DNA of 44,828 nt from Bacteroidales bacterium (GTDB lineage Bacteria > Bacteroidota > Bacteroidia > Bacteroidales > UBA12170): the NCBI GenBank assembly GCA_027858955.1, contig JAQIBR010000106.1, positions 1-44,828 on the forward strand, read 5' to 3'. Within the stretch, counting starts at the first letter, position 1; each line of letters starts with the position of its first letter. The translations under genes and the position numbers were made by a program. Positions 1 to 44,828 of the stretch are shown here, one piece after another. The notes under the pieces were generated by a model. That model saw nothing but the letters and a program-made list of their open reading frames with translations. It searched no databases and was not told the origin of the DNA.

Positions 1-309
1 AGAATAGGTGGAGTGGCAGATCACATACATATCATTACACACATACATCCAACTGTAGCAGTAGCTAATTTAGTTAAAGATATAAAACTTGGTGCATCGA
101 GTTTTATAAAAACTGAAAACATCTATCCAAGCTTTAATGGTTGGCAAGTTGGATATGGTGCTTTTACTTATTCAATTTCCGCGAAAGATAATTTAATCGA
201 ATATGTAAAAAATCAGAAAGAGTATCATAAGAAAATGAGTTTCAGGGATGAGTATATTAAATTGTTAAAAGAGCATGGGATTAAATTTGATGAAAAATAT
301 TTATTTTGA
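1..309 (+). CDS. IS200/REP-type Y1 transposase, 3' part only
   Basis: The reading frame is open from the left edge, so the N-terminus lies outside the window; a GTG at 13 is probably internal. The visible protein carries the HUH-type metal-binding stretch DHIHIITHIHPT, then VKDIK, a WQxGYGAF block and EYVKNQKEYH, whose Tyr matches the catalytic position of single-tyrosine (Y1) transposases. The end DEKYLF is usual for REP-associated Y1 transposases in Bacteroidota. These enzymes nick and rejoin single-stranded DNA at short hairpins. The hairpin cluster that follows directly fits a transposase with its own recognition repeats. The family call is firm; whether the complete gene is intact cannot be judged. 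Confidence 0.85.
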   Translation, partial: RIGGVADHIHIITHIHPTVAVANLVKDIKLGASSFIKTENIYPSFNGWQVGYGAFTYSISAKDNLIEYVKNQKEYHKKMSFRDEYIKLLKEHGIKFDEKYLF

Positions 310-333
310 TTATATTTCACCAAGGATATTTGT

Positions 334-692
334 TAAACCACTTTGTGGTTTAGGTTCTTTGCTTATGCATTTAACCATAGGCGTCGCCTATGGCTATTCA
401 CATTTATCCACCTCCGGTGGATTGTGTAACAGTGATTTAAAAACATTATCCAACTACTGATGGATTGAATAACAACGTTTTAAAACGTAATCCGTCAGAT
501 AACGAATTGAATAACAACGTATAAAAATGATTAATCAACTGACGGATTGAAATTGAATACTTTACATCAAAATCCATCAACTGGCGGAATGAATAACATA
601 CATTCAAAATCCTGAAAGGATTTAATATTAATAGCCCTGTACGAAGTGCAAGGAAAAAAGAAGTATAGAATAACGAACTCCGCATGGAGTTC
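334..692. repeat. Cluster of REP-like short hairpins
   Basis: This gene-free stretch between the transposase and mutB is packed with small perfect inverted repeats: 334-352 (8-bp stem), 375-393 (9-bp stem, CCATAGGCG), 406-422 (7-bp stem), 475-488 (14-bp palindrome), 607-623 (6-bp stem) and 675-692 (7-bp stem). ATCCGTCAG at 490-498 pairs with CTGACGGAT at 539-547. A shared tail recurs: TTGAATAACAACG occurs at 465-477 and 507-519, with close variants after several other hairpins. This is the layout of bacterial REP/BIME arrays, and the adjacent Y1 transposase is the natural mobilising enzyme. No coding potential is evident. Confidence 0.75.
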
Positions 693-701
693 AACAAAAT
701 A

Positions 702-2843
702 TTATGCCTTCTCCTCCCCAAGCAATAGCTGGAGTAATTTTATAGCAGCATCAGAAACAACAGTTCCAGGACCAAATATTGCCGCAACACCTTCATCATA
801 AAGAAACTGATAATCCTGTGGTGGAATAACTCCGCCCACAATTACCATTATATCTTCTCTTCCCTGTTTTTTAAGTTCTTCAATTACTTTTGGAACCAAA
901 GTTTTATGTCCAGCCGCTAAACTCGAAACTCCGAGAATATGAACATCATTCTCAATTGCTTGTCGGGCAGCTTCCGCAGGAGTTTGGAAGAGTGGTCCGA
1001 TATCAACATCAAAACCAATATCGGCATATCCTGTAGCTACAACTTTTGCTCCACGATCATGACCATCTTGTCCCATTTTCGCAACCATAATACGAGGTCG
1101 GCGACCTTCTTTCTCGGCAAATTTATTAGCTAGGGCAACAGCTTCTGTAAACATCTTATCATCTTTATTTTCGTTTGAATAAACTCCTGAAATAGAGCGG
1201 ATAGTGGCGCTGTATCGACCAAATTCTTTTTCAAGCGCATAAGAAATCTCGCCCAAACTTGCTCGTTTTTTTGCAGCATCAACAGCTAATTCCAATAAAT
1301 TTCCTTTACCTGTTTTAGCAGCTTTTGTTAAGGATTTCAATGCTTTTTCAACAGCAACATTATCTCTTTCTACACGTAATTTAGCCAATCTTTTAATTTG
1401 AGAATCACGAACAGCAGTATTATCTACAACAAGAGTTTCCAGTGGTTCTTCCTTTTCGAGTCGATATTTATTCACTCCAACAATAATATCTTTATTAGAA
1501 TCTATCCTTGCTTGTTTTCGTGCTGAAGCTTCTTCAATTCTCATTTTAGGAATTCCTGTTTCAATTGCTTTGGCCATTCCTCCCAATTCTTCAACTTCTT
1601 CGATTAAAGCCCAAGCTTTTTCAGCGATTTCTTTTGTAAGAGATTCAACATAATATGAACCTGCCCAAGGATCAACAGTTTCAGTAATATGAGTTTCTTC
1701 TTGAAGATAGATTTGTGTATTTCTTGCAATTCTTGCTGAAAAGTCTGTTGGCAATGCAATGGCTTCATCTAAAGCATTTGTATGAAGAGATTGAGTATGA
1801 CCCAAGGCTGCTGCCAAAGCTTCAATTGCCGTTCGTGTAATATTATTAAACGGGTCTTGCAAAGTTAAACTCCAACCTGATGTTTGCGAATGTGTTCGTA
1901 ATGCCATTGATTTTGGGTTTTTTGGATTAAATCTTTTTACAATCTTGGCCCACAGCATACGAGCGGCACGCATTTTAGCAATTTCCATAAAATGATTCAT
2001 TCCCACGCCCCAAAAAAACGATATACGAGGAGCAAAAGTATCAATATCCATCCCAGCTGCAATTCCGGCTTTCAAATATTCCAATCCATCTGCCAAAGTA
2101 TAAGCCAATTCAATATCTGCCGTTCCTCCAGCTTCCTGTATATGATATCCTGAAATAGAGATTGAGTTGAATTTGGGCATATATTTAGATGAATACTCAA
2201 AAATATCCGCAATTATTTTCATGCTCGGCAAAGGCGGATATATATAAGTATTACGCACCATAAACTCTTTTAAAATATCGTTTTGAATGGTTCCGCTCAA
2301 ATCTTCAAGTTTCGCTCCCTGTTCTAATCCGGCAACAATATAAAATGCTAAAATGGGTAAAACAGCACCGTTCATTGTCATGGAAACAGACATTTTATCC
2401 AATGGAATTTGATCGAAAAGAATTTCCATGTCGAGTATGGAATCAACGGCAACACCGGCTTTTCCTACATCACCTTCAACTCGCTCATGATCAGAATCAT
2501 ATCCGCGATGAGTTGCTAAATCGAAAGCAATGGACAATCCTTTTTGTCCAGCTGCTAAATTCCTGCGATAAAAAGCATTGGATTCTTCAGCCGTAGAAAA
2601 TCCGGCATATTGACGAATAGTCCAAGGACGAGTAACATACATTCCCGAATATGGTCCTCGCAAAAATGGCGGAATGCCAGCGGCAAAGTCCAAATGCACA
2701 ATCTCTTTCAAATCATCGGATGTATATATCGATTTAACATCGATACCTTCAGCTGTTTTCCATACATCTGAAACTGAGTTCTTTTTAGAATTTTCAGTGA
2801 TGTAAGGTTTACCTATATCTATTTTTTTAAAATCAGGATTCAT
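702..2843 (-). CDS. mutB: Methylmalonyl-CoA mutase, large (catalytic) subunit
   Basis: It interconverts (R)-methylmalonyl-CoA and succinyl-CoA with adenosylcobalamin in the cytoplasm, as part of propionate/succinate metabolism. The 713-residue length is normal. The N-terminal TIM-barrel half contains the substrate-channel stretch [20 protein letters not shown] and the [13 protein letters not shown] block. The C-terminal B12 domain has DGHDRG with His595 as predicted cobalt ligand, then [12 protein letters not shown] and VGGVIPP, the full DxHxxG-SxL-GG set. It lies 16 bp downstream of mutA on the same strand, so the two subunits are probably co-transcribed and translated together as a heterodimer. 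The 3' end runs into the hairpin cluster and no classical terminator is seen. Confidence 0.97.
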
Positions 2844-2859
2844 CTGCTTAAATTTTTAT

Positions 2860-4743
2860 TTATTCTATACCCAACTCAAATTGATACTTTCGCAAATCTT
2901 TAACAGTATTCGATTTAGCATGAATAAAATTAGTTATCCCAATCGATTCAATTTCTTCAATGGAAGCTTTAGGATAACCTGCTATGACCAAAATAGAGTG
3001 ATATTGTAATTTATCAAAAACAGCTTCGGCAAATGCCGGATATTCAGTATCGCTAGAGCAAATAACAATTATATCTGCTTTTGATTCAATTGCTGCATTT
3101 ATTCCTTCAGCTACATCTTCAAATCCAATATTATCTTCTACATCAAAACCTGCGCAGGCAAAATAATTGCAGGCAAATTGAGATCGAGCAAGACGCATAT
3201 TTTTATTGCCCAATGGAAGCATAAAAGCTTTGGGCCGTTTATTTTTTTGAGAATATTGATCAGTTTTCTGGCGAATAGATTCAATTTTTTGGCTCAACCG
3301 AGATTGCTTTAAAGTTTTAATTTCAGCATTAGGCATTCTTAAATCCAAAGTTTCAAATACATCGGGACTTAACATTTTATCAATACTTTCTGTAAAATTC
3401 GGATACTGATTGCTTCCCAAAACAATTTCTTTCCGAACAGCTAAGTCATCTCTGCTTTGTTCTGCTTCAGCTTCAATTGCTTCTTGTACAAACCCACTTT
3501 GCAAAGCTGAAATATATCCGCCTAATTTATCAATACGTAAAAATAATTTCCATGCTTCCTGTACCAACGAATTGGTTAAACTTTCGATATAATATGAGCC
3601 TCCTGCCGGATCGACAACCTTATTCAAAAAACTTTCTTCTTTAAATAATAATTGCTGATTACGCGCTATTCTTTCAGAAAAAGGTGTTGTTGTTTTATAT
3701 GGCATATCGTAAGCTGTAAGGCTTAAACTATTAGCTCCACCCAATACAGCCGACATACCTTCAGTACTTGTGCGTAATATATTCACATGTGAATCGTAAA
3801 TGCTTTTATTCCAAGATGTTGAGACAGAATGAATATGCATTTTAGCAGAATCTTTATTTTCGAGTTCAAAAGCAGATAAAGCTTTTGACCATAGATATCG
3901 AGCTGCACGAAGTTTGGCGATTTCCATAAAATAATTAGACCCAACACCAAAATTAAACTTAATCCGATTTGCAATTTTATCAACTGATAATCCTAAATCA
4001 GTTAACCTACCCATATATTCAACTCCTTGTGCAATAGAGAATGCCAATTCCTGTACAATAGTTGCTCCTGCATTACGAAGATTATGACCATGCACTCCTA
4101 AAACCCTAAAATTTGGCATCGTCTTTACTGAATGAACTAGTTGTTTAGAATGAATGAAAGCATAATCATCGATTTGACAAAGTTTGCCTCGGAATGTGTA
4201 GGCCATAAAAGGATCAAAATCAACAGATGCTTGAAGCTTTTTTGGGTCTCGTTTATATTTGACTACCAATCCCTCATATATAGCAATAATTTTATGGGAA
4301 GACATTCCACACATAAAATTCACTTCAAACTCTTCGGCATTGATATTCTCCATCAAATCCTCAATATCTTTAACCGTTGGCTGAAATTGATCGGAAAATA
4401 AAAATCCAATGGAATTAACACCTTTAGATGTCAACTCAATAGCCTTTTTATTTGCATTAGAAATGTTATCGACTATGATATCCTGACGAATGAGCCAGTT
4501 GTTGTCTGATTTGATTCCACGTAAAAAAGGAAAATTTCCGGGAGAATTATTATCAAGTTGACTTTCGTTTAAATCATCATTTCGATAAAAAGGTTTAAGT
4601 TGAAAACCTTCTCGTGTACTCTTGAACAAAGTCTTTTCGTAGTCCGCACCCTTTAAATCCTTTTTTAGCTGAGCTTCCCATTCTTTAGTTGATATTGCGG
4701 GAAATGCATCAAAAAGGCGATTTTTCTTTATGCTTTGTTTCAT
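2860..4743 (-). CDS. mutA: Methylmalonyl-CoA mutase, small (non-catalytic) subunit
   Basis: This 627-residue paralogue of MutB forms the heterodimer with it. The mutase barrel signature is present (FRVLGVHGHNLRNAGATIVQ, KLRAARYLWSKA, VDPAGGSYYIESLT). In the C-terminal domain the cobalamin motif is lost: the place of DxHxxG is taken by LGNKNMRLARSQF, with no His ligand. That loss is the known condition of the small subunit, not a sign of decay. It is the first gene of the mutA-mutB operon. The leader upstream has a candidate promoter and two hairpins. No cobalamin riboswitch features were recognised. Confidence 0.95.
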   Translation of the reverse strand: MKQSIKKNRLFDAFPAISTKEWEAQLKKDLKGADYEKTLFKSTREGFQLKPFYRNDDLNESQLDNNSPGNFPFLRGIKSDNNWLIRQDIIVDNISNANKKAIELTSKGVNSIGFLFSDQFQPTVKDIEDLMENINAEEFEVNFMCGMSSHKIIAIYEGLVVKYKRDPKKLQASVDFDPFMAYTFRGKLCQIDDYAFIHSKQLVHSVKTMPNFRVLGVHGHNLRNAGATIVQELAFSIAQGVEYMGRLTDLGLSVDKIANRIKFNFGVGSNYFMEIAKLRAARYLWSKALSAFELENKDSAKMHIHSVSTSWNKSIYDSHVNILRTSTEGMSAVLGGANSLSLTAYDMPYKTTTPFSERIARNQQLLFKEESFLNKVVDPAGGSYYIESLTNSLVQEAWKLFLRIDKLGGYISALQSGFVQEAIEAEAEQSRDDLAVRKEIVLGSNQYPNFTESIDKMLSPDVFETLDLRMPNAEIKTLKQSRLSQKIESIRQKTDQYSQKNKRPKAFMLPLGNKNMRLARSQFACNYFACAGFDVEDNIGFEDVAEGINAAIESKADIIVICSSDTEYPAFAEAVFDKLQYHSILVIAGYPKASIEEIESIGITNFIHAKSNTVKDLRKYQFELGIE

Positions 4744-4768
4744 CTGTTAATATTTTTATTTTTTGATT

Positions 4769-4833
4769 AGATGTCCCGAAGGGCTATCTTCGGCAGAACA
4801 TCTATTATAATGATTCTCCAGCTTTTCAAAGCT
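4769..4833. repeat. Two hairpins in the mutA leader
   Basis: AGATGT at 4769-4774 pairs with ACATCT at 4798-4803, and inside it CCGAAG pairs with CTTCGG, giving an interrupted stem. A second 6-bp hairpin, AGCTTT-TC-AAAGCT, lies at 4820-4833. Both fall between the candidate mutA promoter and the mutA start on the minus strand. They may be REP-like remnants or structured leader RNA; the sequence does not decide. The rest of the mutA-to-5057 gap shows only promoter-like elements. Confidence 0.5.
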
Positions 4834-4883
4834 ATTTACCAGAGATGTTTCATCTTACAATTTATTTTTATTTTTTCAATTTG

Positions 4884-4915
4884 CAAAGATACATCGAAAT
4901 TAATGCTGAGCAAAG
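4884..4915 (-). promoter_or_regulatory. Candidate Bacteroidota promoter for mutA-mutB
   Basis: Read on the minus strand, TATCTTTG (4891-4884) is an exact match to the TAnnTTTG -7 element of Bacteroidota housekeeping sigma. CTTTG (4915-4911) lies 19 nt upstream, at the expected -33 spacing. This would give a leader of roughly 130 nt containing the two hairpins. Motif match only. Confidence 0.5.
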
Positions 4916-5029
4916 TAATTTGTTATTACAATAACAATATAAAATCATTCTAAAGGAGAAGATTTTTTTAACAAATAACTATGCAATTCTACGCACTGAA
5001 AAGTGATAATTATTTTCAAAGAAAAGCAT

Positions 5030-5037
5030 TACTTTTG
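5030..5037 (+). promoter_or_regulatory. Candidate -7 element for the 5057 gene
   Basis: TACTTTTG matches TAnnTTTG and lies 19 nt before the ATG at 5057, implying a very short leader. No convincing -33 TTG is seen at the right distance, so this is tentative. Confidence 0.35.
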
Positions 5038-5056
5038 AAATGATAAAATTAACTTT

Positions 5057-5425
5057 ATGAATTTGGATGATATTCATATTTTTGGTTTGCGTTTTATGTA
5101 TCGCGAACTTACCAACAATGGCTTTGAAGTTTTGAGTGTCGAGCCTGATTTAGAAACTTATCCTCAGATTGTTGCACGTAAAAGTAATCAGCTATATTTC
5201 ATCGTAGTTCAGACTGCCGCCTATCCTGATATTGGAGATTTGCCTACTAATCATCAAATCAAATTAATCCAGGAACATGCACAAAAGCATAACGCAATTA
5301 CCAAATTTACAAGCATTGGTTTAGCAAATGCTAACGCCAAAAACGAAATGGAAAAATCGATTTTAAAAAAAGGTGATGAATTTCTTGTTAATTATAGTGG
5401 AATAAAGGAGCTAATCAGGCTTTAA
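5057..5425 (+). CDS. Small conserved protein of unknown function
   Basis: A 122-residue soluble protein with no signal peptide or membrane segment. It begins MNLDDIHIFGLRFMYRELTNN, has a central beta-rich stretch (PQIVARKSNQLYFIVVQTAAYP), then an EHAQKHNA helix and a second core (KFTSIGLANANA), and ends with DEFLVNYSGIKELIRL. The alternation of a hydrophobic ARK...YFIVVQT strand with helices recalls small restriction-endonuclease-like folds. From memory it resembles a short Bacteroidota family often mislabelled as an Na(+)-NADH-quinone reductase F-like protein, but no flavin or Fe-S motif is present here. No function is assigned. Its stop codon overlaps the left end of an inverted-repeat element. 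Confidence 0.75.
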   Translation: MNLDDIHIFGLRFMYRELTNNGFEVLSVEPDLETYPQIVARKSNQLYFIVVQTAAYPDIGDLPTNHQIKLIQEHAQKHNAITKFTSIGLANANAKNEMEKSILKKGDEFLVNYSGIKELIRL

Positions 5426-5689
5426 GGGCAAACGCATCTTAAAAATCGTTGTATTTAAATTTCATGAACCATTAAGTCAAATAAATCCCAATCAATATGT
5501 TCATCTTTTTTAGACTAAAATAAACTTAGTGCTAATTATTTTTACCGCAAAGTTCCGCAAAGAAGACACGAAGAACCGCAAAGAAGAAAATAAAAATAGA
5601 AAACGAAGACTATATAAAATTCTAAACTCTGCGACTCTCTGCGTAAATTCTCAGCGGCTCTCTGCGGTTAAATTAGATACGTATGCCCT
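5425..5689. repeat. MITE-like inverted-repeat element
   Basis: Imperfect 14-bp terminal inverted repeats (AGGGCAAACGCATC at 5425-5438 and GATACGTATGCCCT at 5676-5689; 12 of 14 positions pair) enclose a gene-free stretch. Inside, a second inverted arrangement is obvious: CCGCAAAG-type repeats on the left (about 5544-5583) are mirrored by CTCTGCG/TCTGCGG repeats on the right (about 5626-5668). This ACCGCAAAG/CTCTGCGGT pattern is a dispersed intergenic repeat known in many bacterial genomes. No transposase is encoded. The left terminal repeat includes the last base of the upstream gene's stop codon. Confidence 0.6.
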
Positions 5690-5730
5690 GATCAGACATT
5701 AATTTTCAACCATTTCCTAAGCGAATTTTG

Positions 5731-5738
5731 TATATTTG
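5731..5738 (+). promoter_or_regulatory. Candidate -7 element upstream of the GT4 gene
   Basis: TATATTTG matches TAnnTTTG exactly and lies outside the repeat element. It would give a leader of about 140 nt for the gene starting at 5885. A -33 element is not clear. The remainder of 5690-5884 is AT-rich with nothing else recognisable. Confidence 0.35.
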
Positions 5739-5884
5739 TAGGTAATGTTATAAATTGATATTCATTTATTGAAAAACTTGAGCTGATAGATTTGCTGTTT
5801 TCATATTCAAAATTTCAAATATTAAGCTAAATAGTGCCAACGAATAAAAATTTGACATTTCACTTTTGTTAATGCTCCATTAAA

Positions 5885-8110
5885 ATGAAAATTGCAGTAA
5901 TAGGAAACTACCCCCCTCGAAAATGTGGAATAGCCACATTTACGGAAAATTTTGTTGATTCCTTATTGCAAGTCAAAGATGCAAAAACATCCTTATATAA
6001 TCAGATTGATGTATTTGCAATGAACGACCAAGATGAGATGTATGAATATCCCTCTATTGTAAAACAAAGTATCCGTCAAAATAATAAAGATGATTATTAC
6101 AAAGCAGTAGATATTATTAATAATAGTAATTATGATTGTTGTTATATCCAACATGAGTTTGGAATTTACGGTGGACATAGTGGATTGTTTGTAAATATAT
6201 TCTTTACACAAATAAAAATTCCTTTATTCGTAACATTACATTCTGTGTTAAAGGTGTTGAACTTCCATCAACAAGGTATTCTGGAAAATATGATTTTATT
6301 TTCTACTCAGTTGATAGTAATGTGCAAGACAGCTTTAAATATCTTAATATCCTATCATAATATCCGCAAAGAGAAGATTTCTGTAATTCATCACGGAGCA
6401 CCTGTTTTTAAAACATTTGACAGAATTAATGCAAAAAAAGCAAAGGGTTGGTCTAATTATACTATACTGATGACCTTTGGATTGATTGGCCGATCAAAAG
6501 GGTTAGAAACTGCCATTAGATCGCTGCCGGAAGTTTGTAAAATTTATCCCAATATACGATATGTGATTCTTGGTAGAACACATCCACATATTATTAAGCA
6601 TGAAGGTGAAGATTATCGTGAATGTTTAACGCAGTTGGCTGAAGAATTAGGAGTTATCGAAAATGTTATTTTTTTGGATAAGTATGTAAATGAGCCTGAA
6701 CTTACAAGCTATTTACAAGCCTGTGATATTTATGTTACACCTTATCTAAACGAAGCTCAAATTACAAGTGGAACACTTATTTATGCAGTTTCCTCGGGAG
6801 CTGCTGTAATATCAACACCCTATTGGCATGCGGTTGAATTATTTAAAAAAGGCCGAGGCATCCTTATCGACTTTGAATCGCATAAACAACTTGAGAAAGC
6901 AATCCTTAATTTATTATCTCATCCACAACAACTGCTTTCCGTGCAGCAGGCAGCTTTTGAATACGGGAAAAATGTTTCTTGGCCAATTATAGGAAAAGAA
7001 ACACATAAACTTGTTCTAAATTCTATTTCAAAAGTCACTAAACAGAAGATAAAAACAGAAGATGTTTTTTTAAATACACAACCAGAATTTTCCTTAGATC
7101 ATTTCAATTCTATAACAGATTCAACAGGTATATTTCAACATGCAATCTACAATTTACCTGATTATAATCATGGCTATTGTACAGATGATAATGCAAGAGC
7201 ATTAATTATGGCTATAAAATTGAATAGAAATATTAAGTCAAGAGAATCAGAAAAATTAATTACTAAGTTTCTGAGTTTCTTGAATTATATGCAAGTTGAA
7301 GATGGATCATTTGTTAATATGCTTAGCTATTCCAAAAATCATCTTTTAAATAATTATTCTCAAGATTCATTTGGAAGAGCTATTTGGGCTTTAGGATACA
7401 CAATAAAATATGCGCCACTGTTAAACCAAAAAGCATTTGCCTATGAAATGTTCAGAAAAGCTGTTCACTATTTTAATAATTTAATTGATTTGAAAAGTAT
7501 TGCCAATGTAATACTTGGCATTGTATTTTATCTGAAAGAAAATCCAGATGATAAATCAGTAGAATTTCAGCTTAAAGATTTTCTGCAAAAACTTTATATC
7601 TCTTACAAAACGGTTTCTGATAAAAATTGGCGATGGTATGAAAATAAATTATCATACGACAATGCTATTTTACCTTTAGCAATGTTTTATGGAGCATCAT
7701 ATTTTAAAAAACAGGAATATTTTGATGTGGCAATGGAAAGCCTTACTTTTTTGGAAAAGGTAAGTTATAAAGATAATCATCTATCCTTAATCGGGAATGA
7801 AAAATGGCTGGAGAAAGGGCACAAAAAATCATCATTCTCTCAGCAACCCATTGATGCAATGGCTTTTGTATTGCTATATCAATGTCTTTATAAATTAACA
7901 AATGACAAAAAGTATAAGAATAAATCAAAGTCAGCCTTTTCTTGGTTCTTAGGGAATAATGATCTTGGCGCATCAATTTACGACCAACAAACAAAAGGCT
8001 GTGCCGATGGTTTGTTTGAAGACAATCTAAATTTAAACCAAGGTGGAGAAAGCTTGCTAGCGTGGTTGATTGCTCATTTAACTTTTCTATCAGTTGAAGA
8101 AAAATGCTAA
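5885..8110 (+). CDS. GT4 glycosyltransferase with C-terminal helical (alpha/alpha) domain
   Basis: A 741-residue cytoplasmic protein. Residues 1 to about 385 are a GT-B fold of family GT4: the Gly-rich start PPRKCGIATFTENF, QHEFGIYGGHSG, VTLHSV, IHHGAPV and, near residue 290, PYLNEAQITSGTLIYAVSSG followed by AVISTPYWHAVELF. The usual second Glu of EX7E is absent, as in other members of this subgroup known to me. Residues about 400-741 form a separate domain beginning LDHFNSITDSTGIFQHA and GYCTDDNARALIMA, rich in helices and resembling alpha/alpha-toroid glycosidase folds. This two-domain type often sits beside GH130 genes, as here (127 bp upstream of one), which suggests transfer or turnover of mannose-containing glycans. 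Donor and acceptor are unknown. Confidence 0.85.
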   Translation: MKIAVIGNYPPRKCGIATFTENFVDSLLQVKDAKTSLYNQIDVFAMNDQDEMYEYPSIVKQSIRQNNKDDYYKAVDIINNSNYDCCYIQHEFGIYGGHSGLFVNIFFTQIKIPLFVTLHSVLKVLNFHQQGILENMILFSTQLIVMCKTALNILISYHNIRKEKISVIHHGAPVFKTFDRINAKKAKGWSNYTILMTFGLIGRSKGLETAIRSLPEVCKIYPNIRYVILGRTHPHIIKHEGEDYRECLTQLAEELGVIENVIFLDKYVNEPELTSYLQACDIYVTPYLNEAQITSGTLIYAVSSGAAVISTPYWHAVELFKKGRGILIDFESHKQLEKAILNLLSHPQQLLSVQQAAFEYGKNVSWPIIGKETHKLVLNSISKVTKQKIKTEDVFLNTQPEFSLDHFNSITDSTGIFQHAIYNLPDYNHGYCTDDNARALIMAIKLNRNIKSRESEKLITKFLSFLNYMQVEDGSFVNMLSYSKNHLLNNYSQDSFGRAIWALGYTIKYAPLLNQKAFAYEMFRKAVHYFNNLIDLKSIANVILGIVFYLKENPDDKSVEFQLKDFLQKLYISYKTVSDKNWRWYENKLSYDNAILPLAMFYGASYFKKQEYFDVAMESLTFLEKVSYKDNHLSLIGNEKWLEKGHKKSSFSQQPIDAMAFVLLYQCLYKLTNDKKYKNKSKSAFSWFLGNNDLGASIYDQQTKGCADGLFEDNLNLNQGGESLLAWLIAHLTFLSVEEKC

Positions 8111-8237
8111 TATTAAGAGTTGGGATTCCATTAAATACTTCTTTAATTCTATTATTTTCCTTACATTCGAATCTTAATTTTTTAAAACGGTTGATTAAAA
8201 TATATCTATATAAGTGTTAATCTTTAAATGATAAAAA

Positions 8238-10103
8238 ATGGCGATTAATGTTAACAGATTAGAGACAATTTTTCTCCCTGACCCACAACGTGTCATTGTA
8301 CGATTCTTTTTCCCAGGGCCCGAAAGTCGTGTTAAAAAAATCATTAAAAAAGTTATTGAAATAGAGGATGAAAAAGCACAACTCACATTTAATCAAGCAC
8401 TCCGTAATTTTTCTGACCGACACAGAAATATTTCGAAAATATTTGCTAAGCACTTTAATCATGTTAGGCATTTTGTAGTTGAATTAGGATATAATCCTGA
8501 TGAAATACCTGAATTTAAACTATTGCTTATCGGTGCGTTTTTTACTCATGAATACTCTATAGAGTCGGCAGCATTTTTTAACCCAAGCATGGTTGAAGAT
8601 CCTGATCAGAGTAATCTTATAGAAGGCCAAAAAAGGGTTATTGTAAGTTTTAGAGCTACCGGTGAGGGTCATATTTCTTCTATTGTATTCAGGGGAGGAA
8701 TTGTTAATGCTAACGGCAGTATCGATTTTTATGAATCTAATCGATTGGTTGATGAAGCTGAAGTTATTCGCAAAAGCCAGTACACAAAAATTGATTTTTT
8801 GGCTAAACTTAGCGAAATGGAAGTAACCAAAAAAATAGTTATCGATTTAGTAATAAATAGATTACCAGACCATTTTGATTATAATCAATTGACTGAAGCT
8901 GTAAATCTATCAAGAGAAGAAGTAAGACAAACTCCGTCGAATAAACATGTTTTGGATGCAGTTCATTGGCTGGCAAGTTCGAATCATGAGATTACTTTTT
9001 CGCTGGATACTGCCATAAGTGATCGCGTTATTTTTCCTATTTCAGCATCAGAAAGCAATGGAATTGAAGATGCTCGTTTTGTAAAGTTTACAAACGACGA
9101 TGGAAGTATTGTATATTATGCAACCTACACCGCATATAATGGTTATACAATTTTGCCAAAACTGATTGAAACTACTGATTTCTATCATTTTAAAGTTATT
9201 CCTCTATATGGCGAAAAAGCTCAAAACAAAGGAATGGCCCTGTTTCCCAGAAAAATCAATGGAAAATATGCGATGGTATCAAGAATTGATGGTATAAACA
9301 ACTATATAGGATTCTCGAATGATATAAATGTATGGCAAGAAGCCCAACTATTGCAAGAACCAATTTATCCTTGGGAATGTGTTCAGATTGGGAATAGCGG
9401 ATCTCCAATTGAAACTGAACGTGGATGGCTGCTGATAACTCACGGAGTTGGTACTATGAGACAATATTCATTAGGTGCGATATTACTTGATTTGGAAGAT
9501 CCTACTAAAATTATTGGAAGATTGGAAGAGCCTCTTTTAGTACCAAATAAAAAAGAGCGAGAAGGCTATGTTCCAAATGTTGTATATTCTTGCGGCTCAA
9601 TTATTCATAATGGCAAACTTATTGTCCCCTACGCTATGTCAGATACTGCATCGTCTTGTATGTGGGTAGATTTGGATGAGCTTTTCTCTAAAATGATACC
9701 AGAGGACGAAACTAAATATTCAAATGAAAAAGCAGGTAATATTCTAGTGGTTGAAGACGATCTAATCTTTAGAAAGATTATTAAAGAAATGCTATCAACA
9801 AAGAATTACAATGTTGTTTTAGCATCTGATGGAGTTGAAGCATTAATGAAAATTTCTAATTCCAAATTTGATGTAATCTTAAGCGACATAAATATGCCTA
9901 ATTTCGATGGCTTTCAGTTAATGAATTATATGAATGAAAAAGAAATTCATATTCCAGTGATTTTTATGACTTCATTAACGGATGAAAAATTTGAATTAAA
10001 AGGACTGGAACTCGGTGTTATAGAATATTTAAAAAAGCCAATAAATTTAGAGTTGCTTAACTTAAAATTAGAACGCATACTTAAAAGCAAAAAAAAGACT
10101 TAG
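8238..10103 (+). CDS. GH130-type beta-mannoside phosphorylase/hydrolase fused to a receiver (REC) domain
   Basis: One uninterrupted 621-residue frame carries two unrelated modules. After a helical N-terminal region (to about 130) comes a five-bladed propeller of the GH130 type: GIEDARF (Asp278 in the place of the GxEDPR Asp), then GNSGSPIETERGWLLITHGV and YVPNVVYSCGSI, ending near 485. GH130 enzymes act on beta-mannosides by phosphorolysis or hydrolysis. Residues about 500-618 are a complete response-regulator receiver: acidic pocket Glu506/Asp507/Asp508, phospho-acceptor Asp550 in LSDINMP, Thr578/Ser579, and Lys600 in KKP. No DNA-binding domain follows and no histidine kinase is nearby. The enzyme may therefore be controlled, or localised, by phosphorylation; that is inference. 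It lies downstream of the GT4 gene and its stop overlaps the stop of convergent manA. Confidence 0.88.
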   Translation: MAINVNRLETIFLPDPQRVIVRFFFPGPESRVKKIIKKVIEIEDEKAQLTFNQALRNFSDRHRNISKIFAKHFNHVRHFVVELGYNPDEIPEFKLLLIGAFFTHEYSIESAAFFNPSMVEDPDQSNLIEGQKRVIVSFRATGEGHISSIVFRGGIVNANGSIDFYESNRLVDEAEVIRKSQYTKIDFLAKLSEMEVTKKIVIDLVINRLPDHFDYNQLTEAVNLSREEVRQTPSNKHVLDAVHWLASSNHEITFSLDTAISDRVIFPISASESNGIEDARFVKFTNDDGSIVYYATYTAYNGYTILPKLIETTDFYHFKVIPLYGEKAQNKGMALFPRKINGKYAMVSRIDGINNYIGFSNDINVWQEAQLLQEPIYPWECVQIGNSGSPIETERGWLLITHGVGTMRQYSLGAILLDLEDPTKIIGRLEEPLLVPNKKEREGYVPNVVYSCGSIIHNGKLIVPYAMSDTASSCMWVDLDELFSKMIPEDETKYSNEKAGNILVVEDDLIFRKIIKEMLSTKNYNVVLASDGVEALMKISNSKFDVILSDINMPNFDGFQLMNYMNEKEIHIPVIFMTSLTDEKFELKGLELGVIEYLKKPINLELLNLKLERILKSKKKT

Positions 10104-11098
10104 TTTTTGTCCGTCGGTAAAATGTACACTTCAATCACTTTAGCTGAATTTAATGGTTTTAGATGGATATGAGCAGTAGAAGCAGGAATTAGAACAACCT
10201 CACCTGCGCTAAGTAAAACCTTATCGTGTACTTTATCATCCAATTCAAAAACACCTTCGGCACAGAGATAAATTACAAAGGAATCTAAATCAGAAAAATC
10301 CTTTTCAATTGAGACATCCAAATCGATAAGATTAGTAACAAAATGCTCGCTTTTAACAAGAGAAACAGTTTCGTTTTTCTTTTTTGTATAGTGACTTTTA
10401 TATGAATCAGCTATATCGAAGTCGATGGCAGCCATAGCATCTTTAAGGTGCAATTCGCGACTATTTCCCTGATTATCAACCCGATCCCAATCGTAAATTC
10501 GATAAGTTGTATCACTTGTTTGCTGAATTTCAGCAAGTAAAATACCGGGACCTAAAGCATGAACTCTTCCGGCAGGCATATAATACACATCACCTGCTTT
10601 CACATCTTCGAAATTCATAATTTCGGGAAGTTGTTTATCTTCTATTTTTTGCAGATAAGTCTGCTGATTTACTTTTTGATTGAAACCGGCAATTAACTTG
10701 GCATCTTTATCGGCTTGAAGGATATACCACATTTCTGTTTTTCCGCCTTCCAATCCACGTTGACGTGCTAAATTATCATCAGGATGAACCTGAATAGAAA
10801 GCCAATCATTTGCATCAAGAATTTTTATAAGCAAAGGAAAAACATTACCATAAGTTTCGTGGTTTTTCTCGCCCACAAGTTCATCCATATAAACTTCAAC
10901 CAATTCGTTTAATTCGTTTCCCGCCAAAAAGCCGTTAGCAACAATACTTTCCGATCCAGGATAACCAGACAATGCCCAAAGCTCTCCGCAATTGTGTAAA
11001 TCGTCAAAATCTTGATTTAAAATAGTTTTTATTTTTTGTCCGCCCCAAATTTTGTCACGGAAAATGGGTTGAAATTTTAGGGGATAGAGAATGTTCAT
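10100..11098 (-). CDS. manA: Mannose-6-phosphate isomerase, class I
   Basis: This cytoplasmic zinc enzyme interconverts mannose 6-phosphate and fructose 6-phosphate. At 332 residues it is the short Bacteroidota/Firmicutes form. Cupin-fold metal ligands are visible: Gln103 and His105 in IQVHPDD, Glu122 in GKTEMWYI, and His180 in AGRVHALG. Active-site Arg200 lies in TTYRIYDWDR. The start FQPIFRDKIWGG is typical. It is convergent with the GH130-REC gene and the stop codons overlap by 3-4 bp. Its position suggests it feeds mannose released by the GH130 enzyme into glycolysis, or supplies mannose precursors for the GT4 enzyme. Confidence 0.95.
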   Translation of the reverse strand: MNILYPLKFQPIFRDKIWGGQKIKTILNQDFDDLHNCGELWALSGYPGSESIVANGFLAGNELNELVEVYMDELVGEKNHETYGNVFPLLIKILDANDWLSIQVHPDDNLARQRGLEGGKTEMWYILQADKDAKLIAGFNQKVNQQTYLQKIEDKQLPEIMNFEDVKAGDVYYMPAGRVHALGPGILLAEIQQTSDTTYRIYDWDRVDNQGNSRELHLKDAMAAIDFDIADSYKSHYTKKKNETVSLVKSEHFVTNLIDLDVSIEKDFSDLDSFVIYLCAEGVFELDDKVHDKVLLSAGEVVLIPASTAHIHLKPLNSAKVIEVYILPTDKN

Positions 11099-11115
11099 AG
11101 GTTTAATATTTCACG

Positions 11116-11123
11116 CAAAAATA
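11116..11123 (-). promoter_or_regulatory. Candidate -7 element for manA
   Basis: Minus-strand TATTTTTG matches TAnnTTTG and lies 17 nt upstream of the manA ATG. No -33 match was found. Confidence 0.3.
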
Positions 11124-11200
11124 CGAAAGATTATAGAAAATCTGATTGCTTGTTTTATACTGTAATAAATTAGCTATTTTTACTCGAAATATGCACATCT

Positions 11201-11557
11201 ATGAATAAAGAAACTATTAAGCAAAAACTAATAGAAGAAATGAAACACAACAGCATTATGCTTTATGCTGACAGACAGACGTTTAAAAAAAACAGCATTC
11301 CTAAAGATTATATTAAAAAGCAACTCCTGAAAAACAAGAAACAGAAGAAATTTAGTTTAATCGCTTTCGGTGTTATTATTGCAATTCTGATGTTGATGCA
11401 ATTTTATATCGTGTATAGTGAAAACGCTTATCCTTTTCTGCAGAATGTGATGTTACAATTTTTCCCAATATTAGGAATAATATTTTTTCAAGCAAACTAC
11501 CAAAATTTCGGGAAACGCATTTTTATTCTCGAATTGCTTTTAGATTGGGAAGAATAA
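11201..11557 (+). CDS. Small membrane protein of unknown function
   Basis: The 118-residue product is not recognised. A charged, Lys-rich N-terminal half (residues 1-50, including the run KKQLLKNKKQKK) is followed by two hydrophobic segments at about 51-70 (FSLIAFGVIIAILMLMQFYIV) and 78-97 (FLQNVMLQFFPILGIIFF). It ends with the short acidic tail LLLDWEE. The basic region before the first helix predicts a cytoplasmic N-terminus and a helical hairpin in the inner membrane. The gene is monocistronic, between divergent manA and the PUL regulator. Codon use looks like that of its neighbours, so it is probably real. Confidence 0.65.
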   Translation: MNKETIKQKLIEEMKHNSIMLYADRQTFKKNSIPKDYIKKQLLKNKKQKKFSLIAFGVIIAILMLMQFYIVYSENAYPFLQNVMLQFFPILGIIFFQANYQNFGKRIFILELLLDWEE

Positions 11558-11640
11558 AAATCAAACTTTTATTTTCCTTTAAAGTGTAATAGTGAATTTC
11601 AATTGTAAAGCAATTGATTTAGATATAGTCTTATCAATGT

Positions 11641-11672
11641 TAAATTTGCTTTAAAAATAATAGCTAAATTTG
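11641..11672 (+). promoter_or_regulatory. Candidate promoter(s) for the PUL regulator
   Basis: Two exact TAAATTTG copies (11641-11648 and 11665-11672) match TAnnTTTG, 48-79 nt before the ATG at 11720. The TTTG of the first copy could serve as the -33 element of the second, although the spacing of 16 nt is short. Confidence 0.35.
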
Positions 11673-11719
11673 GCTTCTTATGAAGTTCAAAGGTTTTAAT
11701 ATTCTAAAGAAATTCGAAG

Positions 11720-14530
11720 ATGCGCTTGAAATATTACAATAGATTCTATTATTTTATTTTATTTTTAATACTTCTGTCTAAATCAGTATCAGCACAGTAT
11801 TCGCATTATTTCCAAAATTATTCATTATCAGATTATAAAGCTGCAAATCAAAATTGGGATATTACCAAATCTGGAGACGGGAAATTATACGTTGCTAACA
11901 ATGATGGTCTGCTGGAATATGATGGACTAAACTGGAATTTTTGGGAATTACCTAATAGAACAACAATAAGATCTATACTAGAACATAAAAATAAAATATA
12001 TGTAGGCTCCTACGAAGAGTTTGGCTTTTTTGAAAGAAATAATAAAGGCGATTTAGAATATACTTCACTTTTGAATATTGATACAAAAATAGATAATCGA
12101 AATGATGAAGCGTTTTGGGAAATTATACTTTATAAAGATGCTCTTGTATTTCGCTCATTTTCTAATATTTATATCTATAAGGATGAAGAAATTATTAGTT
12201 TGAAATTGGAGTCGGTTATTATGTCGTGCGATGTAGTTAATGACAAACTTTATGTTTCTTCTTTGGATAATGGAATTTTTATATTAGAAAATCAGACATT
12301 AGTCCCATATTTTTATTCTGACGAATTATACAATACAAAAACTGTTTCGATTGTATCAAAAAACAATAATCAGCTCCTAATTAATACCGAATTAAAAGGC
12401 TGTTTTATTTTGGAAAATTATACTATTTCTCCTTTTAATACTGAAATAAATCCACTTCTAAAAAAATATCAACTCAATAGATATTCTCAATTACAAAATG
12501 GGAACATGATTTTCGGTACTATAAAAAACGGAGTATATATAACCGATAATTCAGGTAATGTTTTATATAATATCAATAAGGATATTGGTCTTATAAACAA
12601 TACGGTATTGGGTCAGCATGTTACAAATGACAATATACTTTGGTTAGGATTGGATAATGGAATAGCCTTTGTAGATTTAAACTCACCTAATTACTATTAT
12701 AATGATATCTCGGGAAAACTTGGTGCCGTTTACGATGTTATCAACTATAATGACACTATCTATATTGGAAGTAATACAGGTTTATATTTTGTTGATGAAA
12801 ACGAAAAGATCGAATTTATTGAAGGTTCGCAGGGACATGTTTGGAGTTTGCAGGAAATAGAAGGAGAACTATTCTGTTGTCATAATAACGGGACTTATCT
12901 GGTTAAAAAAAATAAAATTGAATTTATACCAAACTCAACCGGAGCTTGGATAATCAAAAAAGTTCCAAATCAAAGAAATATTTATTTACAGGGAACATAT
13001 TCAGGTTTATCCAGTTTTATTAAAACGAATGGAGAATGGAAAGTTAAACATTTAGGGGAAACAACTTTACCTGTTAAATTTCTTGTTTTTGAAGATGAAT
13101 ATATTGCTTGGATTGGTCATGCAAATAAAGGCCTGTTTAGAGTTAAGTTTAATAATGACTATTCTCAAATTATTGATTTGCAAGACTATATCAATAAAGG
13201 AATTTGGACGGACTATTATGTAAAAATATACAATCTTAAGAATACGATTGCATTTCATACAAAACATGGATGGCAAAAATATGAACCATTAGTTGATAGC
13301 ATAGTTCCCTACGATTTGTTAAATGAAAATATCGGAAAAAACAGCTATATAATTTCAGAAGAAGACTTACTTAAAACTGTATTTAAAACAAACAATTCTT
13401 TAAACTTTGGGACAAATATTAATGACTTTAACAGCATCTCCATTCCAAGAAAATATTATAATAAAAGACTTAACAGCGGTAATGAAAATGTTTCTAGGAT
13501 TAATGATACTACTGCTGCATTAAATTTATATGATGGATTTATGCTGATAAACACAGCAAACTTTTCATCGAAAGAAATATTAGAAGAACCCAGGATTGCG
13601 AAAATAGTTGTGAATAACCAGCTAATTGAATTAAATACTGATAATATTACCCTTCCATTTCGAAACAATAACATTAAAATAACCGTAACTGCTCCTTTTG
13701 CTCAAGATTTAAATTTTGAATATAAACTTTCTAATATTAATATATATTCAACATGGACAAAATTTGAAAATGGGTTAATAGAATTCTCAAATCTATCAGA
13801 TGGAGAATATCTTTTATCTATGAGAACAGTTGATAACCACAATAATATCTCAGATTCTTTACAATTAGAATTTTCAGTAACTCCTCCCTGGTTTAAAGAT
13901 ACTATTGGATTTCTGCTTTACAGTTTCATATTTCTAATAAGTGGATCAATAATCTATTTATTTTATGTAAAAAAAATTAATAAGGAACAAAAATTACTTC
14001 AAATAAAGTATGAAGAATCGCAAAAAAAAATGCTTGAAAAGCAAACTTATGAAAATGAGAAAGCTATTATAAAACTAAGAAACGACTCTTTGAGAAATGA
14101 TATAAAGCTAAAAAGTAAGCAATTAGCGAATACAGCAATGGCATTAGTTAAAAAGAACGAAACTCTTCTTCAATTGAAAAACGACTTACTTTTAGATAAG
14201 GATGATTTTAAAAATCAGTATTCTTTTAAGAAACTAATCCGCCAAATTGATTATTCAATTGAACATGAAGACCAATGGGATATTTTTGAAAGCAATTTCA
14301 ACCAAGTCCACGAAGAGTTCTTTAATCAATTAAAAATAAAATTCCCCAATCTAACACGCAAAGATCTTAAAATGTGTGCTTTTCTGAAAATGGATTTATC
14401 TACTAAAGAGATTGCGCCATTGCTTAATATTTCAATACGCGGTATTGAAACTCATAGATATCGATTGAAAAGAAAACTGGATTTAGAGAAAAACGAAGAT
14501 TTGTGCCGATTCCTTCAGAGTTTTCATTAA
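11720..14530 (+). CDS. Membrane-bound PUL regulator: propeller sensor, Y_Y_Y domain, LuxR-type HTH
   Basis: A 936-residue one-protein signal transducer. A signal peptide (about 1-26, ending SVSAQ) is followed by a large periplasmic sensor to about residue 640 with repeated blades of the two-component-regulator propeller type (for example DNGLLEYDGLNWNFW and DNILWLGLDNGIAFVDLNSP). Next come a Y_Y_Y-type Ig domain (about 645-722), one membrane helix (about 730-752) and a coiled coil (about 760-830). The C-terminal HTH (about 876-936) contains LSTKEIAPLLNISIRGIETHR. There is no histidine kinase or receiver, unlike hybrid two-component systems of related PULs. It probably senses an oligosaccharide in the periplasm and activates the divergent operons at about 29 kb. 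It is convergent with the GH3 gene, with only 7 bp between them. Confidence 0.88.
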   Translation: MRLKYYNRFYYFILFLILLSKSVSAQYSHYFQNYSLSDYKAANQNWDITKSGDGKLYVANNDGLLEYDGLNWNFWELPNRTTIRSILEHKNKIYVGSYEEFGFFERNNKGDLEYTSLLNIDTKIDNRNDEAFWEIILYKDALVFRSFSNIYIYKDEEIISLKLESVIMSCDVVNDKLYVSSLDNGIFILENQTLVPYFYSDELYNTKTVSIVSKNNNQLLINTELKGCFILENYTISPFNTEINPLLKKYQLNRYSQLQNGNMIFGTIKNGVYITDNSGNVLYNINKDIGLINNTVLGQHVTNDNILWLGLDNGIAFVDLNSPNYYYNDISGKLGAVYDVINYNDTIYIGSNTGLYFVDENEKIEFIEGSQGHVWSLQEIEGELFCCHNNGTYLVKKNKIEFIPNSTGAWIIKKVPNQRNIYLQGTYSGLSSFIKTNGEWKVKHLGETTLPVKFLVFEDEYIAWIGHANKGLFRVKFNNDYSQIIDLQDYINKGIWTDYYVKIYNLKNTIAFHTKHGWQKYEPLVDSIVPYDLLNENIGKNSYIISEEDLLKTVFKTNNSLNFGTNINDFNSISIPRKYYNKRLNSGNENVSRINDTTAALNLYDGFMLINTANFSSKEILEEPRIAKIVVNNQLIELNTDNITLPFRNNNIKITVTAPFAQDLNFEYKLSNINIYSTWTKFENGLIEFSNLSDGEYLLSMRTVDNHNNISDSLQLEFSVTPPWFKDTIGFLLYSFIFLISGSIIYLFYVKKINKEQKLLQIKYEESQKKMLEKQTYENEKAIIKLRNDSLRNDIKLKSKQLANTAMALVKKNETLLQLKNDLLLDKDDFKNQYSFKKLIRQIDYSIEHEDQWDIFESNFNQVHEEFFNQLKIKFPNLTRKDLKMCAFLKMDLSTKEIAPLLNISIRGIETHRYRLKRKLDLEKNEDLCRFLQSFH

Positions 14531-14537
14531 ATCTAAA

Positions 14538-16847
14538 TTATTTGGTTAATTCAAATTCTGATTTTAAATTTTCAACAGAACTTGCTCCAACAAAGACTTC
14601 AAAATCGCCTGGCTCTGCAACAAAATCTATATCATAATTGTAGAACTTTAAATCTTCAACTGATAAAGTGAATGTTACTGTTTCGGTTTGTCCTTTTTTT
14701 AAAGCTATTTTCTTAAATCCTTTTAGTTCTTTCACAGGTCTGGTAACTGAGCCAACAAGGTCGCGAATGTATAATTGAACAATTTCTTTTCCATCAAAAT
14801 TTCCGGTATTTGTTACTTCGACAGTAATATCAATTGATCCGTTTTTTGCCATTTTATCAGCACTTAATTTTAGATGGGAATAATGGAATGAGGTATAACT
14901 CAATCCAAAACCGAAAGGGTAAAGTGGCTCATTTACTTCGTCAATATAGTTTGAAGTAAATTTCTCAAACTTACCTTCACTATTTCCAAGAGGCCGACCC
15001 GTATTTTTATGATTATAAAAAATTGGAATTTGACCAACATTTCGAGGGAAAGTAGCTGTTAATTTTCCGGATGGGTTAACATCTCCGAATAATACGTCTG
15101 CAATTGGTAATCCACCTTCGCTTCCCGGAAACCAAACATTAAGTATGGCAGGAACTGTTTTATTTTCTTCAACTAATACTAAAGGCCTGCCCGTAAACAA
15201 AGTCAAGACTACAGGTTTTCCTGTTTTTAATAAAGCGTTTAGAAGGTCTTTTTGAGCTTGTGGAATCTCAAGATTAGTTCTGCTACTACTCTCGCCACTC
15301 ATTTCGGCAGATTCGCCTAAAGCAGCAATAATCACATCAGCTTTTGAAGCTACTTTAAGAGCTTCGTCAAGTAATTGTTTGTCAGTTCTATTATCTCTTT
15401 GTAATTCTTTCCCAAACATCGTTGCTTTTCGCTCAAAATCCTCATCATAATCCAGATTACTTCCTTTGGCATAAAGAATCGTTGCCTTATCTCCAGCAAC
15501 AGCTTCAAGACCTTCCAAAAATGAATAAGCCTTTTTATGATCAGTTGCAACGCTCCAAGTACCGGGCATGTTTTCTCTGGTATTTGCTAAAGGACCTATA
15601 AGTGCAATTTTACCAGATTTTTTTAAAGGTAATAATTGGTTTTCATTTTTTAATAAAACCATTGTTTCAGCAGCAACTTTTCTGGCAAAAGCTCTATTTT
15701 CTTTTGTGAATATTTCAGTTTTAGCCCTATTTTCGTCACAATATTTATATGGATCATCAAATAAACCCAACTTATATTTGGCGGTTAAAATTCTTTTAAC
15801 TGCCTTATCAATATCATCTATGCTTACTGTACCATCTTCTAGGGACTTTGTCAGTGTAGTTAAAAAACCTTCACCAATCATATCCATGTCAGTTCCAGCT
15901 TTGAGAGCTATAGCAGCACTTTCTTTTAAATCTCCCATTCCATGTTCGATCATTTCATTTATACCAGTATAATCTGTAACCACAAAACCATCAAACCCCC
16001 ATTGATTCCTTAAGACTTCAGTAAGTAACCATTTATTACCTGTTGCAGGAATACCATCTACTTCGTTGAAAGAAGACATTACAGATCCTACTCCGGCGTC
16101 AATAGCTGCTTTATAAGGCGGAAAATAATCGTTATACATTCTTTGTCGACTCATATCAACTGTCCCATAATCTCTTCCTGCATCTGGAGCGCCGTATAAT
16201 GCAAAATGTTTAACACAAGACATAATTGTATTGCTGTTTGATAAATCATCTCCCTGATAACCTCGTACCATTGCTTTTGCGATTTCACCACCTAAAAAGG
16301 CATCTTCCCCTGAAGCTTCGGCAACCCTGCCCCACCTGGGGTCTCTTGAAATATCAACCATTGGAGAAAATGTCCAATTAATACCATCGGCACTTGCTTC
16401 TTGAGCAGCCATACGTGCTGTTTTTTCGATCAAATCCATGTCCCACGAAGCTGATAAACCTAAAGGAATTGGAAATGTTGTTTCATATCCGTGAATTATA
16501 TCCATTCCAAAAAGGAGTGGTATTTTTAACCTGCTTTCTTCAACAGCAATTTTCTGAATTTCCTTTATTTTTTTGACGGATTTTATGCTAAGTACTCCAC
16601 CTACTTTTCCTTCCTTAATTTTTTTCGCGATATCGGAGCTTTTTGCTTGTCCTGTAATTATATCTCCCGATCCAGGTAAATTTAATTGACCAAGTTTTTC
16701 TTCAAAAGTCATCAACTTCAATAGAGAATCTACTTGTACATCATACTGTGTTGAATGGCTGGTTTTTAAAGTATCAACATCATTATTGCAAGCTAATGTT
16801 AGGACAGCAAGTAAAACAGTAATTATAAAAAATGGTTTTTGTAACAT
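14538..16847 (-). CDS. GH3 beta-glucosidase, lipoprotein (BglX-type)
   Basis: A 769-residue exo-acting beta-glucosidase. A lipoprotein signal peptide ends at the lipobox LTLAC (Cys20). The N-terminal TIM barrel has PMVDISRDPRWGR, CVKHFALYGAPDAGRDY and the nucleophile loop GFVVTDYTGINEM with Asp292. The alpha/beta sandwich follows with GESAEMSGESSSR near residue 510. The C-terminal fibronectin-like domain (about 660-765) includes VTRPVKELKGF. It is the last gene of the minus-strand SusC-to-GH3 operon. Beside endo-acting GH144 enzymes it probably trims sophoro-oligosaccharides to glucose. Linkage specificity cannot be read from sequence alone. A close paralogue lies at 36587. Confidence 0.93.
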   Translation of the reverse strand: MLQKPFFIITVLLAVLTLACNNDVDTLKTSHSTQYDVQVDSLLKLMTFEEKLGQLNLPGSGDIITGQAKSSDIAKKIKEGKVGGVLSIKSVKKIKEIQKIAVEESRLKIPLLFGMDIIHGYETTFPIPLGLSASWDMDLIEKTARMAAQEASADGINWTFSPMVDISRDPRWGRVAEASGEDAFLGGEIAKAMVRGYQGDDLSNSNTIMSCVKHFALYGAPDAGRDYGTVDMSRQRMYNDYFPPYKAAIDAGVGSVMSSFNEVDGIPATGNKWLLTEVLRNQWGFDGFVVTDYTGINEMIEHGMGDLKESAAIALKAGTDMDMIGEGFLTTLTKSLEDGTVSIDDIDKAVKRILTAKYKLGLFDDPYKYCDENRAKTEIFTKENRAFARKVAAETMVLLKNENQLLPLKKSGKIALIGPLANTRENMPGTWSVATDHKKAYSFLEGLEAVAGDKATILYAKGSNLDYDEDFERKATMFGKELQRDNRTDKQLLDEALKVASKADVIIAALGESAEMSGESSSRTNLEIPQAQKDLLNALLKTGKPVVLTLFTGRPLVLVEENKTVPAILNVWFPGSEGGLPIADVLFGDVNPSGKLTATFPRNVGQIPIFYNHKNTGRPLGNSEGKFEKFTSNYIDEVNEPLYPFGFGLSYTSFHYSHLKLSADKMAKNGSIDITVEVTNTGNFDGKEIVQLYIRDLVGSVTRPVKELKGFKKIALKKGQTETVTFTLSVEDLKFYNYDIDFVAEPGDFEVFVGASSVENLKSEFELTK

Positions 16848-16923
16848 TAGTATTCTGATTATTTTGTTATTGATATGTTTGAATTTTATTAGGAATGCCG
16901 TTAATACACGAATTAATTAATTT

Positions 16924-18276
16924 TTAATAGGTAAATCCAAGTTTATCCAAGCCTTTTTGAATATCTTCATTTTGCATAAACAGATTCCATAATAGGCCTG
17001 ATCTGTAATTTTCGATCATACTAATAATTGGACCTTGATCTATAGCCAAATAAGTTCCTGAAACCCAATAGCCATATTCTGGACTAAAAGCATCATAAAA
17101 TCCTGCCGGACCTAGAAGTTTGTCTTTATTTCGATAAAAATAATGAAGAGCTCTCATCGATTCCTCAGGAGTATATGGAATGGAGCTTACTGCAGCAGTC
17201 GGAGAAATAACTCCTAGGTCATTTGAAGGTCTATGTGCAGAATAACTTAAACCGCCATCTGCAGTGCGTGTATAGCTAGCTGTTAATCCCCAACAATCAA
17301 TGCCATAGTCTGTATAATTTTTGGGGTTGGCAACGCAATAATTATAATTAATTTGAGAATGACTAACATTTACATTCCAATAATTCACGTATTCATCTGA
17401 AAGATTAGTTGGGTTTAATCCAAGAAAAGAATAATGCGCCCAAAAAAGTGGCCCACCATAAACTTGATTGCCATTATGCCTTACCAATAAAGGATAACCA
17501 TAAGTAATTTGGTTCGATTTTATACCTCCATTTGATGCCCAACCATCGGTATAAGCTTTTTTGTTTATTCCAAAATCGGGTGAAGATGCTGCCATAATGT
17601 ATGTAATTAGAACTTCATTATAGCCTTTCAATTGAAAATTTATGCTGAAGTCGTAATCAGGACTCCAATGCCAATATAATACGTCTTGATTTTGCGTATA
17701 CCAATCCCATTCTATTTTTTTCCACAATTGGTCAGCTTTATCCGCAACTTCTTTCTCAGCATCGGTACCGTTTTTAAAATATTCTTTTATGCAAACCAAG
17801 CCTTGAGCTAAATATGCCGTTTCAACCAAATCACCACCATTATCCATTGTACTAAAAGGCTTAACATTTCCGTTAGTTCCATCTATCCAATGAGGCCAGG
17901 CACCATGAAAACGATCAGCATTCTCCAAAAAATTCAAAATTTTAACAAATCGTTCAACACCCTGATCTTTTGTAATAAAATTTCGTTCTATACCTACCAA
18001 AATGGCCATTAAGCCAAAACCAGTTCCTCCAGTTGCTACAGTATGTGCATCATAATTTGGATCATCAGGATGATAACGTTCGCGAGCACAACCTGAATTA
18101 CTTTCCGCAAAATCCCAGAAATATTTAAAGGTTTCTCTTTGAGTAAGGTCTAATAATTCTTCATCTGCAATAGTTGTAAGATCAGGAAACTCAACAGGTT
18201 CATAAACATATTTATCCTCTTTGCACGAAGAAATAAAAATGACAAGGCTAAAAATTAAGAGTTTGACTTTATTCAT
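16924..18276 (-). CDS. GH144-type endo-beta-1,2-glucanase-like lipoprotein (copy 1, promoter-distal)
   Basis: The 450-residue protein belongs to the 'glycoamylase-like' (PF10091) superfamily, whose characterised GH144 members cleave beta-1,2-glucan internally. The lipobox is FISSC (Cys18), followed by Lys-Glu-Asp, an acidic tail compatible with surface export in Bacteroidota. Conserved blocks in order are TGGTGFGLMAILVGIERNF, RFHGAWPHW, the acidic DNGGDLVETAYL, YWHWSPDY, GYNEVLITY, ISPTAAVSSIPYTPEES and AIDQGPIISMIENYRSG (Asp413). All acidic positions shared with copy 3 are kept. Its start overlaps the stop of copy 2 by 8 nt (ATGAATAA), implying translational coupling. The exact linkage cleaved is inferred from family membership. 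Confidence 0.85.
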   Translation of the reverse strand: MNKVKLLIFSLVIFISSCKEDKYVYEPVEFPDLTTIADEELLDLTQRETFKYFWDFAESNSGCARERYHPDDPNYDAHTVATGGTGFGLMAILVGIERNFITKDQGVERFVKILNFLENADRFHGAWPHWIDGTNGNVKPFSTMDNGGDLVETAYLAQGLVCIKEYFKNGTDAEKEVADKADQLWKKIEWDWYTQNQDVLYWHWSPDYDFSINFQLKGYNEVLITYIMAASSPDFGINKKAYTDGWASNGGIKSNQITYGYPLLVRHNGNQVYGGPLFWAHYSFLGLNPTNLSDEYVNYWNVNVSHSQINYNYCVANPKNYTDYGIDCWGLTASYTRTADGGLSYSAHRPSNDLGVISPTAAVSSIPYTPEESMRALHYFYRNKDKLLGPAGFYDAFSPEYGYWVSGTYLAIDQGPIISMIENYRSGLLWNLFMQNEDIQKGLDKLGFTY

Positions 18277-20467
18277 TTTCTTTTAAATAATGATTTGCAA
18301 AATTAAGTTTCTTTAATCCTGTTTGCACATTCTCATTTTGCATAAACAGATTCCATAATAAACCGGTTCTATAATTTTCGATCATAACAGTAATTGGGGC
18401 TTGATTTAATCCCATAAATAGTGGCGAACACCAATTATCAGTTAATGAAAATGCATCCCGAAATCCGTAATATCCATATAGAAAATCTCCATAATTCAGA
18501 TAATAATTTTTAAGTGCCTTCATTGAAGCTTCTGGTGTATATGGGAAACTTGCTAAAGCTCCAGTTGGTGTCATTTTACCAACATCTTTCTCGTATTTAG
18601 GTTCATTAGCCGAATAATCATAAGGGCCATCGCTAGCTGTAAGACCCCAACAATCTTCGCCATAGCCAATATAGTTTTTAGGGTTTTCAATGCAGTAGCG
18701 TTGATTTATTTGTGCAATTTTTTTATTATTTTCAAAGTAGTTGACATATTTATCTGTCATTTCATGAGGATTTAATCCTAAAAATGAATAATGAGTAAAA
18801 AATAAAGGTCCTCCATTAGATACACCAACTGGAAGTTCTATGCCAAAATAATTGTTTCCATTTATATATTTTGAACCTTGAGTTGTATTTCCCCAATTTG
18901 AGCGATAGTCTATAGCCTCATCTAACTGACTTGCCCAACCGGAATAATACATCGAAGCTGGCACACTATGAGTTGGTGATGCGATTGCTAAAAAATAAGT
19001 AATCAAGGTTTCGTTCCAGCCAATAAGTTTATGATTTATAATCCATTCTTGATCAGGCGACCAATGCCAATATAAAAAATCGGAATTAGGAAATCTTTTA
19101 TGCCAATCCCACTCTACATTATTCCAAATTTCTGTAATCGCATTTCTAATTTCAGCTTCTCTAATGTTTTTACCATCAAAATATTGTCGAGCTGTTAACA
19201 AACCTTGCATTAAGAAGGATGTCTCAACCAAATCGCCACCGTTGTCTTTTAAACCAAAAAAAGGAACTATTTTCCCTGTTTCTCCATCTAAGAAATGCGG
19301 ATAAACACCATGAAACCTATCTGCTTCTTTTAAAAATTGAATTATCTTTAAAAATCTATCTATAGCTTCATCTTTTGAAATATAGTCTCTTTCAACTCCA
19401 GTAATTATTGCCATAATACCAAATCCCGAAGCTCCGAGAGCTATCATAGAATTTCTTCCAGGTATATTTTCTAAGGCTAGGCCAGAATTTACTTCTGCAC
19501 CTTCCCAATAATATCTGAAATTAGATTCCTGGATCATATCCAAAAAATCTTCATCGGTCATAATCTTTGTTTTGGCAGACATTATGTTGGAAAATGAAGT
19601 TTCCTTATAATTATCATCTAAAAAAGTGATTCTATATGAAAACTCGGTTGATTTATTATCTCCGATGAAATCTGTAAAACCAGGAATCCATGGTGATTGA
19701 ATACCAACAGCTTGGTAATTATTGTCATCCTTTATAGACCGATAAATTTTAATATAACGTATATTCTTATCAACCAAAGGTTTCCACTTAATATCTACAT
19801 GACTTTGATAGCCTTTGGTGGATGTAAGTTCAGGATTTTGTTCAACACTTCTATTATTTGAGATATTAACTAGTTCAATCTGATCAATAAATAGTTGATT
19901 TGTACTAATAGTTACGCCACTTTGTGAATATTTAACTCCAGTAATATTTGATGAAGAAATTTCATTATAAAAATCTGTTAATGGAATTAATACTCTTTGC
20001 CAATTTCTATTATTTGATGTTATATATTTTTTTAAATGTATCTCCTTTGAAATTTCTTCTTCGGTAATCAAAAGAGCAATCTTTGGAAGTGAATTTAAAT
20101 CTTTAACTATTCCAATATGAATCCAAAATGACAAATGAGTTGCTGGATTAAAAAAATCAATCCCTCTTATATCATCATATAATACAATAGCAGACCAATT
20201 TCCTTCATCTGAAGAAGAGTATTCTAATTCTAAAGAATTTCCAACAGTAAAAGCATATTTATCAGAAACCGGAAGTTTAGACCGGGTTTGTTTTATCCAG
20301 CTTTTCCCAGAATACTTGACTGAAGTAAAGTAATATGAACCATACATGATGCTATTCTCGAAAAAAACTTTATCATAAGCAAATTCTTGAGAATTAGCAC
20401 TTCCGATATTAATAAGAAAGGCAAGAAAATAAATAATTAAATGTTGATATTTAGTTTTTTTACTCAT
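18269..20467 (-). CDS. GH144-type protein with N-terminal CBM-like and FN3 domains; Asp-to-Asn change (copy 2)
   Basis: The longest of the three paralogues (732 residues). A type I signal peptide (about 1-27, ending SANSQ, no lipobox Cys) suggests a periplasmic or secreted protein, unlike its lipoprotein neighbours. Residues about 30-200 form a jelly-roll, carbohydrate-binding-like domain (LSFWIHIG, WQRVLIPLTDF, LFIDQIELV). An FN3-like domain follows (about 215-300). The GH144 domain spans about 305-725 with DNGGDLVETSF and GWNETLITY intact. However, the Asp of IDQGP in both other copies is Asn688 here (GLNQAPITVMIENYRTG; the minus-strand codon AAT at 18406-18404). If that Asp is needed for catalysis, this copy is weakened or binding-only. 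The 8-nt overlaps at both ends fix the starts. Confidence 0.82.
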   Translation of the reverse strand: MSKKTKYQHLIIYFLAFLINIGSANSQEFAYDKVFFENSIMYGSYYFTSVKYSGKSWIKQTRSKLPVSDKYAFTVGNSLELEYSSSDEGNWSAIVLYDDIRGIDFFNPATHLSFWIHIGIVKDLNSLPKIALLITEEEISKEIHLKKYITSNNRNWQRVLIPLTDFYNEISSSNITGVKYSQSGVTISTNQLFIDQIELVNISNNRSVEQNPELTSTKGYQSHVDIKWKPLVDKNIRYIKIYRSIKDDNNYQAVGIQSPWIPGFTDFIGDNKSTEFSYRITFLDDNYKETSFSNIMSAKTKIMTDEDFLDMIQESNFRYYWEGAEVNSGLALENIPGRNSMIALGASGFGIMAIITGVERDYISKDEAIDRFLKIIQFLKEADRFHGVYPHFLDGETGKIVPFFGLKDNGGDLVETSFLMQGLLTARQYFDGKNIREAEIRNAITEIWNNVEWDWHKRFPNSDFLYWHWSPDQEWIINHKLIGWNETLITYFLAIASPTHSVPASMYYSGWASQLDEAIDYRSNWGNTTQGSKYINGNNYFGIELPVGVSNGGPLFFTHYSFLGLNPHEMTDKYVNYFENNKKIAQINQRYCIENPKNYIGYGEDCWGLTASDGPYDYSANEPKYEKDVGKMTPTGALASFPYTPEASMKALKNYYLNYGDFLYGYYGFRDAFSLTDNWCSPLFMGLNQAPITVMIENYRTGLLWNLFMQNENVQTGLKKLNFANHYLKENE

Positions 20468-21800
20468 AGTAAAATCCCAATTTCTTTAATCCCCTTTTCA
20501 AGTCTTGATTTTGCATAAATAAATTCCACAACAATCCACTTCTATAGTTTTCTATCATCACCGGAATTGGTCCTTGGTCTATTGCCAAATATCTTGGCAA
20601 ATACCAATTATTTTCATGACTGAAAGCATCATAAGGTCCGTATTTTCCAACCAAACTATCTGCATTATTGTATAAATATTTTAGCATCTGCATACTTTCT
20701 TTAGGAGTATATGGAAAAGACGACAATGCTGCTGTAGGTGATATTACTCCAAGATCTCGCGTAGGATTATGACCCGAGTATCCTTTCATAGAGTAGCTAG
20801 AAGTAAGACCCCACATATTTTTACCATATCCTTCAAAATTTGCTGGATTATCTACACAATATGCATAATGAATTTTAGCATGATTTTGATTTAGTTTCCA
20901 GTAATCAGCAAATTGATCTTCAAGACCCTTGGGATTTAATCCTAAATAAGAATAGTGTGCCCAAAAAAGTGGGCCAACTGGAGCATCATTGTTTTCGTAA
21001 TGATTTAAAACAGTTTCAAAGCCATAAAAAACAGTATCATTGGCAATATCCCCGTTTTTTGCCCATCCTTTTTCATATACATCTTTGCTAATTGAATGAG
21101 TGGGAGAAGAAGCTGCTAAAACATACATTATTAATGCTTCGTTATATCCTCCAACCGGAAAATTCATTTCCCAGCCATAATCAGGCGACCAATGCCAATA
21201 TAAAACATCACTATTATCTTTAGTATACCAATCCCATTCTACTTCTTCCCAAAGCTGTTGTATTTTATTGGCTAAAGCAACTTCTCTTTCGTTACCATTT
21301 TGGAAATACTGCTTCACGGTTAATAAACCTTGAACTAAAAATGCCGTTTCAACTAAATCTCCACCATTATCTTTTGCACTAAATGCATATGCTTTTCCCG
21401 TTTCCCCTGCAAGCCAATGAGGCCAAGCTCCGTGAAAACGGTCTGCATTTTCCAGATAATTTATAATTTTTTCAAAACGCACTAAAGCTTGTTCTCTGGT
21501 TATGAATTTTCTTTCAACACCAACTAAAATTGCCATTAAACCAAATCCACTTCCACCTGTAGTGACAATATTTTTATCGTGATGAGGATAGATATTATCC
21601 ATATGCAAACGCTCACGAGCAAGTCCGGATGTAGGCTCTGCACCATCCCAAAAATAATTAAAGGTTTGATATTGAACTAAATCCAATAAGGCTTCATCAG
21701 TTAATATATCTGATTGCTTTTTATTTTGATTTGAATTACATCCAATACTAAATATTAATATAAATGCAATGGCAATTATAAGGCTGCTTTTTAATCTCAT
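20460..21800 (-). CDS. GH144-type endo-beta-1,2-glucanase-like lipoprotein (copy 3, promoter-proximal)
   Basis: The 446-residue protein is the first of the three tandem copies to be transcribed. The lipobox is FSIGC (Cys21). The catalytic domain has TGGSGFGLMAILVGVERKF, RFHGAWPHW, DNGGDLVETAFL (Asp144, Asp148, Glu151), YWHWSPDYGWEM, GYNEALIMY and AIDQGPIPVMIENYRSG (Asp408). From memory, the spacing of these acids agrees with residues studied in the Chitinophaga GH144 enzyme. It follows a 200-bp gap with three inverted repeats after the binding-protein gene. It ends in an 8-nt overlap (ATGAGTAA) with copy 2. The proposed role is endo-cleavage of beta-1,2-glucan at the outer membrane. Confidence 0.87.
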   Translation of the reverse strand: MRLKSSLIIAIAFILIFSIGCNSNQNKKQSDILTDEALLDLVQYQTFNYFWDGAEPTSGLARERLHMDNIYPHHDKNIVTTGGSGFGLMAILVGVERKFITREQALVRFEKIINYLENADRFHGAWPHWLAGETGKAYAFSAKDNGGDLVETAFLVQGLLTVKQYFQNGNEREVALANKIQQLWEEVEWDWYTKDNSDVLYWHWSPDYGWEMNFPVGGYNEALIMYVLAASSPTHSISKDVYEKGWAKNGDIANDTVFYGFETVLNHYENNDAPVGPLFWAHYSYLGLNPKGLEDQFADYWKLNQNHAKIHYAYCVDNPANFEGYGKNMWGLTSSYSMKGYSGHNPTRDLGVISPTAALSSFPYTPKESMQMLKYLYNNADSLVGKYGPYDAFSHENNWYLPRYLAIDQGPIPVMIENYRSGLLWNLFMQNQDLKRGLKKLGFYYE

Positions 21801-21817
21801 ATACTATGTTATTAAAA

Positions 21818-21992
21818 CATTTGTAGTTACGACTATAAAGAAGTAACTACAAATGAATGGGCAAAAAAACTAATTAAATTAATTGATCAAACGCAGATTA
21901 ATTTATTAAATGTTAAAACTAAATTAATCTGTCAAAATTTTTGAAAAGGATTTTTACTTGCAAATGGGATCGCAAATAAACCCTTTTCAAAA
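21818..21992 (-). other. Three consecutive perfect inverted repeats in an intra-operon gap
   Basis: The 200-bp gap between the LamG-protein gene and GH144 copy 3 holds three stems. The first is 13 bp (CATTTGTAGTTAC 21818-21830 with 21843-21855; 12-nt loop). The second is 12 bp (CAGATTAATTTA 21894-21905 with 21920-21931; 14-nt loop). The third is 11 bp (TTTTGAAAAGG 21939-21949 with 21982-21992; 32-nt loop containing two GCAAAT copies). Every other gap in this operon is under 80 bp or an overlap. In the minus-strand transcript the stems could protect the upstream susCD-binding-protein message, or reduce read-through into the enzyme genes. No U-run typical of an intrinsic terminator follows the stems. 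Confidence 0.65.
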
Positions 21993-22000
21993 TTCTTCAA

Positions 22001-24394
22001 TTAAATATCATCACTCATTATAGTTTGAATTTCTGTCTGAGTTAACGCTTTATTAAATATTCTTAACTCATCCATAAAGCTATTATCTGAAAAATGATCC
22101 CACCCAAAAAATCTAGGGGCACCTGACATAACTGACATTATATCACAATCAGTCCAGTCAACTCCTGTAATAGTTGATTGGGCAGCTAGTTCTCCATCAA
22201 TATAAACTATAGCATCGGTAGCGGAAATCGTGAAGGCAAAATGTACCCAATTACCAGTTGTAGGATCCACATCAGCGGCATCACCGCCATCGACCCATAC
22301 ATCGGCTTCTCCTTGGCCAACATTAAGTTTAAATCTTTGCATTCCTCCAGCATCTTCGCGTAAGAACCTGAAACCACTAGTACGATTATTTGCGGCATCT
22401 GGATTTCCAGCATCTGGTGGACCAATTACTAATATACCGGCACGGTCAGGATCTGCATTAACATTTAACCAGAAAGAAGCGCTAAACTCATCATTAGTTA
22501 AACCATCAGTTGGAAAAGTTAGATAAGAATCCGCAGCGCCAGCATAAGCATCACTACCTTGAACGCTTGCTCCAGCATAGCCAGGAGTTCCTACTTCTGT
22601 TGCATTGACTAAACTATTTTGTTCTGTATAGGAGCCATCGAAAGGCATGAAGAATACTTCACCATCATATTTTGGTGCATAAGCAATCGCTCCACCATAA
22701 ACAGCTTCTATTTCTTCAGCACTTAATGCCTTATTGAAGAAGCGAAGTTCATCCATAGAACTGTTATCAGATAAATGGTCCCAATAGCTAAATGTTTCGC
22801 CTCCTGCAGCTATAGTAAGTGTTTCACACCCTGTCCAATCAATCGGAGCACCCATATCGGATGATCTTTTCTCGACTCCATTAAAATAAATAGTGTTTTT
22901 AGTGTCTGAAATTGTAAAAGCAACGTGAACCCATTCGCCAGCCGCCACATCAATAATATCTCCATCATTCCAACTCTCGCCAGTTCCAAATCCTACATTT
23001 AGTTTAATTCTTTGCTCATCAGCCGAACCTTCTCTAAGCATTCTGAATCCTTGGTTACGATTCTCATCTGCACCAACAACTAAAATGCCTGATCTATCAG
23101 GACTTGCGTCAACTTTATACCAAAAAGCAGCACTGAACTGACTACTCATTAATCCTTCTGCAGGATGAGTTAAGTAAGAATCAGTAGCTCCTAAATAGGC
23201 GCCGGCGCCATCCTGAGCATCATCAGTTATTGAAGGAGTTCCAACAACAGCAGCAGCAGTGCTACCAACTAAATCGATAAAACCACCTTCGAAAGGCATA
23301 TAGAATGATTCACCATCGAATGGAGATACATAAGGATTAAACGAATTCATCATAATTTGAATATCGCTTTGCGTAATCGCTTTATCAAACAGTCGTAATT
23401 CGTCCAGATCGCTATTATCGGATTTATGATCCCAGTAACTAAAGGTTTCTCCACCTGCTCCGATTGTGATATCTTCACAACCTGTCCAATCAACAGGTGC
23501 ACCCATGTCGGATGATCTTTGCTCTATTCCATTAAAATAGATGGTATTTTTATCAGCAGTAATGCTAAAAGCAATATGCACCCATTCGCCGGCAGCAACA
23601 TCAATAAGTCCACCATCGTTCCAACTTTCACCGGTGCCGAATCCAACATTCAGTTTAATTCTTTGTTCAGTTCCGCTTCCTTCTCTGAACATTCTAATTC
23701 CTTGTGTACGTTGATCGTTAGCACCAATAACTAATATGCCAGCTCTATCTGGGCTTCCGCTCACTTTATACCAAAAAGCAGCAGAAAACTCATCACTTAA
23801 TAAGCCTTCGGCAGGAATAGTTATATAAGAATCGGTTGTGCCTCTGTATGCATCAGGACCTGCAAAACCTTTACCAGCAAATCCAGGCGTGCCAACTACA
23901 GTTGCAAAATTAAATCCTATCAAATTCATATAATCACCATCGAAAGGCATATACACAGATTCACCATCAAACATTGCTGTGTAGGCAGGTTCTTTTACAA
24001 AATTAACTTCTGCATTTGTAGTTTTACCTTCAATATCCTTTGCAACAATGGTTAATACGTGATCACCATCGGTAAGGCCATCGTAAGAAAACTCTTCTAA
24101 TGCTCTGCGATAATCCATAAAAGAATTGAAGCTTGCAAATTCAGTTCCATCCATTAAAGCTGAAATTGATAGAATTTCGATATCATCAGTTACTTCAATT
24201 TTAATTGTAATTGAGGTAACTTCTTCAAATACTTTTATTTTTGTGCCTTCAAGAGGATACTTGAATGTTACCATTGGTGCCGTTTCATCAACACCTTGAC
24301 CAATCGGAGTGATTGGGTCAATATTGTCGCGGTTACACGCAATATTTATAAGGATCAATACGGTAACAACTAAAATATGTTTTATTGTTTTCAT
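22001..24394 (-). CDS. Surface glycan-binding-type lipoprotein with three LamG-like domains
   Basis: The 797-residue lipoprotein (lipobox INIAC, Cys20) occupies the SusE/F or SGBP position directly after susD. An Ig-like domain (about 40-135, with ITIKIEVTDDIEILSISALM) precedes three concanavalin/LamG-like jelly rolls at about 145-345, 355-553 and 575-795. Each carries the same landmarks: a FSAAFWYKV-like strand, SPDRAGILVIG, QRIKLNVGFGTGESW, GEWVHIAFSIT, YFNGIEQRSSDMGAPVDWTG, and a final LDELRLFDKAIT. Domains 1 and 2 are nearly identical in long stretches; domain 3 has diverged (NNRTSGFRFLREDAGG). No catalytic residues are evident. It probably presents multiple sugar sites at the cell surface for substrate capture by the SusCD complex. 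Confidence 0.8.
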   Translation of the reverse strand: MKTIKHILVVTVLILINIACNRDNIDPITPIGQGVDETAPMVTFKYPLEGTKIKVFEEVTSITIKIEVTDDIEILSISALMDGTEFASFNSFMDYRRALEEFSYDGLTDGDHVLTIVAKDIEGKTTNAEVNFVKEPAYTAMFDGESVYMPFDGDYMNLIGFNFATVVGTPGFAGKGFAGPDAYRGTTDSYITIPAEGLLSDEFSAAFWYKVSGSPDRAGILVIGANDQRTQGIRMFREGSGTEQRIKLNVGFGTGESWNDGGLIDVAAGEWVHIAFSITADKNTIYFNGIEQRSSDMGAPVDWTGCEDITIGAGGETFSYWDHKSDNSDLDELRLFDKAITQSDIQIMMNSFNPYVSPFDGESFYMPFEGGFIDLVGSTAAAVVGTPSITDDAQDGAGAYLGATDSYLTHPAEGLMSSQFSAAFWYKVDASPDRSGILVVGADENRNQGFRMLREGSADEQRIKLNVGFGTGESWNDGDIIDVAAGEWVHVAFTISDTKNTIYFNGVEKRSSDMGAPIDWTGCETLTIAAGGETFSYWDHLSDNSSMDELRFFNKALSAEEIEAVYGGAIAYAPKYDGEVFFMPFDGSYTEQNSLVNATEVGTPGYAGASVQGSDAYAGAADSYLTFPTDGLTNDEFSASFWLNVNADPDRAGILVIGPPDAGNPDAANNRTSGFRFLREDAGGMQRFKLNVGQGEADVWVDGGDAADVDPTTGNWVHFAFTISATDAIVYIDGELAAQSTITGVDWTDCDIMSVMSGAPRFFGWDHFSDNSFMDELRIFNKALTQTEIQTIMSDDI
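22010..23962 (-). repeat. Threefold intragenic repeat encoding the LamG-like domains
   Basis: Three units of roughly 600-660 bp lie head to tail inside one gene: about 23962-23360, 23332-22736 and 22672-22010 on the minus strand. The first two units encode long identical stretches (RIKLNVGFGTGESWNDG and RSSDMGAP in both), suggesting recent duplication or gene conversion. The third is older. Unit limits are estimated from protein landmarks. Confidence 0.6.
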
Positions 24395-24422
24395 TTTTCT
24401 TATTTTTAATTGTTATATCTTA

Positions 24423-25958
24423 TTATTTAGCATTATTTAAAGCAGGCAATAAATCGAGCTGATTTTGAGGATAAGGAAGAAATGCTTTATCATCTGAAAA
24501 TGATCTTCCATCATAACTCAATTCAGTAGTCTTTCCTAGTCTTACCATATCAAAGAAACGAGTACCCCATTCCATTGCCAGTTCAGCGAATTTCTCATCC
24601 ATAACTTGCTGATTGGTAACACCGGACAATTCTGTTAAACCTGCTCTTGCTCTTAATAAATTCACAGCCTGATCAGCAGAACCTGCAGTACCAGACGCGC
24701 CTTGTGTAAGTGCTTCGGCGTACATCAACAATATTTCAGCATAACGAATAAGAGTAAAGTTTTTATTCGTTCCGTAATTTGTACGTCCAGGAGTAAGTTG
24801 ATTAGAAGGCAAATAATGTTTTCCACTTGCAAACATTGCACGTGCATAATCTTCAATTAGATCGCCGTCTCTAGTTGTATTGGAAATCCAAGCTGGTAAT
24901 GTAGCATAATTCGGATCTGAAGTAATCTCACTTATACCTCGATCAGTAAAAAGTACAGAAGTTTCGAGACGTACTGTTTCACCTCTGTCCAGCATAAATT
25001 TTATGAATTTTATACTTGGTTCGTAAAACCCCCAACCACTACCAGCACCAACAACAGCAGGTGTCCAATTTTCAGGTCCAAAGAATGCAAAAAGATGATC
25101 TTTAACATCACCAGCACCTTGTCCAAAATCAGAATATTGGAGTTCTAGGATATTTTCATTGTTTAATTTGCCAGGAATTTTGAAAAGTTCATAGAAATCA
25201 GATTCAAGAACAAAAGCTCCGGAACTAATAATCTGACCAGCAGCATCAGCAACAGCTTGATAATTTTTCAATTCAAGATTTGCTAATGCTTTAATAGCAA
25301 GGGCAGTATATTTTGTAGCTCCACCGGGAATATCTGTTCTTTGATTTGGATGCAATCCAACTAAATGAGGAATTGCCTCATCCATTTGATCTGATATATG
25401 CTGCATTATTGCATCTTTAGTAGATACTTCAGCTACAAGTAGCTCCGAAGGATCGGAAGAAGTAGTAATAAAAACATTACCCCAAGTACGAGACAATTGG
25501 AAAAGTAAGAAAGCACGCAAAGTTTTTGCCTCAGCAATATATTGATTTGCTAATGTGGCACTTGCCCCGTTCTCTTTAAACAATTCAATCTGTTCCATTG
25601 CAGAATGTGCAACAAAAATATCTGAATACATATTTTGCCACACAGAATTATACATCCAATAATCTTTATTGTAATTGTATTTATCAGTTTCAGCATAATC
25701 TTGCTGATCTCCTAAACCGCCAGAGTTAACATCATCGCCTCTTACAGAAATAAGAGGAAAATCTTCCCATCCGCGAGCTTGAAATTCGGCATAAGTACCT
25801 ATAAGAGGTAAGATCATATTACTGGAAACAGTATAATCTGTTTCACCTGTAAAAGATCTATTCTGAGGTGGTTCAATTAATAGGTCGTTGCATGATGACG
25901 CAAACAGCAACATAATTAACAACCACGTAAATTTTTTAAAATTATTTATAAGTTTCAT
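24423..25958 (-). CDS. SusD/RagB-family glycan-binding outer-membrane lipoprotein
   Basis: The 511-residue SusD homologue has lipobox FASSC (Cys23) followed by NDLLIEPPQN, the usual SusD N-terminus. The helical TPR-type scaffold is evident in AEAKTLRAFLLFQLSRTWGNV and KYTALAIKALANLELKNYQAVADAA. The C-terminal region has NFTLIRYAEILLMYAEAL, QAVNLLRARAGL and EWGTRFFDMVRLGKT, all hallmarks of the RagB/SusD family. It forms the lid over the SusC transporter and binds the glycan. It lies 19 bp downstream of susC and 28 bp upstream of the LamG-protein gene, consistent with one transcript. Confidence 0.97.
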   Translation of the reverse strand: MKLINNFKKFTWLLIMLLFASSCNDLLIEPPQNRSFTGETDYTVSSNMILPLIGTYAEFQARGWEDFPLISVRGDDVNSGGLGDQQDYAETDKYNYNKDYWMYNSVWQNMYSDIFVAHSAMEQIELFKENGASATLANQYIAEAKTLRAFLLFQLSRTWGNVFITTSSDPSELLVAEVSTKDAIMQHISDQMDEAIPHLVGLHPNQRTDIPGGATKYTALAIKALANLELKNYQAVADAAGQIISSGAFVLESDFYELFKIPGKLNNENILELQYSDFGQGAGDVKDHLFAFFGPENWTPAVVGAGSGWGFYEPSIKFIKFMLDRGETVRLETSVLFTDRGISEITSDPNYATLPAWISNTTRDGDLIEDYARAMFASGKHYLPSNQLTPGRTNYGTNKNFTLIRYAEILLMYAEALTQGASGTAGSADQAVNLLRARAGLTELSGVTNQQVMDEKFAELAMEWGTRFFDMVRLGKTTELSYDGRSFSDDKAFLPYPQNQLDLLPALNNAK

Positions 25959-25977
25959 GATGATATATCTTTAATAA

Positions 25978-28900
25978 TTAAATTTTAATATTTAGACCAA
26001 GTGTATATACAGCAGGTATTGGATATGATTGAGTATCAATTCCGTTCGCTACTTCAGGACTAAATCCATTATAGTTGAAAAGCGTAAGTGGTCTTTCAGC
26101 AGTAAAAGAAATACGTGTTTCAGGAATTAATATTCCGTTTATACGTTTTCCAATAATATTATACGCCAATTGAACATTTTGAATTCTAAAGAAAGAACCA
26201 TCTTCTACAAAATAATCACTCATCTTTTGATTCCAACCTTTTCTTAAACCAGCAGAAGAAGGATATTCATTTGAAGTACCTTCGCCATGCCAACGGTTAA
26301 TTGCAAGATCAGCATCTAAGTTTCCGTCCGCAGTCCAAATTAATTCTCCACGTTTACGGTTAAGAATCTTATTTCCAGATTGACCCATAAAACTAGCAGA
26401 AAATTCTAAGGCTTTATAAGTTATTCCAAGATTAGCTCCATAAATAAGACTAGGGAGATAAGAACCTAAAACAACTCTGTCATCATCATCAATAAGCCCA
26501 TCATTATTTTGGTCTTTATAGATCAAATCACCAGGTTCAAGTCCATTTGCAATTGCAACAGGGTCTGCAGCAATTTCAGCATCATTCTGATAAACGCCAA
26601 CTACTTCGCGTCCATAAAATGCAAGAAGAGATTCACCTACAATTGAGCGCTGACGAAATTCTGCCATTCCTCCATCAATATATGGTTGTCCGTATAAATC
26701 TCGCACTTCGTTTTTAAGTGTTGAGACATTTACGCCTACATTATAATGAAAATCATCGGATATTTCATTTGACCAGTTCAACGCTAATTCTAAACCTGAA
26801 TTTCTAATTACACCAACATTTTTAAGTACGCTACCTCCAACTGAAGGGATAGAAACATAAATTGCAGCATCTTTAGTATCGCGGCTGTAATAATCAGCTT
26901 CAACTGATAACCTATTACTAAATAAACTTGCTGTAATACCAATATTTGTTTCTTCAGTAACTTCCCATTTTAGAGAAGAAAAAGTGCTAGAAGTTGTTGT
27001 GCCTGAAACGAGTACATCATTTAGTGCTGTAGTAATTATAGATGTAGTTGTTGCACCATCGCTTGCGCGTATTTTATCGTTACCAAGTTGACCCCAACTT
27101 GCACGTAACTTTAAGAAGTTAATAGCTTTAAAGTCTTTTAAAAAGTCTTCTTGACTAATTACCCATCCAAGACCAATAGTAGGGAAATAACCCCATTTTT
27201 CTTGATATTTGGAACTTCCATCTGCTCTAAAGGTACCATATACAAGGTACTTATATTTATAGTTATATGAAACTCTACCAAAATAAGATAGACCATACTC
27301 TCTAAGTCCGCCATCAGTAACAGCTTCAGAAACTATAGTTTCCGACTGGTCTATATACCAAGATTCTTCATTTTCGTAAGGGAAATTTAATCCTCTTGCT
27401 GTAAGCATATTCCAAGATTCGTCTCTAAGTGAGGTACCTGCCATAGCAACAATATTATGATCTCCATAACTCTCAGTATAAGTTAAGATATTATCCCAAA
27501 TTTTATTTGAAAAAGTTTCTGTTCTTTTTGTAATAGATGCATCAGCTCTTTGGAAACCATCGCCAATATACCAGGGAAGATCAACATTACGCGTATCTAA
27601 AGAAGTGAAACTATGATTGTAAGTAGATTTAAAGGTTAATTTCTCAGGAATAAGCTCGAATTGCACATAAAAATTGGCAATCATTTTCTTGATTTTTGAG
27701 CGATTTTCGTTATACGAAAGTGCTGGAAAAGGATTCTGTCCGCCACGATAACCAATATCTTGAGCGTTTGCAAAATTATTAGGCCATGCACTCGTATTTA
27801 AATCGTCATAAACTGGTAATATTGGCACTGCAAAATAAGCACTATTCCAAGCCGAAGACTCAGGATCATATCGTGTTGCCTCACTTAAAATCATATTACC
27901 ACCAATTGTAAACCAATCCGTGGCATTATATTCTATTTTTGAACGAAGATTTAAACGTTCGTATTCATTTTTCATATCAAGTATACCCTGCTGTCCAAAA
28001 TAACTTCCACCTACAGCATAAGTAGTAGTTTCATTTCCGCCTGAAACATTTAAACTATGATTTTGAATTTTACCCGGTCTTAAAATTTCTTTATACCAGT
28101 CAGTATTTACGTCAGGTACATTAGGATTAACACGACTTCTACCATAACGCTGCATCGCATTTAAAATAAAACTCGCATCTGCGGCAGAACCTGACTCAAT
28201 AGCCATATTAGTAAATTGCTCTGCATTAGCCATTTGTAAAACATTCTGAGCAACTTGAATTCCAGAATATCCACTATATGTAATTTCTGCTTTTTGATTG
28301 AGTTTACCAGATTTAGTTTCGATAAGCACAACACCATTTGCTGCTCTAACACCATAAATTGCGGCAGCAGAAGCATCTTTTAATACAGAAATTGAAGTAA
28401 TATCGGCAGTATTTAAAAAATCTATATTATCAAAAAACATTCCATCAACTACATATAGAGGAGCTTCATTATCGTTTCCCGGGTATGAACCAACACCACG
28501 AATTCGGATAGTAGGAGAAGCGCCAGGTGCACCGCTACTTACCACTTGAAGACCAGCCACTTTTCCTTGAAGGGACTGCATTGCTTGCCCAGTGGGTGTT
28601 CTAACAATATCTTCAGTTTTAATAGTAGTAATGGATGAGGTAAGGTCTTTGGTATTCATAGTACCATAACCTATAACCACTACTTCGCCTAAAACCTGAG
28701 TATCCTCAATTAAAGTTACATTTATGTAATTTCGATTATCAACACTTAATTCTATTGTTTGAAAACCAACAAAACTAATTACCAATATTCCATCTCCAGG
28801 AATATTTTCTAAAGTGTATTTACCATCAAAATCTGTTGTTGCCCCAATTGTAGAATTCTTTAGAATCACTGAGGCTCCAGGTAGTGGACTTCCACTTTCA

Positions 28901-28989
28901 TCAGTTACAGTACCAGTTATTTGTATCCCCTGTGCAAGAATTGCAGAAGAAACAAATAACATCAGTACAAATGATAGGATTTTTTTCAT
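25978..28989 (-). CDS. SusC/RagA-family TonB-dependent outer-membrane transporter
   Basis: The 1003-residue receptor imports oligosaccharides through the outer membrane with energy from TonB. In order: a signal peptide (1-20, ending AILAQ), a carboxypeptidase-regulatory-like domain (about 23-105, TGTVTDESGSPLPGASVILK), the SusC-specific plug start LGEVVVIGYGTMNTKDLTSS and a plug domain to about 225 (GKVAGLQVVSSGAPG, RIRGVGSY, LKDASAAAIYGVRAANGVV). A large beta barrel follows, with LRASWGQLGNDKI and AYNIIGKRI near the end. It is the first gene of the minus-strand operon; its upstream region is shared with the divergent GH2 operon and holds direct repeats that could bind the PUL regulator. Confidence 0.97.
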   Translation of the reverse strand: MKKILSFVLMLFVSSAILAQGIQITGTVTDESGSPLPGASVILKNSTIGATTDFDGKYTLENIPGDGILVISFVGFQTIELSVDNRNYINVTLIEDTQVLGEVVVIGYGTMNTKDLTSSITTIKTEDIVRTPTGQAMQSLQGKVAGLQVVSSGAPGASPTIRIRGVGSYPGNDNEAPLYVVDGMFFDNIDFLNTADITSISVLKDASAAAIYGVRAANGVVLIETKSGKLNQKAEITYSGYSGIQVAQNVLQMANAEQFTNMAIESGSAADASFILNAMQRYGRSRVNPNVPDVNTDWYKEILRPGKIQNHSLNVSGGNETTTYAVGGSYFGQQGILDMKNEYERLNLRSKIEYNATDWFTIGGNMILSEATRYDPESSAWNSAYFAVPILPVYDDLNTSAWPNNFANAQDIGYRGGQNPFPALSYNENRSKIKKMIANFYVQFELIPEKLTFKSTYNHSFTSLDTRNVDLPWYIGDGFQRADASITKRTETFSNKIWDNILTYTESYGDHNIVAMAGTSLRDESWNMLTARGLNFPYENEESWYIDQSETIVSEAVTDGGLREYGLSYFGRVSYNYKYKYLVYGTFRADGSSKYQEKWGYFPTIGLGWVISQEDFLKDFKAINFLKLRASWGQLGNDKIRASDGATTTSIITTALNDVLVSGTTTSSTFSSLKWEVTEETNIGITASLFSNRLSVEADYYSRDTKDAAIYVSIPSVGGSVLKNVGVIRNSGLELALNWSNEISDDFHYNVGVNVSTLKNEVRDLYGQPYIDGGMAEFRQRSIVGESLLAFYGREVVGVYQNDAEIAADPVAIANGLEPGDLIYKDQNNDGLIDDDDRVVLGSYLPSLIYGANLGITYKALEFSASFMGQSGNKILNRKRGELIWTADGNLDADLAINRWHGEGTSNEYPSSAGLRKGWNQKMSDYFVEDGSFFRIQNVQLAYNIIGKRINGILIPETRISFTAERPLTLFNYNGFSPEVANGIDTQSYPIPAVYTLGLNIKI

Positions 28990-29018
28990 TTAGATTAATT
29001 TTTAAAATTTATAATCTG

Positions 29019-29026
29019 TAAAGTTA
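29019..29026 (-). promoter_or_regulatory. Candidate -7 element for the susC operon
   Basis: Minus-strand TAACTTTA differs from TAnnTTTG at one base and lies 29 nt upstream of the susC start. No clear -33 is seen, which fits a promoter that needs an activator. Confidence 0.3.
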
Positions 29027-29159
29027 AGGAATTAACTACTGTGTATGAAATTCTAATTTCTTTTAAAATTACACCATCCTGTTTATACAGCCCAAAACAA
29101 TGGATATAAGGGCATAAAGAACATTTTAGCAAGATGCGAATATAGTGAATTTTAAATTT

Positions 29160-29222
29160 ATGACGTAGTAATGACGTAAATAAATCATGCTTTTAGTGTA
29201 GTATTTTCACATCATGTTTTTA
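29160..29222. promoter_or_regulatory. Two pairs of direct repeats in the divergent control region
   Basis: The 600-bp gap between susC and the GH2 gene (28990-29591) holds ATGACGTA twice with an 11-bp period (29160-29167 and 29171-29178). Just beyond it, ATCATGYTTTTA occurs twice, 27 bp apart (29184-29195 and 29211-29222). Direct repeats one helical turn apart suit a dimeric or tandem HTH activator, and the regulator at 11720 is the obvious candidate. An AT stem (AACTTTT 29419-29425 with AAAAGTT 29431-29437) lies farther right. Nothing coding is seen in the gap. Confidence 0.45.
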
Positions 29223-29469
29223 TTTTTTACTTTAATGAAAAAATCTTTTAGAATAAAGTTAACATTATTTAAGAATCTTTCGATGATGCTCAAAAGACTC
29301 CTAAATTGACAGAAACGTATATTTTAAAATAGCAAAAACACAACAAATTTTATATCTTATAAAATATTTTTTAAAAATATTTATCGAACTAATCTCATAC
29401 TCTAGCTAATATAAGACCAACTTTTCTGTAAAAAGTTTAGTTGGCGTATTTTTAAAGTGCTAAATTGTT

Positions 29470-29498
29470 TTGAAACTGAATATTACTTAATACCTTTA
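29470..29498 (+). promoter_or_regulatory. Candidate promoter for the GH2-MFS operon
   Basis: TTG at 29470-29472, 18 nt of spacer, and TACCTTTA at 29491-29498 (one mismatch to TAnnTTTG) give a plausible Bacteroidota promoter with a leader of about 90 nt to the ATG at 29592. Confidence 0.3.
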
Positions 29499-29591
29499 TA
29501 CCTTGATTAAAACACAGTAAAAAAAACAGTTTTGATTGAATTTAAATTAAGATTGCTATTTCTATCTTCAAAAAGTAATAATAAAAAGAAA

Positions 29592-32207
29592 ATGAACCGG
29601 AGTATAATTATTTTTCTTCTTGTAGCTTTTACGAACGTTTATTCTCAAACATTAGAATTAAACACAGGCTGGCAATTTAAACTAGATAGAGGAACACTAT
29701 GCTTTGATTGGCAAACAGTTAACTTACCACATACCTGGAATGATAAAGATGCTTTTGATGATGAACAAGGTTATTTTCGTGGTCTTGGCATTTACCAGAA
29801 ACTAATATTTCTGGATGATGAGAAAAGCGAACTCATTCATTATCTTAAATTTAATGGTGTAAATCAGTATGCCCAAGTATATTTAAATGGCAAATTTGTA
29901 GGCGAACATAAAGGAGGTTATACTGCTTTTAGCTTTAATATCACTCCATATCTTAGCTTTAATGAATATAACCTTATTGAAGTTAAGGTTGATAATAGTC
30001 ATAATGATAATATTCCTCCCCTTGATGCCGATTTTACTTTTTATGGAGGTATTTATAGAACCGTACAATTAATATCCGTTCCTAAGCAACACATTTCTAA
30101 ATCAGATTTTGCATCTGATGGATACTCAATAGATTATGATTATGTAGATAATAAAAAGGTGAGAGTTACATTAACTGTTAATGTAAATAATTTGAGCGAT
30201 TTTAAATCATCAAATTTCTTGAAAATCATTTTAAATGATGCCGATAAAAATAAATTAATTGTTCATACAGAGAAATTAGAACTTCTGCCAAATAACCAAA
30301 AGAAGCTAAAAATAAAATTAGATGAAATTCAAAATCCTAAATTGTGGTCACCAGAATCCCCATATCTGTATAATTTAGAAATATCGCTTTTAGATAATAG
30401 CGAAAATATTCTTGAGACAAATTATAGTTCTGTAGGATTTCGATGGTTTAATTTGGACGCTGAAAAAGGGTTCTTTTTAAATGGAAAACCTTATAAACTT
30501 ATTGGAGTAAATAGGCATCAAGATTATGAAGGTTTTGGAAATGCTGTCCCTATAGAACTTCAAAAACAGGATATTCATCTAATAAAAAATATGGGTGCAA
30601 ACTTTATTCGTTTCGCCCATTATCCTCATAGTCGTGAACTCTATGATTTGTGCGACAGACTAGGTATTTTAGTTTGGTCAGAAATCCCGATTGTAAATAA
30701 AGTAAGCAACAGCAAAGAATATTTTGAAACTTGCCTAAATATGCAGAAAGAGCATATAAAACAATATTACAACTTTCCTTCAGTAGTAATGTTTGGTTAT
30801 ATGAATGAAATATTCTTAAGACTTGCTTTTGATAATAAGTTAAGTGAATCTGAAAGGGAAAATACAAAAAAAACAAGCGTCATTCTCGCTCAAAAATTAG
30901 AATCATTAACTCGAAAATTAGCACCTAACAGACTAACAGTTATGGCCTTGCATTTTAACGAAATGTATAACGAAACTGGAATTGCTGATATACCAATGCT
31001 AATTGGATGGAACCTTTATTTTGGTTGGTATCACGATAAAATAAATGATTTGGGTAGTTTTCTAGACGATCAGCATCAACGATTTCCTAATAGATCCATA
31101 ATGGTTTCGGAATATGGATCAGGAGCTGATACACGGATTTTCACTACAACGCCAAAAAAATATGATTTTTCTCTTGACTATCAATTTCTTCTACATAAAG
31201 GATATTATAATCAAGTAACAAAAAGAGATTATGTTGTAGGAATGGCAGCATGGAATTTTGCGGATTTTGGATCAGAATTTCGCGGGGATGCTATTCCACA
31301 TGTAAATCAAAAAGGCCTAGTTCAATACAATAGGGAGCCAAAGGATATATATTATTTTTATAAGGCAAACTTATTTAAAGATCAGCCATTTATACATATT
31401 GGGACCTCTAATTTAAGGGGTCTAAGTTTAGTGAATCAAGATACTTATCCTGTAAAAATATATTCTAATCAGGCAGAAATTGAAGTGTTTCTTAATGATG
31501 AAATTCTGAGTAAAACGAGTGTAAATAATGGTTTTGTAATAATCAATTTTCCTTTTACAAACGGCAGCAATGATATTTTTGTAAAATCGGGGCAAATTAG
31601 CACTCAATCTACTATAGATGTTCATAAAACAGACAATTTTCAAGCAATGAAAATCAACGATCGTATTGGAATAAATATTGGTGCACATTTTAATTTTTAT
31701 GATACTGAGAATCAAATAACATGGTTACCTGATCGAGTCTTTACACAAGGTTTGTACGGACATAAAAATGGCGAGGTTTATTTGGCCAATAAAGATAACC
31801 ATCAAGGAATTCCTAATAATATAAAAAACACTACGGCCGAGCCACTGTATCAAACTATGTTAATGGCTTGCACCGATTACAAAGTAGATGTTCCAAATGG
31901 AAAATACAAAATAGCATTGTTTTTTGTTGAACCGAAGATTAAAAGCAAAGATCAAAATTTATACAATTTGAATTCCTATAATCAATCAAAAGATTCCCAT
32001 TCGAAAGATCGTAGAATTATGGACATCATTGCTAATGGTCAACTTTTCATTAAAAATTTAAATTTAGCAGAAGAATTTCCTGATAAATATGGTGTAAAAA
32101 ATTCATTTGAAATAGATATTAGAAATAATACAGGATTAGAAATAAGGCTTAAACCCATTGAAGGAGAAATAGTTATCAGTGGCATTTTAATCGAAAAAAT
32201 ACAATGA
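29592..32207 (+). CDS. GH2 glycoside hydrolase with C-terminal malectin-like domain
   Basis: The chosen start is the ATG at 29592, which gives a clean signal peptide (MNRSIIIFLLVAFTNVYSQ) after an A/G-rich ribosome-binding stretch; an in-frame TTG 60 bp upstream would add an unlikely 20-residue extension. The 871-residue protein has the GH2 sugar-binding jelly roll (LNTGWQFKLDRG, VYLNGKFVGEHKGGYTAF), an Ig-like domain and the TIM barrel. The barrel has NRHQDYEGFGNA, acid/base Glu406 in GYMNEI and nucleophile Glu507 in MVSEYGSG. A GH2 C-terminal/DUF4982-like Ig domain follows (about 590-690), then a malectin-like domain (about 700-870, HKNGEVYLANKDN). Family GH2 covers beta-galactosidase, beta-glucuronidase and others; specificity is open. 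First gene of the plus operon, overlapping the sulfatase start by 4 nt. Confidence 0.9.
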   Translation: MNRSIIIFLLVAFTNVYSQTLELNTGWQFKLDRGTLCFDWQTVNLPHTWNDKDAFDDEQGYFRGLGIYQKLIFLDDEKSELIHYLKFNGVNQYAQVYLNGKFVGEHKGGYTAFSFNITPYLSFNEYNLIEVKVDNSHNDNIPPLDADFTFYGGIYRTVQLISVPKQHISKSDFASDGYSIDYDYVDNKKVRVTLTVNVNNLSDFKSSNFLKIILNDADKNKLIVHTEKLELLPNNQKKLKIKLDEIQNPKLWSPESPYLYNLEISLLDNSENILETNYSSVGFRWFNLDAEKGFFLNGKPYKLIGVNRHQDYEGFGNAVPIELQKQDIHLIKNMGANFIRFAHYPHSRELYDLCDRLGILVWSEIPIVNKVSNSKEYFETCLNMQKEHIKQYYNFPSVVMFGYMNEIFLRLAFDNKLSESERENTKKTSVILAQKLESLTRKLAPNRLTVMALHFNEMYNETGIADIPMLIGWNLYFGWYHDKINDLGSFLDDQHQRFPNRSIMVSEYGSGADTRIFTTTPKKYDFSLDYQFLLHKGYYNQVTKRDYVVGMAAWNFADFGSEFRGDAIPHVNQKGLVQYNREPKDIYYFYKANLFKDQPFIHIGTSNLRGLSLVNQDTYPVKIYSNQAEIEVFLNDEILSKTSVNNGFVIINFPFTNGSNDIFVKSGQISTQSTIDVHKTDNFQAMKINDRIGINIGAHFNFYDTENQITWLPDRVFTQGLYGHKNGEVYLANKDNHQGIPNNIKNTTAEPLYQTMLMACTDYKVDVPNGKYKIALFFVEPKIKSKDQNLYNLNSYNQSKDSHSKDRRIMDIIANGQLFIKNLNLAEEFPDKYGVKNSFEIDIRNNTGLEIRLKPIEGEIVISGILIEKIQ

Positions 32208-33844
32208 GTATGAAAGGTAAATATTTAATTGGCACAAGCATAATAATGGCTTCTTGTTCTATTACTGAAAAGCCCAATGAAGAATTGGAAAGACCAAATC
32301 TCATTTTTATTATGGCAGATGATCATGCAGCGCAAGCAATAAGTGCTTATGGCCATGAAATAGGTCGCTTAGCTCCTACTCCAAATATCGACCGAATTGC
32401 AAATGAGGGTGCTATCTTTCAGAATAATTTTTGTACAAATTCGCTATGCGGGCCAAGTAGAGCAGTTATTTTAACAGGAAAACATAGTCATATCAACGGA
32501 TTTAGAATGAATGGAGAACATTTTGATGGAAATCAGGAAACTTTTCCTAAAATTCTACACAATGCAGGTTATAATACTGCTCTCATAGGAAAATGGCATT
32601 TAGCAGGACTGCCTCAGGGTTTTGATTATTGGAAAATCTTAAGAGATCAAGGGAATTATTACAATCCAGAATTTATTGAAAAACAAGATGATACAATTGA
32701 TACTTTGATAATAAATGGATATGCTACAGATATTATAACAGAAGATGCACTTAACTTCTTAGAAAAAGCAAAAGACCATAAAGAACCATTTATGTTGATG
32801 GTACAGCACAAAGCACCGCATAGAAATTGGATGCCTGCTTTACGACATCTAAATTTGTACGATTCCGTTCAATTCCCAATTCCAAAAAGTTATTATTCCA
32901 AGCATGAAGGACAAGAAGCCGCTAAGACCCAGCAAATGACGATCTATAAAGATATGTACGAAGGTCATGATCTTAAAATGACCAAGGAAAAAGGCAGTAA
33001 TGAACTAGCGCACAATCCATGGAAAACAGATTTTGATAGAATGACTATTGAACAACGCGATATTTGGGACAAAGCTTATCAGTCAAAGAATGATGCATTT
33101 CACGATGCAAATCTTCAGGGAAAGGATTTAGCGGAATGGAAATTACAGCGTTATTTGCAAGACTATTTAGCAACCATAGCATCCGTTGATGAAGGAGTTG
33201 GCAAAATATTAAAATTTCTTGACGATAATGATTTGGCTGAAAACACTTTAATAATTTACACCACTGATCAAGGCTTTTATTTAGGTGAAAAAGGCTGGTT
33301 CGATAAGCGTTTTATGTATGAAGAATCACTGGCTATGCCATTGGTGATGCGCTATCCTAAAGGGATCAAAAAAGGTACAAAAATTACAGCATTAACTCAA
33401 AATCTTGATTTTGCTTCTACTTTTTTAGATTATGCAAATGTGGATATTCCAAAGGATATTCAGGGAAAATCGTTGCGACCACTAGTAGAAAATACCACTT
33501 CTCAAGACAATTTCAGAGATGCCGTTTATTATCATTATTATGATTTCCCTGCCTTTCATATGGTAAAGAAACAATATGGAGTTAGAACCAAACGATATAA
33601 GCTTATTCATTTTTATGATGATATCGATACTTGGGAAATGTATGATTTAGAAACTGACCCTAATGAAGAGAAGAATATTATTGAAAATAAAGAATATCAG
33701 CTTATTAGAGAACAACTATATTCAAAACTTGATTCCTTACAAACTTTATATAAGGTTACTGACAAAGAATTTACAAAAGCAAGCAAAGAGTCGATTGAAA
33801 ATAATTATAAAACGTTTAAACGATTAAGGGGCTTAGAAAATTAA
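32204..33844 (+). CDS. S1-family (formylglycine) sulfatase, lipoprotein
   Basis: It hydrolyses a sulfate ester on a glycan. The 546-residue protein begins with a lipoprotein signal (IMASC, Cys18). The metal-binding start is FIMADDH (Asp39, Asp40). The sulfatase signature CGPSR has Cys82 as the predicted formylglycine precursor, followed by LTGKHSHINGF and IGKWHLAGLPQGFDYW. Near the C-terminus are YTTDQGFYLGEKGWFDKR and WEMYDLETDPNEEKN. Overall layout recalls N-acetylglucosamine-6-sulfatase and iduronate-2-sulfatase relatives, but the substrate cannot be assigned. The maturation enzyme (anSME or FGE) is not in this window. Start ATG overlaps the GH2 stop (ATGA). Its presence implies the target glycan, or a co-occurring one, is sulfated. 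Confidence 0.93.
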   Translation: MSMKGKYLIGTSIIMASCSITEKPNEELERPNLIFIMADDHAAQAISAYGHEIGRLAPTPNIDRIANEGAIFQNNFCTNSLCGPSRAVILTGKHSHINGFRMNGEHFDGNQETFPKILHNAGYNTALIGKWHLAGLPQGFDYWKILRDQGNYYNPEFIEKQDDTIDTLIINGYATDIITEDALNFLEKAKDHKEPFMLMVQHKAPHRNWMPALRHLNLYDSVQFPIPKSYYSKHEGQEAAKTQQMTIYKDMYEGHDLKMTKEKGSNELAHNPWKTDFDRMTIEQRDIWDKAYQSKNDAFHDANLQGKDLAEWKLQRYLQDYLATIASVDEGVGKILKFLDDNDLAENTLIIYTTDQGFYLGEKGWFDKRFMYEESLAMPLVMRYPKGIKKGTKITALTQNLDFASTFLDYANVDIPKDIQGKSLRPLVENTTSQDNFRDAVYYHYYDFPAFHMVKKQYGVRTKRYKLIHFYDDIDTWEMYDLETDPNEEKNIIENKEYQLIREQLYSKLDSLQTLYKVTDKEFTKASKESIENNYKTFKRLRGLEN

Positions 33845-33853
33845 GAAATTATT

Positions 33854-34699
33854 ATGAAAAATATCCTGTACATAGCTTTAATAATTACTGTTGCACTTCA
33901 ATCTTGCACAGCTCCAGTACCAGTCAAGTTAATGACATACAACATTCGATTAGATTATCCCTTAACAGGAGAAAACACCTGGGATTTGCGCAAAGATGTT
34001 TTAATTCAACAAGTAATTTCAAATGAAATTGACTTTCTGGGGATTCAAGAAGGAATGCCAAATCAAGTAAAATATATAGACAGCGTCTTAATAAATCATC
34101 AATTTATTGGTGTAGGAAGAGATGATGGTAAAAACGAAGGCGAATATTCCGCCATATTTTACAATAAAGATAAATTTAAAATCGTAAAGCAGAATACCTT
34201 TTGGCTGTCTGAAACGCCTGTTATTCCTTCCTTTGGATGGGATGCCGCATGTAAAAGAATTTTAACTTATGCGTTATTTAAAGACAAATTAAACGATCAA
34301 TATTTTTGGGTATTTAACACTCATTTCGACCACGTTGGAATAGAAGCAAGGCGAAAAAGTGCCGAATTAATTATTGAAGAAATTAAAAATTTAAATCAAG
34401 AAAATTATCCTGTTATTTTAATGGGAGATTTCAATTTAACTGATGAATCTGAAGAAATTAAGCATATTTCTTCATTCTTAAGCGATAGCCAAAAGCTGAG
34501 CAATGAAGAAAATAAAGTCCCTATGGGAACATATAACAACTTCGATATTTCCACTCCTATAACTAGAAGAATCGATTTTATATTTGTTAGTGAGTCATCC
34601 ATAAAAATTGAAAAATACAATGTGATTTCGGAAACTTATAATGGAAAATACATATCAGATCATTTTCCTGTTTGTGTTGATGTAATTATTAATTATTAA
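33854..34699 (+). CDS. Endonuclease/exonuclease/phosphatase-fold lipoprotein (phosphodiesterase-like)
   Basis: The 281-residue lipoprotein (lipobox ALQSC, Cys18) has the complete EEP catalytic set: Asn30 in MTYNIR, Glu66 in GIQEG, His157/Asp159 in NTHFDHVG, Asp192/Asn194 in GDFN, and Asp269/His270 in SDHFP. The family includes DNases, sphingomyelinases and inositol phosphatases. Secreted lipoprotein versions inside PULs are better explained as phosphodiesterases or phosphatases acting on a phosphate-bearing glycan or oligosaccharide. It sits 9 bp after the sulfatase and 10 bp before the GH43-type gene, so the three are one transcription unit. Removal of a phosphate-linked substituent, for example phosphoglycerol, is a hypothesis only. 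Confidence 0.85.
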   Translation: MKNILYIALIITVALQSCTAPVPVKLMTYNIRLDYPLTGENTWDLRKDVLIQQVISNEIDFLGIQEGMPNQVKYIDSVLINHQFIGVGRDDGKNEGEYSAIFYNKDKFKIVKQNTFWLSETPVIPSFGWDAACKRILTYALFKDKLNDQYFWVFNTHFDHVGIEARRKSAELIIEEIKNLNQENYPVILMGDFNLTDESEEIKHISSFLSDSQKLSNEENKVPMGTYNNFDISTPITRRIDFIFVSESSIKIEKYNVISETYNGKYISDHFPVCVDVIINY

Positions 34700-34709
34700 A
34701 AGTATATTA

Positions 34710-36524
34710 ATGAAAAATAATATCTTTAAGATATTGATATTCTTCACGTTAATTAGTCAAATAAAAGGCTATAGCCAAAACGATATCACATATCCTAATG
34801 AATCAAAGACAAGCTATTGCAATCCTGTCGATATCGACTATTCCTATATGACTCATTACGCTCATAAGGGAGTTTCTTATCGCTCTGGAGCGGATCCGGC
34901 AGTTATTAATTTTAAAGGCAATTACTATATGTTTGTTACCCGATCGCATGGCTATTGGATGTCGAATGATATGAGCAACTGGAAATTTATTCAACCTCAA
35001 AGTTGGTATTTCAATGGCTCAAATGCGCCTGCAGCGGCTGTTTTAGGTGATAAAGTAATTGTTTTAGGTGATCCATCTGGAATTGGAGCTGTTATCGAAA
35101 CCAGTAATCCAGAATTAGGCGATTGGGAAACAAATTATTGCGTTATTCCTTTTGGAATACAAGATCCTGGTTTATTTGTGGACGATGACGGTAAAGTATA
35201 TTTATATGAAGGCTCCTCAAATACCTATCCACTTCTTGGGGTTGAACTTGATCCCGATAATTGTTTTTTACCAAAAACAGAGCAAAAAGAATTGATAAAG
35301 TTAGATCCTGAGATTCACGGTTGGGAACGATTCGGGCAAAATCACAACTCTGATATAACTCCCTTTATCGAAGGTCCATGGATGAGCAAACACAATGGAA
35401 AATATTATTTGGAATATGGTGCTCCCGGAACTCAGTGGAATATATATGGAGATGGCGTTTATATTAGCGATTATCCATTAGGACCATTTGAATATGCACC
35501 TTACAATCCTATTTCCTATAAACCTCACGGTTTTATAAATGGCGCCGGACATGGAAGCACAGTAAAGGATAATAATGGAAATTATTGGCATTACGGAACT
35601 ATGGTAATTGGAGTAAACTATTATTTTGAAAGAAGAATCGGTCTTTTTCCTGCAGGTTTTGAAAACGATGGCCAAATGTATGTGAATACAGCATATGGTG
35701 ATTATCCCCATTTTTTACCAAATACAGAAGTTGAAAACCATAAAGAAAGATTTACAAATTGGATGTTGTTATCCTATAAAAAGCCTGTAAAAGTCAGCTC
35801 CTTTAATCAAAATGTTCCGATGAATGTAAATGAAAGTAATGAAACGGGTTATCACTTAACAAAAGAAAAGCCGGATTACAGTGCCGACATGCTGAATGAT
35901 GAAAATATCAGAACCTATTGGGTAGCTGAAAATAATGATGACCAAATTGAAGTGGAAATCGATTTGGAGAAAATAATGACCATAAATGCTATGCAAATTA
36001 ATTTTCAAGAGTTTAATGCCAATACTTTCACTCGTGAAGCTAGCTCTGCTCAGCAATTCATCGTTGAGAAATCGACAGACGGCAAAAACTGGACGGTTTT
36101 GGTTGATTATTCTGAAAACACTAAAGATGTTCCGCACGCATACATTGAATTAACTCAATCAGTAAAAGCTCGCTTTCTGCGCTTTAAAAATATTCACAAT
36201 CCAAATAAATACTTAGCTATTTCGGAGTTTCGTATTTTTGGAAATGGAAATGGCGCTAAACCCAAAATGCCAAAGAATTTTAAGGTTATCAACCAATCTG
36301 ATGCAAGGAATGCAGATTTATCGTGGGATAAGGTAAAAAATGCTCAGGGCTATGTAGTTTATTGGGGGATTTCGGCCGATAAACTAAATAATTCCGCTTT
36401 AATTTACGATGAGAATTTATATGCCTTACGCGCCCTAAATAAAGACATTATATATTATTTTCAAGTTGAAGCTTTTAATGAAAACGGTATGAGTAAACGT
36501 TCTAAAATCTTGAAAATCGACTAA
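34710..36524 (+). CDS. GH43-clan glycoside hydrolase with F5/8C and FN3 domains
   Basis: The 604-residue protein has a type I signal peptide (about 1-22, ending KGYSQ). A five-bladed beta propeller (about 35-340) shows the clan GH-F triad: Asp62 in RSGADPAV as base, Asp152 in IQDPGLFVDDDG, and Glu221 in FIEGPWM as acid. A discoidin/F5-8C-like domain (about 385-515, EVEIDLEKIMTINAMQINFQ) and an FN3 domain (about 520-604, ADLSWDKVKNAQGYVVYWG) follow. It probably removes a side-chain pentose or galactose-type unit; the subfamily is not identified. A perfect 11-bp inverted repeat follows the gene and separates it from the downstream GH3. Confidence 0.83.
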   Translation: MKNNIFKILIFFTLISQIKGYSQNDITYPNESKTSYCNPVDIDYSYMTHYAHKGVSYRSGADPAVINFKGNYYMFVTRSHGYWMSNDMSNWKFIQPQSWYFNGSNAPAAAVLGDKVIVLGDPSGIGAVIETSNPELGDWETNYCVIPFGIQDPGLFVDDDGKVYLYEGSSNTYPLLGVELDPDNCFLPKTEQKELIKLDPEIHGWERFGQNHNSDITPFIEGPWMSKHNGKYYLEYGAPGTQWNIYGDGVYISDYPLGPFEYAPYNPISYKPHGFINGAGHGSTVKDNNGNYWHYGTMVIGVNYYFERRIGLFPAGFENDGQMYVNTAYGDYPHFLPNTEVENHKERFTNWMLLSYKKPVKVSSFNQNVPMNVNESNETGYHLTKEKPDYSADMLNDENIRTYWVAENNDDQIEVEIDLEKIMTINAMQINFQEFNANTFTREASSAQQFIVEKSTDGKNWTVLVDYSENTKDVPHAYIELTQSVKARFLRFKNIHNPNKYLAISEFRIFGNGNGAKPKMPKNFKVINQSDARNADLSWDKVKNAQGYVVYWGISADKLNNSALIYDENLYALRALNKDIIYYFQVEAFNENGMSKRSKILKID

Positions 36525-36533
36525 ATTATAAAG

Positions 36534-36566
36534 AGACCTGACAGTTTTTAAAAACCTGTCAGGTCT
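36534..36566. repeat. Perfect 11-bp inverted repeat within the plus operon
   Basis: AGACCTGACAG (36534-36544) pairs with CTGTCAGGTCT (36556-36566) around an 11-nt loop TTTTTAAAAAC. The same ACCTGACAGG palindrome is a common dispersed repeat in Bacteroidota. It ends 20 bp before the GH3 start and could attenuate transcription or stabilise the upstream message. It lacks a trailing T-run, so it is not called a terminator. Confidence 0.7.
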
Positions 36567-36586
36567 AAAGAATAAAAATCTTAAAC

Positions 36587-38851
36587 ATGAAACACAAACA
36601 TTTATACCTATTGCTTTTAATATCCATCTTGCCATTTCTTACAAGTTGTGATTTATCTACTGGCAATAATCAAACTGAATTCAGTTCAAAAAAGGATCAA
36701 ATACGAGAAACCTTTTTAGACAGCTTGATGCAAGAGATGACATTAGAAGAAAAGATAGGTCAAACCGTGCTTTTTTCCGCAGGTTGGAATGTTACCGGCC
36801 CAACTCTAGATGAAAATTATATAATCTATTTAAGAGACGGAATGCTTGGTGCTATATTCAATATGCATTCTGCTAAAGGATCAAAAGAATTTCAAAAAAT
36901 TGCAGTTGAAGAAACCCGCTTAGGAATTCCTCTTCTGTTTGGATATGATGTTATTCACGGGCATAAAACAATTTTCCCCATCTCCTTGGGCGAGGCAGCT
37001 TCATGGGATATGGAAATGATTGAAAAAGCATCGCGAATAGCAGCCGAAGAAGCATCTTCAACAGGAATTAATTGGACCTTTGCTCCAATGGTTGATATTG
37101 CACGAGACCCACGGTGGGGAAGAGTTTCAGAAGGTGCAGGAGAAGATGTTTATTTAGGTGTTCAAGTCGCCAAAGCTCGTGTTCAAGGTTTTCAAGGAAA
37201 CGATTTATCAAAATACAATACAATTCTTGCGTGTGCAAAACATTATGCCGCTTATGGAGCTCCAATAGCCGGAAGAGATTACAATACGGTTGATATGTCA
37301 GAAAGAGAACTTAGAACTACATATTTACCTCCATTTAAGGCCGCTGTTGATGCTGGTGTATCAACTTTTATGACTGCATTTAATGAACTGAATGGAGTTC
37401 CCGCATCCGGTAATAAATTTTTATTGACTGATATTCTTAGAGAAGAATGGGGTTTTGAAGGCTTTGTTGTTACCGATTATACCTCAATCAATGAAATGAT
37501 TCCTCACGGATTTTCAAAAGATGAAAAGCAAGCCGGAGAGCAAGCTATCAATGCGGGTGTTGATATGGATATGCAAGGCGGTATCTTTTTGAGAAATTTA
37601 GAAACTCTACTCGCCGAAGGCAAAGTATCTGAAAAAAGAATTAATGATGCTGCAAGATCAATTTTGGATATGAAGTATCAATTGGGTTTGTTTGAAGATC
37701 CTTATCGATATATCGATACTCAAAGAGAAAAAGAAACGCTATCGAAACCAAAATATTTAGAAGCCGCCAGAGATATGGCACGCAAATCGATGGTTTTATT
37801 GAAAAATGATAATCAGCTATTACCACTATCAAAAAATAAGAAAATAGCCTTAATTGGTCCTCTTGCTAAAGATGATCGTGAAATTATTGGTTCCTGGGCA
37901 GCACAAGGAGATAGAACCGGAACTGCGATAAGCGTTTTTGAAGGTATAGATGACTTATTAGGCTCTGACAAAAATATAATTTATGCCAAAGGTTGTGAAA
38001 TTAACGATGATGACCAATCTAATTTTAAGCAAGCTGTTCTTGCGGCAAAACAAGCGGATGTGGTAGTGATGGTTATGGGTGAGTCTCACCAAATGAGTGG
38101 CGAAGCAGCCAGCCGAACTAATTTAGATCTTCCCGGTGTTCAAAAAGAATTAATTGCCGAAATAAAAAAGACTGGTAAACCATTAGTAATTATTTTAATG
38201 AATGGTCGACCATTAACCTTAGAATATGAAAACAAAGTTGCTGATGCTATTTTAGAAGCTTGGTGGTCAGGCACTATGGGAGGCGCAGCTATTGCTGACC
38301 TACTTTATGGCGAATACAATCCTTCTGGGAAATTGCCAATTACTTTTCCGCGAAATGTTGGGCAAATCCCAATATATTATAATGCAAAAAATACCGGCAG
38401 ACCTTATAATCCAGTATTACCACATAATACTTATTGGTCAAGATATCTCGATGTGGATAATTCTCCTCTTTATCCTTTTGGATATGGATTAAGTTACACT
38501 TCTTTCGAATACACTGATTTAATACTCAATAAACAAGAATATAGTTTTGACGAAGATATAAACATCAGGGTTACACTATCAAATACTGGAAAATATGATG
38601 GCGAAGAAGTTGTTCAACTATATGTTCAAGATCTAGTAGGCAATGTTACTCGGCCTTTAAAAGAGCTTAAGGGCTTTGAAAAAGTATACTTAAAATCAAG
38701 CGAGAGTCAGCTTGTTTCATTTACAATAAACTCTGACGATTTGGCTTTTTACAATTTGGATATGTCGTTTAAAGCAGAGGCCGGAGAATTTAAAGTTTTT
38801 GTCGGAACAAATAGCGACGATGTTCTTGAATCAAAATTTATTCTTAAATAA
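36587..38851 (+). CDS. GH3 beta-glucosidase, lipoprotein (second copy)
   Basis: The 754-residue lipoprotein (lipobox FLTSC, Cys21) is a close paralogue of the GH3 at 14538. It shares PMVDIARDPRWGR, CAKHYAAYGAPIAGRDYNT, the nucleophile loop GFVVTDYTSINEM (Asp297), GESHQMSGEAASR and the C-terminal fibronectin-like VTRPLKELKGFEK. The barrel, sandwich and FnIII domains are all full length. It is probably an exo-beta-glucosidase acting on oligosaccharides in the periplasm. Having one GH3 on each divergent operon suggests different linkage or chain-length preferences, or back-up activity. The gene is 13 bp upstream of the GH97. Confidence 0.93.
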   Translation: MKHKHLYLLLLISILPFLTSCDLSTGNNQTEFSSKKDQIRETFLDSLMQEMTLEEKIGQTVLFSAGWNVTGPTLDENYIIYLRDGMLGAIFNMHSAKGSKEFQKIAVEETRLGIPLLFGYDVIHGHKTIFPISLGEAASWDMEMIEKASRIAAEEASSTGINWTFAPMVDIARDPRWGRVSEGAGEDVYLGVQVAKARVQGFQGNDLSKYNTILACAKHYAAYGAPIAGRDYNTVDMSERELRTTYLPPFKAAVDAGVSTFMTAFNELNGVPASGNKFLLTDILREEWGFEGFVVTDYTSINEMIPHGFSKDEKQAGEQAINAGVDMDMQGGIFLRNLETLLAEGKVSEKRINDAARSILDMKYQLGLFEDPYRYIDTQREKETLSKPKYLEAARDMARKSMVLLKNDNQLLPLSKNKKIALIGPLAKDDREIIGSWAAQGDRTGTAISVFEGIDDLLGSDKNIIYAKGCEINDDDQSNFKQAVLAAKQADVVVMVMGESHQMSGEAASRTNLDLPGVQKELIAEIKKTGKPLVIILMNGRPLTLEYENKVADAILEAWWSGTMGGAAIADLLYGEYNPSGKLPITFPRNVGQIPIYYNAKNTGRPYNPVLPHNTYWSRYLDVDNSPLYPFGYGLSYTSFEYTDLILNKQEYSFDEDINIRVTLSNTGKYDGEEVVQLYVQDLVGNVTRPLKELKGFEKVYLKSSESQLVSFTINSDDLAFYNLDMSFKAEAGEFKVFVGTNSDDVLESKFILK

Positions 38852-38864
38852 CAAATAAAACAAA

Positions 38865-40931
38865 ATGAAAATGCGAAAACTAATATCGATTTTTATTATT
38901 GCAATCAATTTAGTTAGCTGTAATTCAAAGCTGCCGACAGATAGTTTGCAAATAAATTCACCAAATAATAATCTGCAACTTTCCTTTTTTCTTACAGAAA
39001 ATAATACACCTGCATATACTGTTATTCACAAAAACAATTTTATTATTGATACTTCTACTATTGCGATTGTTTTAAAAAATGCCCCTGAATTAAAAGAAAA
39101 ATTTTCAATCATTGAAAGCAATAAAAATTCATTTGATGAAACTTGGGAGCCTATTTGGGGTGAGAATAAAGAGATTCGGAATAATTACAACGAATTAAGA
39201 GTTCATCTTCAAGAAAAAACAGAATTGAAAAGAGAATTTTTTATTGTTTTTAAAATCTTCAATGATGGTGTAGGATTTAGATATGAGTTTCCAAAACAAA
39301 AGCATTTAAACGAGGTAATTATTTTAGATGAGCAAACGCAATTTCACCTAACAGGTGACCATACAGCCTGGTGGATTCCTGCCGATTTTGACAGCTACGA
39401 ATATCATTATACAAAATCCAGAGTAACAGAAATTAATGCTGTTGATGCAGGCTACGAGCAACGCCACGATCGTCATAGCAATAATTTAAAAGCTGTTAAT
39501 ACTCCAGTTACATTAAAAACAGATGATGGTTTATACTTAAGTTTTCACGAAGCCAATCTGACCAATTATTCAGGTATGACTTTGGCTGTTAAAGATGATT
39601 TTATTCTTCAATCGGAGCTAGTGCCTGCTTTAGACGGAAATACTGTAAAAGTTCAAACGCCTTTCATAACGCCATGGAGAACCATTCAAATTGCAGAAAA
39701 AGCGGGCGATTTAATCAGTAGCAATTTGATTCTCAATCTGAACGAGCCAAATGTTCTGGAAAACACTTCATGGATTAAACCTATGAAGTATAATGGAGTT
39801 TGGTGGGAAATTCATATTGGGAAATCTTCGTGGGATTACGGTACAGGTAAACACGGTGCAAATACAGCCAACACTAAAAAGTATATCGACTTTGCAGCAA
39901 AAAACAATATTCATGGTGTTTTGGTCGAAGGCTGGAATACAGGCTGGAAAGATTGGGGCGATAAAACTTTTAGTTTAACAGAGCCTTATCCTGATTTTGA
40001 TATCGCAGAAATTGTACGCTACGGCAAAGAAAAAGGCGTTGAATTAATCGGACATCATGAAACATTTGGAAATGTTGCTCTTTACGATTCAATTGTAGAT
40101 AGTGCTTTCAAATATTATAGCGATTTAGGTATTCAAAATGTAAAAACCGGTTATGCTGCAGGCTTGCTTCCACAAGAATTCCATCACGGACAATATATGG
40201 TAAACCATTATAGGAAAGTGGTTGAACTAGCAGCAAAATATCATATTAATGTTGATGTACACGAACCCATAAAAGCAACTGGTATCAGAAGAACATATCC
40301 TAATATGATGACTCAAGAAGGAGTAAAAGGTATGGAATATAATGCATGGGGAAATGGAAATCCGCCTGATCATACTACCATAATTCCTTTCACCAGGTGC
40401 TTAGGTGGACCGATAGATTACACTCCCGGTATTTTTGATATTAAATTCGAATCAGAAAAAAAAGATCAATATGTAAGATCAACTCTGGCAAAACAATTGG
40501 TCTTATATGTTGTGCTTTACAGTCCTTTGCAAATGGTTGCCGATTTGCCAGAGAATTATGAAAACATCCCAGCTTTTCAATTTATTAAAGACGTTCCCAC
40601 AGACTGGGATCAAACTCTTGTTTTAAATGGCGAAATAGGAGAATTTATAAGCATAGCAAGAAAAGAAAAAAATACGGAGAATTGGTTCGTCGGTAGTATT
40701 ACCAACGAAGAAGCAAGAGAGTTAACTATTTCTTTGGATTTTTTAAACGAAGGGAAACAATATATAGCCAAAGTTTATTCTGATGCTGATAATACACATT
40801 GGGAAAGTAAACCAACATTATATGCAGTAAAAGAGCAAGAAGTATCTAAGAATAGTGAATTAATTTTATCTTTGGCTGCCGGTGGAGGTTGTGCAATATC
40901 TATTCATCTAATCACTAAACAAAACAATTAA
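38865..40931 (+). CDS. GH97 alpha-glycosidase, SusB-like (predicted inverting)
   Basis: The 688-residue lipoprotein (lipobox NLVSC, Cys19) has the GH97 N-terminal beta-sandwich (about 25-290), a catalytic TIM barrel (KYNGVWWEIHIGKSSWDYG, then about 310-580) and a C-terminal sheet domain. Predicted catalytic and calcium-linked acids are Glu399 (HHETFGN), Glu467 (DVHEPIKATG) and Glu491 (GMEYNAWGNG). Their spacing agrees with my recollection of the SusB residues. Where retaining GH97 members have a nucleophile Asp, this protein reads VKTGYA, with Gly; that matches the inverting, alpha-glucosidase-like subgroup. It would remove alpha-linked glucose, an activity that stands out next to GH3 and GH144. 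The gene ends 1 nt before the MFS start. Confidence 0.92.
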   Translation: MKMRKLISIFIIAINLVSCNSKLPTDSLQINSPNNNLQLSFFLTENNTPAYTVIHKNNFIIDTSTIAIVLKNAPELKEKFSIIESNKNSFDETWEPIWGENKEIRNNYNELRVHLQEKTELKREFFIVFKIFNDGVGFRYEFPKQKHLNEVIILDEQTQFHLTGDHTAWWIPADFDSYEYHYTKSRVTEINAVDAGYEQRHDRHSNNLKAVNTPVTLKTDDGLYLSFHEANLTNYSGMTLAVKDDFILQSELVPALDGNTVKVQTPFITPWRTIQIAEKAGDLISSNLILNLNEPNVLENTSWIKPMKYNGVWWEIHIGKSSWDYGTGKHGANTANTKKYIDFAAKNNIHGVLVEGWNTGWKDWGDKTFSLTEPYPDFDIAEIVRYGKEKGVELIGHHETFGNVALYDSIVDSAFKYYSDLGIQNVKTGYAAGLLPQEFHHGQYMVNHYRKVVELAAKYHINVDVHEPIKATGIRRTYPNMMTQEGVKGMEYNAWGNGNPPDHTTIIPFTRCLGGPIDYTPGIFDIKFESEKKDQYVRSTLAKQLVLYVVLYSPLQMVADLPENYENIPAFQFIKDVPTDWDQTLVLNGEIGEFISIARKEKNTENWFVGSITNEEARELTISLDFLNEGKQYIAKVYSDADNTHWESKPTLYAVKEQEVSKNSELILSLAAGGGCAISIHLITKQNN

Positions 40932-40932
40932 A

Positions 40933-42381
40933 ATGAGCAAATCATCAAATAAAAGAATCAATATTTATTTTGCCACCATTGTGATTACTTTGGGAGGTTT
41001 ACTATTTGGATATGATACCGGAGTTATAAACGGAACACAGTTTTATTTCTCGAAATACTTTGAGTTAACAGGTGCTTTAAAAGGCTTTATTGTAAGTAGC
41101 GCCCTTTTAGGTGCACTTGCTGGTGCTGCGTTTTCAGGATTGCTGAGTAAAAATATTGGCAGAAAAAACTCCTTAATAGTTGCTGCCCTATTATTTACGG
41201 TGTCTGCCTGGGGCTCTGGATTACCGAGTATATTACCTGAATCAATTACTTTAATGGTTATTTTCAGATTACTTGGCGGCATTGCCATTGGAATAGCTTC
41301 GATGAATGCACCAATGTATATCGCTGAAATTGCTCCTGCCAAGAAAAGAGGCAATCTTGTTACTTTTTATCAACTCGCCATTGTAATTGGATTCTTTGTT
41401 GTATTCCTGGCAACCTATTTTATAGGAAATGGGATGAGCGAGCAAGAAAATATTACGACAGGATGGAGATATATGTTTTGGTCGGAATTAATACCGGCAT
41501 CATTGTTTTTAGTGCTTTTGTTTTTTGTTCCGAAAAGTCCGCGCTGGCTTATGTTGAAAGGAAGAGAAGATGAAGCTAAAGCTATACTAGTTAGAATTCA
41601 TGGAGAGAAAATTGCAAATAAAGAGATTGTCGAAATCAGAGATTCAATTATTAAGGATGGCAATGGCGCAAAACCTTCAATCTTTTCAAAATCATTGCTT
41701 CCAATTATAATTATCGGAACCATTCTTTCTGTTTTACAACAATTTACCGGAATTAATGCCGTGCTCTACTATGGTGCAGATATCTTTGAACAAGCATTAG
41801 GATTTGGACAGGAAGATGTTTTAATGCAACAAATCCTCTTGGCAACTGTAAACTTGTTATTCACTTTCATTGCTATGTTTACAGTAGATAAACTGGGAAG
41901 AAAACCCTTATTAATAATCGGTGGTTTTGGTATGCTTGTCGGCTTCCTGATGATGGGATTTACCTTATATTTTAGCGATTATTCTCAATTAAACTCAGCT
42001 GGCTTACCAACAATTTCTACTACTGAAGGAATAATAAGCTTAGTAGGAATTCTAATATTTATCGGATCTTTTGCCATGTCGATGGGACCTGTGGTTTGGG
42101 TAATATTATCTGAAATATTCCCCAATAGAATCCGTAGTGTTGCCATGTCGATTGCAGTAGCAGGACAATGGCTAGCTAACTACTTTGTTTCTCAATCTTT
42201 CCCAATGATTGTGGAAAGTGATGCCAATAAATTACAAATGGATGGAGGTATTTGGAATAACGCTCTCCCCTATTTTCTTTTTTCAGGATTTATAGTACTG
42301 ATAATCTTATTTGTATGGAAATTTATTCCTGAAACAAAAGGAAAAACTTTAGAAGAAATGGAAGCTGTATTTGAGAGGTAA
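40933..42381 (+). CDS. MFS sugar porter (sugar:H+ symporter)
   Basis: The 482-residue inner-membrane transporter of the sugar porter family (XylE/GLUT-like) has 12 hydrophobic segments and the family signatures: FGYDTGVINGTQ in helix 1, GRKNS after helix 2, PKSPRWLMLKGR after helix 6, QQFTGINAVLYYG in helix 7, DKLGRKPLLIIGG, and the C-terminal PETKGKTLEEME. It has no signal peptide. It most likely imports the monosaccharide released in the periplasm, plausibly glucose, by proton symport. As last gene of the plus operon, starting 1 nt after GH97 and followed by a terminator, it links extracytoplasmic hydrolysis to uptake. Confidence 0.95.
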   Translation: MSKSSNKRINIYFATIVITLGGLLFGYDTGVINGTQFYFSKYFELTGALKGFIVSSALLGALAGAAFSGLLSKNIGRKNSLIVAALLFTVSAWGSGLPSILPESITLMVIFRLLGGIAIGIASMNAPMYIAEIAPAKKRGNLVTFYQLAIVIGFFVVFLATYFIGNGMSEQENITTGWRYMFWSELIPASLFLVLLFFVPKSPRWLMLKGREDEAKAILVRIHGEKIANKEIVEIRDSIIKDGNGAKPSIFSKSLLPIIIIGTILSVLQQFTGINAVLYYGADIFEQALGFGQEDVLMQQILLATVNLLFTFIAMFTVDKLGRKPLLIIGGFGMLVGFLMMGFTLYFSDYSQLNSAGLPTISTTEGIISLVGILIFIGSFAMSMGPVVWVILSEIFPNRIRSVAMSIAVAGQWLANYFVSQSFPMIVESDANKLQMDGGIWNNALPYFLFSGFIVLIILFVWKFIPETKGKTLEEMEAVFER

Positions 42382-42401
42382 AATCTTTCAATGCTATTCT
42401 T

Positions 42402-42438
42402 AAAAAAGATGCGGTCTAAATAGGCGGTATCTTTTTTT
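42402..42438. terminator. Bidirectional AT-stem terminator
   Basis: AAAAAAGAT (42402-42410) pairs with ATCTTTTTT (42429-42437) around an 18-nt loop and is followed by T. The stem gives a U-run in either direction. It lies between convergent genes (MFS stop at 42381, acyltransferase stop at 42465), so it can end both transcripts. Confidence 0.6.
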
Positions 42439-42464
42439 ATGTCCAAAAAAAAATGCTTTCCGAT

Positions 42465-43295
42465 TTATTTTTCCTCCAACTCGTATACTTGAGCACGCAC
42501 TTTTTGAGCCCATTCCAAATGAGACATCGATTTATCAAACGTAAGATATGATATGGGTTTTCCTATCTTAACTTTTATGGTTTTATTTCTCTTTCTAAAC
42601 GCTTCATGAGGCAAGAGTGCTAATTCAAGATTTAATTTAATTCTTAAAAATTTCCTTATTGTATAAATCGTATAAAACAAAGGGGAATTTCTATTGTAGA
42701 AATAAAAAGGAACTATATCTCTTTGACTTGAAATAGCTTTTGTAATAAAACTTTTTTGCCAAGGCTGATCCTGTACTTTTCCATCAAACCGTCTCGAGAC
42801 CAAACCTGCAGGAAAATGTGTTATTGGAATATCGGAATTATATACTTCCTCCAATGCAGTTAGATACTCTCTGGAAGAACGACCAAAAACATTTACTGCA
42901 GCAACCAATGGCCGCATATGTGGTGCAAACATAAAAGCATCATTCGCAATTGCCCTAAGGTCGCCGTATTTTTCAGCTACAGTATTGGTTAGCACCAATC
43001 CATCTATCACACCTAAGGGATGATTGGCGGCAAAGAAGCACTTTCTGCTTTCTGGAAGGTTTTCTAACCCTTCAACATCGATAGTTATATTAAACTCTTC
43101 GATCATTTTAGTAAGAAAATCTATGCCAACACTCTCTGAATTCTTAGTGAGAAGATGATTTAGTTCTTTTTGCCAGATAATTCTTGAAATTAACTTAATG
43201 ACAAATCTAGGCAGCTTTTTTAATAGCTTGGAATCGCCTTCTTCAATAATCTTCGCTATATCAATATATTTAATGTCTTTAGTTGGTTCTGTCAT
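42465..43295 (-). CDS. PlsC-type lysophospholipid acyltransferase family protein
   Basis: The 276-residue protein has the acyltransferase HX(5)D-type motif in AANHPLGVIDG (His92, Asp98) and a FPAGLVSRR block in the place of the usual EGTR/PEG motif. RDIVPFYFYNRNS follows. A basic, helical N-terminus (LKKLPRFVIKLISRIIWQK) suggests membrane association at the cytoplasmic face. It transfers a fatty-acyl group to a glycerol-phosphate-type or amino-acid-lipid acceptor. Glycine-lipid O-acyltransferases (GlsA) of Bacteroidota have a similar size and motif and are an alternative, although no GlsB partner is adjacent. The gene is monocistronic and appears unrelated to the PUL. Confidence 0.83.
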   Translation of the reverse strand: MTEPTKDIKYIDIAKIIEEGDSKLLKKLPRFVIKLISRIIWQKELNHLLTKNSESVGIDFLTKMIEEFNITIDVEGLENLPESRKCFFAANHPLGVIDGLVLTNTVAEKYGDLRAIANDAFMFAPHMRPLVAAVNVFGRSSREYLTALEEVYNSDIPITHFPAGLVSRRFDGKVQDQPWQKSFITKAISSQRDIVPFYFYNRNSPLFYTIYTIRKFLRIKLNLELALLPHEAFRKRNKTIKVKIGKPISYLTFDKSMSHLEWAQKVRAQVYELEEK

Positions 43296-43368
43296 TTATC
43301 AAGGTATTGTTAATGTTTCCCAAAATTACACCATAATGATGCCTCTGGTATACAAAAATCGGCGGCCA

Positions 43369-43376
43369 CAAAAGTA
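43369..43376 (-). promoter_or_regulatory. Candidate -7 element for the acyltransferase gene
   Basis: Minus-strand TACTTTTG matches TAnnTTTG, 73 nt upstream of the ATG. A second match (TAATTTTG, 43328-43321) lies closer to the gene. Neither has a clear -33. Confidence 0.3.
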
Positions 43377-43463
43377 AGAAAAAAAGAGAATGTTCATGGT
43401 ATAATATAAGTTATAAGAAGGATTTTCAATATATAGCCTAATAGTCTATAGCTTATATATTTA

Positions 43464-43592
43464 GAGACCTTTAAAAACCAGTTTTTGTCATCTTGAGCGA
43501 AACGAAAGATCTCATATAATATTGATATAAAGCACGATAAGATTCTTCACTGCGTTCAGAATGACATCTTATTTTAGTTTTGCAAAGGTCTC
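43464..43592. repeat. MITE-like element with nested inverted repeats
   Basis: Outer arms GAGACCTTT (43464-43472) and AAAGGTCTC (43584-43592) are perfect inverted repeats. Inside, TGTCATCTTGAGCGAAACG (from 43486) is mirrored imperfectly by CTGCGTTCAGAATGACA (to about 43566), with AAGATCT/AGATTCTT-type sequence nearer the centre. This GTCATTCTGAACG-type sequence is a dispersed intergenic repeat in many Bacteroidota. It has no coding capacity. The element and the following terminator account for most of the 43296-43709 gap; the rest is AT-rich with only promoter-like matches. Confidence 0.65.
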
Positions 43593-43599
43593 ATTTAAT

Positions 43600-43632
43600 A
43601 AAAAAAGCGCCGAACTCCTTCGAATCCGGCGC
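43600..43632 (-). terminator. Intrinsic terminator downstream of the partial GH3
   Basis: On the minus strand GCGCCG (43632-43627) pairs with CGGCGC (43612-43607) and is followed by seven T residues (43606-43600). This GC-rich stem with a U-run stands out in AT-rich DNA and lies about 80 nt past the stop of the GH3 gene. Confidence 0.75.
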
Positions 43633-43709
43633 CAACTAATAAATGTTAAAATAGGGCTCTTAATATTGTATAAAACATTAGTGATTTATTCTAATGTACA
43701 TTCTTAATT

Positions 43710-44828
43710 TCAATTGAATTTATAGTAAAAGGATTGATTAGTAAGTGTTTGCGGATTTCCGCCAATTTGCAATTCAAATTCTCCCTCTTCAATTATCCAT
43801 TGATTATCAATTCCAATACTTTGTAAATCTTTTGAATTCAAATTAAAATCCAAAGTTTTTGATCCGCCTGCTTCTATATTAATTTTTAAAAAACGAACTA
43901 ATTTTTTAGAGTCAGGAGAAATCGTAGCCACCTTATCCTTTAAATAAACTTGTACTATTTCTTTCCCCGCACGAGCTCCAGTATTTTTAACATTAATCGA
44001 AATTTTAAGATCTTCAGAATTGGATAGAGTATCCGTGCTAAGTCTTAAATTCGAATATTCGAAATTGGTATAGGACAAGCCAAAACCAAATTCAAACTGT
44101 GTATAAAACCCCTCGTAACCCCAATTAACATCTCTTATATCTGCCTTTTTATGATAATATGTTAAGTAATTACCTGAATATTTTGGGTAGGTATAAGGTA
44201 ATTTGCCACTTGGATTAATATTTCCGAAAAGTACATCGGAAACTGCCCTACCTCCTTCATCACCTGGCAAATAGGCCATAACAATTGCATCGACTAAAGG
44301 TTCAATTTCGCGAATTATCCGTGGCCTGCCTTGAACCATAACAAGAATTATTGGTTTTTTAGCTGCAGAAAGTTTTCTAACTAAATTCTGCTGTGCTTGT
44401 GGAAGCTCCAATTCATTGATATCCGAAGGCTTTTCCGTAGCAGGTATTTCCCCAACACAAACTACAACATAATCGGCATTCTTAGCTTTTTGAACAGCTA
44501 AATCAGAATTGATGTCTTCCAAATAATCTGTCCCTTCTACAAATTCAACCTTTGATTCTCCTATTTGTTTTTCTATAGCATCTAAAATGGATTGCTTATA
44601 TGGATCGTTGTATTTTGTATCTCGACCAAGAAAAGTTCGCGACCAGGCACCATTCAAAATATTTATCGAATTAGAGGCATAACCAGTAACTAATATTTTT
44701 TTTGATGATGAAAGTGGCAGAATATCATTCTTATTTTTTAATAATGTGATTGCTTCACTTGCCGTTTTATAGTTTGCTTCTATATGCTTTTCGCTGGCAA
44801 ATTCAGTATAATTATCTGGATTATTGTA
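43710..44828 (-). CDS. GH3 beta-glucosidase, C-terminal part (runs off the window)
   Basis: The frame stays open to the right edge, so 372 residues of the C-terminal half are visible; a TTG at 44657 is internal, because YNNPDNYTEF, LLKNKNDILPLSSS and KKILVTGYASNS are encoded upstream of it. The alpha/beta sandwich contains VCVGEIPATEKPSD, PQAQQNLVRKL, VQGRPRIIREI and YLPGDEGGRAVSDVLFG. The C-terminal fibronectin-like domain has FGFGLSYTNFEYSNL and NTGARAGKEIVQVYL. The catalytic barrel with the nucleophile lies outside. It is clearly more divergent than the two other GH3 proteins (KYSGNYLTYYHKKAD and VATISPDSKKLVRF replace their equivalents), so it may belong to a different locus to the right. 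It ends at a good terminator. Confidence 0.92.
   Translation of the reverse strand, partial: YNNPDNYTEFASEKHIEANYKTASEAITLLKNKNDILPLSSSKKILVTGYASNSINILNGAWSRTFLGRDTKYNDPYKQSILDAIEKQIGESKVEFVEGTDYLEDINSDLAVQKAKNADYVVVCVGEIPATEKPSDINELELPQAQQNLVRKLSAAKKPIILVMVQGRPRIIREIEPLVDAIVMAYLPGDEGGRAVSDVLFGNINPSGKLPYTYPKYSGNYLTYYHKKADIRDVNWGYEGFYTQFEFGFGLSYTNFEYSNLRLSTDTLSNSEDLKISINVKNTGARAGKEIVQVYLKDKVATISPDSKKLVRFLKINIEAGGSKTLDFNLNSKDLQSIGIDNQWIIEEGEFELQIGGNPQTLTNQSFYYKFN

Follow-up and report, generated by a model that had tools for sequence, protein, structure and literature searches.

A GH130-type enzyme fused to a receiver domain with a conserved phosphorylation site in a Bacteroidales bacterium and its relatives

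The DNA analyzed here (the window, 44,828 nucleotides) is a whole contig of a 3.46 Mb draft genome of a Bacteroidales bacterium, assembled in 273 contigs. It carries a gene, here called GH130-REC, that joins an enzyme domain of glycoside hydrolase family 130 to a response-regulator receiver (REC) domain, and that lies between a glycosyltransferase gene and an isomerase gene:

5885-8110, + strand: glycosyltransferase of family GT4 (residues ~1-385) with an (alpha/alpha)6 barrel (~400-741), 127 bp upstream of GH130-REC; Pfam Glycos_transf_1
8238-10103, + strand: GH130-REC gene, ATG start, 621 aa, stop at 10101-10103, no internal stop
8238-9701, + strand: GH130 enzyme domain, residues 1-488, five-bladed propeller by Pfam and structure model
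9702-9734, + strand: linker, residues 489-499, with pLDDT below 50 at 491-496
9735-10100, + strand: REC domain, residues 500-621, by Pfam, conserved residues and fold match
10100-11098, - strand: class I mannose-6-phosphate isomerase (TIGR00218), convergent with GH130-REC and overlapping its end by 4 bp

The two flanking genes give the fusion a mannose-related setting; a first-pass annotation of this DNA had placed it in mannoside metabolism. The isomerase ORF matched the NCBIfam profile TIGR00218 (manA) with 142.5 bits (cut-off 116.2) and is kept as a neighbor in three congeneric genomes (G001, G004 and G010). For the GT4-(alpha/alpha)6 protein (model pLDDT 86.8), structural comparison with VIA-align placed residues 1-385 close to sucrose-phosphate synthase (6kih, Z 36.2), and the fold search also matched this part to MshA and to the GDP-Man-using PimA/PimB'. 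The nearest solved folds of the (alpha/alpha)6 part were YPO2471 (7tem, Z 36.8) and the GH76 alpha-mannanase BT2949 (Z 28.9). Among the relatives' loci the GT4-(alpha/alpha)6 gene adjoins the fused gene in most cases, the exceptions being G002, G003, G009a, G108, G145, G239, G316 and others. It also adjoins unfused GH130 genes, and the enzyme pair is therefore older than the REC domain or does not depend on it. The window gave no sign of an operon linking GH130-REC to GDP-mannose or Man-1-P genes, and a promoter and terminator scan gave promoter-like counts at the shuffled level.

Several other genes of the window were noted. A 122-aa ORF at 5057-5425 (+), which has no Pfam or NCBIfam match, is conserved at the corresponding position in G004 and G010, and a 936-aa protein at 11720-14530 (+), with a C-terminal LuxR-type HTH and an apparent periplasmic sensor part, is possibly a one-piece regulator. 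A polysaccharide utilization locus at 14538-28989 (-) encodes GH3, three consecutive PF10091 'glucoamylase' proteins, a laminin-G-like protein, SusD and a SusC-like protein; since PF10091 includes the GH144 beta-1,2-glucanases, the target of this locus may be beta-1,2-glucan. A second carbohydrate gene run at 29532-42381 (+) contains GH2 with malectin, a sulfatase, an endonuclease/exonuclease/phosphatase-like protein, GH43, GH3, GH97 and a sugar transporter.

The first-pass annotation had read GH130-REC as two domains in a single frame. This was confirmed by the uninterrupted ORF and by Pfam matches that were both above cut-off, PF04041 (Glyco_hydro_130) at residues 261-483 (109.8 bits, E-value 1.7e-31, cut-off 26) and PF00072 (Response_reg) at residues 502-609 (92.9 bits, 1.9e-26, cut-off 30.2). 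Translation and alignment also returned every motif and REC residue at its expected position, with GIEDAR at residues 275-280, YVPNVVYSCG at 444-453, the acid pair at E506/D507 (D508 is also present), the phospho-acceptor at D550, and T578 and K600. The AlphaFold2 model had a mean pLDDT of 90.4, with values below 50 in the linker only, and showed extra helices (29-101 and 184-246) on the GH130 propeller.

A fusion seen in one genome could arise from an assembly error or a frameshift, and a missed stop or frameshift near 9720-9740 had been named as the point to check. This is excluded because the same junction is open in independently assembled genomes. Full-length fusions, whose absence from close relatives would have spoken for an error, were found in six congeneric genomes, with identities to the window protein of 84% (G001), 74% (G004), 73% (G010), 66% (G002) and 53-54% (G003 and G009). 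Apart from the genome being a draft in 273 contigs, nothing points to an artefact, and 26 independent proteins span the junction with shared ancestry and with selection on both sides of it; we consider an artefact of this genome practically impossible and have discarded it as an explanation. Thus, the GH130-REC fusion is real and not an assembly error.

The taxonomic spread, which the first-pass annotation had proposed to search, was followed within the relatives' genomes and amounted there to 26 distinct GH130-REC proteins, which come from 25 genomes in 9 families and no fewer than two orders. The fusion is present in six further genomes of the window's genus and in eight more families; eight of the families with the fusion belong to the window's own order or genus and one (f122) lies in the same class outside that order. 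In 4 of the 11 genomes of the window's genus there was no match to the long-form GH130 domain, and some of these four are incomplete. Two diverged GH130-REC copies are found in G009 (L080:132-2066 and L079:7302-9149). Tandem copies of the unfused long form were observed in G128 (L066:5670-7211 and 7383-9038). In trees built only from the GH130 domain, the fused proteins formed one group, with support of 98/93 for 19 fused proteins among 46 sequences and an SH-aLRT of 95 for 26 fused proteins among 103, the other 77 being single-domain. A single origin therefore suffices, and independent origins are not needed as the tree requires one change only.

The REC domain is kept in a form that is expected to be functional. 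D507, D550, T/S578 and K600 are found in all 26 fused proteins, position 506 is E or D, and the modelled fold matched the response regulator 2qzj with a Z of 22.3 and an rmsd of 1.1 A (VIA-align). The fold together with the acid pair, the acceptor Asp, the Thr/Ser and the Lys are those of a two-component response regulator in 26 of 26 fused proteins, and the residue pattern predicts that REC can be phosphorylated in each of them. In six close pairs pN of REC was ~0.04-0.23 as compared to a pS of ~0.3-0.98, which is comparable with the GH130 domain. REC is thus under purifying selection like that on the enzyme, and the linker drifts, as its identity falls to 18% between the window genome (G000) and G001 with flanking domains that are 86-87% identical. 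Among the fused homologues the linker varies freely in sequence and is poorly conserved in length too, which is not suggestive of a finely tuned allosteric joint. Possibly, then, REC is a docking or oligomerization module or a phosphate sink that is kept for its contacts, and phosphorylation leaves GH130 catalysis unchanged; the position of the G794 gene, which comes last in a run of genes for several kinases and stand-alone REC proteins, would fit such a role. Pure docking would not, however, need the complete set of catalytic REC residues, including the switch residues T/S578 and K600, that is present in 26 of 26 proteins, and we find this explanation unlikely.

In the GH130 domain D278 is the candidate acid, with N115 and D469 at the -1 site. 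An alignment of Uhgb_MP and related phosphorylases with a sister protein located four further site residues: K331 falls in the Asn-Arg/Lys motif, R349 corresponds to Arg in 'SRP', Q383 to Lys in 'TKIG' and H402 to His in 'YHG'. The corresponding residues of Uhgb_MP we take to be R150, R168, K212 and H231, the last three of which are the three basic phosphate ligands. Residue counts over 46 GH130 homologues showed that D278, N115, D469 and R349 are invariant, that K331 is kept in 44 and H402 in 43, and that Q383 stands for the phosphate-site Lys/Arg in 45. With its Pfam match, its five-bladed propeller and a catalytic Asp and -1 site residues that are invariant in 46/46 sequences, the domain belongs to CAZy family GH130, and equivalents of D278, N115 and D469 are found in Teth514_1788 (PMC4264767).

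The fold comparison (VIA-align) placed the domain nearest to the beta-1,2-mannan phosphorylases (Z 36.6-37.1), the best match being beta-1,2-mannobiose phosphorylase 7fir (Z 37.1, rmsd 1.8 A, 282 aligned residues, 33% identity), followed by the hydrolases 5a7v and 3qc2 (Z 32.5-32.6) and, as distant matches, the Leishmania GT108 enzymes (Z 21.2-22.2, 12-15% identity). Sequence searches ranked them in the same order. K331 falls on the Asn-Lys motif found in beta-1,2 GH130 enzymes, where the beta-1,4 enzymes have Asn-Arg, and is the putative equivalent of Lys199 in BT3780. The GH130 domain would act on a beta-mannoside, most likely a beta-1,2-linked one.

Of the three basic phosphate ligands of the phosphorylases R349 and H402 remain, and the third is replaced by Q383. 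As 45 of the 46 homologues have this Gln instead of Lys/Arg, phosphorolysis is uncertain, and the enzyme may still work like a phosphorylase despite this exchange. In the hydrolases BT3780 and BACOVA_03624 the base is a pair of Glu residues, E227/E268 (PMC4599007). This pair, characteristic of GH130_NC, is absent from GH130-REC, which has R349 and Q383 there according to a mapping deduced from residue spacing and alignments. The favored reaction is phosphorylase- or synthase-like because of the two remaining basic phosphate ligands and the missing Glu pair, with the protein assigned to neither of the two GH130 subgroups, and by fold, K331 and R349/H402 a phosphorylase or a Man-1-P-using synthase is more likely than a hydrolase. 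The site matches in full neither the phosphorylase nor the hydrolase that the first-pass annotation had proposed, and the domain may be a phosphorylase, a hydrolase or a synthase. Still, there is a considerable chance, if one short of even, that the domain is no phosphorylase and works as a hydrolase or as a GDP-mannose- or Man-1-P-dependent mannosyltransferase like Leishmania GT108, so that REC would control hydrolysis or synthesis. Such an activity would agree with Q383 at the Lys/Arg position of the phosphorylases, with the fold in common with the GT108 enzymes and with the constant pairing with a GT4 protein, whereas the residues mapped to the Glu-pair positions of BT3780 and BACOVA_03624 argue against hydrolysis, and the closeness of the phosphorylases in both fold and sequence argues against either alternative. 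The window's genome also encodes a second GH130 protein (L059:1492-2541), which matched the solved mannoside synthase Uhgb_MS with 551.8 bits over 346 residues, and owing to this very close match the genome has two GH130 types.

A profile scan of the window and Pfam searches of 22 window ORFs detected no HisKA/HATPase protein, in agreement with the first-pass annotation, and the genome as a whole encodes ~40 HisKA proteins. In G145 a 1039-aa PAS/GAF/HisKA/HATPase kinase (L084:8387-11506) ends 103 bp upstream of GH130-REC on the same strand. In G794 a 980-aa kinase, the last of a run of signalling genes (L130:2519-13864), immediately precedes GH130-REC on the same strand, and GH130-REC itself ends a same-strand run with four kinases and two REC-only genes. 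A kinase within 1 kb was seen at 2 of 26 fused and 3 of 77 single-domain loci, which is not a significant difference (one-sided Fisher p 0.37). Those near the three single-domain loci are all on the other strand, and counting same-strand kinases alone gave 2/26 vs. 0/77 (p ~0.06 by hand), both fused cases being from one genus. Kinase linkage was for this reason rejected as proof of function, and the upstream kinases in G145 and G794 are a suggestive, though not statistically significant, lead to the partner. The partner need not everywhere be the orphan kinase or small phosphodonor that the first-pass annotation had expected from the lack of a kinase nearby, because histidine kinases are encoded directly upstream in those two genomes.

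The presence of multi-domain sensors around the G794 copy also fits a signal that runs the opposite way, with GH130 as a mannoside sensor (a trigger enzyme) providing the input and REC phosphorylation, or a dialogue with the kinase, as the output. The enzyme-first domain order and the modelled N-terminal helical additions, which are absent from the 300-aa GH130 enzymes, could be read likewise. Nevertheless, the active-site residues of GH130 are equally conserved in fused and unfused homologues (counts on 46), as if catalysis matters, and such a reversal seems to us quite improbable.

Taken together, our results lead us to favor, with some reservation, that GH130-REC controls mannoside metabolism as an enzymatic response regulator, in which phosphorylated REC would alter the enzyme and which would act with the GT4-(alpha/alpha)6 partner. 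The protein is taken to be cytoplasmic since no signal peptide is evident by eye. From the conserved site, a histidine kinase whose gene lies outside the window would be expected to phosphorylate D550, and phosphorylation could then alter GH130 activity or the oligomeric state through the short flexible linker. GH130-REC and the adjacent GT4-(alpha/alpha)6 protein probably work on one mannosyl product, and the two-component signal would shift the balance between making and releasing it, so that flux moves between the mannosyl product and Man-1-P or mannose, with mannose-6-phosphate isomerase tying the product to central metabolism. A narrower version, in which the signal switches a glycoside phosphorylase that mobilizes (or, in the reverse direction, extends) an intracellular mannoside built by the GT4 protein, is put forward only tentatively, as a minority expectation; if true, it would be a post-translational, phosphorelay-controlled counterpart of reserve-glycan mobilization. 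Most response regulators act on DNA, c-di-GMP or chemotaxis, and a conserved clade with a central carbohydrate-active enzyme as output would connect sensing directly to metabolic flux. The 26 fused and 77 unfused homologues of one enzyme offer a clean natural comparison, and the clade would help to find out what is synthesized or degraded by long-form GH130 enzymes that are paired with a GT4-(alpha/alpha)6 protein.

The first-pass annotation knew of no described GH130-REC protein, and no description of a response regulator with GH130 output was found in the literature searched, which left most subscription journals and all preprints outside its coverage. Regulation of this kind had been called unusual; enzymes under REC control are indeed uncommon, but they form a recognized class, which makes the arrangement less unusual than suggested. 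Among GH130 enzymes, the beta-1,2-mannoside phosphorylases Teth514_1788, Teth514_1789 and Lin0857 resemble GH130-REC in fold (Z 36.6-37.1), catalytic Asp, -1 site Asn/Asp, Asn-Lys motif and phosphate-site Arg and His. They differ from it in length (300-363 aa as compared to ~620 aa), in lacking the helices 29-101 and 184-246 and the C-terminal REC, and in having Lys/Arg where GH130-REC has Gln383. The Thermoanaerobacter cluster of the Teth514 phosphorylases also has a GT4 gene (PMC4264767). The beta-1,2-mannosidases BT3780 and BACOVA_03624 share the fold (Z 32.5-32.6) and the catalytic Asp, at ~21% identity, and differ by their Glu pair E227/E268 (PMC4599007) in place of R349/Q383. The Leishmania GT108 MPT enzymes (mannosyltransferases/phosphorylases), although distantly alike in fold (Z 21.2-22.2, 12-15% identity), belong to a separate CAZy family and have no REC in the matched chains. 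Response regulators with a metabolic enzyme as output have been described as a class with narrow phyletic ranges, including methanogen glycosyltransferase-REC fusions (PMC5847659). The BcsA-like glycosyltransferase-REC of Methanobacteriaceae, like GH130-REC, combines REC with a carbohydrate-active metabolic enzyme within a narrow phyletic range (PMC5847659), whereas GH130-REC belongs to another enzyme family and to a bacterial clade, has the enzyme first and has a conserved GT4-(alpha/alpha)6 neighbor.
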